Origin: Methanospirillum stamsii
GTDB taxonomy: Archaea; Halobacteriota; Methanomicrobia; Methanomicrobiales; Methanospirillaceae
Assembly (NCBI RefSeq): GCF_003173335.1
Contig: NZ_QGMZ01000029.1
Location: 1 to 64,000, forward strand
Direction: 5' to 3'
DNA length: 64,000 nt
In this document: positions 1-64,000 of the stretch, one piece after another
How the letters are laid out: every line of letters starts with the position of its first letter
How positions within the stretch are numbered: position 1 is the stretch's first letter
Made by a program: the position numbers and the translations under genes
Notes under the pieces: generated by a model
The model's input: only the letters and a program-made list of their open reading frames with translations
What the model was told of the DNA's origin: nothing
The model's database searches: none

Positions 1-32
1 AGACTGGAGGTTACAGTTTTTCATGAGTTAAG

Positions 33-60
33 CATGAGGCGGAGCCTCATGGGTGTTTTT
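33..60 (+). terminator. Hairpin plus T-tract terminator at the left edge
   Basis: A perfect 8-bp stem (33-40 with 44-51, 3-base loop GGA) is followed by a T-rich tract from 54. This reads as a transcription terminator for a plus-strand gene that lies mostly off the left edge. Two frames stop just before it, at 24-26 and 29-31, so a coding sequence probably ends here, but the visible fragment is too short to say which frame or what it encodes. Confidence 0.55.
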
Positions 61-190
61 ATATTTTTATAAAATTACTCTTTTTTGAAAAAAATCTAAA
101 AAATACCATACAAATCAATAGAAATTATTTTTTAATGAGATGCAGATCTTTGGAAGCATAATTTCTTAGTATTCACAATAGAGGTATGAG

Positions 191-256
191 ATGGAGAACG
201 TTTTTCCAAAATTCCTACATTTTGGCCACGTGTTATCATGGGGGCGACAATTTTGA
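191..256 (+). CDS. Possible 21-codon leader ORF overlapping the permease start
   Basis: An ATG at 191 sits five bases after a good Shine-Dalgarno match (GAGGT, 181-185) and opens a 21-codon frame ending in TGA at 254-256. It overlaps the start of the downstream permease by 19 bases in another frame. The permease ATG at 238 has no comparable ribosome-binding site, so its translation could be coupled to this short ORF. The peptide has no recognised motif. It could equally be fortuitous, or the permease start could be misplaced. Confidence 0.3.
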   Translation: MENVFPKFLHFGHVLSWGRQF

Positions 257-1782
257 CCTCTCCTGATGAAAAAACCGGATGTATATACGAACACACTTCC
301 GTTGACAATCCGGTTCCTTTCGCAGGACGAGCAAAGTCATTACGACTTCAACGTGGAATTCGTCCATGGATGGCCAGCCTGATAGCAATTGGAGGAATTA
401 TTGGCTCCATCTATTACCTGGGTTCAGGATATCTCATTGCAGAAATGGGCCCGAGTGTTATCTTGCTCTATGCAATCGGAGGTCTTGTTATCTGGACTGT
501 TATGCAGTCATTTGCCGAATTATTAGTAAATGTTCCAAGACAAGGAAATTTTATCAGTCATTCGGCGGAATTTATATCTCCTACATGGGCTGTTGGAACC
601 GGGTGGAGTTATTGGTTTAACTGGTGTGCATATATTCCGTCTGAAGCTGTTGCGGGCGGAATCATCATGCATGTATTTGCCCCCCAGCTTTCGGTTGTTG
701 CCTGGGCGGTCATTTTTCTCACGATGATTACCATCCTGAATATCATCCATGTTGGCGGATTTGGTTTTGTTGAAAGTAGTCTCTCCCTGATTAAAATCAT
801 TCACAATGTCGTATTTTGTATCGTTGCAGTACTGATTATATTCGGTTTTTTCGGAAATGGCGGCCCGATAGGATTCAGTGTTTTATTCCCACCAAATAGC
901 GATCCCTTTACCGATATTTTTCCCGCTGGTGTCTTTATTCTCATCAGTAACCTGGCTTTGATCCTGGTAAATTTTCAGGGTTCAGAAATTGTCGGACTTG
1001 CTGCTTCTGAAACACAAAATCCTGACAAAGTCGTGCCAAAAGCCTGCAGGCAGGTAGTATACCGGATACTACGTGTAGACATTATTCCTATCCTTCTCCT
1101 CGTCATGATCTTACCATATTCTGAAGCAGGACTGGAAGACAGTGTTTTCTCACTCGCATTAGCCAAGTACGGTTTTACAGAAATTGCCGGAGTGCTTTCA
1201 TTTATCGTCCTAACAGCAGCTTTTTCTTGTGCCAACTCCGGATTTTACGGAGCAGTCAGAGCACTCTATGGATTATCCCTGGAAGGAATGGCACCTAAAA
1301 TGTTCTCAAGACTCAGCAAACAATGCACTCCGATGTATGCTACCCTTTTTACCCTGCTCATATGCTGGGCAGTCCTAAGTTTATGGTGGATTTCGAACGG
1401 TGAAGGAGAATTATATCTCTGGCTCTTATCAGTTTCAGCATTCACTGGTGCCATATGCTGGATTTCAATCTGCTATTCACAGGTAATATTTAGAAAAAGA
1501 ATATACGAAAGAGGATATCAAAAAAGCGATATCAAGGCTCCTGCACCCCTGTCTCCCTATGTTCCCCTGCTCATCGGTGTAGTACTCGAGATATTTGCAC
1601 TTGTTATCCTGGTGTTCAATGAAGATCTCCGGGGATCTCTATTTCTCTCCATTCCGGCTGTGACCGTTCCCATGATCCTCTATATCATCGGAAGAAAAAC
1701 AGGAAGAATCAGTGGAATTACCATCAGACATGAAGATGAAAAGACATTTGATGAATTATTCCCCGATAGATCCCAATTATAA
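238..1782 (+). CDS. Amino acid permease, APC superfamily
   Basis: This is a predicted integral membrane amino acid transporter of 514 residues. After a hydrophilic N-terminus of about 40 residues comes the family's first-helix signature (IAIGGIIGSIYYLGSG, about residues 49-64), then the GP-x-(V/I)-LLYAIGG segment and the AELLVNVP-x-x-GNF motif typical of APC permeases. About 12 hydrophobic segments follow, and the length is usual for the AAT/YAT branch. The substrate cannot be told from sequence. ATG 238 is the first in-frame start after the upstream stop, but it has no clear ribosome-binding site (see the short ORF at 191). The gene stands alone and converges on the PKD gene. Confidence 0.85.
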   Translation: MGATILTSPDEKTGCIYEHTSVDNPVPFAGRAKSLRLQRGIRPWMASLIAIGGIIGSIYYLGSGYLIAEMGPSVILLYAIGGLVIWTVMQSFAELLVNVPRQGNFISHSAEFISPTWAVGTGWSYWFNWCAYIPSEAVAGGIIMHVFAPQLSVVAWAVIFLTMITILNIIHVGGFGFVESSLSLIKIIHNVVFCIVAVLIIFGFFGNGGPIGFSVLFPPNSDPFTDIFPAGVFILISNLALILVNFQGSEIVGLAASETQNPDKVVPKACRQVVYRILRVDIIPILLLVMILPYSEAGLEDSVFSLALAKYGFTEIAGVLSFIVLTAAFSCANSGFYGAVRALYGLSLEGMAPKMFSRLSKQCTPMYATLFTLLICWAVLSLWWISNGEGELYLWLLSVSAFTGAICWISICYSQVIFRKRIYERGYQKSDIKAPAPLSPYVPLLIGVVLEIFALVILVFNEDLRGSLFLSIPAVTVPMILYIIGRKTGRISGITIRHEDEKTFDELFPDRSQL

Positions 1783-1934
1783 TTTCTTATTTTATCTTCG
1801 AGTTACATAAAAAATTTTTATTTTTGGTGTACAGATAAAATACACCCTTTTTTAAAGTTTCAAATTTTTAGAAAAAAAGATACAAATCTTCATTCTAAAT
1901 GAAAACCATTTTCAAAAATGAGATGGAGGAGTTA

Positions 1935-4900
1935 TTAATGAAAAGAACTCCTGCTGGAATAACTACCATGAGCAATATTGCCACTCAGTCTTAACACAGG
2001 ACCTGCGATAACAGCCTGATCTGCAGAACTCATCCCGGCATTTCCATAGATTGTTAATTTTAGCAGATATGATCCTGGTTTGGTGTAGGTATGTGAGGGA
2101 TTTTTATCTTCCGATACTGCCCCATCCCCAAACTCCCATAAGTATCTCTTGATTGGTCCTGAAGAGTTACTGGTACATTGAATGGTTAAGGGGATATCAC
2201 CGGTTGTCGGGTTTACGGCAAATCTTGCAACCAGTGGATCAGGTTTCGTGTTAACAACGATGTATCCTCTCTTTGTTACAGAATCTGAACCATCCGGCCA
2301 TTCAATGTCAAGTGAAATTGTGTAGATACCTGTTGCATTGAAAAGATGAGAGGGATTTTTCTCATACGATTCAGCACCATCTCCAAACTTCCAATGTGTT
2401 TTGGAAATATTCCCTATTGACTGATCGGTAAATTGAACCAATAATGGTGCATTGCCTGTTCGCTTATCTGTTCCGAATTCTGCTTTAGGCCGAATATTTG
2501 GAGATGAGACTGTGATTAAGTCATTATACGTAATTTCTGAAGTGCCATCCGGTCCGGATACTGACAGACCAACGCAATACCCTCCGGCTTTTTCATACGT
2601 ATGAGAAACAAACTCTCCAAATCCGGTTTGATTATCACCAAAGTCCCATTTCCAGTCAGTGATGTTTCCGGTTGATGTACTGATAAATGAAACGTTTAGA
2701 GGCATAACCCCGGATACAGATTCAGCAGTAAAGGATGCCACCGGAACAGGAGACGGTTTTACTACTTCAATCAGATTATTATCAATGATCTCCCGGGTTC
2801 CGTTTCCGGTTTCATAAATCAGACGAATGGTATAGATTCCTGAATCGGTGTACGTATGCTCTGTTTCATTACACTGGTCTGTTGTTCCATCACCAAATTC
2901 CCAGAGGAATGAACCGGGTTTATCTGACCATGAGGATTTGAATGCAACTGTCATCGGTGCTGTCCCAAATGTTTCAGATGGAATAATCTTTGGATAATCA
3001 TAACCTGGTGATGAAAAATTATCGGCACTGTCCAGAGGAACTATGACAGTAACATCTGTTTCTGATGAGGATACCAATTCTGAATTCGTATCATTACCCT
3101 CAACAAATCCGGATTCATTTACCCATTCAATTAATTCCGGTGTGATTTCATCAGATTCAAAAATAATGTCGGGTGTAAAATTAAATGGAATAATCAAATC
3201 GTTTGAAATTTCTTCAATATTTCCAGATCTTTCAGACTGATTCTCTGATTGAACATTTTCGCTGCCTGGTTTTTCAACAGGTACCAGAGGTGATAAATAA
3301 ACCATCTGTGAAGTGGTATCAGATCCTCCAGGTCCGGTTACATCAAGTCTGATTGAATAATTACCCGGTGCTGCATAGGTATATACAGGATAACGGGTAT
3401 TTTGTATCACTCCGGGTTCAAATTCGAACTTCCAGTCTGAGATCTCCCCTTCAGAAAGATCTGTGCACTGAACAGTACAGGGAACAGTACCTTCAGTAAC
3501 ATTCAAAGAGAAATTCGCTTTCGGAGGAGATACCGGTTTTGTTACATTTACAAACTGATTCTTCGTAATTGAACGGTTAAGTCCATTACCATCCTGAATT
3601 GTAAGTCGTACATCATAAATTCCCGGATTTTGATATACATGGTCCGGGGATTTTTCCTGTGAAGTGATACCATCTCCAAAATCCCAAATAAGACTTCGAA
3701 TATCATCAGGAGAATTTTCTTTAAATAATACAGATAATGGTGCTTCACCCTCTAATGGTTCAGCCTGAATTACTAATTCAGGTGAAAGTGAAGATCCCAG
3801 CACAGAAATTAAATCGTCCTTTACCGAGATATCATCACCTGTTTCTCCTTTTACCTCCAAAGATACGGAATAGATTCCCGGTTGCTTATAAACATGAGAA
3901 GGATCTTTACGATCTGATGACTCTCCATCACCAAACTGCCAAATCCGGGATGTGATATCTCCCGTTGACTTATCTGTAAAAGAGACATTCAGTGGTGCTT
4001 CACCTCCGATTGGAAGAGCACTAAAAGCTGCCTGTACCGGCACGATATTCTCTTTAACCACGATGATATTTTCATATAATTTTTCTGATTCACCCAGGTC
4101 ACCGGAAATAACCAATCTCACGGAATATGTTCCCGGCTCATCATATACATGTTCAGGGTTTTGTTCAGCAGATATTTCACCATCCCCAAACCTCCAAACC
4201 CATCCGTTAATCTGACCGGCAGATGCATCATTAAATTTGACTTTTAATGGAACATTACCTTCATAATTATTACAACTAAAATCTGCATTTAATGGAACAG
4301 GAGGGGGACTCGCAATGATATCTTTTGTGATACTATTCTTTCCTCCCGGGCCTTTAACCGTCAGAGTTATTGAATATTTTCCGGAATCATAGTATGTATG
4401 TGTCGGGTTTTTTCCCCTGTTCACTTTACCATCACCAAAATCCCATTTCCAGTCAGTTATTTCACCGGACGACATATCCGTGCACACAAGTGAGAAAGGT
4501 GTGGTTCCTTCTACACTGCTCACCGAAAAATCAGCTAGTGGAACTTCTGATGGAGGATTAACCTGAATTGATTTCTCTTTTGAAACTCCATTTCCTGCAT
4601 CTGGACCATATACGGTAAGATTAATCAGAAAAGTCCCAGGCTCTTCATATCTGTGTTTAGGATTTTGCTCAGCTGAAGTGGTCCCATCACCAAAATCCCA
4701 CAACCAGGCAGATATATCACCCTTCGATAAATCTGTACAGGTTACATCAAGAGGAATTTTACCATTTTCAGGTGTAATTGTAAGATCACAATCTATCGGG
4801 ATTGCAATTACAGATTCAGTTGGAAGAGTTTCGGAAATTATTTCCTGACTTTCCTGCTGAGCAGGTAATACTTCCGGTACTGATTCTGTATCCTGAATGT

Positions 4901-5993
4901 TTTCTGTGGTTTCTTCAATTTGAACTGATGGCTGATTATCAGATGAGGGTACCGGTGTGGGTAATGGTGTTGAAATTGGAATGTCAGGATTTACAATAAT
5001 ATAAGAAGGTCGGGTAATTGTATCTTCATTATGAGAACCGGAAACTTCAAGAGTTACTTCATACTTACCGGGGTTTTCAAAAACATGTATGGGGTTTTCT
5101 TCATTCGAATTTGTTCCGTCACCAAAATTCCATAATCGTTTGAGAATAACCCCTTTGTTTTGTTCATAAAACTGAACTTTGAGTGGAGCTTTTCCTTCAG
5201 TAACTTCTGCTGAAAATGATGCAGATACCGGCTCTATAACAGTTATCAGATCTGGTTTTTGAATGGTATCTGTTCCGTCAGTACTGCCAATAGTAAGTGA
5301 TAGGGTATATATTCCCGGATTCTGGTAGATATGAATTGGTGATTGAGCAGCAGAAGTAGAGCCATCTCCAAAATCCCATCTCCAGGTATCTGGATTTCCG
5401 ATTGAAGAATCATTGCACATTACTTCCAACGGTGCAAGACCAACAGGATTTGAGACAGAAAACTCTGCTTTTACTGATGTAATATTGGTAAGACCTTCAG
5501 TCTGCAAATTGTCCTGGTTTTGAACAGTCGGTAAATCATTCTCAATATTATCAGGAGTCTTTATATCGGGATCTACTACAGTATCAGGTCTGGTTATAAC
5601 TTCCTGTTCCTGCTTATCAGGACTATCTACCGGCTCGGATATTTTGATATAGCCGATACGGGTTTTTTTATCAGTTCCTCCGGTTCCGGATATCAATAGA
5701 GAGATAGTATAAACACCCGGATTTGTGTAAATATGAACCGGATTTTTATCCGATGAACTTTCTCCATCTCCAAAAGACCATTCATAATGGTCAATTATTC
5801 CGGTCGATGAATCGGAAAAAGTAATGACACAAGGAGCAGAACCAGACAGTTTATCCGCAAAAAAATCTGCACTGATTGATGTATGCGCATTCTGTACACT
5901 GATCGGAGGAATATCTCCCATCACAAACCCGGATAAAAGTATTAGAAAAATACCCGATATCCAGAAAAGACCGAACCAATTACCCATCTTCAT
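1935..5993 (-). CDS. Secreted surface protein with 13 PKD repeats
   Basis: A 1352-residue exported protein. Residues 1-26 form a signal peptide with a hydrophobic core after MKMGNW. The remainder is 13 PKD-type beta-sandwich repeats of about 80 residues, each with a variant of the W-x-FGDG core and a following H-x-Y-x-x-(P/S)G-x-Y strand. Repeats 1-9 are separated from repeats 10-13 by an acidic, Ser/Asn-rich linker of about 95 residues. A second linker, rich in Pro, Glu and Gln, lies between repeats 3 and 4. Repeat 9 has lost the core (FEFEPG). There is no C-terminal membrane helix, so anchoring must be by another route or the protein is released. PKD arrays are common in methanogen cell-surface proteins and are thought to act in adhesion or as spacers; the exact role here is unknown. 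Confidence 0.88.
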   Translation of the reverse strand: MKMGNWFGLFWISGIFLILLSGFVMGDIPPISVQNAHTSISADFFADKLSGSAPCVITFSDSSTGIIDHYEWSFGDGESSSDKNPVHIYTNPGVYTISLLISGTGGTDKKTRIGYIKISEPVDSPDKQEQEVITRPDTVVDPDIKTPDNIENDLPTVQNQDNLQTEGLTNITSVKAEFSVSNPVGLAPLEVMCNDSSIGNPDTWRWDFGDGSTSAAQSPIHIYQNPGIYTLSLTIGSTDGTDTIQKPDLITVIEPVSASFSAEVTEGKAPLKVQFYEQNKGVILKRLWNFGDGTNSNEENPIHVFENPGKYEVTLEVSGSHNEDTITRPSYIIVNPDIPISTPLPTPVPSSDNQPSVQIEETTENIQDTESVPEVLPAQQESQEIISETLPTESVIAIPIDCDLTITPENGKIPLDVTCTDLSKGDISAWLWDFGDGTTSAEQNPKHRYEEPGTFLINLTVYGPDAGNGVSKEKSIQVNPPSEVPLADFSVSSVEGTTPFSLVCTDMSSGEITDWKWDFGDGKVNRGKNPTHTYYDSGKYSITLTVKGPGGKNSITKDIIASPPPVPLNADFSCNNYEGNVPLKVKFNDASAGQINGWVWRFGDGEISAEQNPEHVYDEPGTYSVRLVISGDLGESEKLYENIIVVKENIVPVQAAFSALPIGGEAPLNVSFTDKSTGDITSRIWQFGDGESSDRKDPSHVYKQPGIYSVSLEVKGETGDDISVKDDLISVLGSSLSPELVIQAEPLEGEAPLSVLFKENSPDDIRSLIWDFGDGITSQEKSPDHVYQNPGIYDVRLTIQDGNGLNRSITKNQFVNVTKPVSPPKANFSLNVTEGTVPCTVQCTDLSEGEISDWKFEFEPGVIQNTRYPVYTYAAPGNYSIRLDVTGPGGSDTTSQMVYLSPLVPVEKPGSENVQSENQSERSGNIEEISNDLIIPFNFTPDIIFESDEITPELIEWVNESGFVEGNDTNSELVSSSETDVTVIVPLDSADNFSSPGYDYPKIIPSETFGTAPMTVAFKSSWSDKPGSFLWEFGDGTTDQCNETEHTYTDSGIYTIRLIYETGNGTREIIDNNLIEVVKPSPVPVASFTAESVSGVMPLNVSFISTSTGNITDWKWDFGDNQTGFGEFVSHTYEKAGGYCVGLSVSGPDGTSEITYNDLITVSSPNIRPKAEFGTDKRTGNAPLLVQFTDQSIGNISKTHWKFGDGAESYEKNPSHLFNATGIYTISLDIEWPDGSDSVTKRGYIVVNTKPDPLVARFAVNPTTGDIPLTIQCTSNSSGPIKRYLWEFGDGAVSEDKNPSHTYTKPGSYLLKLTIYGNAGMSSADQAVIAGPVLRLSGNIAHGSYSSRSSFH

Positions 5994-6059
5994 GAGCCAG
6001 ACCCATCCTGATATAGCATATTGATTTTAATATATAAAAATTGTTATCTAAAAGAGAAA

Positions 6060-6143
6060 CGCCGAAGGGGAGATTTGAACTCCCGAGGTGTTACCACCAG
6101 TGGTTTTCGAGACCACCGCCTTCCCGGACTAGACTACCTCGGC
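6060..6143 (-). tRNA. tRNA-Ser (anticodon CGA)
   Basis: Read on the minus strand, the 7-bp acceptor stem GCCGAGG pairs with CTTCGGC (one G-U). The anticodon stem GTGGT/ACCAC carries the 7-base loop CTCGAAA, giving anticodon CGA. The long variable arm is of serine type, the T-loop is GTTCAAATC-like, and the discriminator base is G, as expected for serine. There is no intron and no encoded CCA. It decodes UCG. Confidence 0.93.
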
Positions 6144-6161
6144 ATAAGTGCTTTACCATGT

Positions 6162-6185
6162 TATCATTATCTTTTGATAATGGTA
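6162..6185. other. 10-bp hairpin just upstream of tRNA-Ser
   Basis: The arms TATCATTATC and GATAATGGTA pair over 10 bp with one G-U wobble around a TTTT loop. The hairpin starts 18 bases upstream of the tRNA 5' end and lies in a gene-free stretch (6144-6391) between tRNA-Ser and the small plus-strand gene. No T-run follows, so it does not look like an ordinary terminator. Its function is unknown. The rest of the gap is AT-rich and holds a short direct repeat ATCGATTA near 6234 and 6250. Confidence 0.3.
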
Positions 6186-6391
6186 TCGAAAATCCATAAT
6201 CGCCTCCTGGTGATATTTGAAAATTATTACCCAATCGATTAACTTTTTTATCGATTACCGAAATAGATGAGTTGTGAATTGTTTGATTGATAGATTAATA
6301 ATTTTATTTTCGTGAGAACATTTTTCATTCAAAAAAGGAAAACATTACTATAATCCCATTTCAATGAACAATACAAATAACATTGATTATT

Positions 6392-6751
6392 ATGGACATA
6401 TTTAGAAAAAGGGACGGAAGAAAAGAACTGGGAAAAATCTCCTGGTCGGTCCCATTTCCCCCGGACCTGCTGGCACGACTGAGAGGATTTTCACCGGTTT
6501 TAATATCAAAAGCATCGGGAATGTACCTTGAAGATGTTTTTGATATCTTAAAAGGATCTCGACAAAAAACTTCTCCGGATGTTATAGAACTACTGGAAAA
6601 GGTTCTAAAAAAACTGGAAGATGAAGATCAAAGACTTGAACGTGAAGCAGCAAAAATTAACTTTTTAATAAAAGGGTTCGACGTCCTTGAACAAAAACAG
6701 AAACGACAACTAAACAGATTGCCAAAATCCAATGACGATTTAGAGAACTAA
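6392..6751 (+). CDS. Small conserved-looking coiled-coil protein, function unknown
   Basis: A hydrophilic protein of about 119 residues. The N-terminus is basic, followed by a Pro-rich turn and a short amphipathic region; roughly the last 60 residues are Lys/Glu/Leu-rich and predicted to form a coiled coil. There is no signal peptide or membrane segment, and I do not recognise the family. The frame is open from a TTG at 6383, but the ATG at 6392 is the more likely start; neither has a strong ribosome-binding site. Its stop lies only 6 bases from the end of the convergent thermosome gene, and they share an A/T tract that can serve as the thermosome's terminator. Confidence 0.6.
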   Translation: MDIFRKRDGRKELGKISWSVPFPPDLLARLRGFSPVLISKASGMYLEDVFDILKGSRQKTSPDVIELLEKVLKKLEDEDQRLEREAAKINFLIKGFDVLEQKQKRQLNRLPKSNDDLEN

Positions 6752-6757
6752 AAAAAA
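6750..6757 (-). terminator. U-tract terminator of the thermosome gene
   Basis: A run of eight A on the plus strand (eight U in the minus-strand transcript) begins immediately after the thermosome stop codon. Oligo-U tracts are the established archaeal intrinsic terminator. It overlaps the stop codon of the convergent small gene. Confidence 0.5.
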
Positions 6758-8356
6758 TTATTCCATTGGTCCCGGTGCACCACCATGTGCAGACTGGGAT
6801 ACCATCATATCATCAACACGAAGGAGCATTTCAACAGCTTCTTCTGAACTCTGGATTGCCTGTCTCTTGCAACGGAGAGGTTCAATAACTCCTTCCTTCT
6901 GCATGTCTACTAGTTTCCCGGTATAAACATTCAGACCAAAGAACTTCTTACCCTCTGCATGAGCCTTTTTAAGTTCTACCAGTTTGTCAATTGGATTATA
7001 TCCGGAGTTCTCTGCAAGAGTGATTGGAACCGCTGCAAAAGCATCTGCGTATGCTTCAATTGCCATCTGTTCCCGACCTCCGACCTGCACTGCATAGTCA
7101 CGAAGTTTGACAATTAATTCACTCTCAACTGCAGCTCCTCCTGGAACGAATTTACCATCTTCCATTCCATCCATGACTACACGAGTTGCATCTACGACAG
7201 CCCGCTCAAGTTCATCGACAAGATAATAGGTTGAACCTCTCAGAAGGATAGTAACCGTTTTCGGGTTTTTTACACCGGAGATAACAACCATTTCTGCGTC
7301 GTCTAATTCTTCTGCTTTCGCAGCAGCACCCAGGTGTTCTTTCCGGAGATCTTCTGCTTTTGTTACAATAGTTGCATTTAATGACCGGGCAGCGAATTTC
7401 AGATCGTTTTCCGGAACGTCTTCGATAGCCAGAATTCCTGCTTTTGCAAGGTAAAACTGTGCTGCATCTGCAATTCCCTTCTGACAGAGAAGAACATTTG
7501 CGCCGGATTTTGCAACTGCATCTGCCATTTCCTTCAGGGTTTCGCGTTCCTGTTCTGCAAATGCTTCAACCTGGTCAGTGCTTGAGATTTTTATTTTTGA
7601 CTTGACTTCTGTCTTTTTTATTTCAAGCTCTTTCTGAACAAGGGCCACCTTCGCATTAGTAATACGCTTTGGCATCTCCTGGTTTACCCGTTTCTTATCA
7701 ATGACACACCCAAGAATAAGTTCGGCATCATCCATTGATGCACCGGTGTGTTTCTTGATCTTAACGTCATCCTCATTAACCAGAATTTTTGTGCCGTTCT
7801 TTTCAGCTACTTTCATTACGGCTTCAACAGAAATCTCGCTTATCTTGTCCTTGACATCCTCGATGGATTTTCCGGTAATTGCAGTCTGGACAATTTTTTT
7901 CATGACATCCTTGTTATATGGATCGGTTTTTGATGCCATGGCATTTAAAATTTCAAGAGCCTTCTGCATTCCCATACGGTATCCACGACAGATAACTGTG
8001 GGGTGAATCTTTTTATTGAGCAGTGATTCTGCCTGCTCCATTAATGCACCAACGAGAATTACCGCAGTAGTGGTTCCGTCTCCGACCTCTTCATCCTGAG
8101 TCCGGGAAACTTCAATGACCATTTTTGCTCCCGGGTGCTGGACAGAGATTTCATCAAGAATTGTAATGCCATCATTTGTAATGGTGACATCTCCGGTCCC
8201 GTCAATAAGCATCTTATCCATTCCGCGTGGACCTAATGTAGACCGGACAGCCTCAGCAAGTGCCTTTGCTGCTGCAATATTGGAGCGCTGAGCTTCATAG
8301 CCCTGAGTTCGCTCGACATTCTGTTTCAGAATGATTATAGGTTGTTGAGCAAGCAT
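6758..8356 (-). CDS. Thermosome subunit (group II chaperonin)
   Basis: ATP-driven protein folding chaperonin of the cytosol, 532 residues, the usual size. It shows the chaperonin signatures LGPRGMDKM (41-49), NDG (61-63) and the ATP-binding GDGTTT (92-97), and ends in a short Gly/Pro/Met tail (GGAPGPME). Group II chaperonins form double rings with a built-in lid. Only one subunit gene is in the window, so the ring may be homo-oligomeric or use subunits encoded elsewhere. The ATG at 8356 is preceded by a strong GGAGGAT ribosome-binding site and an upstream TATA box, fitting a highly expressed single gene. Confidence 0.97.
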
Positions 8357-8392
8357 GGAATATCCTCCGTTTCAATACAGGTGGATTTAAAG

Positions 8393-8407
8393 TTCTATAT
8401 AATAATT
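8393..8407 (-). promoter_or_regulatory. TATA-box promoter of the thermosome gene
   Basis: On the minus strand AATTATTATATAG lies about 40-50 bases upstream of the thermosome ATG. With the usual 25-base offset this gives a 5' leader of about 16 bases that contains the GGAGGAT ribosome-binding site. I see no distinct heat-shock operator. Confidence 0.5.
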
Positions 8408-8435
8408 GTGAGTTGAAGGTGATTAAACCAATCAC

Positions 8436-9032
8436 TCAGTCAATTCTGGAGACCTTAAACAGACTGTATACCGGAACACCGTCTATGTCACGAATGCCGC
8501 GCTTATCAAAGAGAACACAACAAGCAACAGGGACCGCACCATGTCTTTTTATATAATTGATAACTTCCTGCAGGGTTTTTCCGGAGGTGATTACATCATC
8601 CACAATCACCACCTGCTCGCCTGGACGAATACCAAAATTACCACTCATGGACCCAACCGGTTCATCACCAATTGCCTGCTTGGCCGGATGATAAATACCA
8701 AGCCTGACTCCTTCAGAAACAGCCATCAGAGTTGCAAGAGGAATTCCGGAGATTGCAATTCCCACATATACCTGAGGAACAGGGCCATCCGGTTGTTTAA
8801 TGTGAAGCCGTGACTGGAGCATCATGGCACTTTCTTCAAGTAACTGCGACTCTCCACTTACAGCAGTCCAGTCTATATGTACATCTTTTGGAGTTGCCGC
8901 TCCTTTTTCCTGGGTGAGAAGCCAGGTGACAGTCTCCATGGAAAGTGAGAGTTCATCCGCTATCTGCCCAGGACTATGTCCTTCACTTCGGAGAAGACGG
9001 GCTTTTTGGATCAATTCATCGAGAGTAGACAT
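8436..9032 (-). CDS. gfcR: PRTase-like regulator with N-terminal HTH (GfcR type)
   Basis: A 198-residue protein with a helix-turn-helix-like N-terminus (about 5-42) and a phosphoribosyltransferase fold. The PRPP-binding loop [13 protein letters not shown] is at 141-153. Such proteins are usually annotated as orotate phosphoribosyltransferase-like; in haloarchaea a homologue, GfcR, is a transcription regulator of sugar catabolism. The HTH makes a regulatory role more likely than a catalytic one. It is the third gene of a minus-strand run prs-nob1-gfcR with short gaps (18 and 20 bases), so PRPP supply and a PRPP-sensing protein may be co-expressed. Its targets in methanogens are not evident here. 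Confidence 0.8.
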
Positions 9033-9052
9033 CAGAAAAGCTTTTCGTCAAT

Positions 9053-9538
9053 CTATTTAATTTTTCTTTTGACTGGTGAGCCACAGATACCACAAACTGA
9101 ATCATCCGGCATACTGGAATAATACTTCCCGCATCCTGAACATCGTAATTTCCATTTTTTTTCGATGGATTTTCTCTGAATTATCGGATGAATATTAACT
9201 CCCAGTTTCCGTGCGGTATTTTGAAGAGCAAAATCATCAGTATATACTTCCCCTTTTAATTCTAGTGCCAAAGCAAGGATATCAATATCAGTGGGTGATA
9301 ATACAGTCCTGTCTCCGGATTTTTCTGCAGCAGCAAGAACTTCAGAAATAGAATCATCATGAGGGTCACGGATAATAAGCCCCTGCTCTATCAGTACCTC
9401 AAGTCGTGCCTTACCCCTGAGATCTTTTATCTCGTCTATGACTTTAGAAACAGTCAGAATTTTATCCTGAAAAGAGAGATGGAGAAAAAAAGCTGATGTG
9501 TCAAGTATACTGACCAGAGGTTTTTCTTCACTATCCAC
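9053..9538 (-). CDS. nob1: rRNA maturation endonuclease Nob1
   Basis: A PIN-domain endoribonuclease of 161 residues that trims the 3' end of 16S rRNA during small-subunit maturation. PIN-domain acidic residues are visible at D13, D84/D86 and D101/D102. A C-terminal zinc ribbon has the pairs C133/C136 and C149/C152. Length and layout match archaeal Nob1. It lies between prs and gfcR on the same strand and is probably co-transcribed with them. Confidence 0.9.
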   Translation of the reverse strand: MDSEEKPLVSILDTSAFFLHLSFQDKILTVSKVIDEIKDLRGKARLEVLIEQGLIIRDPHDDSISEVLAAAEKSGDRTVLSPTDIDILALALELKGEVYTDDFALQNTARKLGVNIHPIIQRKSIEKKWKLRCSGCGKYYSSMPDDSVCGICGSPVKRKIK

Positions 9539-9556
9539 GGCAGGTCTCCATTTTCG

Positions 9557-10396
9557 TTACAGGTACCCTGCTAGTGCCTCTGCAGCAGAATACGTACTAC
9601 AGGCACGCTCAATAGTATCACTACATGAAACTGAATATATCCCGGCGCTTGTAAGACGGGTATATGCCCCGGATGCAAGAACTCCATGAATTCCGACGGT
9701 GTGTATCGACCGGGCTCCTTGTTCATAGAGCATTGCTGCTGCCGTTGCCTGAGTCCCTCCGGTTGAGATAATATCATCTAAAATGATGATGTCCCGTCCC
9801 ATTACAGGGATATTTTTCGGCTCTATTTTCACCAGGTCGCCGGACAATCTTGTCTTTTGAAGATAATCAGATTCCCAATTTCCTAGTGATGCAACATCCT
9901 GAGATAAATTCAGCGCCCCTTCATCAGGACTGATTATGAGTGGATTATCGAGAACTAAAGAAGAGATAAATTTGGCGACAGGAGAAGTAAGAGAGATGTC
10001 AGTAGCTTCAGTATGGAAGTAATTCAGAACAGATTTTTCATGAATATTTATAGTATATACCCTGGAGACATCTTTACCCAGTATTCCGGCAATAACCCGG
10101 GCAGAAAGAGGTTCTCCGGAATTGAACTGTTTATCCTGTCTGGCATACCCCATATAAGGAATTACAAGAGTGATATCAGAAGAAGAAAATGCATCTTTTA
10201 AGAGCAGAACCTCCACCAGATCATCACTGGTAAGAATACTACCACAAATTATGATTTTTTCTGCGGACTGCATTGCCCTGAGATATATTTCACCATCCGG
10301 AAATCTCTGCCATCTGGCGTCTATTACCGGAATATTGAGCGCAGTCGCAAGCCGTCCTGCTAGGACCTGTGACCTTTCTGTACTGACAACTTTCAT
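9557..10396 (-). CDS. prs: Ribose-phosphate pyrophosphokinase (PRPP synthetase)
   Basis: Makes PRPP from ribose 5-phosphate and ATP for nucleotide, histidine and, in methanogens, methanopterin synthesis. At 279 residues it is of the compact archaeal size. Visible motifs are RFPDGE (31-36), the YARQDK segment (84-89), an HE pair at 119-120 and the PRPP loop DIIILDDIISTGGT (202-215). It is the first gene of the minus-strand run with nob1 and gfcR and is divergent from lonB across an 85-base promoter gap. Confidence 0.94.
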   Translation of the reverse strand: MKVVSTERSQVLAGRLATALNIPVIDARWQRFPDGEIYLRAMQSAEKIIICGSILTSDDLVEVLLLKDAFSSSDITLVIPYMGYARQDKQFNSGEPLSARVIAGILGKDVSRVYTINIHEKSVLNYFHTEATDISLTSPVAKFISSLVLDNPLIISPDEGALNLSQDVASLGNWESDYLQKTRLSGDLVKIEPKNIPVMGRDIIILDDIISTGGTQATAAAMLYEQGARSIHTVGIHGVLASGAYTRLTSAGIYSVSCSDTIERACSTYSAAEALAGYL

Positions 10397-10481
10397 GATT
10401 CCATATGGATTTGCTGAAAGTACTTAAACAATTGTCCATGAAATTATTACCACGAACGATATTGCAGGTGTCGATATTATA

Positions 10482-12524
10482 ATGAATAAGGTGAACGACC
10501 AAACGGAGGAACAAAAAATACAAGATACTCCTGATACAGGCACAATTAAGTCTGATCAGGATATTTCAGCAGCTCTTAATGAAAATGATAAACCTGATGC
10601 GCCTGCAGAGAATGTTCAGACTGGAGAAGAAACCGAGCAGCAGGAAGATAAAAACCTGCCCGATGATGGATCATCACGATCGGTTGCGGTCCCTGAAAAA
10701 CTCATAGACCAGGTTATTGGTCAGGACCATGCAGTTGAGGTCATTCGAAAAGCAGCGATTCAGCGCAGACATGTGATGATGATCGGAACTCCCGGTACCG
10801 GCAAATCCATGCTTGCAAAAGCAATGGCTGAACTTCTTCCAAAAGAAGAGATGCAGGATATCCTTGCATATCCAAATTCCGACGATCAGAATGAGCCAAT
10901 TATCCGAACCGTAAAATCAGGACGAGGAAAGGAGATCGTGACGGCTCATAAAAATGAGGCGAAAAAGAAGATCCAATTCAGAAACACCCTCATTATGATC
11001 CTGATGATCGGTATCATCGGTTACGCATTCATCACCTATCAATGGCTTATGGGGATTATTGCAGCCGCTTTCATCTTCATGGCACTCAGATATGCAACTC
11101 CCCGCGAAGAACAGATGGTTCCTAAATTACTCGTCACAAATGATAAAACCGCAACTGCACCTTTTGTCGATGCAACCGGTACACATGCCGGAGCACTCCT
11201 TGGTGATGTGCGGCATGATCCATTCCAGTCAGGAGGACTTGAAACACCGTCACATGACCGGGTTGAAGCAGGTGCCATTCACCGGGCTCACAAGGGCGTC
11301 CTCTTCATTGATGAGATAAATACCCTGGGTCTTCCATCCCAGCAAAGTTTGCTGACTGCTATGCAGGAAGGAGAGTTCTCAATAACCGGTCAAAGTGAAC
11401 GATCTTCCGGTGCCATGGTACGGACTGAACCGGTCCCCTGTGATTTTGTTATGGTAGCAGCAGGAAACCTTGATGCTGTTGAGGGTATGCACCCGGCTCT
11501 CCGGTCACGTATCAGGGGGAACGGATATGAAATCTACATGGAAGATACCATGCCGGATACCGCTGAAAACCGTGAGAAATTTATCCGGTTCATTGCTCAG
11601 GAGATAAAAAACGACGGTATGATTCCACACTTTGACAAGAGTGCAATAGATGAGGTCATACACGAGGCAAAACGCAGATCCAACCGGAAGGGATACCTCA
11701 CGTTAAAACTCCGTGACATAGGCGGTCTTATCAGGGTTGCCGGAGATCTGGCACGACAGGAAAGCGCTGAACTCACTACCCGTCGTCATGTCATCGATGC
11801 AAAAAAGACTGCACGATCTATTGAAGACCAGATATCTGCACAGATGATCAAACGGACCAGGGAATACGAACTTGCAGTAATAGATGGAACCGAAATCGGG
11901 CGGGTAAATGGTCTTGCAGTTATGGGAAGTGATGCCGGATCAGTCCTTCCAATCATGGCGGCAATCACTCCGGCTCAGGGCGACGGCGGAGAAATTATCG
12001 CCACCGGTCTTTTGAAAGAAATTGCACAGGAATCCATTAAAAATGTGGGTGCAATCCTGAAACGTTTCACCGGAAAAGATATTCGCAATATCGATATTCA
12101 TATCCAGTTCATTGGAACATACCAGGGGGTTGAAGGAGACTCAGCTTCAGTAACTGTTGCAACTGCTGCAATCAGTGCACTTGAATCAATCCCTGTTAGG
12201 CAGGATATCGCTATGACCGGCTCTCTTTCAGTCAGAGGAGATGTTCTTCCTGTCGGTGGAGTTACATACAAGATAGAGGCAGCAGCCCGTGCAGGAATCC
12301 GGACTGTACTCATACCAAAAGCAAATCTTGGTGATGTATTAATTGAAGATGAATTTCTCTCATCCATTGAAATTATCCCGGTAGAGAAAATTGATGAAGT
12401 ATTAAAAATTGCCCTGGTTCCGGATAACCGTGAAGTCTTCTTAGACAAATTAAAATCCATTGCTTGGTCAACAACACAAAAAATCCTCAATACTGAATTA
12501 CCTGCAGCACGGACGGTTGTCTGA
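10482..12524 (+). CDS. lonB: Membrane-anchored ATP-dependent protease LonB
   Basis: Archaeal Lon, a membrane-bound AAA+ serine protease for protein quality control. In 680 residues it has Walker [10 protein letters not shown] (102-110), two transmembrane helices inserted in the AAA module (about 168-185 and 187-203), Walker B with FIDEINTL, and a C-terminal S16 protease domain. The Ser-Lys dyad is S554 (in EGDSAS) and K597 (in GGVTYK); the 43-residue spacing equals that of bacterial Lon. Residues 1-65 form an acidic, Asp/Glu/Gln-rich extension of low complexity. A ribosome-binding site AGGTG lies about 10 bases before ATG 10482. The stop overlaps the tldD start (TGATG), so the two are translationally coupled. 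Confidence 0.96.
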
Positions 12525-13858
12525 TGACAGTCCCTTACCGGTATTATGACATCCGCAGGGTTACCGGAGAGGTTACCCAGATTGATGTCGACAATGGCAA
12601 AGTGGAACAGGCAGGCTCTTCATTTTTTGATAAAGCAGTCATTCGAGTTCTTGGAGACAAGGGCTGGGGAGTTTTCTCTGTTTCCGGTGAAGAAGCAGAT
12701 TACGAGAAACTTCCTGAAAAACTCATCAAAGAAGCATTAGACGCATCCAGCATTACGACGGTTAATATTTCCCTTCAGGACAGCCCTTCATCCATTCACA
12801 AGGTTCCATCCATGAAAGAAAATCCTGCTGATGTCAGCCTTGATGAAAAAGTATCAGTCCTTCTTGACCTGTATAAACACACAGAGGGACAGGATATCGT
12901 TAGCAGGCGTATAAATTACATCGAAAAAGACGAGGAAGTCTCTTTCTCCGACAGTCTCGGACATCAGTATGACTATCATCTTTGCAGATGTGGATTTTCG
13001 GTTATGGCTGTTGCATCAAGAGCAGGCATTGTCCAGATGGGTTATGAACGGGACCATACAATCTCCGGTCTGAATATCAGACACAGACAGGAGCTGGCCA
13101 GCGAAGCTGCTCACCGGGCCGTGAGACTTCTTGATGCAAAACCATCAAAAGGTGGTATTATGAAGGCAGTCCTGGATCCTGAACTTGCTGGAGTATTTGC
13201 ACACGAAGCAGTTGGTCATGCCTCTGAAGGAGATCTCATCAAAGAAGGAAGTTCTATTTTAAAAGGGAAAATAAATGAGTTAATTGGATCTCCTTTATTA
13301 ACCATTGTGGATAACCCCTCTCTTCCGGAATTCGGATTTTGTCCGGTTGATGATGAAGGATCTGAAACAAAAAGAACCGAGATCATTAAAAACGGAGTCC
13401 TGATGTCATACCTTCATTCAAAAGAAACACTTGCTTCAATCGGACACGGGGATACCGGTCATTGTCGCGGTATGCCGGGTGTTGAACCAATTGTCCGGAT
13501 GAGCAACACCTTCATTGAAAATGGTGATGCCAGTTATGATGAGATAATAGAAGAATGTAAAACCGGTATTCTGCTTAAAGGCTCCCGGGGTGGGCAGGTT
13601 GATCCAGGCCGTGGAATGTTCCAGTTCAATGCCGAATATGGATACATAATTGAAAACGGTGAACTCTCTACGATGGTCAGGGATGTTTCCTTATCCGGAG
13701 AAATATTACAGACTCTGCATACTATCTCCCTTATTGGTAATGACATGGCACTTCATCCGGGATATTGTGGCAAAGGCGGACAGACAGTTCCGGTAACTGA
13801 CGGTTCACCACATCTTCTTTTACATAACGCAGTAGTAGGAGGATGTGAAATTGATTGA
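12524..13858 (+). CDS. tldD: TldD-family metalloprotease subunit
   Basis: TldD is the catalytic half of the TldD/TldE zinc protease, which degrades unfolded peptides and in bacteria also processes ribosomally made peptides such as microcin B17. The 444-residue protein has the zinc-binding HEAVGH at 227-232 followed by SEGD, typical of the family. It overlaps lonB by one base and tldE by up to 14 bases, so a peptidase operon is likely. It is cytosolic, with no signal peptide. Confidence 0.93.
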   Translation: MTVPYRYYDIRRVTGEVTQIDVDNGKVEQAGSSFFDKAVIRVLGDKGWGVFSVSGEEADYEKLPEKLIKEALDASSITTVNISLQDSPSSIHKVPSMKENPADVSLDEKVSVLLDLYKHTEGQDIVSRRINYIEKDEEVSFSDSLGHQYDYHLCRCGFSVMAVASRAGIVQMGYERDHTISGLNIRHRQELASEAAHRAVRLLDAKPSKGGIMKAVLDPELAGVFAHEAVGHASEGDLIKEGSSILKGKINELIGSPLLTIVDNPSLPEFGFCPVDDEGSETKRTEIIKNGVLMSYLHSKETLASIGHGDTGHCRGMPGVEPIVRMSNTFIENGDASYDEIIEECKTGILLKGSRGGQVDPGRGMFQFNAEYGYIIENGELSTMVRDVSLSGEILQTLHTISLIGNDMALHPGYCGKGGQTVPVTDGSPHLLLHNAVVGGCEID

Positions 13859-15134
13859 TGAAATCTTTCGTGCTGCACAAAAAATTACTGATGAAGCAGA
13901 AGTATTACTGGCCCATTCAGAATCTATCAGTGCAGATCTAAAACAGGACAATATCGCCATAGGAAGCCGGACAAGGGGATCTGGACTTATCATCAGGGTT
14001 ATTAAAGACGGAAAGATTGGTGTTTCATGCACTGATAACCCGCAGTCATGGAAAAAATGCCTTGATGCAGCGGTTGCAAGTGCGAAATTTGCAGATCCGG
14101 TAAACTGGAAAGGACTTCCAGACCCACAACAACTTGATAAGAAACCTCTTGCTTTTGATAACCGAATAACTCCAGACCCAGCTCTTGTAATGAACCTGAT
14201 ATCCAGGCTGAAAAGTGGTGCAGAAACCTATAACGCAGATATCACATCAGGATCTGCTTCACTTGCCTGGTCAGAACATACGCTTGCGAACAGTCATGGT
14301 CTTTTTTACTCGGAAAAAGGAACACAGGCTCAGGTCGGGCTTGAGATGATCGCCGGCCAGTCAACAGGTTATGAATCGGATTCTTCATGGAACCTTGACA
14401 ACATAAATCCCGAGAAGACCGGAGAAGAAGCTTCATTTTTTGCAGCAAAAGGACAGAACGGGGAAGAGATCAAAACAGGGACCTATGATGTAATACTCTC
14501 CCCGCAGACAATCTCCCAACTCCTTGACGCCGCAATAATTCCTGCTTTATCAGGAAGAAATGTGCATACCGGACGGTCATTCTTTGCGGATAAAATGGGA
14601 CAGCAGGTTGCCGGAGATAACATTTCGCTTATTGATGATCCCTTTGACAGCAGAGGGCTTGCAAACAGTGCATGGGATGGTGAGGGAATGCCAGTCAGAA
14701 AGATCCCCTTTATTGAAAATGGTATCCTCAAATCCTTTGCCTATGATCTTCGAACTGCATACCGGTATGATCAGGAACCTACAGCCAGTGCAGTAAGAAC
14801 CGGACAATCCGGAGCACCCGCAATAGGAAACCACAATCTCCTGATAACCGGCAAGGAAATGAATGTATATGAAGAACCAGGCATCTATGTTCATGACCTG
14901 ATTGGTGCCCACACAGCAAACCCAATGTCCGGAGATTTTTCTGTTGAACTCTCTTCTCCATTCAAAGTTCATGATGGGGAAATGAGTGAGCCAATACGAA
15001 CCGGTATGATATCAGGTAACATTTTTGAAATCCTGCATAAGATTGATGGATGTAGTAAAGAGACAAAGACTCTTGGTTCATTAATCGTCCCGACGGTCAG
15101 GATTTCTGGTCTCTCCGTTATAGGGAGAGCATAA
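13845..15134 (+). CDS. tldE: TldE/PmbA-family subunit, partner of TldD
   Basis: A 429-residue TldE-like protein lacking the HExxxH metal motif, as expected for the non-catalytic partner that forms a heterodimer with TldD. The longest start is GTG 13845, but the strong AGGAGG at 13837-13842 is only 2 bases from it and 8 bases from an in-frame TTG at 13851, so the TTG is the more likely start. The gene overlaps the 3' end of tldD, which fits coupled synthesis of the two subunits. aroD follows after one base. Confidence 0.92.
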   Translation: MKLIDEIFRAAQKITDEAEVLLAHSESISADLKQDNIAIGSRTRGSGLIIRVIKDGKIGVSCTDNPQSWKKCLDAAVASAKFADPVNWKGLPDPQQLDKKPLAFDNRITPDPALVMNLISRLKSGAETYNADITSGSASLAWSEHTLANSHGLFYSEKGTQAQVGLEMIAGQSTGYESDSSWNLDNINPEKTGEEASFFAAKGQNGEEIKTGTYDVILSPQTISQLLDAAIIPALSGRNVHTGRSFFADKMGQQVAGDNISLIDDPFDSRGLANSAWDGEGMPVRKIPFIENGILKSFAYDLRTAYRYDQEPTASAVRTGQSGAPAIGNHNLLITGKEMNVYEEPGIYVHDLIGAHTANPMSGDFSVELSSPFKVHDGEMSEPIRTGMISGNIFEILHKIDGCSKETKTLGSLIVPTVRISGLSVIGRA

Positions 15135-15135
15135 T

Positions 15136-15909
15136 ATGTTACATGAAGCATTGAAATCAGATTCAAACCGGATTATCCGGATCATTGCTTCACTATCAAG
15201 TCCCCTTGAATTTAGATCACCCCTGATTAAAGAAGCCGATGCTCTTGAAGTAAGGCTTGACATGATAACAGAACCTATCAATGATGCCTTACACCAACTC
15301 AGGAATTCTTTTGATGGTCCGATTATCCTGACAATGAGAAGTAGTGATGAAGGTGGAGCATATGCAGGGGGTACAGGCAGATTATGGGAGAGAATTTCGC
15401 CCTATCTTTCTGATATTGACATGGTTGACCTGGAAATCAGGTTTCAGGACCATGCAGAGAGAATAAAAAGTCATAATAAATCTGTCATTGCTTCATGTCA
15501 CCGGAATGATATGCCCGGTGAGCAGGAATTACAAAACCTCATGGATACCCTTCATGGATTTGGAGACATCATAAAAATCGCAGTGCAACCACAGAACCAG
15601 CAGGATATTCTAACCCTTTTAAAAAGCACATCCACCTGTCCATATCCGGTAATTATGAGCGTAACCGGAACGGTATACCGGTATGCACGCCCGCTTCTCT
15701 GCCTGTTTGGATCGCTTTATACCTATTGTTATATTGAAAGTGCCACATCTCCAGGACAATATAGTATCCGGGAGATGCAGCTTTTATCACATCTGCTCAC
15801 TCCGGGTTTTGTGGACCCGTGGTTTGAGGGAAGACCAGTCAGATCAGGAGATGTATCTGGATTTTTAGAACGATCCCAGGAATATCGGAAAAAACTTGAA
15901 TATCAGTAA
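15136..15909 (+). CDS. aroD: 3-dehydroquinate dehydratase, type I
   Basis: Third step of the shikimate pathway: dehydrates 3-dehydroquinate through a lysine Schiff base. In 257 residues the type I signature residues are visible: E38-V-R40 and D42, R68, H122 in ASCHRND and the Schiff-base K147 in IIKIAVQ. The C-terminal substrate loop SATSPGQYS is also present. No other aro gene is nearby; it sits between the TldD/TldE genes and an RNA-end-recognition domain gene with gaps of 1 and 14 bases, so it is probably co-transcribed with them. Confidence 0.95.
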   Translation: MLHEALKSDSNRIIRIIASLSSPLEFRSPLIKEADALEVRLDMITEPINDALHQLRNSFDGPIILTMRSSDEGGAYAGGTGRLWERISPYLSDIDMVDLEIRFQDHAERIKSHNKSVIASCHRNDMPGEQELQNLMDTLHGFGDIIKIAVQPQNQQDILTLLKSTSTCPYPVIMSVTGTVYRYARPLLCLFGSLYTYCYIESATSPGQYSIREMQLLSHLLTPGFVDPWFEGRPVRSGDVSGFLERSQEYRKKLEYQ

Positions 15910-15923
15910 CAGATATTTCAGGT

Positions 15924-16220
15924 ATGCGAACCACACACCGGATGCTGCTACGGATTTGGCATGATCCGGACTGTGATTTTTCTTTGGTAAAAATTGGATA
16001 CCTTAATCGTGGAGCTGTAGATAACTGTTCAATCATCCAGGGCACAGAAGTAACCAGGCTTGAAAACAGGTTCATGATTATTAAAAAGGACGAAACTCTC
16101 CTTGATGAAGAGACATATATCCCCTATCACCGGATCAGATGGATTGAATATGACCGGAAGAAGATCTGGGTTAATCCGACCACCAATACTGAGTCTCTGC
16201 AGGAAAACCAAACTAAATAG
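15924..16220 (+). CDS. MJ1316/DUF504 domain protein (UPF0248)
   Basis: A 98-residue protein of the family formerly DUF504, now called the MJ1316 RNA cyclic-group end recognition domain. Supporting features are the R-x-x-(L/I)-L-x-R-I-x-(H/W)-D start, a conserved IPYHRI and a C-terminal basic strand ending in WVNP. Family knowledge suggests binding of RNA ends with 2',3'-cyclic phosphate and a role in RNA repair or processing. It is fourth to fifth in the lonB-tldD-tldE-aroD run, with 14- and 15-base gaps on either side. Confidence 0.82.
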   Translation: MRTTHRMLLRIWHDPDCDFSLVKIGYLNRGAVDNCSIIQGTEVTRLENRFMIIKKDETLLDEETYIPYHRIRWIEYDRKKIWVNPTTNTESLQENQTK

Positions 16221-16235
16221 CACTGAAAATTTTTT

Positions 16236-17324
16236 ATGAATAATCTCACTTCGTTCTCTTCATCATCTGAAAAAAGAGGCAGGATACGACTTAATCGTGC
16301 AATACGATATTCATTACTTGCTGCAGCAATAATGAATAAAAAAAGGCCCCGATACTTTTCTTTCTATCTCACCCTTTTCCTTTATTATGAATTTTCTGTA
16401 TTAAAACGAAAGTGGAATGGCCTTAAAGGACTCCTGGTTCCGGCAGCACTCATGATTAGCATTACAAGGCAATGCAATCTTAACTGCATGGGATGTTATA
16501 TGCATGCTAAAAAACCGGAAATCGAACAGGAACTAACCTTTGAGGAACTTTTAAACCTCACTACTGAAGCAAAAAACCTTGGCATCTTTATCCTGGTTTT
16601 TGCCGGAGGAGAACCACTTATCCGGTTTTCTAATATCCGGAGCCTGGCAGTTGCATTTCCAAAAATTCTCATGCCCATATTCACGAATGGAACCATTTAT
16701 GACAATGAGTTTGTTTCGGACTGTATAAGTCATCCGAATATTCTCCCGATAATAAGTCTTGAAGGAGAAAAAGCACAAACGGATGAAAGAAGGGGTATGG
16801 GAGTTTATCAAAAGGCCAAAACCCTTTGCAGCATCCTTCATGATGCTGGTGTGCTCTTTGGCTGTTCTTTTACGACCACCAGTGAAAATGTTTATGAAAT
16901 TACATCCCTGAATTTTATAAAAGATCTATACTCTAAAGGTTGCAGACTTTTCATCTTCGTAGAATTTGTTCCCATGTATGAAAATGAAACCCTGTGTCTC
17001 TCACCAGAAAAACAAACCTATCTGAGTGAAATGATTGAAGAGATAAATTCCACTATTCCGGTAATTGCACTGAAATTTCCCGGTGACCAAGAATGGTTCT
17101 CCGGATGTCTTGCAGCAGGGAGAGGGTTTGCCCATATTAGTCCGTCCGGGTCACTTGAAGCATGTCCTGCTTCGGAACAATCTGACAGAAATGTCAGAAA
17201 CGGTCTTGCCAATGCATTACGATCACCACTATTTCAATCTATCAGACAATCGGGGACTCTTACATCGGAAAAAAAGGGAGGTTGTTCTCTTGTTTATCAG
17301 GAAAAACATGGAAAATTAAGATAG
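16236..17324 (+). CDS. Radical SAM protein with partial SPASM/twitch C-terminus
   Basis: A 362-residue radical S-adenosylmethionine protein. The [4Fe-4S] motif CNLNCMGC has C80, C84 and C87, followed by a SAM-binding GGEPL. Near the C-terminus is a C-x13-G-x4-C element (in CLAAGRG...GSLEAC) and one later Cys, a shortened SPASM or twitch arrangement for an auxiliary cluster. Such proteins modify peptides or small molecules; the substrate cannot be read from sequence. The N-terminal 70 residues are basic and partly hydrophobic. It is the last gene of the plus-strand run that includes tldD and tldE, 15 bases after the MJ1316-domain gene. No precursor peptide gene is visible next to it. Confidence 0.85.
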   Translation: MNNLTSFSSSSEKRGRIRLNRAIRYSLLAAAIMNKKRPRYFSFYLTLFLYYEFSVLKRKWNGLKGLLVPAALMISITRQCNLNCMGCYMHAKKPEIEQELTFEELLNLTTEAKNLGIFILVFAGGEPLIRFSNIRSLAVAFPKILMPIFTNGTIYDNEFVSDCISHPNILPIISLEGEKAQTDERRGMGVYQKAKTLCSILHDAGVLFGCSFTTTSENVYEITSLNFIKDLYSKGCRLFIFVEFVPMYENETLCLSPEKQTYLSEMIEEINSTIPVIALKFPGDQEWFSGCLAAGRGFAHISPSGSLEACPASEQSDRNVRNGLANALRSPLFQSIRQSGTLTSEKKGGCSLVYQEKHGKLR

Positions 17325-17469
17325 AAAAGAACCGGTTTTTCTTCCAATCTCAAATACTTCTTTATCGTTTTTGATCATCATTAAAAATACTAGATATTAA
17401 AAATCCTCCTCAAACCTGATAAACACAAAAGATAATATTGTACATATAAGGGATCGTAACGGGACTGAT

Positions 17470-18210
17470 ATGTTAAAAAATTTTTCTTTTATTATCCTGA
17501 TATTAACCGGATTATTCTGTATGCCAATAATCAGTGCATCTAATCAGGATGACTATGATGAAACATTACTAGATATGGTGACACTTTCCGGATTAGATGA
17601 TGAAGTGATTATCGGAGATAAAATCTCCCTGAATGGAAAGATTGATCCTTCACTATTTGGAACACAACCATCAGATGTTGTGATTCTTATATCGGCCCCG
17701 ACCGGGTCACATGCTTCATCATTTATGCTTGCGAAACCTGCACTAAACGGAACATTTGGGTATAAGCAGGTTGCGGATGTCGGTGGGGACTGGACTTTTG
17801 AAGCGTTATATTCAGGAATATATAGCAATAAAATTGCAATTTCGGCTATTCCAGGTAATGAACCGAAAAAAACTGCCCTTACTCTCAGTGGATGGCCAAC
17901 TTATCCCAGGGTAGGGGATAGAGTTTCATTTAAAGGCAGGCTCACCGACAGTGAAGGAAAAGGTATCCCATTTAAAGCAGTAAACTATCGGCTGGCATCT
18001 AGTCCGGTTGGATGCATAGGTGGATGCGCATTTGGCGGGTATATGGAATGGAGAGATGCAGGAACGGTTAATACAGATTTAAGTGGAGAATACTCGTTCA
18101 GTCTTCCGGTTGTGGAAACCGGAGGAGTACAGATTGAAACCGTATTTCCTGGTGATGAAACATATAGTATGACATCCTCACGGACACTAAAAATAGTAGT
18201 AAATGAATAA
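17470..18210 (+). CDS. Secreted Ig-like (CarboxypepD-reg-like) protein
   Basis: A 246-residue exported protein with a signal peptide (about residues 1-24, ending near ISAS). Two beta-sandwich domains follow; the second has the pattern LTDSEGKGIP, then TDLSGEYSFSLP, then FPGDETY, typical of Ig-like or carboxypeptidase-regulatory-like surface domains. A Cys pair (GCIGGC) may form a disulfide. The same domain type occurs in the exported protein at 21703-22473. A TATA-like ATATAA about 27 bases before the ATG suggests a very short or absent leader. It converges on copA with only 8 bases between stops. Confidence 0.7.
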   Translation: MLKNFSFIILILTGLFCMPIISASNQDDYDETLLDMVTLSGLDDEVIIGDKISLNGKIDPSLFGTQPSDVVILISAPTGSHASSFMLAKPALNGTFGYKQVADVGGDWTFEALYSGIYSNKIAISAIPGNEPKKTALTLSGWPTYPRVGDRVSFKGRLTDSEGKGIPFKAVNYRLASSPVGCIGGCAFGGYMEWRDAGTVNTDLSGEYSFSLPVVETGGVQIETVFPGDETYSMTSSRTLKIVVNE

Positions 18211-18218
18211 AACCCGAT

Positions 18219-20801
18219 TTATTTTTCTATAAAAGAATCCGGATTCGCATCAAACGCTTCCTTGCATCCCTTATTACAGAAATAATATCTCTTCTCCCCA
18301 ATATCTGACCAGTATTGTGCAGTCGTTGTATCCACCATCATACCACAAACCAAGTCTTTTTCTTTTTTAACAGACTCATTATTCCGGAGATGTAAAAGAG
18401 CAGGAGGAGTATAACTTTTTAGAAGCAGGGAAAGGCTGACAACGGTCACTGACGAGAAGGCCATCGCAAAGGCTCCATATTCAGGCCTGAATACCAAAAC
18501 CGGATATAAAACACCAGCAGCCAGAGGAATCAGGATGCTGTTGTAAAAAAATGCCCAGAATAAATTCAGTTTAATGCGTCCCATCACCTTTTTAGCCAGT
18601 TGAATTGCTGCAACGATGTGAACCAGAGAGTCTCTGACTAGCACAATGTCTGCACTTTCAATGGCTACATCAGTTCCAGAACCAATGGCAATACCCGTAT
18701 CTGCCCGGGCAAGAGCTGGTGCATCATTGATACCATCACCAATAAAAGCAACTATCTCACCGGATCTTTGAACCTCATCAACCTTTTTCTCTTTTCCTTC
18801 GGGCAAAATCCTTGAATAAACCTTGTGAATATCGACCATTGCAGCAACAGATTCAGCAGTTACCTGATTGTCACCAGTTACCATTCCACACTCAATACCC
18901 ATTTCCCTGAGTAACCGGACACAAAGACCTGCATCTGATTTGATTTCATCAGAGATAGAAATAAGACCAAGAAGAAACCCATCCCGAGATATCAGAACGA
19001 TAGTTTTACCTTCCTTCTCACGCCGGGTAATAATCGATTCCTGTTCCGGAGTATATGAAACACCCGTTAAACTGACAAAATCCCGGGTCCCAAGATGAAC
19101 CCTGCTTCCTGCAATAACCCCGGTTAGCCCGCTCCCGGATATATTCTCAAATCCGGTAACTTCAGCCGGTTCAATACCCTTTTCATCAGCGGCCCGAAGC
19201 ACTGCTCCACTAATCGGGTGTTCTGACAGAAATTCGAGTGATGCAGCCATGGAGAGGAGAAGGTCTGGATTTCCAGTAAAGGAATCAATATTGGTTACTA
19301 CTGGTTTTCCATTGGTGATAGTGCCGGTTTTATCAAATAATGCCAGGGATATTTTGTTAGCTATCTCAAGGACTGAACCGTTTCGAATAAGAATTCCATG
19401 TTCTGCACCTCGCCCGATACCAACAGTTACTGCTGTCGGGGTTGCAAGTCCAAGAGCACACGGACAGGCAACAACCAGAACGGCAATAAATGTCTGTAGG
19501 GAAAACCGCAGATCCATCCCTCTGATGCCGTACCAATAAAGAGAGGATATAATCGCTATCGTAAGCACAACAGGAATAAACCAGCTGACAGCCTTGTCTG
19601 CAAGACGCTGAACCGGCGGTCGCGACCCCTGTGCCTCTTCCACTAACCGGATAATTCTGGCAAGCATAGTATCGGCACCGACACGGGTTGCTCGATACAC
19701 AAATGATCCGGTGGTAACAAGAGTTCCTCCAATAACCTCCTGTTCAGGAACCCGGTGAACAGCAAGGGGCTCTCCGGTCACCATAGATTCATCGACATAG
19801 CTGGAACCAGATACAACTATCCCGTCTACCGGGATTCTGGAACCCGGCCGTACCCGGATTATATCCCCCACCTTTACTTCCTGAACCGGAATGGTAAATT
19901 CATTATCATCCCGGATAATCGTTGCAGTATCAGCTTCAAGACTCATCAGCGCCTTAATAGCCGATGAAGTCTTTCCCTTCGCCTTTGCTTCAAGGAACCG
20001 CCCGAGCATTAAAAAAGACGCAAGCATCAGAGTGGTTTCATAAAATAATGCATCATTTTCCAGTATAATAGAAAATGTTCCGAGAACACTTGCAAGATAT
20101 GCAACTCCGATGCCCATTGCATACATTACATCCATGGTAAGAGACAACGTCCGAAGTGCTCCGATTGCTGCCTTAAATATCGGATAGGCAAGCATAATGA
20201 GAACAGGAGTCGTAATGATAAGTTGCAGATAAGCAATCATCTGCATGTCAAATGATGTGAAATACATCATTGCCATGAGTATCAAAGATAAGGCAAATCC
20301 GAAAATTACTTTATACAATTGATGATTCAGTTGTCTGCTTTTCTCATCTTCCTGCTTCTTACTAATAGAAGAATCAGTTCCAAGAAATTTGAATCCGGCA
20401 CGGGTAATTATCTCACTAATTTGGTGAATATTCACCAATGATGGATTATAGGTAATATTGGCACGTTCAAGACTGAGGTTTACATCAACCGAGATGATTC
20501 CTTCCTGACGGAGGAGAAATTTTGTTAATGACTGAACACAAGAAGCGCAGGCCATACCTCCTACCCTGACAGAAATCTTTTCATGTGCTACAGAAAATCC
20601 GGATTTCTCAACCGCTGTTGTCAGGTCAGAAAGAGTGACCAGGGAAGGATCATATTCAATCGTTGCCTTTCCAGTTGAGAGGTTGACTTTAGATTCTGTT
20701 ACTCCAGGAGTTGAAGAAAGACCTTTTTCAACAGTCAGAGCACAGGTTGCACAATGCATTCCATCAACCTGTAATTCAATTTTTTTTACTCTCTCTTCCA
20801 A
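18219..20801 (-). CDS. copA: Cu+-exporting P-type ATPase with C-terminal YHS domain
   Basis: Copper-translocating P1B-type ATPase of about 860 residues in the membrane. Two N-terminal heavy-metal domains carry GMHCATC (14-20) and GMACASC (about 82-88). The transmembrane metal site is ACPCALG. DKTGTIT is the phosphorylation site, with EHPIS, MVTGDN and GDGINDAP also present. The last 45 residues form a YHS/TRASH-like metal-binding domain with C-x-M near its start and YFC-x3-C. The frame is open to 21017, but that would overlap the divergent hydrolase gene; the TTG at 20801 has an excellent GGAGAGG ribosome-binding site 8 bases upstream and gives the normal N-terminus. Confidence 0.94.
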   Translation of the reverse strand: MEERVKKIELQVDGMHCATCALTVEKGLSSTPGVTESKVNLSTGKATIEYDPSLVTLSDLTTAVEKSGFSVAHEKISVRVGGMACASCVQSLTKFLLRQEGIISVDVNLSLERANITYNPSLVNIHQISEIITRAGFKFLGTDSSISKKQEDEKSRQLNHQLYKVIFGFALSLILMAMMYFTSFDMQMIAYLQLIITTPVLIMLAYPIFKAAIGALRTLSLTMDVMYAMGIGVAYLASVLGTFSIILENDALFYETTLMLASFLMLGRFLEAKAKGKTSSAIKALMSLEADTATIIRDDNEFTIPVQEVKVGDIIRVRPGSRIPVDGIVVSGSSYVDESMVTGEPLAVHRVPEQEVIGGTLVTTGSFVYRATRVGADTMLARIIRLVEEAQGSRPPVQRLADKAVSWFIPVVLTIAIISSLYWYGIRGMDLRFSLQTFIAVLVVACPCALGLATPTAVTVGIGRGAEHGILIRNGSVLEIANKISLALFDKTGTITNGKPVVTNIDSFTGNPDLLLSMAASLEFLSEHPISGAVLRAADEKGIEPAEVTGFENISGSGLTGVIAGSRVHLGTRDFVSLTGVSYTPEQESIITRREKEGKTIVLISRDGFLLGLISISDEIKSDAGLCVRLLREMGIECGMVTGDNQVTAESVAAMVDIHKVYSRILPEGKEKKVDEVQRSGEIVAFIGDGINDAPALARADTGIAIGSGTDVAIESADIVLVRDSLVHIVAAIQLAKKVMGRIKLNLFWAFFYNSILIPLAAGVLYPVLVFRPEYGAFAMAFSSVTVVSLSLLLKSYTPPALLHLRNNESVKKEKDLVCGMMVDTTTAQYWSDIGEKRYYFCNKGCKEAFDANPDSFIEK

Positions 20802-20891
20802 TGTAACTACCTCTCCAATTGTGAAGTGTTTTTTGGTAGGTAAATAATCTCTCCAAAAAATCATATCACAAAGAAAGACTAAAAGTTGGTA

Positions 20892-21662
20892 ATGATACTC
20901 TCTCTGGCCCAGATAACTCCATGCTGGAATGATCCTACTAAAACTCTGAAAAAAATGGAGAAATATGCTGCAGAAGCAGTAGAAGGTGATGCAACTTTTC
21001 TTGTCTTTCCAGAACAAATCCTGACCGGATGGGATCCAAAAAATAATTCAGAAGTTACCACAGAAGATGGCGAAGAAATATCAGCCCTAAAGGATATCGC
21101 ACAGGATTATAGTATTGGAATCCTGGGATCATTCCGGGAGAAGAATACCGATCATCCCTTCAACACCAGTATTGCTATCGGACCAGATGGAAAAACTCTT
21201 GCATCATACCAAAAAATACATCTTTTTTCACCAGCAGGAGAAGACAGGTATTTTTCACCGGGAAATTCTCTGGGAATTTTTTCTTTTAACTCCTGCACAA
21301 TTGGAATAGCCATCTGCTATGATCTTCGGTTTGCCCCCCTCTTTCATGCGTACCGGGATGCAGGAGTAAACCTCATGTTGGTTCCTTCTGCCTGGCCGGC
21401 ATCCAGATTGAAACATTTTCATCTCTTTACCACAAGCAGGGCTGCTGAGTTTCAGATGTTTGTAGCCTCAGTCAACACCGTTGGACAGACCCCGGTTGAT
21501 TTTTACAATGGCGGTTCTTGTATTGCCGGACCGGATGGAAGTATCAGGGCACAGGGAACTGATCTGGAAGAACTAATTTTTTATGATATGCCAATTGAAG
21601 AGGCAGAAACCCTTCGAATCTCATTCCCCTTCCATAAGGATGTGAGAAATGATTTTTTGTAA
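20892..21662 (+). CDS. Carbon-nitrogen hydrolase (nitrilase family)
   Basis: A cytosolic amidase-like enzyme of about 256 residues. The catalytic Glu-Lys-Cys triad is E41 (in FPEQ), K108 (in YQKIHLF) and C142 (in ICYDLRF). The pattern and length resemble omega-amidases and related C-N hydrolases, but the substrate is not determined. The frame extends two codons upstream to a TTG at 20886, but ATG 20892 is the more likely start. The gene is divergent from copA across about 90 bases, in which CTCTCCAA occurs twice (20811-20818, 20849-20856). It converges on the Ig-like gene at 21703. Confidence 0.9.
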   Translation: MILSLAQITPCWNDPTKTLKKMEKYAAEAVEGDATFLVFPEQILTGWDPKNNSEVTTEDGEEISALKDIAQDYSIGILGSFREKNTDHPFNTSIAIGPDGKTLASYQKIHLFSPAGEDRYFSPGNSLGIFSFNSCTIGIAICYDLRFAPLFHAYRDAGVNLMLVPSAWPASRLKHFHLFTTSRAAEFQMFVASVNTVGQTPVDFYNGGSCIAGPDGSIRAQGTDLEELIFYDMPIEEAETLRISFPFHKDVRNDFL

Positions 21663-21680
21663 AAAAAAGAGTTTTTTATA
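21660..21680. terminator. Bidirectional terminator between convergent genes
   Basis: An A-run at 21661-21669 and a T-run at 21673-21678 around GAG lie between the stop of the nitrilase-family gene and the end of the convergent Ig-like gene. The T-run can stop plus-strand transcripts and the A-run minus-strand transcripts. Confidence 0.45.
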
Positions 21681-21702
21681 ATCCTAAAGGAGAACTTTTT
21701 TC

Positions 21703-22473
21703 TTACAATACTACAATCAGGTCGCTATAAGATTCTTCATAAGAACCATCGCCGGTGAAATGAACCTGAATGTATGTAGTTGTAGATCCTCCGCCAACTC
21801 CGAATTTAAAAAACCCATTTTCATCAGTTACTGATGCTGCAAGGATTTCATAATCGCTACGGTTTCCAAGGCGGTCAGATGCTTCACAAAGAATTTCCTT
21901 TCCGGAAAGCGGGGTTCCATTTTCACCAATCAGCTGGCCGGTGACAACAACTGTCTGGCCCGGAGATGGATTGGAGGGTGATGCTTTTGCAGTAATCTTT
22001 GTATCAGATTTGACTACAGAAGATGCAGGCCCTTGAGTCTGGACTGGACCGGATGGCTTATGTCCCTGTACAATCTCACTGACTGTTCCTTCAAACTGGT
22101 CATTGCCATTGAATTTCACCCGGAGATATTCAGCAGGAGCACCTTCAGGCCTCCTGAATGAATAATTACCTGCAACATCAGTAGTAGTTACCGCAAGAAA
22201 TGAATATTCACTCTCCTGATCATCGCTCTCCATCTGCTCAAGGGTGACTTTCTTATTACCGAGCAGGTTACCCTCTGCATCAGTCAGAACACCAGTCACT
22301 AAAAATTCAAGGTCATTACCCGGATCTACCGGATCGGTGGCGATAGAAAGAGTAGTCGCTGCTTTATCAGCCAGTACCGAGCACCCGCCGGTCATCAGAA
22401 CCAGGGAGATGAGACATACCATGAAAATTAATGTGAAACGGGGCACTAAGAGGAACCCCTCAAACATCTTCAT
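21703..22473 (-). CDS. Exported Ig-like domain protein
   Basis: A 256-residue exported protein. The N-terminus has a hydrophobic core (about 13-30) followed by GGC, a weak lipobox, so it may be lipid-anchored. Two Ig-like repeats follow, each with (L/I)-x-GxLTDAEGxxL, then TDxxGxYSF or TDExGFFKF, then F-x-GDxxYE. The linker between them is Gln/Ser/Pro-rich. The domain resembles that in the protein at 17470-18210 and similar domains are frequent in methanogen surface proteins. The function is unknown. It stands alone between the hydrolase and mcm. Confidence 0.7.
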   Translation of the reverse strand: MKMFEGFLLVPRFTLIFMVCLISLVLMTGGCSVLADKAATTLSIATDPVDPGNDLEFLVTGVLTDAEGNLLGNKKVTLEQMESDDQESEYSFLAVTTTDVAGNYSFRRPEGAPAEYLRVKFNGNDQFEGTVSEIVQGHKPSGPVQTQGPASSVVKSDTKITAKASPSNPSPGQTVVVTGQLIGENGTPLSGKEILCEASDRLGNRSDYEILAASVTDENGFFKFGVGGGSTTTYIQVHFTGDGSYEESYSDLIVVL

Positions 22474-22517
22474 GCCCTAAGATATGTCTACAAGTATTAA
22501 CAGGATTCTCTCAACCG

Positions 22518-22523
22518 AAAAAA
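22518..22523 (-). terminator. U-tract terminator of mcm
   Basis: Six A on the plus strand, read as six U in the minus-strand transcript, start one base after the mcm stop codon. This is the same arrangement as at the thermosome, thrS and phosphate transporter genes. Confidence 0.35.
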
Positions 22524-22524
22524 G

Positions 22525-24645
22525 TTATATAAGTTTTATCACATCATGCTTGGGTTCCATCGCTTCACCGGACCTGAGCATTGCAGTAAGCTGCCTTTCA
22601 ACCTCGTCCCGGTCAAAACCCTGCTGCCTGACCAGTTCAACTACATCAGGTTTATGAGCTCTGCCATTTTCATCTGCAACATCCCTGATAACCTGTTTGA
22701 TGGTCCGGATAAGGTCTCGTTTACTCTTGGATACTCCGGTTGCAAGCATGTCAATATCAAAACTTCCGCTGGAAGGATCGTAAGCAACCTGCCGTAAACA
22801 GGTATCAATGATAGTAATAACCCGTTCTGCATCACTCTTCACAATAACCGATGAAAGCCTGATACGGGCTGATGCTTCTGCCAGACGAACGATAGCTTCG
22901 AGTTGTCTTGCGGTTACCGGAACCGGTTTGTTGGCATCGGCAAGATCCCTCAGTTTCATGTAATAGGCAATGAGGGCCTCCCTGGCTTCATCCTCAAGTC
23001 GTGGGAAACAGTTTCTTTTCGCATAAGCCACATATTTGCGGAACATGACCGGATCAATCTCCGGCGTGACCGGTTTTAACTGCTCAGAGATATACTCGTC
23101 ATCAACTCCAGGAATGGGATCCCGGGCATGCTGGGCAATTAATTCACCAACACTGTGGGCTTTTAAAATGTGTTCTGCAATTGCAAGATCCCGTTCATGC
23201 TCCGGCTTATCTGTCAGGACAAATATGAGATCAAATCGTGAGAGCAGTGACGGAGGCATATTAATCTGATCTCCAATCGGTACAAAATCATCAAATCGGC
23301 CATACTTCGGATTGGCAGCACCAAGCAGGGCACACCGTGATTTTAAGGTTGCGGTAATTCCGGCTTTCGCAATTGAGATAGACTGCTGTTCCATTGCCTC
23401 GTGAAGAGCACTCCGGTCATGCTTATCCATCTTATCCATTTCATCAACACAGGCCACACCCATATCTGCGAGAACCAGAGCACCTGCTTCAAGGGTCCAT
23501 CTGCCATCTCCAAACTCGTCTTTCACCGCAGTTGCAGTCAGACCTGCAGAAGTTGTTGACTGACCGGAAGTATAGATAGCCCGGGGAGATAGCCGGACAA
23601 CATACCGAAGCATCTGGGATTTCGCAATACCCGGATCTCCAATCAGAAGAACATGGATATCACCACGAAGTCTGCTTCCATCCGGCATCTCTTTAGCTAT
23701 GCCTCCAAAAAGCTGCAAAGAAATCGCATCCTTGACATCATCCACTCCATAAATTGTCGGAGCGATTGAGTGTGCAATTTTCCGGTAGATGTTAGGATCC
23801 TGGGAAAGACTAATAATCTCTCTTTCATCCTCTTCGCTGATATTAACCTCTTCAAATTCCTTTTCAGCTACCTCTATCGAGTTACATTCAACATAGATGT
23901 CAAAGATGGTGGATTTCGTTCCATAGGAATTTCTTTGCATCGACCGGAGAATACCATTAACAACAATCCGGTCTCCCGGAGCGACAATACCGCAGATATC
24001 ATCCGTTACATCAAGGTCAATAGTCTGTGGCTGTTCCCCTCCACGAAGACCCTCCGGGGACTCCTGAATTCTCAGTTTTTGTGAGTCCACAAACCGTGAA
24101 AAACGGGGTATGAGCTCAAGTTTTTTCTGGGTACATCCATCAGTCTGACAACCGTCAGGTTCCACGAAAGGACCATATGATTGTGCTTTTACTGTCCGGT
24201 GACCGGCAGGACATCGGAATACGGCAAGTGTTATACGTGGTCTGACTTCGGTAGTTTTCCGAAGAATTCCTTCAACACTAATAAATTTCCCGATATGATC
24301 AGAACGGATTTCACGAATAGCTATCTTTCTTGGAAGATTAATAAAACGAATATTAATATCCGGTTGTTCTTCTTTTTTCCTGGTTTTAACAAGCCGGTGT
24401 GTACGTATTGAATCCCTGATATCTCCTATTACCTTACCAGGGTTTTCAAGCAGTTCATCCGCAAGTTCAGTTCCGGTTTTACCAAAACTCTCAATATCCC
24501 GGTAATTGATGTAGAGCGATCTTTTATATGGATATTCGCGTGAAAGTTCATCAAGTTCTTTTTTATATCGCGTCTTAAAAAACCGGTGCCAGTCAGCATC
24601 CCGGTCAGTTATCTCAACAGTTTCTGCATTACTTCCTGATGCCAT
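22525..24645 (-). CDS. mcm: Replicative DNA helicase MCM
   Basis: Minichromosome maintenance helicase, which unwinds DNA at the replication fork as a hexamer. In 706 residues it has an N-terminal domain with a zinc-binding set (C145, H149, C166, C171), an OB-fold region, and an AAA+ core with Walker A GDPGIAKS (336-343), Walker B with DEMDKM and the arginine-finger motif SRFDL. A winged-helix-like C-terminus follows. The length is usual for archaea. It lies 61 bases downstream of the last chemosensory gene on the same strand; rfcS is at the other end of that cluster. Confidence 0.97.
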   Translation of the reverse strand: MASGSNAETVEITDRDADWHRFFKTRYKKELDELSREYPYKRSLYINYRDIESFGKTGTELADELLENPGKVIGDIRDSIRTHRLVKTRKKEEQPDINIRFINLPRKIAIREIRSDHIGKFISVEGILRKTTEVRPRITLAVFRCPAGHRTVKAQSYGPFVEPDGCQTDGCTQKKLELIPRFSRFVDSQKLRIQESPEGLRGGEQPQTIDLDVTDDICGIVAPGDRIVVNGILRSMQRNSYGTKSTIFDIYVECNSIEVAEKEFEEVNISEEDEREIISLSQDPNIYRKIAHSIAPTIYGVDDVKDAISLQLFGGIAKEMPDGSRLRGDIHVLLIGDPGIAKSQMLRYVVRLSPRAIYTSGQSTTSAGLTATAVKDEFGDGRWTLEAGALVLADMGVACVDEMDKMDKHDRSALHEAMEQQSISIAKAGITATLKSRCALLGAANPKYGRFDDFVPIGDQINMPPSLLSRFDLIFVLTDKPEHERDLAIAEHILKAHSVGELIAQHARDPIPGVDDEYISEQLKPVTPEIDPVMFRKYVAYAKRNCFPRLEDEAREALIAYYMKLRDLADANKPVPVTARQLEAIVRLAEASARIRLSSVIVKSDAERVITIIDTCLRQVAYDPSSGSFDIDMLATGVSKSKRDLIRTIKQVIRDVADENGRAHKPDVVELVRQQGFDRDEVERQLTAMLRSGEAMEPKHDVIKLI

Positions 24646-24706
24646 AAATATCCATAAATTCTAATGAAAGAGGAAAGATATCCACAAAGGGGTAATTAGA
24701 TTATCT

Positions 24707-26029
24707 TCATAGAGCATGAGATTTTCTATAATGAACTGAGGGGACTTTTAAAACAAAAAGTGCTCCTTTTCCCGGAATACCACATTCGGTGATTAAAATA
24801 TTGGTAATTGATAAAATCTCACGGACAAGGAATAACCCAAGACCGGTATTTTTTCCATAACCGCGGCTGAAGATCATCTCTTTATCCTCATCCGGGACTC
24901 CGATACCATCATCAGATATACTAATTTCCAGGTTTTCATTCATCTCTTTTGCTGAAATCAAAATTGTTGTTACTTTCTCCCCATGACGAATTGCATTATC
25001 TAATAAATTGTAAAATACTTTTTCAACAAGCGGATCTACAAAAATTTCGTACAGGCGAATATCTGATTCAAGTGAGATGGTTACCGATGAGAAAGAAAGA
25101 ATAACCTTATTTAGAAGATCAAAAAGATCTATCCAGATAGCACCCTTAACACCCAATTCTTCATAGAGCCTGGTAAACTCAATCTGGGCAGATAACCGGG
25201 ATAAAATTTCAGATTCTTTTGTCAGATAATCCTGGAATTCTTTCGCAGGATTATCCATTCTGGCCAGTTCATTATAAGAAAGCAGAGCCATCATGGTATT
25301 TTTCATATCATGCCGGGTTATTGATGATAATAACGATAATTTTTTATTAGACTGAAAAAGAGCCTGTTCAATTCGATTTCTTTCAAGAATCTCATTTTTC
25401 AGATTTGAATTACTCTTTAAAAGTTCAACATTCGCTTCACTCAATTGATAATTAATAACCGCGACTTTTTCTTTTGCCTCAAGAAGTTCGTTATTTTTAT
25501 AAATTGCAATTTCATAGGTAGAAAGTAGGACATTGAGAATTTTTCTGCTGTTAGATGTAATAATGTGATTTTTCCCGTTAAAAAATACCGGAATGCCGGT
25601 TTCATCACCCACACCTACACAAACATCAGAATCCAGGGTATTATTTGAAAGTATTACAGCGACCCTGTCAAGGAGATAATCAGGTTCATACGGCTTAATT
25701 ATGAAATTATCTGCACCACAGGCCAGGCCTTCAATTACATCGGTTGGATCAAATAACTGGGTCACTAAAATGACCGGAATATCACGGGTGGTTGGATCGT
25801 CTTTAATTGTCCGACACAGTTCATATCCATTCATCTCCGGCATCATAACATCGGTAAGAACTATTGTTGGAGGATTTTTCTGGATAAGTTCAAAAGCCTC
25901 CCTGCCATTAGATGCAACGGTGACTAAATATCCTGCCGATTCAAGTAGGTGCCTAAGTATAGCAGCCTGGGTTTTACTATCCTCTGCAATAAGAATCGAT
26001 ACGGCATCTTTGGGACTACATATCTCCAT
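24707..26029 (-). CDS. Receiver-histidine kinase hybrid (REC-linker-HK), terminal gene of the chemosensory operon
   Basis: A 440-residue cytosolic signalling protein. An N-terminal receiver (about 10-130) has the phosphoacceptor D60 in TDVMMP and lysine in IIKP. A linker (about 148-195) is followed by a coiled coil, an H-box with H240 in TRHDMKN and a complete ATPase domain (N-box NLLDNAIRHG, G1 DDGIGVP, G2 TGLGLF). The H-box is of the archaeal RHD-x-x-N type, not HELRTP. The start overlaps the end of the preceding paralogue by 14 bases. Its position after cheB, and the receiver, suggest that it is phosphorylated by the CheA at this locus and passes the signal on. No DNA-binding output domain is present. 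Confidence 0.9.
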   Translation of the reverse strand: MEICSPKDAVSILIAEDSKTQAAILRHLLESAGYLVTVASNGREAFELIQKNPPTIVLTDVMMPEMNGYELCRTIKDDPTTRDIPVILVTQLFDPTDVIEGLACGADNFIIKPYEPDYLLDRVAVILSNNTLDSDVCVGVGDETGIPVFFNGKNHIITSNSRKILNVLLSTYEIAIYKNNELLEAKEKVAVINYQLSEANVELLKSNSNLKNEILERNRIEQALFQSNKKLSLLSSITRHDMKNTMMALLSYNELARMDNPAKEFQDYLTKESEILSRLSAQIEFTRLYEELGVKGAIWIDLFDLLNKVILSFSSVTISLESDIRLYEIFVDPLVEKVFYNLLDNAIRHGEKVTTILISAKEMNENLEISISDDGIGVPDEDKEMIFSRGYGKNTGLGLFLVREILSITNILITECGIPGKGALFVLKVPSVHYRKSHAL

Positions 26030-27383
26030 TATTGCCTCCTTTTTTCTTATTTACATCAGATGAAACCTGAAAGTCCTGATATGGAATCCATACTTCAAAT
26101 GTTGATCCATGACCGAGCCCTTCACTTACAACCTTTACAAATCCCCCATACAATATTATTATCCGCCGGACAATGGCAAGACCGAGACCGTGCGAGGAGT
26201 GGTCATGACGGGATTCATCGGCTTTATAAAAGTCATCAAATACATGATCTACCTGCTTTTCTGTCAACCCGATTCCGGTGTCCTGAATTAACAGGATATG
26301 GTATTTACCTTCCTTTCCATAACAAATATCAATAAATCCTTCATTTTTATTATAGGTAATCGCATTTGAGATGAGATTTTCCAATATCGTCGTGGCATGG
26401 AATGGAGAGATATGAATTATTGTTCCATTTTTTATCGAATTTCTGACTCTCAGGTTCTTCTCCTTTATCTGATATGAATAACTGTTAAGGAGTTCCTGGA
26501 TTATCGGATAGATATCAACGCTGGATATCTCTTTGGTAAATGAATCTATAGTGATGTGAGATAATTTTATAATTCTCTCAACCAGCAACTTTAATATCGT
26601 AATCTCTTTTACCAGCAGGGATAGAATTTCTTTCTTTTCAGGATCATCCTCTTTCTTTTCCAGGAATGGAATAAATGCATACAAGGGGGTCAGAGGGGTC
26701 TTCAGATCATGTCCAATACGGGTTATCAGTTCAGTTCGTTGCACCAGCAGGTGTTCAACTATCTCATTGGTTACTTGTAATGCCTGGGTTCTTTCATTGA
26801 CGGTCTCTTCCAGATGGGTAGTAAATTCATTCAGTTCTTCAGTCGTTTTCTCAAGTTCGTAATTTTTCAAAATAGCGGTCTGATAGATGGAAAATAAAAT
26901 TCGAAGTAAATCTTCTTTAGATGAACGAACTGAATAATCATGACCATTGTATGAATAAAGAGTATCTTCGGCATTTGATAATTTCCCAAATGGATTTTTC
27001 TTACAATCATCCAGAACCTGCGCAACTTCCCGGAGAATGGATTCCCGTTTTACCGGTTTTATGATAAAATCATTAGCTCCGCAACAAAGACCCTTGATAA
27101 TATCAACCGGGTCTGATAACTGGGATACAAGAATAATTGGGATGTGACAAAATTCCGGACTGTCTCTTACCGTTTTACATAACCTATATCCATCCATACC
27201 AGGCATCAGAATATCTGAAAGGAGTAGATCAGGAACAGACTTTTTCATCTCCTCGAGTGCTATCTCAGCATTTTCTGACCATTTGACCTTATATCCTGCA
27301 CTCTTCAGATAATGACAAAGGATCTCAGCCTGTGTCTTGCTATCTTCAATTACCAGAATACAAGGAGATTTTTCAGGTGTCAT
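26016..27383 (-). CDS. Receiver-histidine kinase hybrid (REC-linker-HK)
   Basis: A 455-residue paralogue of the next gene. The receiver has D57 in SDILMP and IIKP. The same linker type (YNG-x-D-Y, then ILF-x-x-YQTAILKN, about 143-180) leads into a coiled coil and a more classical HisKA domain with H225 in GHDLKTPL, then a full ATPase domain (NAITYN, DTGIGL, HGLGLAI). The two proteins are clearly related through receiver and linker but have different H-boxes, suggesting duplication with kinase divergence or exchange. It starts within a 4-base overlap (ATGA) with the end of cheB, so it belongs to the operon. Confidence 0.9.
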   Translation of the reverse strand: MTPEKSPCILVIEDSKTQAEILCHYLKSAGYKVKWSENAEIALEEMKKSVPDLLLSDILMPGMDGYRLCKTVRDSPEFCHIPIILVSQLSDPVDIIKGLCCGANDFIIKPVKRESILREVAQVLDDCKKNPFGKLSNAEDTLYSYNGHDYSVRSSKEDLLRILFSIYQTAILKNYELEKTTEELNEFTTHLEETVNERTQALQVTNEIVEHLLVQRTELITRIGHDLKTPLTPLYAFIPFLEKKEDDPEKKEILSLLVKEITILKLLVERIIKLSHITIDSFTKEISSVDIYPIIQELLNSYSYQIKEKNLRVRNSIKNGTIIHISPFHATTILENLISNAITYNKNEGFIDICYGKEGKYHILLIQDTGIGLTEKQVDHVFDDFYKADESRHDHSSHGLGLAIVRRIIILYGGFVKVVSEGLGHGSTFEVWIPYQDFQVSSDVNKKKGGNNGDM

Positions 27384-28426
27384 GAGCCCTCGGACAGAGA
27401 TGTTAGAATTGAAGAAATCCTTTTAGGAGAGAGAGAATACATGGCTGCGGATAATGATTCTGCAGCACCAGGCATGCCATACACAAATGAGGATTCCCGG
27501 TCCTGGATAATCGTCAGACCACCTTTTTGTCTGATGAGTAGCAACTCATCCGCTCCATCCCGCCCCATGCCGGTAAGAAGAACACCTGCAACGCGATTTC
27601 CAATATTAAGGGCAGCTGTTCGAAACAGATATGAGACCGAGGGACGGAGATTATGTTCCGGGTTGTCATTAGAAAAAATAATCCGGAGGTCCTCCGTAAT
27701 CCCGGTATGTTTTCCGTCAGGGGCAATATAGAGGACTCCTGGCATCAGATGATCACCTTCAGAAGGAATGCAGGTTTTAAAACCGGTTGATTCAAAAAGC
27801 CATAATCCAAGCCCTTCAATAAACCCCGGTGACATATGCTGGACCAGTACCATCGGGAGAGAGAAATCTGATGGAAGATTCATCAGGATTTCCTGGACAA
27901 CCTGGGGCCCTCCGGTTGAGGCACCAAGAACAATAACCCGGATATCTTTTGAGATCTTTTCCGGCGGTAAAACAGGTTCAGTGGATGGGATTTTGGGTGG
28001 GAGATGCCTGCTTCTTCTTTTTATTACTTTTACTTCTGAATACGTCCTTATCGCCAGAATCAGTTCAGCAGCAGCATCCTCAAATGCCGGGTCATCAATT
28101 GCCGGAGGTTTTCGGTACACCGCCAGTGCTCCGGCTTCAACAGCATGAAAAGATGCCCGAATCTCATCTAAATCATCAATACCACTGACAATAATTATCG
28201 GGACCGGAGTATTTTCCATGATCTTCCGGGTCGTAACAAACCCGTCAAGTCCTGGCATGTTGATATCCATCGTGATGATGTCAGGAGTCAGACGGGAAGT
28301 CAGATTAATTGCTTCATTTCCATTCTTCGCCCGCCCTATTACCATGATATCAGGTTCTTTTTCAAAAATTCTCTGTAGTACCTGGAGTGTTACCTCAGAA
28401 TCATCTACCAAAAGGACACGGATCAT
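27380..28426 (-). CDS. cheB: CheB, receptor methylesterase/deamidase
   Basis: A chemoreceptor methylesterase of 348 residues. The receiver domain has D54 in TMDINMP. The esterase domain has the catalytic triad S170 (in LGASTGGP), H197 (in VQHMSPGF) and D290 (in TGMGRDG). Phosphorylation by CheA normally releases the esterase from inhibition, giving adaptation opposite to CheR. Its start overlaps the cheA stop by one base (TAATG) and its end overlaps the next kinase by four, so it lies inside a tightly coupled operon. Confidence 0.96.
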   Translation of the reverse strand: MIRVLLVDDSEVTLQVLQRIFEKEPDIMVIGRAKNGNEAINLTSRLTPDIITMDINMPGLDGFVTTRKIMENTPVPIIIVSGIDDLDEIRASFHAVEAGALAVYRKPPAIDDPAFEDAAAELILAIRTYSEVKVIKRRSRHLPPKIPSTEPVLPPEKISKDIRVIVLGASTGGPQVVQEILMNLPSDFSLPMVLVQHMSPGFIEGLGLWLFESTGFKTCIPSEGDHLMPGVLYIAPDGKHTGITEDLRIIFSNDNPEHNLRPSVSYLFRTAALNIGNRVAGVLLTGMGRDGADELLLIRQKGGLTIIQDRESSFVYGMPGAAESLSAAMYSLSPKRISSILTSLSEGS

Positions 28427-30726
28427 TATCTGCCTGTTACTATGAGTCTTTTTATTACTTCAAGAAGATTTCCCTGATCAAAAGTCGATTTTATGATATA
28501 CGCATTTGCTCCGACCTGAATTCCGTGTTCACGATCTTCCCGGGAATCAAGCGATGTTACAAGAATTATTGGAAGATCAGAGAGATTTTTTTCTCCACGG
28601 ATTTTTTCTGTCAGGATAAAACCATTCATCCTTGGCATATCAACATCCGATACTACAAGGTCGAATGAACTCGCCTTTAACTTGGTAAATGCATCCAGAC
28701 CATCAACGGCAGTCTCAACGTCATATCCGGAACCTTCCAGAATATTTTTGATAAGCATCCGGGAAGTGATGGAATCTTCAGCAACCAGTATTTTCCTCTT
28801 ACCCGGTAATGAAAGGGTTGTTTCTCTTGCCTGATAATCTGATTGCATCTGCCCCTGCATCGCATTTGCAACATCTTCCATATGTAAGACCGGAACTACC
28901 ATAGTAGAATTGAGAATAGCTACTCCGCTGATAAATCTAACTTCTTTCAGTTGAGGTCCCAGAGAACGGATGACAATCTCCTCTGCTCCTGCTATCCTTT
29001 GAACAAAAACTCCAATCTTCCCATTAAAGCACTTAACGATAACCAGAGAGTGCCCCTCATTATCATCCGAGGTACCATTTGAAATTCCAAGAATAGAACC
29101 AAGAAATCCAACCGGAATCATCTCTTCTTCGTAGGAAATAAACATCCGTCCTTCTATGGTAGAGAGATCTGATGATTCCGGATTTAAAACACGAATTATC
29201 TGTTTGAGAGGGATGAAAAATGGCCGGTTTTCAGTATAAACCATGACCCCCCGGAACGTTGCCAGAGATACCGGAATTTTCAGAGTGAACACTGTTCCCT
29301 GCTGCACATTGCTGGTTACATGAACAGATCCACCTACCTGATTTATTTTCTCCTGCACAATTGCGAGACCCAGCCCTCTTCCGGACATCTCAGTAACTAT
29401 CTGTGCTGTTGATAATCCGGATTTAAAAATCAGACGGGTTTTTTCTTTATCATCAAGTTCAGAGAGTTCATCTTTAGAGAGAAACCCTTTCGAAACTGCG
29501 GACGCACTAATCTTTTCTGGATCAATTCCCTGACCATCGTCAGAGATCCTGATACGTATCTGGTTGGCACGATGATGTTCAATCTGAACAGATAATTTCC
29601 CTTTGAGATTTTTCCCCTGCGCTGTTCTTTTTTCAGGAGACTCAATACCATGATCAATTGCATTTCTGATAAGGTGAAGAAGCGGATCCCTGATAATATC
29701 CAGAACTCTTCTATCAATTTCCACTTCATCACCAGAAACTGAAAAATTGATCTCTTTATTCTGTTCTTTCGCAATATCCCGGATCATCCGGGGATAGGTA
29801 TCAGTGAGTGATGAAACAGGTATAAGAACTACTTCCCTGATACTCTCAATAAGACCTGTAATGACAGTATCCATCTCATTCTGATCCTGGTTCATGGTTC
29901 GGATGCCAGCTGAAAGCTCAGTTTCACACCCGGATATCATATCCCTCGTATTATCGATAAATGCCAAAACCCGGTTTACCGATTCCGGATTCTGAAGATC
30001 CATTCTTCTGATAAGTGCAATGTCACCTTCGATGCGATTCAGGCTCCACCTCCATGCCTGAAGTCTCTGCGAGAGCATCTTGAGGTCAGAGAGGCGTGAT
30101 CCTGAGGATAACCGGTATGAGAGAAGATCATCAGCGGTCGAATAAAGATTTTTCAGCCTTTCTTCTGATATCCGGATGGAAGATGCAGGTACCTTTGTAA
30201 TGCCCTGAAAAGACACGGAATCAGATTCCTCTATGGGTTTTGCAATATCCTTTTCCGATGGGAGGGAAGGAGGTTTTTCGAGTACTTCAGGTTCCTGAGA
30301 TACAGGAACCGATCTAAATTGAACAACAGGACCTCCGGAGGCAGCAACTTTTTCCTTAATTTGCTTTATCAGTGTAACGGAAGAAACAGAGCGATTACCT
30401 CCCAGCATCTGTTCAAGTACTCCGATTACCTGGTGGATGAGATCAAAATCCTCGTTTTGAAGGATTAATTCTTTTTTTCTGACAACCGAAAAAAGTGTTT
30501 CCAGATTCTGACACAAGGTTTCTATTTCCCTCAGGCCAACAGCTCTTGCCGCCCCTTTCAGACTATGACAGGCCCGGTATACTGGTTCTATCTCTTCTGA
30601 CTGGTTTTTTTCCGGATTTTGTTCAAGTACCAGTATTCCGGAGACAATCGTCTGAATATGGTCTGTTGCTTCCTCACTGAATGTCTGCAACAGTCGTGCA
30701 AGAAACTCATCGTCCTGCAAAGCCAT
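28426..30726 (-). CDS. cheA: CheA histidine kinase with C-terminal receiver
   Basis: A hybrid chemosensory kinase of 766 residues. An HPt domain at the N-terminus has H54 in CHSLKGAA. A linker without a clear CheY-binding P2 domain leads to the dimerisation helices (about 190-290), the ATPase domain (LIRNAIDHG, DDGQGID, GRGLGLAIV), a CheW-like domain (about 475-610) and a C-terminal receiver with D694 in SDVDMP. A fused receiver and no P2 are typical of Wsp/Frz-type CheA proteins rather than those of motility systems. The stop is coupled to cheB; the MCP gene ends 8 bases upstream. Confidence 0.95.
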   Translation of the reverse strand: MALQDDEFLARLLQTFSEEATDHIQTIVSGILVLEQNPEKNQSEEIEPVYRACHSLKGAARAVGLREIETLCQNLETLFSVVRKKELILQNEDFDLIHQVIGVLEQMLGGNRSVSSVTLIKQIKEKVAASGGPVVQFRSVPVSQEPEVLEKPPSLPSEKDIAKPIEESDSVSFQGITKVPASSIRISEERLKNLYSTADDLLSYRLSSGSRLSDLKMLSQRLQAWRWSLNRIEGDIALIRRMDLQNPESVNRVLAFIDNTRDMISGCETELSAGIRTMNQDQNEMDTVITGLIESIREVVLIPVSSLTDTYPRMIRDIAKEQNKEINFSVSGDEVEIDRRVLDIIRDPLLHLIRNAIDHGIESPEKRTAQGKNLKGKLSVQIEHHRANQIRIRISDDGQGIDPEKISASAVSKGFLSKDELSELDDKEKTRLIFKSGLSTAQIVTEMSGRGLGLAIVQEKINQVGGSVHVTSNVQQGTVFTLKIPVSLATFRGVMVYTENRPFFIPLKQIIRVLNPESSDLSTIEGRMFISYEEEMIPVGFLGSILGISNGTSDDNEGHSLVIVKCFNGKIGVFVQRIAGAEEIVIRSLGPQLKEVRFISGVAILNSTMVVPVLHMEDVANAMQGQMQSDYQARETTLSLPGKRKILVAEDSITSRMLIKNILEGSGYDVETAVDGLDAFTKLKASSFDLVVSDVDMPRMNGFILTEKIRGEKNLSDLPIILVTSLDSREDREHGIQVGANAYIIKSTFDQGNLLEVIKRLIVTGR

Positions 30727-30734
30727 GATAGTTT

Positions 30735-33209
30735 TCAGACCCTGAATCGTTCGGTAATTTCTTTCAGACTATTTCCAAGGTCATGCAGATCGCGAGCTGT
30801 CTTCTCTACATGCCTTGTTACTTCCAGGTTATTTTGTGCTGCAGTCCGGATATTCTCCATGGCAATGGAGATCTGATCCATTCCAACAACCTGTTCCTGA
30901 CTCGAAGCAGTTATCTGAACCGATGCCCGTGCAGCATCAATGATACTCTGTGAAAGAACCGATATTGCCTCCTGCGCTTCAGTTGTCAGTTTCATCCCGG
31001 TTGCTACCGTTTTGGTTCCCTGCTCTGTGGATATCACCGTAGAACTGATACCACGCTGTATGTCAGTCAGTATATTCCGGATATTAGTGGTTGCCTGCTT
31101 TGATTGCTCTGCAAGAGTTTTAATCTCCTGTGCCACAACACCGAACCCTTTTCCAAATTCTCCGGCTTTTGCTGCCTCAATAGAGGCATTCACCGCTAAA
31201 AGATTGGATTGTTCAGCAATATCAGTAACACTCACAATAATCTCACCAATTGCCTGACTTTGTTCAGACAACCTGATAACATTGGATGCGATTGATTCCA
31301 TCTGCTGATTAATATGCGTCATCCCGGTACTGATCTCCTCAACTGAAGACTGACCGGTTTTTACCACCTGGTTTACTGCCTGGGCTTTTTCAGATACCGC
31401 TTTTGCCTTCTGATTTGTAACTTCCGTGGTTTTTCTGACTTCCTCAACCGTTGCAGATGTCTCGTTTACTGCAGATGCAGTTTCAGCAGTGCTTGATGAT
31501 AACTGGGCCGTAACTGAAAGTATTTCCGAAGAAGCAGATGAAAGTACATTTACTCCCTGGTATAATTCATCATTGATGATGGTCATCATTCTGGAGAGTT
31601 CAATGCCGGTCCTGTTCAGGGCCTCCTTAAAGGAGAGATACTCCCCCTGCATCTTCAGGTTTTCATCAACCCGGGAAGTAAAATTCCCTTTTGAATACTC
31701 TTCTGAAACACGCATTGCTTCGTGAATCGGTTCAATCACCGCATCTAGAGTATAATTTACTCCTTCAATGATTCGTCTGAAATCGCCCTGATGCCTGGAT
31801 GCATCAGCACGAATATTCAGTTTTCCTTCAATCGCCGCTTCTGAAAGGGCATTTGCATCAGATATCATCAGATTGATGGCATCGATACAATGATTCAGAT
31901 TATTTTTTATAAGAGAGAAGTCGCCCCGGTATTCTTCTGTTATTAAATCGGGAATATCACCGTTGGAGATACGTTCTACATATTCTGCAGCCATATTAAG
32001 AGGACCAATTATTGAATCCAGCATCTCATTGATCCCATTGAACATATCCCTGCTGTACCCAGAATATTTTGAAGTTTCTATTCGAAAATCCAGTTTCCCT
32101 GCAATACCATTGGAGATTAAAAGTTCTATGTCCTTATTTCTCTGGTTTAATATGACAACCAGTTCATTCAGATTTTCACGTATTTCTTCAAAAGAACCAG
32201 TAAAAGGAGTTTCTATTGGGGATGGGATGGTGCCATGTGTGATTTCATTGATATAACCTGCAGTTATACGTAAAGGATTTGCATATGCTGCAAGTGAATC
32301 ATTCATCCCGACGATAATTTTCCGGAAATCGCCCTCATGTTTATCTGGATCAACGCGGTAAGACATTTCTCCACGGACTGAGGCATCTGACAAACTGATT
32401 GCATCATTCACCAGTTCCGAGATAGTATTTCCCATTTTATCAACTGCTAATCCCATTACACCGATTTCATCACTCCGGGAAAAAGAACATCTCGCATTAC
32501 TATCACCCTGACCAATCCGGTTAGCAACGTCCATAACTTCTTCAAGAGGCCGGGTAATAGAATGGGTGAGAAGGTATGCAATTATTAAAGATATGAGTAT
32601 TATTAAAGAGCCAAATATTACAATAATAAGATATAAATGGGCCATTTCTTCTTCAGATACCTGAAGTGTTTCCTTAGCCTCAGTAAGGAGGAGTGTATGA
32701 AGGTCAGCAAATGTGGACTCAGTGGCACGTCTGATTGTAGCATGTTCTCCTCCGTCCATCACCGATACCCGGGCTTCTTTTTCTTTTCCCAGTTTTTCAA
32801 GTTCGTATACCTTTAATGAGGCAGCTTTATACTGGGCCCACTGCGTTTCAAATGTTGAAAAAATATCCTTTTGATTTTCACCCTCATATCCTCTCGTTAA
32901 TTCACTCAGGATCAGATCAATATCAGCAATTTCTGAAAGCATGCGCTCATAATCGGTATCCCGTTCTTCTGGAATGGCAATAGAACGGAAAACCAGCGAA
33001 CGGATAGAATTGAGCTTTGCTTCCACATTCCCAGTCTCAAATATAGGCAAAGCCTCGTTGTAATAAATGTTATTTACATCATTAGAGAGAGAATTTATAC
33101 TAAGTAGACATGCCACAATAACCAGCGACATAAGAAAGATAACAATTATAAATCCTCCAAGTAATTTTTTCCCGATTGTAATATTATTTAATATTGAACT
33201 CACACTCAT
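30735..33209 (-). CDS. Methyl-accepting chemotaxis protein with repeated HAMP-like units
   Basis: A membrane chemoreceptor of 824 residues. TM1 (about 18-38) and TM2 (about 192-214) enclose an extracytoplasmic helical domain of about 150 residues, probably a four-helix bundle. A HAMP domain follows TM2; then come several HAMP-like units up to about residue 535, with repeated G-(K/E)-(L/M)-x-x-R-x-(D/E), then GDFR-x-I-I-x-G-x-N-x-x-LDA. The signalling domain is at the C-terminus, with the hairpin tip around [19 protein letters not shown]. It lacks a C-terminal CheR-docking pentapeptide. A GAGGTG ribosome-binding site and a separate TATA box precede it, so it may also be transcribed from its own promoter. 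Confidence 0.95.
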
Positions 33210-33252
33210 GATTTCACCTCATATCTTTAGATTTTTTTCCAAGGGTCCATAT

Positions 33253-33272
33253 TTATTCTATATGTATCTTTC
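33253..33272 (-). promoter_or_regulatory. Possible internal promoter upstream of the MCP gene
   Basis: In the 106-base gap after cheW, the minus strand reads GAAAGATACATATAGAATA. The GAAAG resembles a BRE element and ATATAGAATA a TATA box, about 45-60 bases before the MCP ATG. The predicted transcript start would leave a leader of about 20 bases containing GAGGTG. This would allow the receptor, cheA, cheB and the kinases to be expressed apart from the upstream cheW-cheR genes. Confidence 0.45.
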
Positions 33273-33315
33273 AAATAAAATTCATCCCCAAAAAATTTTC
33301 TTTTTTTTGAAGGAT

Positions 33316-33885
33316 TCATATCCGGATAGCTGAACTTTGAACTATTAATCGTTTATCCGTGAGTAACAATTCAGCATTGATGAGAATAACCGGGCCAGGA
33401 AATACCCCGGAAAGAAAATCCTTTTCCGTGCCTCGAAGGATATCAGGCGGATGGGACAAAAGGTTCAGGTCCATGGATTTTACTCCTGCGACCTGATCTG
33501 CTAGGACCGCATATTCCATCCCTTTTCCGGATAGGATGATAATTTTATTATAATCTGAAAGACCTTTACGAGGGAGATGAAAAAAGACCCTCAGATCCGT
33601 TACTGAAATGATTTTTCCTCTGACGTTGATTATGCCAAGAATAAAATCAGGTGTTCCGGGAAGAGGAGAGAGATGCCTCAAAAGAGTCACTTCCCTGACA
33701 TACTGCATCGGGAGAGCATATCGCTCTCCACTTAGAAAAAACTCCAGAATGTCAATTGGGTTTTGCTGCAGTGAATCGGTAATAAAGGGAACTGCCAGGG
33801 ATTTCGCCCGCTCCTTTAATAAACCGGACTCATAATCAGTGAGTGCACTGGTATCCACATTGCTTTCTTTTTCTTCCCAATTCAT
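33316..33885 (-). CDS. cheW: CheW coupling protein (downstream copy)
   Basis: A 189-residue CheW-like adaptor linking receptor and CheA. An N-terminal extension of about 45 residues precedes the CheW domain, which shows (I/L)-x-F-x-L-x-G-x-x-YALP, V-x-G-I-I-NVRGKI and the (V/L)-x-DLRVFF segment. It lies 4 bases downstream of cheR. It is one of two cheW genes at the locus; in the Wsp system the two CheW-like proteins are likewise separated by the CheR gene. Confidence 0.9.
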   Translation of the reverse strand: MNWEEKESNVDTSALTDYESGLLKERAKSLAVPFITDSLQQNPIDILEFFLSGERYALPMQYVREVTLLRHLSPLPGTPDFILGIINVRGKIISVTDLRVFFHLPRKGLSDYNKIIILSGKGMEYAVLADQVAGVKSMDLNLLSHPPDILRGTEKDFLSGVFPGPVILINAELLLTDKRLIVQSSAIRI

Positions 33886-33889
33886 ACAA

Positions 33890-35407
33890 TCATTCCTTTA
33901 AGAGAATCCGGATCATATCTTTCATTTTATCCGCAGGGATTCCTTCGGTTTCTTCCAGCACCTGTATCTCAGGCATTGTTTCAAGAATCTGAATTGCAAT
34001 GCTATAATGATGACGTGCAAGGTCTGATTTCCCAAGATTCATATAAATACCAGCTATGGAAAGATGTGCAGGGAGATAATCAGGGTCCGCATATAAAGAC
34101 TGGCGCAGTAATTGAATTGCATGGTCTCTGAATCCGTTTTCATCCAGAACTGCTGCTTTTATGAGATATGGTTTTGGATTTAATGGATCCTGAGATATCA
34201 ACCGATCACTCCATCCAAGGGCTTTCTCGTAATCTCCAAGTCCTGCATATGCTTTAATCAGAATTCCCATCTCCCGGGTTACATCTCCATATCCGGATAA
34301 AAAACCCTTTTGATTGACAATTTCTCCCGCATCATCCAGTCTGTTTTCAGTAATAAGTGCATCAAATAAATTTTTTTCCAGTTCAGGATTAGCCGGAAGT
34401 TTTGAAGGTTTGACAAAACCTAATTCCGGATATTTCTTTTCTGACGTCAATTCATAAAAAGAATCTTCATGTTCGTTGTGAAGAAATTCAATTTGGTGAA
34501 AATCAGAAACGCTTTCTGGCTTTGGACTATTAATATGAATTTCAGCTTCTTTTAATTGTTTTTTACCTTTTACATGGAGGAAAACCTGCCCGTGGTGAAA
34601 CAGATTAAGATATGGATTATTAATAATGCCAATTTCCTGGGGAGAAACAATGAGAAAACCATCATTTCGTAAAGTTTCAGCAAGATGTAAAACAACTCCC
34701 TGTGCCTGGGAAGGAGAGAAATACATGAGGACATTCCGACAGAGAATAATGTCCAGGGAGGAGGGACCGAGTGAATGATACATAAAAGAATCCTGGATTA
34801 AATTCCTACATTCAAACCGGACCATAGATTTAATGCATTCATCAATCTTTAATCTGTTATCAGGCGTCGGGGTAAAATACTGCCCGATAGAGACCAATGG
34901 TTCATCGCGAAAAGACCAACGTGAGTATTCACCTGTTAATGCCCGATCAATCATTCCCTGGTTTATATCAGTTGCAAGTAAGTAAATATCCCAGTCAGCG
35001 ATATCCAAAAGCAGATACCGGAGAAGGATTGCCAGGGAATACGGCTCTTCTCCGCTGCTACAAGCAGCACTCCATATCCGTAAATAGAGTTTGTTAGTTT
35101 TTCGTCGCTCACGAATCAAATCTGGCAGAAGGATATCTTTAAGATATAAGAACAGGTTTTTATCCCGAAAAAAGTAAGTTTCCCCAATCGTTATACGTTT
35201 AATAATTTTTTCTAAAAAATGCTGGGTGAACGTTTTGTCTGATAATTTGTGTATGCATGAATCTACCGGAACATCAATCTCTTCACATGTCCGGATAATA
35301 TGACGGACCAGATCCTGTTCGTGACGTTCATTAAACAAAATCCCGGTATGTGAAATGATAAGATCTTTTATTGTCTGTATGATTGTACTATCCACAAACT
35401 CATTCAT
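33890..35407 (-). CDS. cheR: CheR methyltransferase with C-terminal TPR repeats
   Basis: A receptor methyltransferase of 505 residues. The N-terminal helical domain ends in RITIGETYFFRD (71-82, the CheR substrate motif). The SAM-binding segment is WSAACSSGEEPYS (112-124), and CRNVLMYF is present. Residues from about 355 on form TPR helices (YAGLGDYEKALG, then ADPDYLPAHLSIAGIYMNLGK). CheR with TPRs is characteristic of WspC/FrzF-type systems, where the TPRs set target choice. The start overlaps the upstream cheW by 4 bases. Confidence 0.94.
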   Translation of the reverse strand: MNEFVDSTIIQTIKDLIISHTGILFNERHEQDLVRHIIRTCEEIDVPVDSCIHKLSDKTFTQHFLEKIIKRITIGETYFFRDKNLFLYLKDILLPDLIRERRKTNKLYLRIWSAACSSGEEPYSLAILLRYLLLDIADWDIYLLATDINQGMIDRALTGEYSRWSFRDEPLVSIGQYFTPTPDNRLKIDECIKSMVRFECRNLIQDSFMYHSLGPSSLDIILCRNVLMYFSPSQAQGVVLHLAETLRNDGFLIVSPQEIGIINNPYLNLFHHGQVFLHVKGKKQLKEAEIHINSPKPESVSDFHQIEFLHNEHEDSFYELTSEKKYPELGFVKPSKLPANPELEKNLFDALITENRLDDAGEIVNQKGFLSGYGDVTREMGILIKAYAGLGDYEKALGWSDRLISQDPLNPKPYLIKAAVLDENGFRDHAIQLLRQSLYADPDYLPAHLSIAGIYMNLGKSDLARHHYSIAIQILETMPEIQVLEETEGIPADKMKDMIRILLKE

Positions 35408-35913
35408 ATCGCCACCAGGGATTCATACAATTTTTGAAGACTCTCTTCGTCTTCACTGGTTAAAAAGTCTTCAGGACAGGTAATAACCAAAAGTCCATCA
35501 TTACATTGATAAACTCCGGATAATCCGGATATACCTGGGATAATAGAACCAGGAGATACAATATCCTTTATAGGGCTGAATACTTCTCCGATAAATTCCG
35601 CAATAATTGCAATATTTCGGGTTTTCCGGGTAATAAGTAAAAAATCAGAGGGTTTTATTACTTTATCAGGGAAGTGAAGAAAAGTCCGGAGGGAAAAAAC
35701 CGGTAAAATCTGACCATGATAATTAATAATTCCGACAACACCAGGAGGAGCATGTAGCAGAGGAGTTATCTCCACCATCCTGATAACATGGTCTATAATT
35801 CCTGCAGGAATCGCAAACCTGATATCATTGACAGTAAACAGCAGAAGATTCTCCGGTTTCTGCTCACAAATATCGGTTATGTCTTCTTTATTATTATCGT
35901 GTGTTTTTTCCAC
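35404..35913 (-). CDS. cheW: CheW coupling protein (upstream copy)
   Basis: A 169-residue CheW domain protein, with [32 protein letters not shown] and [12 protein letters not shown] marking the fold. The likely start is GTG 35913, inside the end of rfcS (20-base overlap, different frame); there is no strong ribosome-binding site, so it may depend on translation of rfcS. It ends in a 4-base overlap with cheR. This makes the chemosensory operon physically continuous with rfcS. Confidence 0.88.
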
Positions 35914-36865
35914 CGTACATCACAAATTTTGCGATAAGAGACTGCATCTGAATGTCACTACCAGCTCCCTCGGAAAGACGGAAATCAGTTTCTCCAAGAG
36001 AATCAATAAGTCGTACCTTGATATTTTCAGGTAAATCCCGTTTCATTATTGCCCGATAGAGCTGACCTATCAATTCCTGTGGAGCAATCCCCCGGTCATG
36101 AAGAAGGGATGCAAGGGTCCCTCCTGCTCCGGGAAAATTACCGGCAAGACAAAGTTCAATCAGGTCATCTATCTCTTCCGGTCTAGCTGTAGCCGTTATT
36201 GCATATATCATATCAGGACTTATCTCTCTGCCAAGAATTGCTGCACCCTGTAATGCATTTATGGCTTTTCGCATATCTCCCTGGGCAATGTAAAAGATTG
36301 CATTAATGACCTCTTCAGAAACAGTCAGGTTCTGATCTTTTTCAATACGATGAACCATTTCTGCCACAGCCTGTTTTCCAAGGGGTCTGAACCGATAGAT
36401 TGCACAACGACTCTGGATAGGATCTATGATTTTTGCCGAATAATTACAGGAAAGAATAAACCTGCAGGTCTGTGCATAGGTTTCCATGGTACGCCTGAGA
36501 GCCGACTGGGCATCTGAAGTCAGTGCATCAGCCTCGTCCAAAAAGAGTATTTTAAATGTTGAACCACCAAACGGCGAAGTTCTGGCAAATTGTTTGATCT
36601 GGTTCCTGACAACATCAATCCCACGTTCATCTGATGCATTTAATTCACGAAAATTCATCTGCCAGTCATCACCAAAAAATTCTCTGGCTAGAGCAACAGC
36701 AGCGGTTGTTTTTCCTGTCCCTGCGTTCCCTGTAAAAAGCAGATGCGGCATTTCATGTTTTGCCACATATGATGTTAATCGCTCAATTATCTCAGGCTGG
36801 CCAATAATATCAGACAAGTGGTGTGGCCGGTATTTTTCAATCCATATCGCATGTGTTTCGTCCAT
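35894..36865 (-). CDS. rfcS: Replication factor C small subunit
   Basis: Clamp-loader AAA+ subunit that loads PCNA during replication. The 323-residue protein has EKYRP at the start, Walker [10 protein letters not shown], Walker B FLDEADAL, the SRC motif (SRCAIYRF) and the normal C-terminal collar domain. Its last 20 bases overlap the first cheW of the chemosensory operon, which is unusual company for this gene. ATG 36865 has GAGGT about 11 bases upstream. Confidence 0.96.
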
Positions 36866-36887
36866 TTATTACAAAACCTCAAATTTT

Positions 36888-36922
36888 ATTGTTATAAATT
36901 ATAAGAATCCATTATACCTGAT
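36888..36922 (-). promoter_or_regulatory. Promoter region of rfcS and possibly the chemosensory operon
   Basis: Two TATA-like elements are visible on the minus strand: TATAATTTATAA (36892-36903) and GTATAATGG (about 36911-36919). The farther one would give a leader of about 25 bases that includes the GAGGT site; the nearer one would give an almost leaderless transcript. Because rfcS overlaps cheW, this may also drive the chemosensory genes. Confidence 0.35.
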
Positions 36923-36959
36923 TGCTCTATCAAATCTGACGGATACGTTATTCTCATAC

Positions 36960-38810
36960 TTATTTCAAATTTTCATTCAATATAGATTCTTCTTTAGTCA
37001 CCCTGTCCAATACTAATTTTTCCAGACAGGCCCTATACCGGACAACAAATCGTGTATCTTCAGGATCAAGTGCGAGGGCCCGTTCATAACAGATTTTTGC
37101 GGCGGGTTTTTCTCCCGATAAATACAAAGCATCACCCAGATAACCCCAGGCTTCCGGATTTTTCCGGTCCAGTGTCGTAGCGCAGGTCAGACTTTTTCGT
37201 GCATTAGCATAGTCTTCAGTGTGTATTTCAGCCATACCCTTGAGAAGAAATGCATCATACCAGTCCGGCCTGATATCTGCAGCCTGTGCAGCACTGAATG
37301 CAGCATCCTGATAAAATCCAAGGTCCATCAATACCCGTGCTCTCGACAACCAGATCTCCGGATTTTCAGGCATTTTCGTAATTGCATCAGTATATAAAAC
37401 AAGGGCCCTATCAGGATCTCCGGATTGTTCACATGCCTGACCGGCAAGATAAACAAGATTTGAGTCATGTGGCTGCTGCTCAATAAGTTTGTCAAAATAC
37501 CGGATAGATTGTTCAAATTCTTTCATCTGTGCAAGTAAAGACGAAAGACGGGACAGTACCTGGCAATCCTGTGGATGTTCTGATTCAAGTGATAATAAAA
37601 GTTCTCGTGCTTCTTTTGTGCGTCCGGAAAAAACCAGAAGATCCGACAGAACGATTGGAATCTGAAGACCGGGAATCTGATTCATTCCCTCCTGTAAGGC
37701 AACTATTGCCTTGTCAGTTTCACCAAGATGCCACCCATGCACCCGTGCATAGGTAGTTACCCAGAAAGGGTTTTCCGGATCTAATTCCATTTGAAGCAAA
37801 CAAAACGAAGCAACCTCGTCATACCGACGGAGCAGGTATAATGACCGGGCATATCCTTCTGCCGCTGCACGGTTTTCCGGATGAGAACGAATAATATCTG
37901 AAAAAACCTGCAATGCTTTTTCATATTGTTCACAAGCACCAAGGGCTCTTCCATACTGCAGCATTACTTCAGGCCCGTCAGATAATGAAACCGCAGTTTC
38001 AAGTGATTTAACCGCTTCCTCATTTTTATCCAGAATTGAATAAACAAGACCGGAGAGAAGATATGGGAGATGGCTGTCAGAGTCAAGATGGGTTGCCATC
38101 CGGAAACATGCAATGGATTTTGTCAGCTCATCAGATATGAGATAGCAGAGTCCTTTTTTCAGCCAGGGCACCAATTGTTCAGGGTCCAGTGCAATTAGTT
38201 TGTCATAACAGGCAATTTCATCACTTTTCCGCCCTTGTTCCTCATACAAACGTGCCAGATTATACCAGGTTTCAGTATCTGATGAATCATGCTCTGAACT
38301 CTCATAAAACCAGCGTTCAGCCTCTTCGAATTTCCCTAATTTTTGAGCAATCAGACCAAGATGGAGCATTACCGAAATGTTTCCGGGATCAAAAACAAGA
38401 GCATCGGCAAAATATTTCTTCGCTTTCTCAAAGTTTTGGTTTTTATAAAAGAGGGAACCTAATTCAACCCGGGGTTCAGATGATAAAGGTTCTAAATGGA
38501 TACATTTTAAAAAAAAATCTTCGGCTTCATTCAGATTCTCAGACACTTTTGCAAGTAATCCAAGTTCAAAACAGATATCCGCTCTATCAGGATGTTCTTC
38601 ATGCAAATTTTTCAATAACTCATCGGCTTCTTCTATTCTTCCGGCAAGTCTGAGTGTGTGACCCTTGTTAAACCAGGCAGTACTGTCATTTGGTTCATCA
38701 TTGATAATTAACTGAATACAGGCAATCGCTTTATCATACTCTCCTTGCTGTGCATGATGAATTGCACGAAGCATAATGAGTTCTTTTTCCCGTGTTTGCA
38801 TATGAACCAT
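36960..38810 (-). CDS. Cytosolic tetratricopeptide-repeat protein
   Basis: A 616-residue protein built almost wholly of TPR units of 34 residues (repeated A-x-x-x-(Y/F)-x-x-A, then LDP/P-(E/D)-x-x-x-x-W). There is no signal peptide or membrane helix, so it is a cytosolic scaffold; its partners are unknown. An alternative start, ATG 38801, is three codons downstream; neither has a clear ribosome-binding site. It lies between rfcS and a secreted TPR protein, all on the minus strand. A link to the TPR-containing CheR cluster is possible but unsupported. Confidence 0.85.
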   Translation of the reverse strand: MVHMQTREKELIMLRAIHHAQQGEYDKAIACIQLIINDEPNDSTAWFNKGHTLRLAGRIEEADELLKNLHEEHPDRADICFELGLLAKVSENLNEAEDFFLKCIHLEPLSSEPRVELGSLFYKNQNFEKAKKYFADALVFDPGNISVMLHLGLIAQKLGKFEEAERWFYESSEHDSSDTETWYNLARLYEEQGRKSDEIACYDKLIALDPEQLVPWLKKGLCYLISDELTKSIACFRMATHLDSDSHLPYLLSGLVYSILDKNEEAVKSLETAVSLSDGPEVMLQYGRALGACEQYEKALQVFSDIIRSHPENRAAAEGYARSLYLLRRYDEVASFCLLQMELDPENPFWVTTYARVHGWHLGETDKAIVALQEGMNQIPGLQIPIVLSDLLVFSGRTKEARELLLSLESEHPQDCQVLSRLSSLLAQMKEFEQSIRYFDKLIEQQPHDSNLVYLAGQACEQSGDPDRALVLYTDAITKMPENPEIWLSRARVLMDLGFYQDAAFSAAQAADIRPDWYDAFLLKGMAEIHTEDYANARKSLTCATTLDRKNPEAWGYLGDALYLSGEKPAAKICYERALALDPEDTRFVVRYRACLEKLVLDRVTKEESILNENLK

Positions 38811-38878
38811 GAATCAGGCAGCGTCCCCGCTCCTGTAGTATTGTACCTATCAGCATGGCAATTAATTGAACTTTGGGG

Positions 38879-38885
38879 AAAAAAA
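38879..38885 (-). terminator. U-tract terminator of the secreted TPR gene
   Basis: Seven A on the plus strand (seven U in the transcript) begin three bases after the stop codon of the secreted TPR gene. Confidence 0.4.
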
Positions 38886-38888
38886 GAA

Positions 38889-40817
38889 TTAGTTGGAATT
38901 GACCAAAGATTCCTCTTCGGTCATATTATTCTCTTCAAGGGTTGGTTCTTCGGATTCTGACTCATCACCCGGTGAGAGGGCAGTTTCATTCCCTGCTTCA
39001 GGGTTTTCAATTAACGCCTTCAGCTCAATAGCATACTGCCAGGTCTCATCCAGAGAGAGAGCCTTATCAACTGCGGCAAGTGCCTCGTCCATTTTACCCT
39101 GTTTATAGAGTACAAATGCTTTTTGTGCCCAGAGATCTGCCTTTGTATCATCAAGGTCAATACCAGCTTCAAAGGTTTTTTGAGCTTCTTCAAACTCTCC
39201 AAGACTTAATTGGGCGATACCTTTTGCAAGATACGCACGCTGACCTGGTTCAATCTCAATTGCCTTGTCAAAGGATGCGATTGCTTCTTCAGTCTTATCA
39301 AGGTTTTTCAGTGCTGTCCCCTGATTATAGTAATATTCTGCTGAATCTCCCTTTAGAGTAATCGCCTCTTCAAAGGCCTTTAATGCTTCTTCGTAACTCT
39401 CCAGTTCATTCAGAACAACTCCGTAGTCATTCCATGCAACCGGATTGGTTTCATTAATTGAAACAGATTCTGCAAAGGCTTCAGAAGCCCCCTGCTTGTC
39501 GTCATTTTGTACACGGGATAATCCGAGGGTGTAAAATGCCTTAGACAGGTCATCTTCAGTCATCTGGGTTGAATTCAGAACTGTTGCCTGTTCAAGAGAG
39601 TCTGTTGCGTTCTGGTAATTTCCAAGCTGATACTCATTCAGACCTCTCAGGTAATACGGGTCAGCAAGATCAGGCCGTAATTCAATCATTTTTTCAAGAG
39701 CTACCGAAGCTTCCTCATAGGATCCTTCATCACTCAGTAATCCTCCGAGGTAATACCATGCATCAGCAAGACCCGGATTTAACTCAGTGGCAGTTCTGAA
39801 TTCTGATATTGCACCGGACCGGTCACTTTGATCAATGTATACCTGTCCTTTCCAGTAATGTGCAATACCCATGGTTGGATCTGCTGCAATTGCTGCATCT
39901 AAAGCAGACATTGCTCCGGAAAGGTCATCCTGATCATAAAGTACTCTTCCCTTGTAATACAGTGCATTGGCATTTTCCGGGTTGAGTTCAACAGCCTTGT
40001 TAAATGCAACCAATGCTTCATCCGGATTGTTCCGGACTTCAAAGAAGATACGACCCTTTCGGTCCCATACGTCTGAATCGCTGCCAACGGTCAGGAATGG
40101 TTCAGAGTAATCTCCCTCGATGGTAAGAACTTCATTAAAGGTTGCTTCAGCTTCATCGAATTTACCAAGTGCACTCTCTGCAATACCTTTTGCATACAGA
40201 GCATCCTTGAACTGTGGATTAATTTCGATGGCTTTATCATAGGATTCAAGTGCTTCTTCAGGCACCCCCAGGTCTGACTGAGTAATTCCCTTCCAATAAT
40301 ATGCACGAGCTCCTTCAGGATTCAGTTCAATTGCCTTGTTAAATGATTCAAGAGCCAGTTCAGATTCGGTGTTCAGGAGATGAGCAATACCCTTATTTAC
40401 ATAGATTCCGGGATCATCAGTTGTATATTCAACTGCCTTTGTCAGTGCATCAAGGGCAGATACCGGGTCAGGGATTTCTTTCCCGATGAGATAGATGTAC
40501 CCCATGTTACCCCATGCAGGCCCGTTTTCCGGGTTGAGGTTAGTTGAATTCTGATATGCATAGAGAGCAGATTCCAAATCTCCGGTCATGACATAAGCAT
40601 TACCTAATTTGAAAAATATCTCACCATTTTCAGGTTCTTCTTCTGATGCCTTTATAAAAGCAGTGACAGCCTCTTCGTAATTTTCATTATCAAAAGCGGT
40701 TTGTCCCTGATCGTACCATCCCGTTTCGGTACTGTTTTCTTCTTCTGCCATTACTCCAGCCGTAAGAGCAGATAAGAATAATAACGTAAGAACCGGGATT
40801 ATTATTCCGATCTTCAT
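38889..40817 (-). CDS. Secreted TPR-repeat protein with acidic tail
   Basis: A 642-residue exported protein with a clear signal peptide (about 1-24, ending AGVMAEEE). About 16 TPR units follow, with repeated NPE-x-A-x-AYY or LNPEN motifs. The last 35 residues are Glu/Ser/Asn-rich with no membrane anchor. Extracytoplasmic TPR proteins usually scaffold cell-envelope complexes; the partner is unknown. An upstream TATA box indicates its own promoter. Its neighbour is a cytosolic TPR protein of similar length. Confidence 0.87.
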   Translation of the reverse strand: MKIGIIIPVLTLLFLSALTAGVMAEEENSTETGWYDQGQTAFDNENYEEAVTAFIKASEEEPENGEIFFKLGNAYVMTGDLESALYAYQNSTNLNPENGPAWGNMGYIYLIGKEIPDPVSALDALTKAVEYTTDDPGIYVNKGIAHLLNTESELALESFNKAIELNPEGARAYYWKGITQSDLGVPEEALESYDKAIEINPQFKDALYAKGIAESALGKFDEAEATFNEVLTIEGDYSEPFLTVGSDSDVWDRKGRIFFEVRNNPDEALVAFNKAVELNPENANALYYKGRVLYDQDDLSGAMSALDAAIAADPTMGIAHYWKGQVYIDQSDRSGAISEFRTATELNPGLADAWYYLGGLLSDEGSYEEASVALEKMIELRPDLADPYYLRGLNEYQLGNYQNATDSLEQATVLNSTQMTEDDLSKAFYTLGLSRVQNDDKQGASEAFAESVSINETNPVAWNDYGVVLNELESYEEALKAFEEAITLKGDSAEYYYNQGTALKNLDKTEEAIASFDKAIEIEPGQRAYLAKGIAQLSLGEFEEAQKTFEAGIDLDDTKADLWAQKAFVLYKQGKMDEALAAVDKALSLDETWQYAIELKALIENPEAGNETALSPGDESESEEPTLEENNMTEEESLVNSN

Positions 40818-40861
40818 GCCATATATATCACTTAATCGTGAGAGAAATAGTTTCTTATTAC

Positions 40862-40878
40862 AAGGTTTATAAATGAAA
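40862..40878 (-). promoter_or_regulatory. TATA-box promoter of the secreted TPR gene
   Basis: The minus strand reads CATTTATAAACC about 45-55 bases before the ATG at 40817, at a proper distance for a leader of about 25 bases. The rest of the 248-base gap up to tRNA-Thr is AT-rich and holds no ORF I can support; a TATA-like TTTTATAGATA near 41034 may serve the tRNA. Confidence 0.45.
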
Positions 40879-41056
40879 TTTTTTTTTGCCAGGCATTATT
40901 TATTTCAATAAGAAAATAAATCCCGGGTCCCCGATTTTTTGTTTAAACTAAATTGAATCCCGATATTTATTTAATTGTCTATATTTTTTAGAATAATATT
41001 CAAAAGTGATTTTTTCCGGAAAATGGGATATTATTTTATAGATATCATACGTATAT

Positions 41057-41178
41057 TAAGGGCACGCCGTTGTGGCTTAGCGGTATAGCGGCTGATTCGT
41101 AATCAGCAGGTCGAGGGTTCAAGTCCCTCCAGCGGCTTACTAACAAAAGTTCAAGTCTCCAAGCATAATAAGGGCACG
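41057..41178. repeat. Short direct repeats flanking and echoing tRNA-Thr
   Basis: TAAGGGCACG occurs at 41057-41066, at the tRNA 5' edge, and again at 41169-41178. The T-loop segment GTTCAAGTC at 41117-41125 recurs at 41149-41157, followed in both cases by a TCC-A-GC-like tail. This looks like a decayed partial copy of the tRNA gene or an old attachment-site scar downstream of it. No integrase gene is in the window. Confidence 0.35.
41066..41137 (+). tRNA. tRNA-Thr (anticodon CGT)
   Basis: The acceptor stem GCCGTTG pairs with CAGCGGC (one G-U). The anticodon stem GCTGA/TCAGC has the loop TTCGTAA, giving anticodon CGT. The T-arm is GAGGGTTCAAGTCCCTC. The discriminator is T, the variable loop is short, there is no intron and CCA is not encoded. 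It decodes ACG. Confidence 0.94.
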
Positions 41179-41242
41179 AATTGAACGTCTTTTTTAACAG
41201 TGCATATGTCATATTTTCATGCCGTGAATATCTGATATTGTC

Positions 41243-41251
41243 GATACTATC
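41243..41251. promoter_or_regulatory. Candidate operator upstream of the toxin-antitoxin pair
   Basis: GATACTATC is a small palindrome (4-1-4), flanked by TATTG and CAATA, which themselves form an inverted repeat. It lies about 28 bases before the antitoxin ATG, where antitoxins commonly bind to repress their own operon. Confidence 0.25.
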
Positions 41252-41278
41252 AATACCTATAGGTGCTAATATATATCT

Positions 41279-41515
41279 ATGGCCGAAGCATCCACCATCT
41301 ATATTGAGAAGGTTGTAAAGGATCAGCTCAAGTCACTTAAACAGTATCCTAAGGAATCTTACAATGATATTATAAAACGCTTAATCACCTGTGCCATTGA
41401 TCCTAATCCCCTTTCGCCCGAAGAGATAGCAGGAATTGAAGAAGCACTGGAAGATATTAAAGCCGGAAGGGTTCACACCGAAGAAGAAATAATGAAAGAA
41501 TTTGGGGTTGAATGA
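41279..41515 (+). CDS. Antitoxin of a RelE-type toxin-antitoxin pair
   Basis: A 78-residue acidic protein. The N-terminal strand and two helices (TIYIEKVVKDQLKSLK, then SYNDIIKRLI) look like a ribbon-helix-helix DNA-binding domain; the C-terminal half is Glu-rich and likely wraps the toxin. AGGTG lies 13 bases before the ATG, a long spacing. The stop overlaps the toxin start by 4 bases, the classical arrangement. It probably represses its own operon. Confidence 0.75.
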   Translation: MAEASTIYIEKVVKDQLKSLKQYPKESYNDIIKRLITCAIDPNPLSPEEIAGIEEALEDIKAGRVHTEEEIMKEFGVE

Positions 41516-41781
41516 CTGATTTTCAAATAAATTATTCTAATAAAGCGAAAAGAAATCTTAAAAAAATCCCGTTACCTATCGCTCAAGAAATAATCCGGAC
41601 TATTAGTGAATTAAAAATTAATCCCGGGTCAAAGGTTCAAAAGTTAGAAGGGTCAGACAAATCACCATTTCATTCTCTTCATGTTGGTGGATATCGGGTT
41701 ATCCTTTCTATTCAAAATAAACAACTCATTATCTACGTGGTTGAAGCAGGTCTGCATAAACCAATATATCGAAAAAATTAA
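41512..41781 (+). CDS. RelE/ParE-family toxin
   Basis: An 89-residue basic protein with the family pattern: an N-terminal strand, KAKRNLKKIP and a helix, the LEGSDK-x-PFHSLHVGGYRVI core and a C-terminal strand that ends near a HKPIYRK segment. RelE toxins are ribosome-dependent mRNA endonucleases and ParE toxins inhibit gyrase; the basic C-terminus and YRV core favour the RelE side but do not prove it. It overlaps the antitoxin by 4 bases. Confidence 0.8.
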   Translation: MTDFQINYSNKAKRNLKKIPLPIAQEIIRTISELKINPGSKVQKLEGSDKSPFHSLHVGGYRVILSIQNKQLIIYVVEAGLHKPIYRKN

Positions 41782-41787
41782 CCGTAT

Positions 41788-41861
41788 CTTTTTCCATGAA
41801 AAACCTGATTCGATTTGAAGGTTTTACCCTCTTAATAGATCCGGTTTTTTATGGAAAAAAG
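41788..41861. repeat. Long inverted repeat between convergent genes
   Basis: CTTTTTCCATGAAAAACC (41788-41805) is matched in inverse orientation at 41843-41861 with one mismatch and one extra A. The arms are 37 bases apart and carry T-runs on both strands, so the element may be a bidirectional terminator for the toxin and antiporter genes. An arm of this length and spacing could also be a remnant of a small mobile element. Confidence 0.5.
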
Positions 41862-41866
41862 GATAA

Positions 41867-43966
41867 TCAATATTCAGAGTAAATCTCTTTTCCTGCCTTC
41901 ATTTTTTCCCGGATAACCTGATTAATACGCAGCATAACATTTTTTTCATCTGTTATCCCTTCATCAAGATATTGCCGGAGGACTGAAATTATCCCTGAAC
42001 CTGCAGTTCGTCCGGCCAGATAACGACTTACTTTTACCATATTTTCAGAGCAGATTACAGATTCAGATTGAAGATAACTCATTGATTTATCTTCCATCTT
42101 CTGGTAATAGTGAAAAATATCAGAGATCTCATTGGTATCAATACAGGTTCCTGAAGATAGCCTTTCAAGATACCGGATGGTTGCATTTGCTGCTATGGCA
42201 GTTGCAATGGCGATAAATATCCGGCGTATTTCTCTTCTTTTCCGGATATTTACTGATATCCGGTTATCCGGAAAAGAATACAGAAAGGTATCAATTAATT
42301 TTTTATATAACCGTGAACCGGAAGGGTAAACCAAGTCATCGTCCGGGTATTTCCCAGACTGAATTGATTCTTCCCGGACAGTACAGATATCCTGTAATTC
42401 GCTATAAACGAGGGGAAGAATAAGCCTGTCATCATATAAACGCCGATAAAGTTTTTGTTCGTAACGAAGTGCTTCAGACCAGAATAGCCTGATAACAGTA
42501 ATATGATGAGGACCCTGGTGAATCTCCTCCCAAAATTTCATGAGAGATTCTTCAAGTTTTCTAATATTTCCTGAGTATTCTCTCTTACATTCATCAAGAA
42601 TTGTCTGATTTATGACTCCATTCAAAGCCGAACTCTCAATAGCTGAACCAGCTGCCCTTGCGGTAAAAAGATCTGCAAAAAGATTATGAAACCTGTTTAC
42701 TTCTTTACTTTGTCCAAGTCCAAGAATCCTGATAAGAGGTCCGATAGTTATTCCCTGGACAAAAATTGTAAACAGAACAATGGTAACGGTGAACGCCATA
42801 ATGAGTCCTCTGAATGGAAGAGAAGGTGGAATAGAAAGGACAAGAGCAATGGCGACCGCACCCCGGAGACCTCCCCAGAAACAGAGCGTCTGATATGAGA
42901 GAGAAACACGGTTTTTAGTAAAAACATTATAAATCCCGAAGATACTAAAGACCGGGATAAACCGTGCAACAAGTACAACTATAACAAGGAATAAAACCCC
43001 CAATATTCCTCCTTTTAGGAGAACTGACAAATCCTTGATAGATGCTATTGTTATACCGACCAGCAGGAAGATTAGACTATTTGCAAGGTACCCAATGTAT
43101 TCCCAGAACATGGTAAGTTCTTCTCTCTGGTCCGGTCCCATCCAGTCAGAGGAAGCACGTGCGGCAAGAATCCCACAGGCCACAACCGCAATGACGCCGG
43201 AAAACCCGGACTCATCTCCAATCAGGTAAACAAGATACGCTGCAACAAGGGTTATCGTATGATGAACATGAGAATAGAGCGGAGTTCTCTTCATTATCAT
43301 CCGGAGAATGAGTCCACCGATGATACCGATACTCATTCCTCCGATAAACGAAATTGAAAGATTGTTGATGAAAAGAAATGATGTATCAAGCATACTCATT
43401 TCATTTTTGATAATTGGTTCAGCGATAAGAAAGAGAACAAGCTGGAACATGATGATTGATGCAGCATCATTCAGAAGGCTTTCTCCTTCAACAAAACTTT
43501 GCAGACGTTTTGGAACGCCTATCTCTTTAAATATTGAAATGACTGCCACCGGATCGGTTGAGGAGATTAAGGCCCCAAACAGGAGTGCAAATAGAAGAGG
43601 AATTGCAAAATACCATGATACCATGTACCCGATGATACATCCGGAGATGACAACTCCGAAGATTGCAAGACTTAAAATCGGAATTATATTTCTTGAAAAA
43701 AGACGGGTATTAAGAGATATTGCCGATTCAAAAATCAGGGGCGGGAGAAATATATAGAGAATAATTTCATCTGCCGGAAGGTATGGGCCGATTGTTTTTA
43801 AAGCCGTAATATGTGGAACGATAAATTCAGCGAAGATAAATCCGATAATAACTAGACCAATCGTATATGGCAACTTCAGATGCCGCAATATCAAAGAAGC
43901 GGAAATTGCTACAAGAAGGAGTGAAATGATTATTATCTCATTTGCTATAATCAGATTTTCATACAT
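41867..43966 (-). CDS. Na+/H+ antiporter, CPA1/NhaP type, with long C-terminal tail
   Basis: A membrane antiporter of about 699 residues. About 12 hydrophobic segments cover the first 410 residues, with the ion-binding signatures STDPVAV and SLLNDAAS. About 270 residues of predicted helical, charged cytoplasmic tail follow, a likely regulatory region. The frame is open to 44035, but ATG 43966 (MYENL) begins just before the first helix and follows a CGGA, so it is the preferred start. It converges on the toxin gene across the inverted repeat and lies downstream of an ABC exporter operon. Confidence 0.9.
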   Translation of the reverse strand: MYENLIIANEIIIISLLLVAISASLILRHLKLPYTIGLVIIGFIFAEFIVPHITALKTIGPYLPADEIILYIFLPPLIFESAISLNTRLFSRNIIPILSLAIFGVVISGCIIGYMVSWYFAIPLLFALLFGALISSTDPVAVISIFKEIGVPKRLQSFVEGESLLNDAASIIMFQLVLFLIAEPIIKNEMSMLDTSFLFINNLSISFIGGMSIGIIGGLILRMIMKRTPLYSHVHHTITLVAAYLVYLIGDESGFSGVIAVVACGILAARASSDWMGPDQREELTMFWEYIGYLANSLIFLLVGITIASIKDLSVLLKGGILGVLFLVIVVLVARFIPVFSIFGIYNVFTKNRVSLSYQTLCFWGGLRGAVAIALVLSIPPSLPFRGLIMAFTVTIVLFTIFVQGITIGPLIRILGLGQSKEVNRFHNLFADLFTARAAGSAIESSALNGVINQTILDECKREYSGNIRKLEESLMKFWEEIHQGPHHITVIRLFWSEALRYEQKLYRRLYDDRLILPLVYSELQDICTVREESIQSGKYPDDDLVYPSGSRLYKKLIDTFLYSFPDNRISVNIRKRREIRRIFIAIATAIAANATIRYLERLSSGTCIDTNEISDIFHYYQKMEDKSMSYLQSESVICSENMVKVSRYLAGRTAGSGIISVLRQYLDEGITDEKNVMLRINQVIREKMKAGKEIYSEY

Positions 43967-44091
43967 TATTTCCGGGCCTGTCCAGATATATAGGAAATTA
44001 TTCGATAAGATACATCGGGTAAGACACCAGTCCAATAAATTTGGTTATACTGCTCTTGTTCAAGACGTATATCCGACAAAAATGGTATAAA

Positions 44092-45498
44092 TTAAAAAAT
44101 CCCCTGTTCAACCCGGTCCCATCTCCGAAAACCCATCCTGATGAACACATATGCCGGAATAAATAGGAACACCGACACAATCCCGAACCAGGGTTCAAAC
44201 GAGGTTAAAGACCCAAATATTGCCATAGCGACCCCGATTAACAGGAAATATTGCACCATCACCCTGGCACTATATACCAGGACGCTCGGAGACAGACCGG
44301 TAAGCCAGATTGTAACCCCCAGGACATAATAGGAAACCGAAAGAGTCAGAACCAGAACCGGCAGAAGATAAAAAATTTCTCCGGAAAGGACACATATGCA
44401 CGAGATAAAAATTGCCGGAATTATCTGGAGCAGGGAAAAAGAAGTAATTTTACTGGTGATAACATCTGGAACATCTACAGGTAATAATGCATAGACACTA
44501 AAGGAGTCAAACATCGTAAGCCAGGTATACATCGTCGAGGCGATAATTCCGGTAATCATTGCAAAAGTAAAGAGTAACGGTAGAATTGAGACATATTCAT
44601 CAAGAAGAGATAGAAAAAACCAGATAATCACAAGAGGAAGCAGGAAAGAGAAAATTGACTGCCCTATTACACTACCGCTCCGCCATAAATCAATCATGTC
44701 CTTTGCTGCAAGTGCGGGATTGGGAAACCATTTCAGACTTCTGATGAGTGGCTTCATCCTGCTGTGATATACTTTTTCTGTAGCCTTGATATCCGGAGAA
44801 TAGAGAAGCAACGCAGCGATAAATGGGAAAATAATCACGAAAAAGGATCCAATGAATGATAGAATGGAAAAATGGTGAAAAAGGAGAAGAGGCGGAAAGA
44901 ATGATGCAGGATTTTGCCCGGTTAGAAATATCAGAACAATACAACAAAGACCTGTAACAATCAGCAGGACACCAAGTACCCGGGCAGATCGTTCATATAT
45001 TGTCGACAAAAGGAATACAAAGGACATACCTGTCAGAAATGAGAATGTAAGTGACACCAGTAATCTGATTGGTATAATCACAGGAATGCCGGTAAGAAAT
45101 GACCCTATAAGAAATCCTGCTCCGAGCGGTAGTATCCAGAGAATGAAATAATACAAGGTATCCTTGAGCACAAAAATGGTGAAGATATACCGGGGAGTTA
45201 ATGGAAGCGTCCGGGCAGAATATGCAAGAAGACTTGCCTGTCCAAACCGCCTATTCATTACCTCATTTCCAAGAAGACCGAATGCTCCTACCATGATTCC
45301 GAGCATCAGGTAATTTGCATGAATAATAATTACGAGGTCAGAAAGGGGCATGGTATTCCCAATAAGGGGAATAAGAAATGTCCCCATAAATCCCATAGCA
45401 AGGATTAGTACCGGAAATAATGCAAAGTTCAGACTTCCGAACATGGTGGAATGAATTCTCCACTCCTCTTTCATCATATTTAAAAAAAGTCCGGACAT
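44092..45498 (-). CDS. ABC-2 type transporter permease
   Basis: A 468-residue membrane protein with about 12 hydrophobic segments and an N-terminal MMKEEWR segment typical of ABC-2-type exporter permeases. Its start overlaps the stop of the ATPase gene by one base, so the two form an exporter. The substrate is unknown. Confidence 0.82.
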   Translation of the reverse strand: MSGLFLNMMKEEWRIHSTMFGSLNFALFPVLILAMGFMGTFLIPLIGNTMPLSDLVIIIHANYLMLGIMVGAFGLLGNEVMNRRFGQASLLAYSARTLPLTPRYIFTIFVLKDTLYYFILWILPLGAGFLIGSFLTGIPVIIPIRLLVSLTFSFLTGMSFVFLLSTIYERSARVLGVLLIVTGLCCIVLIFLTGQNPASFFPPLLLFHHFSILSFIGSFFVIIFPFIAALLLYSPDIKATEKVYHSRMKPLIRSLKWFPNPALAAKDMIDLWRSGSVIGQSIFSFLLPLVIIWFFLSLLDEYVSILPLLFTFAMITGIIASTMYTWLTMFDSFSVYALLPVDVPDVITSKITSFSLLQIIPAIFISCICVLSGEIFYLLPVLVLTLSVSYYVLGVTIWLTGLSPSVLVYSARVMVQYFLLIGVAMAIFGSLTSFEPWFGIVSVFLFIPAYVFIRMGFRRWDRVEQGIF

Positions 45499-46214
45499 TA
45501 GTTACTCCTGACCAGGGAGAGGAAAAATTCTGGAAGATGCCCGCTCTTTTCTAATACCTCATGTATTGTTCCGCAAAATAGCAGGTTTGCTTTATGCAGG
45601 ATTGCAATATCAGTGCATATTTCTTCGGCGGTCTCAAGCAGGTGAGTCGATAAAAAAAGCGTATTGCCCTGATGTACATACGAAACAAAGAATTCTTTTA
45701 CCTTTGTCTGCATTATCGGATCAAAATTGATGAGTGGTTCGTCAATCAGTGCCAGTTTTGGTTCATGAATAAATGCCTGGGTCAGCATCAGTTTTTGTCT
45801 TGTTCCCCGGGATAGATCTTTGCAGAGAACATCTCTTTTATCGCCAAAGTCCAGAAATTCAAGCCACCATAAAATTTTTTTCTCTAGATCTGGGATCTTT
45901 CTTATCTCTCCCACAAATTCCAGGTACTCCATAACGGTCAGAAAACTCGGAGGAGTCTCCTGTTCCGGAACTATTCCGACCGATCTTCTAACCTCTACCG
46001 GATCTGATGTGACATCAATATCAAGTACATATCCTTTCCCGGAGGAAGGGAGGATTTGTCCGGTCAGCATCTTAATCATGGTTGTCTTTCCTGAACCGTT
46101 TGGACCTAAAAGACCGAATAATGAACCTTCACGAACAGAAAAATTTACCCTGTTAACTGCATCCAGATCTCCATATTTTTTTCCAAGGTTATCTGTGATA
46201 ATTACCGGTGCCAC
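45498..46214 (-). CDS. ABC transporter ATP-binding protein
   Basis: A 238-residue ATPase with Walker A GPNGSGKT (37-44), a Q-loop region, the signature LSRGTRQ (134-140) and Walker B LALIDEP (154-160), followed by a switch His (LSTHLLE). It energises the adjacent ABC-2 permease. It resembles drug-, lipid- or peptide-exporter ATPases. The 142-base gap upstream is AT-rich with a possible TATA (GTTATATC) on either strand. Confidence 0.92.
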   Translation of the reverse strand: MAPVIITDNLGKKYGDLDAVNRVNFSVREGSLFGLLGPNGSGKTTMIKMLTGQILPSSGKGYVLDIDVTSDPVEVRRSVGIVPEQETPPSFLTVMEYLEFVGEIRKIPDLEKKILWWLEFLDFGDKRDVLCKDLSRGTRQKLMLTQAFIHEPKLALIDEPLINFDPIMQTKVKEFFVSYVHQGNTLFLSTHLLETAEEICTDIAILHKANLLFCGTIHEVLEKSGHLPEFFLSLVRSN

Positions 46215-46356
46215 TTATTTCCTCCAACTCGTAATAATCAAGGCCATCTGTTTAATTGTTATATCAATTATCAATAATCCGATAGTTTCAATTGACTCAA
46301 AGGACTTCTTTTGCTCGGGATATGATTAATTTTTTTCTTGGGTAATAGTAATAAAA

Positions 46357-48126
46357 TCAGGGAGATTTTTCTTCTAGCAAGGATTTATATCTCGCAACTC
46401 CCCGTCTTACCTCTTCTTCACGGATCATTCCTTTCCCGGAAGAAAGTTCAAATATCCGGGATGGAATCTGAACCTTGTCTGGTTCTAGTGAGAAACCTTC
46501 TCTCAGCTTGAAAAGGTATTTTTCATAAAGAATATCCCGTCCAAGAATATCCAGTTCTTCAATGGTCATATCAATTCCACTGATAGAAAGCACCTCCCGG
46601 ATTACTTCCCTGGAATAAAGACCACGGGCAAAAAAACATACAACCAGACTTGATAAGATCTGGCGGTATGCCTCTTCATGGTAGAGTTCTTCAGCAATTT
46701 CTTCAGGTGTTCCGGGAGATTTTTCTACAGGTTTTTGGTCAATACTGTACCCGGCATTATCAAGATGACTGTGCCGTGCACCACAAATGTACCCGATATA
46801 AGTCGCCGGCCCCGTATGATATCCGGGCATTTCGTTCTTTCCAAAAGAGAGAGCATATTGTGTCCCACCATATTGTGATGCTGCATACTCTGCACCTTTT
46901 CCAATATCCCGGTAAAATTGATTTGATTGTCCTGCCAGAAGTTCAAAAAACTGGAGGTATTGAGGAGTATCTCCAAACTTCAGGTTTACTCCGGTCTCCT
47001 GCGGGCCGATAATACCATTTTGCATGGCTTCTGTAGCCCAGGCTGCACATACACCGGCAGACATTGCATCAAGACCGGTCTGTTCAATACTGTCGATTAA
47101 CATGAGAACATCCTGCGGATCAGAAACTCCGAGCATAAATCCAAGGCTGTAAATGAGTTCATAATCATAACTCACCGGTATTGTCTTGAAAAAATAAGGA
47201 TCGTTCGGGTATGGAATCCTAATCTGACCGATATGAATGCAACTTACCGGACAATGTGAGCAGGCAACTCTTCTGGATAAAAAAAGCCTGGCAAACTCTT
47301 CTCCTGACAGGTTATCCGAATTATCCAGTCTTTGCTCAGTGAGGTTTTTTACCGGAAGTGATCCCATGGCAGAAAGTGATTTTACATTCACCGGAGTGCC
47401 AATTTCATGGTATTTTTGCATGAGAGACGATTTAGTAACCTGCTCATAAAGTGTATCATAAACCTCCCGGTATTTTTTCTGGTCAGATACCGAAATGAGT
47501 TCATCTCCGGATACCAAAACAGCTTTTAGTTTTTTCGATCCAAACACTGCTCCAAGACCCATCCTGCCAAAATGACGATAAGTCTCTGAAGTAACATTTG
47601 CAAATCTTACAAGATTTTCCCCGGCTCTTCCTATCCGGAGAATAGTCCTGGCTCCCGGAGTTCCGTCTTTTGATCTGATTATCCTGGCAACCGTATCACT
47701 CCTGGCAGTTCCCCAAAGAGCACGGGCATCACGGAATGCCACCCCGTCTTTTGTTATTGAAAGATATACCGGATGAGATGCTGCCCCGGTTATCACTATT
47801 GCACCATACCCTGCTGACCTGATGGCAAACGGAGTTCTTCCACCTCCATGACTTTCCCCTAAATTTCCGGTCAGTGGTGATTTAAACATTGCAACACACT
47901 TCGAAGCAAGGGGAAAAAGGGAGGTTACTGCCCCGACAGAAAGAATTATCGGATTTTCCGGGCCAAGAGGATCTGCCCCTTCCGGACAAAACTCATCCAA
48001 AAGTCGTATGGCAACTCCTGCCCCGCCAAGACGTTCCCTGAATAGTTCAGGCCGTTCCAGAGTATGATATTCCCATTTTGAAAGGTTGATTACCAGAATT
48101 TTTGAAAGAAGGGCATCATTAATCAT
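46357..48126 (-). CDS. Aldehyde:ferredoxin oxidoreductase, tungsten-pterin catalytic subunit
   Basis: A 589-residue AOR-family enzyme that oxidises aldehydes to acids with ferredoxin. It has the N-terminal GGAGVAIRLL and GESHGGGR regions contacting the pterin, the cluster cysteines C289, C292 and C296 (CSHCPVSC) and a distal Cys in LVVCFFAR. The aldehyde substrate is not apparent. Its first codons overlap the ferredoxin gene by 8 bases, so the two are co-translated and probably form a complex, as in the AorA-AorB pair of two- and three-subunit AORs. Confidence 0.9.
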   Translation of the reverse strand: MINDALLSKILVINLSKWEYHTLERPELFRERLGGAGVAIRLLDEFCPEGADPLGPENPIILSVGAVTSLFPLASKCVAMFKSPLTGNLGESHGGGRTPFAIRSAGYGAIVITGAASHPVYLSITKDGVAFRDARALWGTARSDTVARIIRSKDGTPGARTILRIGRAGENLVRFANVTSETYRHFGRMGLGAVFGSKKLKAVLVSGDELISVSDQKKYREVYDTLYEQVTKSSLMQKYHEIGTPVNVKSLSAMGSLPVKNLTEQRLDNSDNLSGEEFARLFLSRRVACSHCPVSCIHIGQIRIPYPNDPYFFKTIPVSYDYELIYSLGFMLGVSDPQDVLMLIDSIEQTGLDAMSAGVCAAWATEAMQNGIIGPQETGVNLKFGDTPQYLQFFELLAGQSNQFYRDIGKGAEYAASQYGGTQYALSFGKNEMPGYHTGPATYIGYICGARHSHLDNAGYSIDQKPVEKSPGTPEEIAEELYHEEAYRQILSSLVVCFFARGLYSREVIREVLSISGIDMTIEELDILGRDILYEKYLFKLREGFSLEPDKVQIPSRIFELSSGKGMIREEEVRRGVARYKSLLEEKSP

Positions 48127-48535
48127 CAGGATTCACCTCCTGTAGTTCAATTACCCCATAAGGACAATAATTGGCGCAATAACCACAATAAATACAAATG
48201 ACCGGATGATTTTCTTCCTTATCCCAGGAAATGGCGCCAATAATACACCCATCAAGACAAGAACCACAACCGGTACACCTATCCTTATGAAGAATTACTC
48301 CCCCTCCCGGACGAAGAACCAGGGCATCTTCAGGACAGAGACGGATACAAGGGGGATCCGGACATGCTCTGCATACCCGGACAGAAAAACCCCGTTCTAT
48401 TCCGCCAACTGAACTGACATGAATGGCTGATTTGCCAACTCCACCAAAGCCCAGTCTCCGGGTGCAGGCAAACATACAGGACTGGCACCCGACACAACGG
48501 TCGGCGTCAATGACGGCGAGCCGCTTTTTTGCCAT
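48119..48535 (-). CDS. Four-cluster ferredoxin subunit (AorA-like)
   Basis: A 138-residue iron-sulfur protein with 16 cysteines in four sets: C14/17/20/24, C54/57/62/66, C86/89/92/96 and C113/116/119/123, enough for four [4Fe-4S] clusters. It lies directly upstream of the AOR gene with an 8-base overlap and should carry electrons from it. There is no FAD subunit gene beside them, so the final acceptor is likely ferredoxin or another partner. Confidence 0.9.
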   Translation of the reverse strand: MAKKRLAVIDADRCVGCQSCMFACTRRLGFGGVGKSAIHVSSVGGIERGFSVRVCRACPDPPCIRLCPEDALVLRPGGGVILHKDRCTGCGSCLDGCIIGAISWDKEENHPVICIYCGYCANYCPYGVIELQEVNPDD

Positions 48536-48574
48536 GTGAGGAAATGGAAGTTTGAAGTAATCAATATTTTGGAG

Positions 48575-48581
48575 AAAAAAA
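48575..48581 (-). terminator. U-tract terminator of thrS
   Basis: Seven A on the plus strand (seven U in the transcript) begin one base after the thrS stop codon and separate it from the ferredoxin/AOR genes. Confidence 0.45.
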
Positions 48582-48582
48582 G

Positions 48583-50415
48583 TTAAATATATCTTGGGTT
48601 TAACGAGAGCATACGGGGAGTATACATCGGCCTGTAGGGCATTTCTGCAGTCTCTTCATGTATCATTTCAACCAGTTTGTCAGAGCTGCAGGAGATCTTA
48701 TGTGGTTTATTCGGTTCTGACTGTGCCCGGACAGTGACAGTCAGGTTGCCGGACGAAACTTCGTTATCTCCAACAACGATGACATAAGAAACCCAGTCCA
48801 TTCCGGCTGCACGAATCTTCTTATTTAAAGAGTCGTCCCGGTCATCAACATCCACCCGGACATGTGCCTTGGTAAGTTTATCTGCAAGGTCATTTGCATA
48901 TGCCAGGTGATTGTCCGTGACCGGAATTACCCGCACCTGGGTCGGGGTGAGCCAGGTTGGAAGGTGGGCAACCTTCTGATTTACGGTATTTTCCAGAATT
49001 GCACAGAACACCCGTTCAACAGACCCGGTTGGTGAACAATGCAGAATTGGTGGGAACACTTCAGTCCCGTCGGCAAGGTGATATTTAATCCCGAACCGCT
49101 TTGAACTCTCAACATCAATCTGAACGGTCGGGTTTTCAATCGGACGGTTCTGCCCGTCAATTGCTGCAAGGTCAACTTTTGCAATCCAGTAATGAACACG
49201 GTCAGAGAGGGTTTCAATAAGCATGGGAACATCGGATTCCTTGACAATCTTCTTAATCCAAGCCTCGTGCTCTTTGTAAAACTCCTCTGTACACCGGAAC
49301 ACGGCTACGAGCTGGGTTCCAAAGTCACGACCGGTTTTCCATCCGATGGCAAGTTGTTCTTCAAAACAACTCAGGGCATTCTCAAGATCCTTGCACAGGG
49401 AATGCATATCCGGCATGGTAAATGCACGAAGCCTTTTCAGCCCGATAACTTCTCCTTTCTGTTCATGCCGGAATGAATAGGTGGAGAGTTCGTACATCTT
49501 CATTGGCAGGTGGTTTGGTGAGATATGCATACTCCGCATCGTGGTAAACATACCAAAACATGCTGCAAACCGGAGCATCATATTCCGGTTTCCGGACTTG
49601 AACCTGTACTGCCGTTCACCGAACTTATCTGCATGCTCATAGATTGCCTTGTCAGCAAGGTCATACATGACCGGAGTCTCGACCGGACTTGCCCCGTAAT
49701 CAAGAACCAGTGAGAGTGCATAATCTGCAAGAAGATCGCGGACCAGTTTTCCACGCGGAAGCCACCTGAGATGACCGACGTCAGAGACCGGCTCATAGTC
49801 CACGAACTCCTTTGACCGCATGAGGTCGACGTGGACCGGTTCTCCACCCACCGGAACGGCGGTTCCTATCTCCTTTTTGATAAGTGACGCAAAAGGAGAA
49901 TCATCAAGAAACTCTTTTACTTCATGGACATTTCCGTCCGGAGTCATAACAAAGAATTTATGTTCAATGTGCTTTTTTTCCGGTTTTACGGCATCTTCAG
50001 AGGGAGTAATAGACCGGGAAAGTTCACTGAGCGGATGTCCTTTGCAGGAAAGTGAAAATGACTTGTACCAACCAAAGGGAGCTCGCTTCACCTCATGTCC
50101 GGCCTTATCCAAAGCCTCTTCTATTGATTTCAGCGCAGCAACGGCAAGGTCAGGAGCTGCAAGATCTGATGAAAGGTGTGCATATGGATACACCATCACC
50201 CGGTTACATTCAACTTTACCTGCCATTTCACTAATTGCTGCAACTGTCTGATTGACAACATCATCGATACCATCGGCATCAGGTGACTCAACCGCACAAA
50301 AAGCCACCAGGGCTTCTTCAAGCCTCCCGGATGGACTACAGGGGTCTTCAGCAATTTTCGTCTTTTTCTTTGCTTCGTATTCAATGAAATCTGAATGAAT
50401 TAAAAGAAGGCGCAT
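48583..50415 (-). CDS. thrS: Threonyl-tRNA synthetase, archaeal type
   Basis: Charges tRNA-Thr; 610 residues. The N-terminus (about 1-140) is the archaeal editing domain related to D-aminoacyl-tRNA deacylase, beginning [13 protein letters not shown]. The class II catalytic core has motif 2 (FRHEQKGE) and motif 3 ([10 protein letters not shown]). The zinc ligands are a Cys in RFAACFGMF and His residues in MPDMHS and ILHCSP. The C-terminal domain binds the anticodon. It is likely transcribed with or after dcd; the gap upstream is 99 bases. Confidence 0.96.
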
Positions 50416-50514
50416 GAATCAGGTCTCCAAGTACAATATCCATATATGTTGACGTTTATGAGGTATAAAACCCCGTAGGTTTTCAGAGAAATCAGAAATG
50501 AAAACAGGGTATTA

Positions 50515-51072
50515 TCAGACCCTCTTTTTATTCTCATAATACCGGGAAAGAGTGGCTTGACGCTGATGCAGGTATTTTGCATCCTTTTTAGAATTATACG
50601 GACAAAGAGCACGTTCAGTCGTATAAAAAACAAGCTGACCGATGGGCATTCCTGCATGCATTCTCACCGGGCGGTGGTTCACATTACACATCTCAAGAGT
50701 GATACTACCTGCAAAACCAGCGTCAATCCATCCTCCGGTCTGGTGAAGCTCAACACCAAGCCGTGCAATACTGCTTTTTCCTTCAATGCTTGCCACAATA
50801 TTATCAGGAAGACGTATTGCCTCTAATGTCTCTGCAAGCACAAATTGCCCGGGATGAAGAACAATACTATCAGCGGTCATCTCCTCTGTATCGCCTGTTA
50901 CAGACTCGCGGACGTAAGGATCGATTACATCATCACTTGGAGTATACCACACAAAATGGTTTCCAAGCCGGATATCTATTGAATTTGGTTGGACTAATTC
51001 CGGATTATATGGCTCAATACCGATATATCCCCGTTCGATCCGATCGGTGATCTGCCAGTCAACAAGGATCAT
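50515..51072 (-). CDS. dcd: dCTP deaminase
   Basis: Deaminates dCTP to dUTP (or on to dUMP in the bifunctional archaeal type) for thymidylate synthesis. The 185-residue protein has the family core GKSSIARLG and [16 protein letters not shown] with the catalytic Glu. I cannot separate mono- from bifunctional enzyme by eye. It follows the methyltransferase gene by 22 bases in the same direction. Confidence 0.94.
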
Positions 51073-51094
51073 GTACCGATTCTATTGTGCCGGA

Positions 51095-51853
51095 TTACAG
51101 TTTATCATTCCCATCTGCATTGAGAGGATCATCAGAGGGGTCCTGGAACTTTTCACCATTCGGCGGAGAAAAATGCCATTCAGAGCGCCGGAGAAGTCCA
51201 TGTATTGTAGTGCATTCCCTCCAGGTCAGGTTACATCTCCCTAGCACCCGCCTGATAAGCGTCATGGTTGATTCACGCTTAAATCCGGGATGATCAACAA
51301 GGTCAAGGTACTGGTCAATATGTTCGTAGAGATGATCCATCTCCTCAACCGTTGCAAGAGGAATCATGGCTTTTGGAAGATCTGCCAGTTCATAACAGAT
51401 GACACCGACCGCATGAGAGAGATTAATTATCGGATATATCGAAGATGTAGGAATTGTGCAGATAATGTCTGCCCTTCTCACCTCTTCGTTTGATAATCCC
51501 CAGTTTTCTCTTCCAAACAGTATTGAGATGGTCCCATCCAGTTCACCAACCAGGTCCCGGAGTTCTTTGGGAGAATAAAAAGGCATCCTGGTCGGATGAC
51601 AGGCAGAATAAGAGAGTGATCCGGTAGTTGCAACAATCCGGTGAGAGGATGCAAAAACCTCTTCAAGGGTCATGACCTTTGCACCGGACAGGACATCATC
51701 AGCATGTGATGCCCTGATTTTTGCTTCATTTCCAATGGTACAGGGGTTTACCAGGATGAGATCAGTGAACCCGAAATTTTTCATCACCCTGGCAGCAAAT
51801 CCCACATTTCCTTCATAAAGTGGTTCTACAAGGACAATCCGGACGTGTGGCAT
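51095..51853 (-). CDS. trmJ: SPOUT RNA 2'-O-methyltransferase (TrmJ-like)
   Basis: A 252-residue SpoU-class enzyme that methylates ribose 2'-OH in tRNA or rRNA. Visible motifs are N-x-G-F-x-AR (motif 1), FGRENWGLS (motif 2) and PIINLSHAVGV (motif 3), the knot that binds SAM. The overall sequence resembles TrmJ, which modifies position 32 of tRNA, but an rRNA target cannot be ruled out. It lies 9 bases downstream of the GGGP synthase gene. Confidence 0.85.
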   Translation of the reverse strand: MPHVRIVLVEPLYEGNVGFAARVMKNFGFTDLILVNPCTIGNEAKIRASHADDVLSGAKVMTLEEVFASSHRIVATTGSLSYSACHPTRMPFYSPKELRDLVGELDGTISILFGRENWGLSNEEVRRADIICTIPTSSIYPIINLSHAVGVICYELADLPKAMIPLATVEEMDHLYEHIDQYLDLVDHPGFKRESTMTLIRRVLGRCNLTWRECTTIHGLLRRSEWHFSPPNGEKFQDPSDDPLNADGNDKL

Positions 51854-51862
51854 AAAAAATTT

Positions 51863-52549
51863 TTACGAAACAGCCTGAACAGTTTCGAGAAGGGTCTTTA
51901 CTCCCTTATCATAAACAGCATTCCCGACAACGATAGTATCCGCATATTTTGTCATTTCTGCCGCTTTTTCACCGGAATCAATACCCCCGCCATAATAAAG
52001 CACGGCATTATCGATTGCTTTTGAAACTTCACGGACAATTTCCGGATTTCCATACATCCCGCTATATTCAACATAAACTATCGGGAATTTAAAGTAATGA
52101 TCCGCAACTGATGCATATGCGGCAGCTTCCTGTCCGGATATCGAGCAGTCTGCACCGGTGACTCTTCCAACGGCTGAGTTTGGGTTGAGGACAATGTATG
52201 CTTCCGGAATAACCTTATCCCAGACAATAGACGGGTTCATCGCCCATTCACGGTGTTTTCCAACAATCCACCTGGCATCTTGAGTATTCATCACACTTGC
52301 AACATACAGAAGGTCAATTCCTTCAAATACAACGGACTCAGGACCTGCAGGTTCCACAACCAGTGGCAGACCATATTCTTTCACCTGGTCACGCAGCTCC
52401 GACATATTTTCCTGGGTGATATTGAGTGTTCCGGAAAGAATAAGAGCATCTGTCCCGCTTGTTGCAATCTCTGCGATCTCGTCTTCAGTCAGATGTTTGT
52501 CCGGGTCAAGCTTGGTAACATGTGCCCAGGTCTTCCATTTCGTATGCAT
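51863..52549 (-). CDS. Geranylgeranylglyceryl phosphate synthase
   Basis: Forms the first ether bond of archaeal membrane lipids from sn-glycerol-1-phosphate and geranylgeranyl diphosphate. The 228-residue TIM-barrel protein has the KLDPD start region, an SGT segment (DALILSGT), YVEYSG-x-YG and the phosphate-binding YYGGGI and VVGNAVY loops. It is a marker of Archaea. It lies 70 bases downstream of topA and just before trmJ. Confidence 0.95.
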   Translation of the reverse strand: MHTKWKTWAHVTKLDPDKHLTEDEIAEIATSGTDALILSGTLNITQENMSELRDQVKEYGLPLVVEPAGPESVVFEGIDLLYVASVMNTQDARWIVGKHREWAMNPSIVWDKVIPEAYIVLNPNSAVGRVTGADCSISGQEAAAYASVADHYFKFPIVYVEYSGMYGNPEIVREVSKAIDNAVLYYGGGIDSGEKAAEMTKYADTIVVGNAVYDKGVKTLLETVQAVS

Positions 52550-52619
52550 AGGTACCTGTCCTCTAAAGTGCTGTATACCTTCTTAGGTCATTACTGAAAT
52601 ACGTTCGGGAAGACCAGTA

Positions 52620-55415
52620 TTATCCCTGGGCAGCTTCCCGAATCTTGTATACCATATCTTTCGATAATCCGGAATTTTTTATAACCCCAACCGGATTTGC
52701 AGTCCGGAGAGATTTTTTATCAATGATTCCTGCCTGATAAAGTTTTAAAAGAGCAGTTTCACTGATATCCGGAATTGAAAGGAGTTCCTCCCGTCCGGAT
52801 TCAAACTGTTTTTTTGATATCTTTTCCGGAGCAGGTTTATTCAAAGCACTGGCGATAAGGGTCAGATGTTTATTTACCGTATCAATTGAAATACCACATT
52901 TATGTGATAAAATCGCCGGATGACTGGCAAATATCTGTTCAGGAGTAATAAATCCAGCCTCATGATATTTTTTGAGTGAAATTGCAGGAATTCCCATATC
53001 TTTTAGTTGCTGTTTTGCGATGAGAAGGCCGGCCTCATTCTTGAGAGTCTTTGCCTCTTCATCAGAAAGACCACTTTTTTTCAGGAGATCATGAGAACTC
53101 GTAACAATATCTCCGATACTGTTTATTCCGCACTCTGCAAAACCGTTCATGACTTTGCTGTGACTCCGGCCTCGTTTCGGAGGGACAAACTGTTTCATAA
53201 ACTTTTTACATTCAGAACGTTTGCGGATGAAGTCAAGCACATCATTTGCTTCCCTGATGAGAGTATCTGCCTGCTTTCCGGTAACACCAGTTCTTTTGAC
53301 CAATACAGCAGGGTCAGTCCGGGTGAGATCATACAGGGAAAATATCTTCCCATCCAGGAATTTCTTCTGCAATGCTTCGGTCATGGAAGGCATTTTGGCA
53401 TAGTGTTCTTTCTGCTGCTCGATGAGCTGGCAGAGGGGACATCCCATCTCCCATGGCCGGGCTCCTTTTGCAATCAGACTGACATGATAGAGGTTATGGA
53501 TGTCACATACCTTTTTTGTCCGGATAGCAGAACCCCACATCGTTCCGGGAAGAGAGATATTAAACGTGCAATCCGGATAGCCATTACACCCGATGAATTG
53601 TGAACCGCCTTTTCTCCGGATACGAAGATCTTTGCCACACACAGGACAGGGCCCAAGAGTCAGTTCCTCATCGGTCTGACCCATTATCTCCTGCCCGATA
53701 ACTGCCTGGTTTGGTTCAAGTTCATTAAAAACCTGGTGCAGCATCTTGCGTGAGTCGTCCACCACCACATCCCTGGACTGATGTCTAACCTTAATGGCCT
53801 CCATCGACTGTTCCAGTTTCTGGGTCATGTCCGGCCGGGTTATGGTGGAGGCATGAGCTTCCAGTGAATCGGTTACGGCTTTACCAACCAGAGTAGGACG
53901 AAGAGGATTTCCTTCGATATATTTACGGGAGATTAATTTCTGAATGACCTCATGCCTTGTTGATTTGGTTCCAAGACCGAGTTCCTCCATAACCTGAATA
54001 AGTTTACTCTGGGAATACCGCGGCGGCGGCTGAGTCTGCTTTTCTTCAAGGTTGAGATCCTGTATCTTTAATCTCTCTCCTTTTTTCACAACCGGAAGAA
54101 ACGTGTCCTTGGCTTCGGAGTACGGGTAAACAGTACGCCATCCGGCATCGATAAGACGAGAACCGGTTGCGATATACCCCTGACCGGAAGCGTCCATGTT
54201 GATACGCATGGTAGCCCATTCAGCGTCCGGAGAGAGAGTGGCAAGGAATCGCCGGACCACGAGTTCATAGAGTTTCCAGTTTTCACCCAGTTGTTCAGGT
54301 GTTGCAACCCCGGTCGGATGAATTGGCGGGTGGTCAGTGGACGATTTTTTTCCTTCGGTAGGTTTCTTCCGCCGGTTCTTCTTGACCCATTCAACATCAG
54401 GGGCAAACCGGGTCTTTTCAAGGGTGGAAAGGATATTGTCCAGATTTAAAGAAGGTGGATAGATAGTGTTGTCTGTACGCGGATATGAGATAAATCCGTT
54501 CATGTACAGTTCTTCTGCAACTCTCATCGCATTTGCTGCAGAATATCCGATTCGTGCCGCAGCAACGATGAATCCGGTTGTATCAAATGGTGTAGGAGCA
54601 CGGTCAACCCGCTTTCCTTCTTTTACTTCGGTGACTAATAGAGGATCTTTTGTCCCTGCATACGCAGCATCTGCAAGGGTTTTATCGGTAAACCGCCCTT
54701 CAGCATGACGTGCCTCAATAATCTCTCCGTCTTTTTCTGAAGTAAGAGATATCTCCCAGTATGGTTCAGGAATAAAAGATTCAATCTCCCGTTCCCGGTC
54801 AACAATCATTGCAAGAGTAGGAGACTGAACCCGGCCAACGGAGAGAATATTTCCTCCACCGCGTTTTGCTGCAAGAGAAATAAACCGGGTAAGGGAAGCT
54901 CCCCAGATAAGATCTACCACCTGTCTTGCTTCCCCAGCGGCAGCAAGGTCAAAATCTATCTCTGCAGGCTCTGAAAAAGCCCGGTTTATCTCTTCCCTGG
55001 TGATTGCCGAAAAACGTGCCCTGTCTACCGGAACCTTGGGATTTACGGCTCTTACCAGTTCATATGCCTCTTTCCCGATAAGTTCTCCTTCGGTATCAAA
55101 ATCAGTGGCAATCGTAATACGGTTTGCTTTCTTTGCAATCTTTTGAATAAGTTTTACGATTGCCGGTTCTGTGGGACGCTTGATGGTCCCGGCATCGATT
55201 AAGGAGCGGGGAGGGCGTTCTTCTGAACGCCAGTTGGTATACCCTTCAACAAAATCGACCTCGACAACATGACCGCGAAGTCCGACAGATGTCTTTTCTC
55301 CAAAGGTGTATACATTCACTCCACTCTCCTTCTTTGCCGAAACCTTGTCTTTTCCGGATAGTATCTGGGCAATCCGGTTTGCTGCAATATTTTTTTCGGC
55401 AATTATCAGGTGCAT
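52620..55415 (-). CDS. topA: DNA topoisomerase I (type IA) with extended C-terminal tail
   Basis: Relaxes negative supercoils through a transient tyrosine link. In 931 residues it has an N-terminal TOPRIM domain (TDFDTEGELIG, 104-114), FSAITREEI (135-143), GRVQSPTLA (194-202) and the active-site Y311 in SYPRTDN. A four-Cys zinc finger (CPVCGK... CNGYPDC) follows. The last 230 residues or so are repeated helical units with short G-(V/I)-x-x-x-x-x-x-L patterns, like helix-hairpin-helix DNA-binding repeats. The start follows gatB by 4 bases, so it is in the gat operon. Confidence 0.94.
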   Translation of the reverse strand: MHLIIAEKNIAANRIAQILSGKDKVSAKKESGVNVYTFGEKTSVGLRGHVVEVDFVEGYTNWRSEERPPRSLIDAGTIKRPTEPAIVKLIQKIAKKANRITIATDFDTEGELIGKEAYELVRAVNPKVPVDRARFSAITREEINRAFSEPAEIDFDLAAAGEARQVVDLIWGASLTRFISLAAKRGGGNILSVGRVQSPTLAMIVDREREIESFIPEPYWEISLTSEKDGEIIEARHAEGRFTDKTLADAAYAGTKDPLLVTEVKEGKRVDRAPTPFDTTGFIVAAARIGYSAANAMRVAEELYMNGFISYPRTDNTIYPPSLNLDNILSTLEKTRFAPDVEWVKKNRRKKPTEGKKSSTDHPPIHPTGVATPEQLGENWKLYELVVRRFLATLSPDAEWATMRINMDASGQGYIATGSRLIDAGWRTVYPYSEAKDTFLPVVKKGERLKIQDLNLEEKQTQPPPRYSQSKLIQVMEELGLGTKSTRHEVIQKLISRKYIEGNPLRPTLVGKAVTDSLEAHASTITRPDMTQKLEQSMEAIKVRHQSRDVVVDDSRKMLHQVFNELEPNQAVIGQEIMGQTDEELTLGPCPVCGKDLRIRRKGGSQFIGCNGYPDCTFNISLPGTMWGSAIRTKKVCDIHNLYHVSLIAKGARPWEMGCPLCQLIEQQKEHYAKMPSMTEALQKKFLDGKIFSLYDLTRTDPAVLVKRTGVTGKQADTLIREANDVLDFIRKRSECKKFMKQFVPPKRGRSHSKVMNGFAECGINSIGDIVTSSHDLLKKSGLSDEEAKTLKNEAGLLIAKQQLKDMGIPAISLKKYHEAGFITPEQIFASHPAILSHKCGISIDTVNKHLTLIASALNKPAPEKISKKQFESGREELLSIPDISETALLKLYQAGIIDKKSLRTANPVGVIKNSGLSKDMVYKIREAAQG

Positions 55416-55419
55416 GGTA

Positions 55420-56844
55420 TCAGACCTTCTTGTCTAGTTTTTCTTTAAGAAGGATATTCAGATGACCAGGATCTGCACGACCCCGACACTTTTTCATGAC
55501 TTGTCCGACAAGGAAATTGAGAGCCTGCATCTTTCCGGCATAATAGTCGGCGACCGCTGCAGGTTGTTCTACAATAACCTCGTCAATCATCTGTGTTACC
55601 TGGTCACCGCTTGACTTGGCAAGACCCAGACGGTCAACAATTGCCTGTGGACGCTCGGGCTCTTTTCCTTCTTTTACAGCATCAAGAATGATTCGAAGGA
55701 TTTCAACTGCTGACTTATCAGTAATTGCATCCCCCTTGACCAGAGTTATCAGTTCTTTAAAGAGTTCCCGTGGCATTGCCTCAATGGTAAAGTCACGGTA
55801 ATTGAGTTCACCAAGCAGATAATCTGCAGTCCATGTCGCCGCAAGGGCCGGATCTGCCGGTGCAACCGCTTCATAAAACTCTGCAAGTTTAAGCCCCCCG
55901 GTCAGGGTCTTTGCATGCTCCGAAGATATCCCATACTGGGAGACAAACCTCTCCCGGCGTGCATCAGGAAGTTCAGGAAGATCTATTGCATCAACCCAGG
56001 AAGCGACCCGGAGTGGAAGAAGATCAGGTTCCGGGAAATACCGGTAATCATTCTCTTCTTCTTTTGAACGGGAAGAAGTAGTAACGCCCCGTGCCTCTAC
56101 AAAATGCCTTGTCTCTCTTGCAATCCGCTGTCCACGACGGATGAGATTTCTCTGCCTGGTCACTTCAAAAGTCAGGGCCTTCTCAACACCCTTATAGGAG
56201 GAGATATTCTTGACCTCAACACGCTCTGAACCCTTGAGCGAGATGTTTGCATCCACACGAAGAGAACCCTCTTTTTCCGAATCAAACACGTTCAGGTACT
56301 CGAGAGTTGCCCGGAGTTTATTCAGAAATTTTCTGGCTTCTTTAGGTGACCGCAGATCCGGCTCAGTAACAATCTCGATAAGCGGGATACCTGCACGGTT
56401 ATAATCTATAAGAGTATACTTTCCCCGGTCTGTTGTTCCCATATGAACCGAACGACCTGGATCTTCCTCAAGATGAATACGGGTAATCCGGATCTCCCTC
56501 TCACCATTATCCCCATCGATAAGGAGTTTTCCCCATTCGGCCAGGGGTTTATCGTACTGGGTTATCTGGTATGCTTTATCCAGGTCCGGATAAAAGTAAT
56601 TCTTCCGGGAAAACTCTGACTCCTCGTTAATTGCACAGTTTAATGCCTTGGCCACTTTCAGGGCAAACTCAATGGCCCGCTTATTGACCATCGGCATACT
56701 GCCCGGAAGACCAAGACAGACCGGACATGTGTGAGTATTCGGTTCATCATCGCGAAAATCGGTCGAACAACCACAAAACATCTTTGACCGGGTATCAAGC
56801 TGACAATGGATTTCAAGACCGATTATCGTCTCTCTCTCTTCCAT
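55420..56844 (-). CDS. gatB: Asp-tRNA(Asn)/Glu-tRNA(Gln) amidotransferase subunit B
   Basis: The tRNA-binding kinase subunit of the GatCAB amidotransferase, 474 residues. It has the N-terminal GLEIHCQL, zinc-binding cysteines (FCGC and CPVCLGLPG), the LDKAYQITQYDKPL region and a C-terminal YqeY-like tail. It overlaps gatA by one base. Archaea use GatDE for Gln-tRNA, so here GatCAB most likely makes Asn-tRNA. Confidence 0.97.
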   Translation of the reverse strand: MEERETIIGLEIHCQLDTRSKMFCGCSTDFRDDEPNTHTCPVCLGLPGSMPMVNKRAIEFALKVAKALNCAINEESEFSRKNYFYPDLDKAYQITQYDKPLAEWGKLLIDGDNGEREIRITRIHLEEDPGRSVHMGTTDRGKYTLIDYNRAGIPLIEIVTEPDLRSPKEARKFLNKLRATLEYLNVFDSEKEGSLRVDANISLKGSERVEVKNISSYKGVEKALTFEVTRQRNLIRRGQRIARETRHFVEARGVTTSSRSKEEENDYRYFPEPDLLPLRVASWVDAIDLPELPDARRERFVSQYGISSEHAKTLTGGLKLAEFYEAVAPADPALAATWTADYLLGELNYRDFTIEAMPRELFKELITLVKGDAITDKSAVEILRIILDAVKEGKEPERPQAIVDRLGLAKSSGDQVTQMIDEVIVEQPAAVADYYAGKMQALNFLVGQVMKKCRGRADPGHLNILLKEKLDKKV

Positions 56845-58142
56845 TATACTCCCTCCTGTTCAAAGGCATATGCAGTGTCAATCACCCGTTCATCATCAAA
56901 GTACTTCCCGATAATCTGCAGACCAACAGGCATTCCATCAACCCTGCCACAGGGGACAGAAATTGCAGGAACTCCGGCCAGGTTTGCCGGAACGGTCAGA
57001 ATATCAGAGAGGTACATCTGGAGCGGATCGCTTTTCTCACCAAGTCTGAATGCGATATCCGGCATGGTAGGCCCAGCAATGACATCGACATCCTTGAGTA
57101 TCCTCTCAAAGTCATCCCTGACCATCTGCCTTGCAGTCTGGGCCTTCTGATAATATCTCCCAAAATAACCGGCAGCAAGAGAGAATGTTCCAAGAATAAT
57201 ACGGCGACGGACTTCTTTACCAAATCCTTCCTTTCTTTGTTCGGAATATGCCTCGTGCCAGCTCTTCGGACTGTCCAGTCCCGGACCATATCTTACCCCG
57301 TCAAACCTGGCAAGATTACTGGAAGCCTCACTGGTACAGGTAACATAATAGGCTGAAAGGGCATATTTCATCGAAGGCATCGTGCAGGGTTTTGTTTCAG
57401 CCCCAAGCGATTCAAGAGTTGAAATAGCCTCCCTGACCACTTCAGCAACCTGTGGGTTTACTCCTTCTCCAAAGAACTCTTCCGGAACACCAATCTTAAG
57501 ACCGTCAATCTTTTTTAATGGTTCATGAGAATAGGGTCTGTCAACCGAGGTCGCATCACGGGGGTCAGGTCCGGCAATGACAGAGAAAAGTTTGGAAAGA
57601 CTGCTGACATCCCGGGCCATCGGGCCTATCTGTTCAAGCGAATTGGCATAGGCAATAAGTCCGAATCGTGATACCCGCCCATAGGTCGGTTTCAGCCCTA
57701 CAATACCACAAAAGGCAGCAGGGCACCGGATTGAACCACCGGTATCCGAGCCGATAGCAAGGTCGCAAAGACCTGCTCCAACTGCTGCAGCAGATCCTCC
57801 TGATGAGCCGCCAGGTACACGATTTTTATCCAGAGGGTTGAGGGTTGGGCCAAACGCACTGTTTTCAGTGGTTGTCCCCATACCAAACTCATCCATGTTG
57901 GTCTTTCCGACTATTGCTGCTCCGGCATCTTTGAGAAGAGTCACAACATGAGCATCATAAGGGGGAATGTACCCCTTCAGTATTTTCGACGCACAGGTTG
58001 TCTCAATTCCCTTTGTGGTAATATTGTCTTTTACCGCAACAGTAACTCCGGAAAGCGGACCTTCTCCATAGGTCACTTCCGGGATGGTGGTTAAAAAGGC
58101 ATGGACCGAATCATCCGGGTTAAAGGAAAGGGTCTTTGCCAT
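56844..58142 (-). CDS. gatA: Amidotransferase subunit A (glutaminase)
   Basis: The glutaminase subunit that supplies ammonia to GatB, 432 residues. It has the amidase Ser-cisSer-Lys triad: K38 in VAVKDN, Ser at 113/114 in PGGSSGGSAA and S137 in DTGGSIR. It starts one base after gatC and overlaps gatB. Its length is slightly below the bacterial norm, as is common in archaea. Confidence 0.97.
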   Translation of the reverse strand: MAKTLSFNPDDSVHAFLTTIPEVTYGEGPLSGVTVAVKDNITTKGIETTCASKILKGYIPPYDAHVVTLLKDAGAAIVGKTNMDEFGMGTTTENSAFGPTLNPLDKNRVPGGSSGGSAAAVGAGLCDLAIGSDTGGSIRCPAAFCGIVGLKPTYGRVSRFGLIAYANSLEQIGPMARDVSSLSKLFSVIAGPDPRDATSVDRPYSHEPLKKIDGLKIGVPEEFFGEGVNPQVAEVVREAISTLESLGAETKPCTMPSMKYALSAYYVTCTSEASSNLARFDGVRYGPGLDSPKSWHEAYSEQRKEGFGKEVRRRIILGTFSLAAGYFGRYYQKAQTARQMVRDDFERILKDVDVIAGPTMPDIAFRLGEKSDPLQMYLSDILTVPANLAGVPAISVPCGRVDGMPVGLQIIGKYFDDERVIDTAYAFEQEGV

Positions 58143-58143
58143 C

Positions 58144-58413
58144 TTACATCACCCGTGGGGCTTTAAAGAATCCCTTTTCAGTCTGTCCTGCATTTTGCAG
58201 TGATTCTTCCTGGGAGAGTGAGGGGGTTACCTCATCTTCCCGGAGTATATTATATCGCTCGCGGATGAGCTGCTTGCTTTGATCAAGGGTATCAAGGATC
58301 TCAAAATATTCTAAAACACCCGAACATTGCCGGGTAAATTCGGTAATTTCTGAATCATCAATGCCGACATCAGCGAGTTTAGCGACTTTTCTGACGTCTT
58401 CTGCGGTAACCAT
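58144..58413 (-). CDS. gatC: Amidotransferase subunit C
   Basis: An 89-residue stabilising subunit of GatCAB. It has the N-terminal VRKVAKLADVGI helix and the C-terminal R-x-D-E/PS region that wraps around GatA. It is the head of gatCAB, 7 bases after the Asn-synthetase-like gene on the same strand. Confidence 0.93.
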   Translation of the reverse strand: MVTAEDVRKVAKLADVGIDDSEITEFTRQCSGVLEYFEILDTLDQSKQLIRERYNILREDEVTPSLSQEESLQNAGQTEKGFFKAPRVM

Positions 58414-58420
58414 TGTAAAC

Positions 58421-59410
58421 TTACGTCCTCCTGAGATGAATTAAGAAATCTGAAACTGAGCTGTGATAACCATTCTGCCGGGCAATCCGTTTTATTTCTT
58501 TCCAGATCCCGGTCCCATACTGCATCGCTTTCTTCTCGTAATTTGCAAATGATTCGGGGAGATACAGCAGGGCCACATCCCGGAGGGGTTTTTTTCTCAC
58601 ACCATCACGGACCCGGTCAGATGCCGGGATTGTATGTGCAGCGCATACAACCCTGATATCAAGATATGGCATAGAGAGGTACGTCCCCATGAGTCCGGCT
58701 ACACCCTGGTCCCGTCTTCCCTGGTGCTTTAGAGAAGCAAAATCCTTTAAAAATAACTCCTCCAGCTTATCCGGAGCTGTCTCAAGGTACCGGGCATACC
58801 CACCGAATACTTCGTCTGCTCCCTGACCGGTAAGGATTCGTTCATATCCAAGGTCATGTGCAGTCTGTGCAACAAAATACAGGGTTGTACCGATAGCCAG
58901 ATCCACCGGATTTGGTTCCTCAAGATTTTTGGCAACGACCGATATCGCATCTTCTATCTCCGGAACTGTGATCGTCCGGATATGTAAGGGAAGATTTGTA
59001 TATTTTGCAACAGCCTGTGCCTGCCTGATATCATGACATCCTTCCATTCCGACAACCAGACATGGACGCTTTGCAAGAACGGCGACCAATGCAGAATCAA
59101 CCCCGCCGGATAACGCAGTAATCCCAGAATCTGATCGAAGGTCCACTGATGTTTTGATTGCATCAGCCAGTGAAAGAGAACCACATGCCGGACTCACGGT
59201 CCCTGTTTCCCGGTTATCACAGAGAATCACTCCGGCCGGACAGTCCCCCTGAATAATACCATAGTGATCCCGTGCTTTACAGGAATCATATTCCAAATAA
59301 AATTCTCCCCCAAGGCGGGTGACAACAGCAGGGTCCTGCCGGATAAAATCAGATAATTCTTCTTTGGTAAGTTTTTTTCCGTCCAGTTCAACCCAACCAT
59401 TCAGTTGCAT
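58421..59410 (-). CDS. Asparagine synthetase-like protein with decayed glutaminase domain
   Basis: A 329-residue member of the asparagine-synthetase superfamily. The ATP-binding PP-loop SGGVDS is at about 100-105 and a synthase-type GADEVFGGY at about 198-206. The first 80 residues keep only the end of a class II glutaminase domain (LGGEFYLEYD, then ARDHYGI); the N-terminal catalytic Cys is missing. It would therefore have to use free ammonia, get it from another subunit, or adenylate a different substrate. It is upstream of gatC by 7 bases, so the function may be tied to amide transfer. Confidence 0.8.
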   Translation of the reverse strand: MQLNGWVELDGKKLTKEELSDFIRQDPAVVTRLGGEFYLEYDSCKARDHYGIIQGDCPAGVILCDNRETGTVSPACGSLSLADAIKTSVDLRSDSGITALSGGVDSALVAVLAKRPCLVVGMEGCHDIRQAQAVAKYTNLPLHIRTITVPEIEDAISVVAKNLEEPNPVDLAIGTTLYFVAQTAHDLGYERILTGQGADEVFGGYARYLETAPDKLEELFLKDFASLKHQGRRDQGVAGLMGTYLSMPYLDIRVVCAAHTIPASDRVRDGVRKKPLRDVALLYLPESFANYEKKAMQYGTGIWKEIKRIARQNGYHSSVSDFLIHLRRT

Positions 59411-59535
59411 ATTCTTCTAATCAGGTGACATATCAGAATTATATATAACCATCCGAACTCTTCTTCCACCGTCCCCGGAAAAGAGACAGTCTATTTAGAT
59501 GGAAGTTGTAGTACCTCCGGATAAAGGTGTGTGAT

Positions 59536-60588
59536 ATGATCGGGGGCATCATCAAAGCAAGTGGAATTACCGTAATTATTTGTATTTTTATCAGCTGCAG
59601 CGTGGTTTCAGATCTGCCACCCGGGTTTTGTCTTCCCGCAAATGACACAGTAGCCCTTGGAGTATTTGCTCCGTCAGGATCTCCATCCGGAGAGGAACAG
59701 ATAGTTATTGATGAAATCTCGGCCTTTCGTGAATCAACAGGTAAAAATCCTGCTATCGTTGTTTTTTCTGATGAATGGATGAACGATAAAAAATTCCCTC
59801 TTGCCGGAGTCACCACCATCAGAAGTGAAGGAAAAGTTCCGTATGTCAGGCTGATGATGCGCAGCACTGATAAACCATACCAGCAGGAACCCCTGTATAC
59901 TCTGAATAACATCATCCTTGGTAAATTCGACGGAGAACTCCGTGCATGGGCACGTGAGGCCCGGGCATTTGGATCTCCGGTTCTCATAGAATATGGAACA
60001 GAGGTAAACCAATGGAGCTATCCCTGGAACGGATACTGGAACGGCTATGTAAGCGGTCAGGAGATGTTCAAGGAAGCCTTCCGGCACATTAAAACTCTCA
60101 TGGAAGAAGAAGGAGCGTCAAATCTTATCTGGGCATACCACCTGAATGCTGAAAGCCTGCCTGATGAAATTTGGAATAACATGACCTCCTATTATCCGGG
60201 TGATGAATACTGCGATATCATCACGGTTTCACTCTATGGTTCAAAAAAGCCTTTTGAAACGGGAGAAAAGGACTTTACCGTGATGATGAATTCGGTAAAC
60301 AATAACCTTGCTTTAAATTCCATTCATAAACCAATTCTCGTCATCACCGGAACCGACATCAGAAACATGGTGGTAAACCCGGCATCATGGGTCGAAAAAG
60401 CAGTTACCTCACTTTCAGACAATGCCTGGCCTGATGTAAAGGGACTTATCTGGTATAATGCAGCCTGGAAAAATGATAACAACCCTCTTCATGACTCATC
60501 AATGAGGCTACAGGATAACTCCGCTGTTGGTGATGCATTTAAGTCAGTCCTTCAAAAAATCAATGTAAAAGAACAACTCTCCTGTTAA
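59536..60588 (+). CDS. Secreted GH26-like protein, probably lacking the catalytic nucleophile
   Basis: A 350-residue exported protein with an N-terminal hydrophobic segment (about 3-23) and C21, so it may be a lipoprotein. The fold resembles glycoside hydrolase family 26 (mannanase-like): IEYGTEVNQW with the presumed acid/base E156, followed by a WNGYWNG element. The strand that should carry the nucleophilic Glu (KP-(I/L)-x-(I/V)-x-E-x-G) reads KPILVITGTD with no Glu. It may be an inactive, binding-only form. ATG 59536 has AGGTG 6 bases upstream and is preferred to the GTG at 59527. Confidence 0.68.
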   Translation: MIGGIIKASGITVIICIFISCSVVSDLPPGFCLPANDTVALGVFAPSGSPSGEEQIVIDEISAFRESTGKNPAIVVFSDEWMNDKKFPLAGVTTIRSEGKVPYVRLMMRSTDKPYQQEPLYTLNNIILGKFDGELRAWAREARAFGSPVLIEYGTEVNQWSYPWNGYWNGYVSGQEMFKEAFRHIKTLMEEEGASNLIWAYHLNAESLPDEIWNNMTSYYPGDEYCDIITVSLYGSKKPFETGEKDFTVMMNSVNNNLALNSIHKPILVITGTDIRNMVVNPASWVEKAVTSLSDNAWPDVKGLIWYNAAWKNDNNPLHDSSMRLQDNSAVGDAFKSVLQKINVKEQLSC

Positions 60589-60596
60589 TTTTTTTC

Positions 60597-61091
60597 ATGA
60601 CATCATCTTATTCGGGACTCTCACCTCTTATCTCTCCGGCCTCTCGAGTTCTTATCCTGGGCAGTTATCCATCCATCATATCACTTAAAACCGGCCAGTA
60701 TTACGCAAATCCCCGGAACATGTTTTGGGATATCATCGAAGACATCCTGGGGATTTCAAAAAACCTTTCATATAAGGATCGGATTTCGTCCCTGATGGAA
60801 GAAAAGGTAGGACTGTGGGATGTATATGCTAACTGCAACAGACCTACCAGTTCAGATGCGAAAATTACCGAACCAGTACCAAATGATATCAAGGGTCTTC
60901 TTGCATCTCATCATCATATAAAAACCATATTTCTGAACGGCCGGGAAGCTGAAAAGGGATTTCTCCGGTTTTTCCCGGACTTAGAAATACCCTGTCGGTA
61001 CCTACCCTCATCAAGTCCGGCTCATGCAATACCCCTAAAAGAAAAAGTAAAAAGATGGATGGATATTAATCAGGCTTTGAGTGAGCCCTAA
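60597..61091 (+). CDS. DNA-deoxyinosine glycosylase (uracil-DNA glycosylase superfamily)
   Basis: A 164-residue base-excision repair enzyme removing hypoxanthine (deaminated adenine) from DNA. It shows the UDG-superfamily ILGSYPS motif near the N-terminus, YYANPRNMFW and the C-terminal SSSPAHA loop, the pattern of family-6 (HDG) glycosylases. It lies 8 bases after the GH26-like gene and may be co-transcribed with it. A deoxyuridine target is the main alternative. Confidence 0.82.
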   Translation: MTSSYSGLSPLISPASRVLILGSYPSIISLKTGQYYANPRNMFWDIIEDILGISKNLSYKDRISSLMEEKVGLWDVYANCNRPTSSDAKITEPVPNDIKGLLASHHHIKTIFLNGREAEKGFLRFFPDLEIPCRYLPSSSPAHAIPLKEKVKRWMDINQALSEP

Positions 61092-61133
61092 AACATCCTT
61101 AAACTCTCCATCTTTCCATATTATCAATTTTTT

Positions 61134-61781
61134 TTATGCTCCAATACTTGCAAGACTGCAGGATTCGGTAACAAACACCCAGTATGAACGGGTCGGAAGT
61201 AGCATTCGGGAATCTGCCTGATCATTTGAACCACCGTTCACAATGGTTATTTCAAACTGCTGACTTACCGGATCCCACCCAATCACTTCAGTCCATGAAC
61301 TCCGGATTGAAAGCAGTGAATCACGGGCTGATGCCGGAGTATTTCCGGTAAACCCAAACATGTTCCACCCGGAGATCATATCTTTTACCGGTGGAACCTG
61401 GAGTGGATCATCTGAAAACCGTAATGGAACAGTGAAGGGAGCGGTTGTATAGACCCAGTATCCTTCAAGCGGAAGAACTTTATCTTCGGCAGTCAGGTCT
61501 TTCCAGCCACCATTTTCCTGATTAAATGTCCAGATACTGTGTCCTGCAGAATCAATGCCACTAAATATCACTGCAGTATTGGATGAATCATCAAGCCTTC
61601 GGGGAACAGACACAAAATTCCATCCCTGAACAAGTTCAATTGAGCCCGCGTAGAAATCATTCGTCACTTCCGGAGTAATTGAAGAGTTTTCCTGCCATTC
61701 TTCACCGGATACAATTCCAAATCCAATAAAAACCAAAAAAAAGGCGATACAATATACCGATATTCTATTCATCTGGTCCAT
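61134..61781 (-). CDS. Secreted protein with two GWN repeats
   Basis: A 215-residue exported protein with a signal peptide (about 1-25). Two similar units of about 80 residues follow: LVQGWNFVSVPRRL with a later EGYWVYTT, and MISGWNMFGFTG with a later RSYWVFVTE. Such units occur in methanogen surface proteins, often attached to larger domains; here they stand alone. The function is unknown. ATG 61781 or the ATG three codons on may be the start. It is convergent with the deoxyinosine glycosylase and divergent from the 8-oxoguanine glycosylase gene. Confidence 0.65.
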   Translation of the reverse strand: MDQMNRISVYCIAFFLVFIGFGIVSGEEWQENSSITPEVTNDFYAGSIELVQGWNFVSVPRRLDDSSNTAVIFSGIDSAGHSIWTFNQENGGWKDLTAEDKVLPLEGYWVYTTAPFTVPLRFSDDPLQVPPVKDMISGWNMFGFTGNTPASARDSLLSIRSSWTEVIGWDPVSQQFEITIVNGGSNDQADSRMLLPTRSYWVFVTESCSLASIGA

Positions 61782-61878
61782 TCCTCATTATCTGTTTAAA
61801 GCATTTCTGTGTACCATTATTTCATTCTGTCGTCATGAAAAGGATATTCCCATCCTGAAAACCAATAGATGCATACTT

Positions 61879-62766
61879 GTGAAAACACTTACCCTCTCTG
61901 AAAAAGAACTTCCTTTCGACCTTGATCTGACATTTTCCTGTGGTCAGATATTTGGATGGAAAAAGTCAGGAAATATATGGAAGGGAGTTCATAACGGCAG
62001 GATAATCACAATCCGCCAGGATAACCGGACCATCAGGTATTCCGGATGTGATAAAAAAGTATTATATCATTTTTTGGGTCTGAAAGATAATATCCCGGAA
62101 ATATACCAGTCCATATGCACCCATATTGCAAAATTTACTCATGAAAAACAGGACTTATTTTTTTTGGAGCGGTTTTTGTTATCCAAAGGTATCCGGATTC
62201 TCCGGCAGGACCCCTGGGAATGCCTGTTTAGTTTTATCTGTTCATCCAACTCTAACGTCAGAACAATAGGAAAAAGAATCGGTCTTCTCATGGAGAATTA
62301 TGGGACATGCTGCTCAATCGGAGAGAATCTCTTTCCAGAACCATTAGCAATGGGAGCCATCGACGAAGAATCCTTACGTAAATGCCTCACCGGGTATCGT
62401 GCCCCCTACCTGATGGGAACCGCAGAATACATCATCACTCATCCGGACTTTTTTTTGAAAATTTCAAGTCTCTCATATCCGGATGCAAAAAAAGAACTCA
62501 TGATTCTCCCCGGAGTGGGGCCGAAGGTTGCTGACTGTGTGCTCTTGTTTGGATTCGAACGCATGGAAGCAGTTCCGGTTGACATCAGAATCCGGAAAAT
62601 AATCACCGCACAATACCAGGATATCATCCCGGGTGAGAAGGGAACAAAGACACTATCGTATGATACCATCGCCGACTTCTGCAGGTCATATTTTGGACCA
62701 TATGCAGGATATGCCCAGCAGTACCTGTTTGCAACCCGTGATGTCAGGCAGGAATTATCTGTGTAG
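61879..62766 (+). CDS. ogg: 8-oxoguanine DNA glycosylase (OGG1-like, HhH-GPD)
   Basis: A 295-residue base-excision repair enzyme. The N-terminal domain contains FSCGQIFGW, and the HhH-GPD core has LPGVGPKVADC with catalytic K216 and AVPVD with D235. The domain plan matches OGG1 of Eukarya and several archaea. The start is GTG 61879, with no better in-frame start; the ribosome-binding site is weak. It removes 8-oxoguanine and is a bifunctional glycosylase/lyase by family. It ends convergent with the phosphate transporter. Confidence 0.9.
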   Translation: MKTLTLSEKELPFDLDLTFSCGQIFGWKKSGNIWKGVHNGRIITIRQDNRTIRYSGCDKKVLYHFLGLKDNIPEIYQSICTHIAKFTHEKQDLFFLERFLLSKGIRILRQDPWECLFSFICSSNSNVRTIGKRIGLLMENYGTCCSIGENLFPEPLAMGAIDEESLRKCLTGYRAPYLMGTAEYIITHPDFFLKISSLSYPDAKKELMILPGVGPKVADCVLLFGFERMEAVPVDIRIRKIITAQYQDIIPGEKGTKTLSYDTIADFCRSYFGPYAGYAQQYLFATRDVRQELSV

Positions 62767-62776
62767 TCAACCGGGT

Positions 62777-62783
62777 AAAAAAA
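62777..62783 (-). terminator. U-tract terminator of the phosphate transporter gene
   Basis: Seven A on the plus strand (seven U in the transcript) lie directly after the phosphate transporter stop codon. Confidence 0.4.
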
Positions 62784-63971
62784 TTAATGCCAGATCTGAA
62801 GAATTCCCATGAATACCACATACGCACAGGTAGCGGTAAGGGGGATAGTAATAATCCAGGCAGTAACAATCTGTCTCACAATTGACCATTGAACGGCAGA
62901 GTTCCCCTGTGTTGCCCCGACCCCCATAATACAGCCACTTATTGCATGGGTGCTTGATACCGGAACACCAAAGAAGGTCACAAAGAGGAGCACTAATCCT
63001 CCACCGGTCTCAGCACAAAATCCCTGGTACGGGCGCAGATGTGTGATACGTTTTGCCATTGTCTGGACTATCTTCCAGCCTCCGGTCAGGGTTCCAAGGG
63101 ATATTGCAGCACTGGATATCAGGATGACCCAGAGTGGAACGGTAAAATCAGAGAGTACTCCGGCAGTAACCAGCATCGCAGTAATTATACCCATTGCATG
63201 CTGTGCATCATTACTCCCATGACCGATGCTGTAAAAAGATGCAGAAACAATCTGAAGTTTGTTGAAAACCCGGTTCATTACTTGTTGATTCGCATTCCGG
63301 CAAAATCTGATGGTCAGACATCCTAAGAAGAAAGCTCCGGCAAATCCCAGGCAGGGAGAAATGACGATAAAAAGGATTATACCCAAAAGCCCGCTGATTG
63401 GAAGGATATGAAAAATAATAGAGACCGGAATTGAGAACACAAATCCAAAGAAGGCTCCGATACCCAGATAATTCCGGACATCAGGCTCCTCTTTTATCCG
63501 GGCAATCCCGGCAAGAAGAATTGCACCAACAAATGCCCCGATAATTCCGGCAAGTATTACTCCGCCAATAAGGGACAAGGACGGAAGAATTACCACCCCA
63601 ATCCCCCCATATGCAACTGCTGTCCCAATCAGTCCGCCCACCATGGCGTGAGTGGATGATATGGGAATCCCGATATATGCAGTAAAATAAATCCAGAACG
63701 AAGCAACAAGGATACCAACAATGATTACTTCAAGGGTGAGCCAGCCTGGTGCAATAATCCCTTTTCCAATTGTTTTTGCGATGGCCGTTGTAAAAAAGAG
63801 TGGCCCGACAAGATTAAAAAAAGCAGCCAGCCCCACAGCCTGCAAGGGAGTCAGGACACGGGTTGCAACTATCGTTGAGATTGAATTTGCAGCGTCATGA
63901 AGACCGTTTAAAAAATTAAATACAAGTGCAACTGCAATACCAAGGAGCAGGATTAGTTCCATACAGATCAC
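62784..63971 (-). CDS. Inorganic phosphate transporter, PiT family
   Basis: A 395-residue membrane transporter of the PiT family (low-affinity phosphate or sulfate symport). The inverted signature halves are present: N-terminal FNFLNGLHDAAN and C-terminal GHGSNDAQ, with (P-(I/V))-SSTHA in each half, and about ten membrane segments. The longest start is GTG 63971; ATG 63962 is an equally good choice, and no ribosome-binding site distinguishes them. The gene's promoter lies at or beyond the right edge, so its neighbours are unseen. Confidence 0.93.
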   Translation of the reverse strand: MICMELILLLGIAVALVFNFLNGLHDAANSISTIVATRVLTPLQAVGLAAFFNLVGPLFFTTAIAKTIGKGIIAPGWLTLEVIIVGILVASFWIYFTAYIGIPISSTHAMVGGLIGTAVAYGGIGVVILPSLSLIGGVILAGIIGAFVGAILLAGIARIKEEPDVRNYLGIGAFFGFVFSIPVSIIFHILPISGLLGIILFIVISPCLGFAGAFFLGCLTIRFCRNANQQVMNRVFNKLQIVSASFYSIGHGSNDAQHAMGIITAMLVTAGVLSDFTVPLWVILISSAAISLGTLTGGWKIVQTMAKRITHLRPYQGFCAETGGGLVLLFVTFFGVPVSSTHAISGCIMGVGATQGNSAVQWSIVRQIVTAWIITIPLTATCAYVVFMGILQIWH

Positions 63972-64000
63972 GAATGCCTGATACTGATATCAGAGAGAAC

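Follow-up and report, generated by a model that had tools for sequence, protein, structure and literature searches.

The segment that joins an N-terminal receiver (REC) domain to the kinase in two tandem proteins of Methanospirillum stamsii marks output proteins encoded beside chemosensory genes, and there is good support for regarding it as a C-terminal extension of one REC subfamily, present in Methanomicrobiales and in bacteria. It probably constitutes the C-terminal half of an extended REC module, the front end of the outputs of Wsp-like (ACF-class) operons, which would pass the REC signal on via a helix. This reading is rated no higher than probable because part of the tie to chemosensory genes may be due simply to the REC subfamily. 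The two proteins, designated P0001 and P0002, are encoded within the window, that is, the whole stretch of 64,000 nucleotides that was analysed (positions 1 to 64,000 of contig NZ_QGMZ01000029.1).

The chemosensory operon and its two kinases

The genes form a compact operon on the minus strand, in the order CheW (35404..35913), CheR with C-terminal TPR matches (WspC-like; 33890..35407), a second CheW (33316..33885), a chemoreceptor with 4HB_MCP_1, HAMP, three HAMP_2 stretches, and MCPsignal (30735..33209), CheA with a CheW-like domain and a C-terminal REC (CheA-REC; 28426..30726), the REC-methylesterase CheB (27380..28426), P0002 (455 aa; 26016..27383), and P0001 (440 aa; 24707..26029). The first four were assigned by domain search and the next two from the list of open reading frames (ORFs) and Pfam. 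P0002 begins 4 nt before CheB ends, and the P0002 and P0001 ORFs overlap by 14 nt, which suggests that translation of the three is coupled. Scans of positions 24000-37000 for promoters and terminators gave counts near the shuffle level (27 vs. 35.3 and 12 vs. 10.0, respectively). An ORF at 35894-36865, presumably resembling the small subunit of replication factor C, shares 20 nt with the beginning of the first cheW; consequently, the chemosensory operon may be transcribed together with it. Elsewhere in the window, positions 1935-5993 hold a 1352-aa ORF with many repeats that presumably resemble PKD domains.

By gene content, the operon matches the Wsp-like, ACF class. The phylogenomic classes of chemosensory systems, including the ACF clade, were reportedly defined in one published study. 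The window contains CheW, CheR-TPR, an MCP, CheA, and CheB as well as a multidomain response regulator, and the combination of CheR-TPR with multidomain response regulators is described as typical of ACF-class pathways (PMC3447774). In the cited passages of that 2012 paper, the CheR-TPR clusters are said to encode REC fused to HK (about 40%), GGDEF, EAL, PAS, GAF, and other domains, and it is suggested that REC phosphorylation may modulate the autokinase; the same REC-output fusions occur here, and those passages mention no segment that the proteins have in common between REC and output. The closest match is the H-system of Burkholderia Wsp, in which, according to the cited part of the source, genes of the Wsp type are found with the REC-histidine kinase WspH in place of WspR (PMC8552884). 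The same part states that WspE phosphorylates WspR and that WspH is the REC-kinase output of Wsp. Both window proteins likewise have REC fused to a histidine kinase; in contrast to the Burkholderia system, however, the window operon comes from an archaeon and encodes a tandem pair of REC-kinases. The kind of operon and its REC-kinase outputs are therefore already known, as is the S-helix considered below.

In both proteins, Pfam places REC at the N terminus (P0001 residues 10-126, 25652..26002, with PF00072 at residues 12-123; P0002 residues 7-123, 27015..27365, with PF00072 at residues 9-120) and HATPase_c at the C terminus (P0001 residues 335-431, 24737..25027; P0002 residues 330-436, 26076..26396). 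The receivers score above the PF00072 cut-off and have the active-site Asp, Thr/Ser, and Lys; each of the residues D60, T90, and K112 is present in 75 of 76 homologues. HisKA exceeds its cut-off only in P0002, the P0001 value being 13.6 bits (E 0.073). As the first-pass annotation of this DNA had stated, the H-box reads TRHDMKN in P0001 (residues 238-244, 25298..25318) and GHDLKTP in P0002 (residues 224-230, 26694..26714). TRHDxxN is found in many Methanomicrobiales relatives, while bacterial relatives have SHELRTP, AHDFNN, and others; the H-box pattern matched nothing in many rows. A functional division based on the H-box difference was considered and rejected as unproven, given that H-boxes vary widely among relatives. 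The difference probably arose as outputs were swapped, or diverged, while the front end stayed constant.

The segment between receiver and output

The adaptor core spans residues 148-183 of P0001 (25481..25588), where the structural model has a hairpin and the start of a long helix, and residues 143-178 of P0002 (26850..26957), where it is placed by similarity. Identities between the two proteins amount to 59/117 in REC, 13/36 in the linker, which aligns without gaps, and 53/204 in the kinase. A first-pass claim was that this linker is common to both proteins and unrecognised. The local score of one linker against the other is 70, and 3000 shuffles gave a mean of 20 (sd 4) and a maximum of 43, so the similarity stays non-random when the receivers are left out. 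Its lack of a Pfam assignment holds as well. In a scan of 45 linkers (alignment A6), the best entry was T6PP_N, in 2 of the 45; none of the 40 that were rescanned singly reached a curated cut-off, T6PP_N giving 19.6 bits (L045) and 13.7 bits (L051) vs. a cut-off of 25, and neither window linker had a Pfam match at E 0.1.

Among known structures, no convincing match emerged. The A6 profile had one match among PDB sequences, 3v3k_B at E 0.033, and this was read, together with the weak matches of alignment A1 (E 0.98 and 1.7), as chance. Structures of WspR exist in the PDB, and none is among the PDB matches listed for the linker profiles. Foldseek with the linker predicted alone gave a best E of 3.2, although a hairpin-helix of 66 residues is too small for this value to exclude a relative; with the whole model, fold searches matched receivers, PleD, and other response regulators. 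At 185.6 bits, the best PDB match of a profile covering REC and adaptor is 3gt7, which is the receiver of a sensor protein from Syntrophus aciditrophicus; the match joins positions 4-144 of the 210 in the profile to chain residues 9-149 of 154. This receiver probably belongs to the same REC subfamily; by position, its construct would end about where the long helix of the adaptor begins. The library structure has 132 residues and aligns to the model as far as chain residue 135.

The tie between linker and receiver is close. A REC lies upstream in the same ORF in 189 of 192 ORFs found with the linker profile, a redundant set in which some genes are counted more than once; in two of the three exceptions the ORF starts at the linker itself, and the third is a weak match (E 6e-4). 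The distance from the end of REC to the linker is 18-27 residues in all 76 proteins counted. When 14 bacterial genomes were searched with a profile of REC only, 304 matches were obtained at E 1e-20 or better. Linker ORFs (15 genes) contain 16 of the 17 highest-scoring ones, a top rank that is expected of a profile built from the RECs of linker proteins. The remaining one (L210) is a REC of the same subfamily at about 1501-1845, in a different frame and just upstream of the linker ORF (1-2148); it represents either a tandem REC shifted out of frame or a gene of its own. Below these 17, the score falls from 138 to 126 bits, and none of the RECs below the drop is in a linker ORF (12 loci examined; a 13th, L221, was set aside since it holds a neighbouring linker ORF). 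Because of this gap, the sequences fit the idea that REC and linker travel together.

What follows the linker is far more varied. Among 76 proteins, the outputs include HATPase (59), HisKA (33), GGDEF (5), SpoIIE (4), EAL (2), and HD (2), and one PAS family occurs in up to 17. An orphan REC-linker protein in the genome of the window (L225:6771-8102, C2) has no H-box His where its relatives have TRHDxxN. The His is also absent from its relatives L069, L070, and L073, and the L225 protein may therefore be a pseudokinase or a binding partner.

The structure prediction proposed in the first-pass annotation was carried out with AlphaFold on 76 homologues and returned REC, a beta-hairpin (strands 146-150 and 153-157 of P0001), and one long helix (161-234), with a mean pLDDT of 90.3 and block means of 73-86 over adaptor residues 141-180. 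The same hairpin and helix elements appeared when the linker was predicted alone. Mean conservation is 2.58 bits in the helix part, 2.51 in REC, 2.10 in the hairpin, and 0.92 in the spacer, figures that are partly inflated since 68 loci were fetched by patterns on the QILN and LSTYE stretches; linker matches found by profile only vary more, e.g., SSYE or STFE. Conserved polar residues of the adaptor include S170, T171, E173, and K178.

Columns 148-200 are gapless over 76 sequences, and the helical register can be compared with that of the S-helix, a parallel coiled coil that links receiver to catalytic domain and bears an ERT signature, the Arg of which is placed at position d in the cited part of its description (Anantharaman et al. 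2006, PMC1592074). Of the seven phases, the one with this Arg at d has the highest a/d conservation (2.88 vs. 1.79 elsewhere), although phase 4 is close behind (2.61) and surpasses it in the hydropathy of the a/d positions. In the former register, Tyr172 and Asn179 would occupy a, and Leu168, Ala175, and Leu182 would occupy d, as in a parallel two-helix coiled coil. P0002 carries the signature between REC and the catalytic domain (residues 197-199, 26787..26795, counted by eye), its Arg lying 31 residues after the invariant Tyr167 of the adaptor, and to judge from this sequence it would have an S-helix. The Tyr/Phe could be placed in 132 of 136 distinct linker stretches, and [EDA]RT was sought 20-60 residues beyond it: the motif is present in 33 of the 132 proteins, with the Arg exactly 31 residues past the Tyr/Phe in 31 of these. 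Strict ERT is found in 27 linker proteins, in 23 at the 31-residue distance, as against 8 of 673 other downstream windows.

Given this spacing, it might be supposed that the linker is merely the N-terminal end of the known S-helix and deserves no name of its own, particularly as S-helices have been reported between a receiver and a kinase, GGDEF, or HD-GYP domain (PMC1592074, in part). However, [EDA]RT is missing from the searched stretch in 99 of the 132 linker proteins. One of these is P0001; its residues 146-245 contain no ERT, and it lacks the S-helix signature. Furthermore, the hairpin and the LLSTYE..A..KN.EL helix precede the roughly 40-residue S-helix, and the cited part of PMC1592074 names no hairpin. 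An adaptor that starts with a beta-hairpin, lies before the S-helix, and is present even where ERT is lacking makes this supposition improbable.

Distribution and gene neighbourhood

With the linker alone as query, four copies were found in the genome of the window, and a profile recovered the same four. A single linker sequence matches 34 of 61 genomes (this one and 60 relatives). In a sample of the phylum (196 genomes), the profile matched 18, all of the same order as the window. A collection of species genomes was scanned with patterns, for which the wide linker alignment (A1) was too variable and a closer set (A2) was used; this yielded 68 linker loci. Their labels include Methanomicrobiales, Methanoperedenaceae, Geobacteraceae with other deltaproteobacteria, Nitrospirae, Verrucomicrobia, Acidobacteria, Dehalococcoidia, Elusimicrobia, Aminicenantes, Bacteroidetes, Rhodocyclaceae, Slackia, and others. 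The Slackia copy, from a MAG (L068:4680-6035), is a REC-linker protein with a GGDEF-type motif on a long branch, and contamination or transfer is possible. By profile only, and counting the central genome of each sample, the linker was found in 16 of 148 genomes in the phylum of a Geobacteraceae genome (G061), in 17 of 150 in the order of an Aromatoleum genome (G066), and in 3 of 115, one match being weak, in the phylum of a Verrucomicrobium genome (G064).

A quick tree of 78 REC-linker rows was built with SH-aLRT support only and no inferred root. Twenty-nine archaeal rows fall on one side of a branch (support 97), with the archaeal L042 and L056 among bacteria. A long branch of its own (support 99) unites P0002 with three relatives, apart from the group of P0001. 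On the strength of this placement in a quick unrooted tree, a recent duplication giving rise to P0001 and P0002 was rejected. Tandem pairs of REC-linker genes are also present in Geobacter/Desulfuromonas relatives (L053, L060, L063), in Spartobacteria (L066, L093), and in other Methanomicrobiales (L031, L160); consequently, such pairing seems to recur across unrelated groups. In Geobacter relatives and in Methanospirillum, the upstream copy of the pair is on a long branch.

These findings bear on the module as it was first conceived, a small one shared by two archaeal paralogues. The tandem genes and their common architecture agree with that conception, and the idea of a small conserved signalling module has held up; what has not is its confinement to these kinases or to archaea. 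Since the linker is found in many bacterial phyla, since P0002 lies on a long branch apart from P0001, and since the outputs vary, the original form of the idea is hardly credible.

Chemosensory genes are present in the fetched flanks of 52 of the 68 linker loci. The linker gene lies directly behind CheB in 38, behind CheA in 10, and behind neither in 20, where some contigs are cut and other loci are orphan-like, e.g., L225. All 43 CheA ORFs found near linker genes have a C-terminal REC. As the 68 loci were derived from patterns, loci found by profile only were checked separately: a chemosensory gene is located within about 1.5 kb in 14 of 19 (L115-L117 and L122-L137; 13 CheB and 1 MCP), and CheB within the same distance in 17 of 18 (L257-L274), the sole miss being a weak match without REC. 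In a control, the best PF00072 matches in 14 linker genomes gave 30 loci, all free of the linker, and a chemosensory gene was found at 1 of these loci, although these best scorers may mostly represent other REC classes. Of the 12 closest linker-free RECs, 3 lie near a chemosensory gene, so the REC subfamily may explain part of the association. Conversely, in the phylum sample around G061, none of the 30 loci with the best CheB matches has the linker, and it is therefore present in a minority of che clusters. A second chemosensory cluster of the M. stamsii genome (L226:3378-10704, C3) contains a 359-aa ORF matching both CheW queries, an MCP, a CheA-REC, and a REC-linker-kinase, with no CheB in the 14 kb examined. 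A REC protein at L226:1192-3336 shows an S-helix-like ATRTAEL stretch and no linker match; by eye, the H-box His of its kinase part is absent.

So strong a tie to chemosensory neighbours is also what would be expected if the hairpin-helix were mainly a docking surface for the array (CheA, CheW, or CheB) that confers specificity, the signal being carried by an ordinary coiled coil. In addition, the conserved polar residues S170, T171, E173, and K178 need not all serve the core of a coiled coil. However, the indel-free spacing into the ERT helix and the conservation at a/d positions argue for a role in helical transmission, and the orphan copy L225 keeps the linker. Docking as the main function is accordingly considered unlikely, though less so than the S-helix alternative.

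A proposed signalling route and its meaning

Under the favoured reading of the linker as the second half of an extended REC module, the receptors and CheWs would control CheA-REC, which, by analogy with WspE and its targets WspR/WspH, would phosphorylate the REC of the output protein. The phosphorylated REC dimer would then change its packing on the hairpin, and the hairpin would twist or re-register a parallel two-helix coiled coil whose start lies in the adaptor. This coiled coil is predicted to run without indels into a coiled coil or, in P0002, an S-helix and then into the DHp helices, so that autophosphorylation of the kinase would be raised or lowered. In other species, the same front end would act on the GGDEF, EAL, HD, SpoIIE, or PAS domains that it precedes. 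With two outputs and different kinases on one array, a single signal might be divided between two phosphorelays. What was observed comprises the module itself, the shape predicted for it, its fixed spacing along the helix, its co-occurrence with one REC subfamily, and its gene position beside chemosensory genes; the signalling steps are inferred from these.

A more far-reaching hypothesis can be put forward tentatively. In bacteria and some archaea, REC plus hairpin-helix could be a standardised plug dedicated to CheA-REC arrays, onto which many outputs have been bolted and which reads phosphorylation as a fixed helical movement. In the open-licence PMC literature, neither a match to the linker motif strings nor a description of the hairpin-helix adaptor, or of its tie to the REC subfamily and to CheA-REC, was found; apparently, the adaptor has not been described so far.

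Little is understood of the way in which a receiver governs a histidine kinase fused to its C-terminal side, and assigning outputs to non-motility chemosensory systems is difficult. The linker signature provides a practical marker for chemosensory outputs and a segment of about 36 residues that is open to mutation. If the notion of a dedicated plug is true, the signature finds the outputs of non-motility chemosensory systems and offers a ready part for the construction of CheA-controlled enzymes. For Methanospirillum stamsii itself, the findings suggest that a Wsp-like array feeds two different kinases, and the presence of two H-box types on one array would allow two separate relays.
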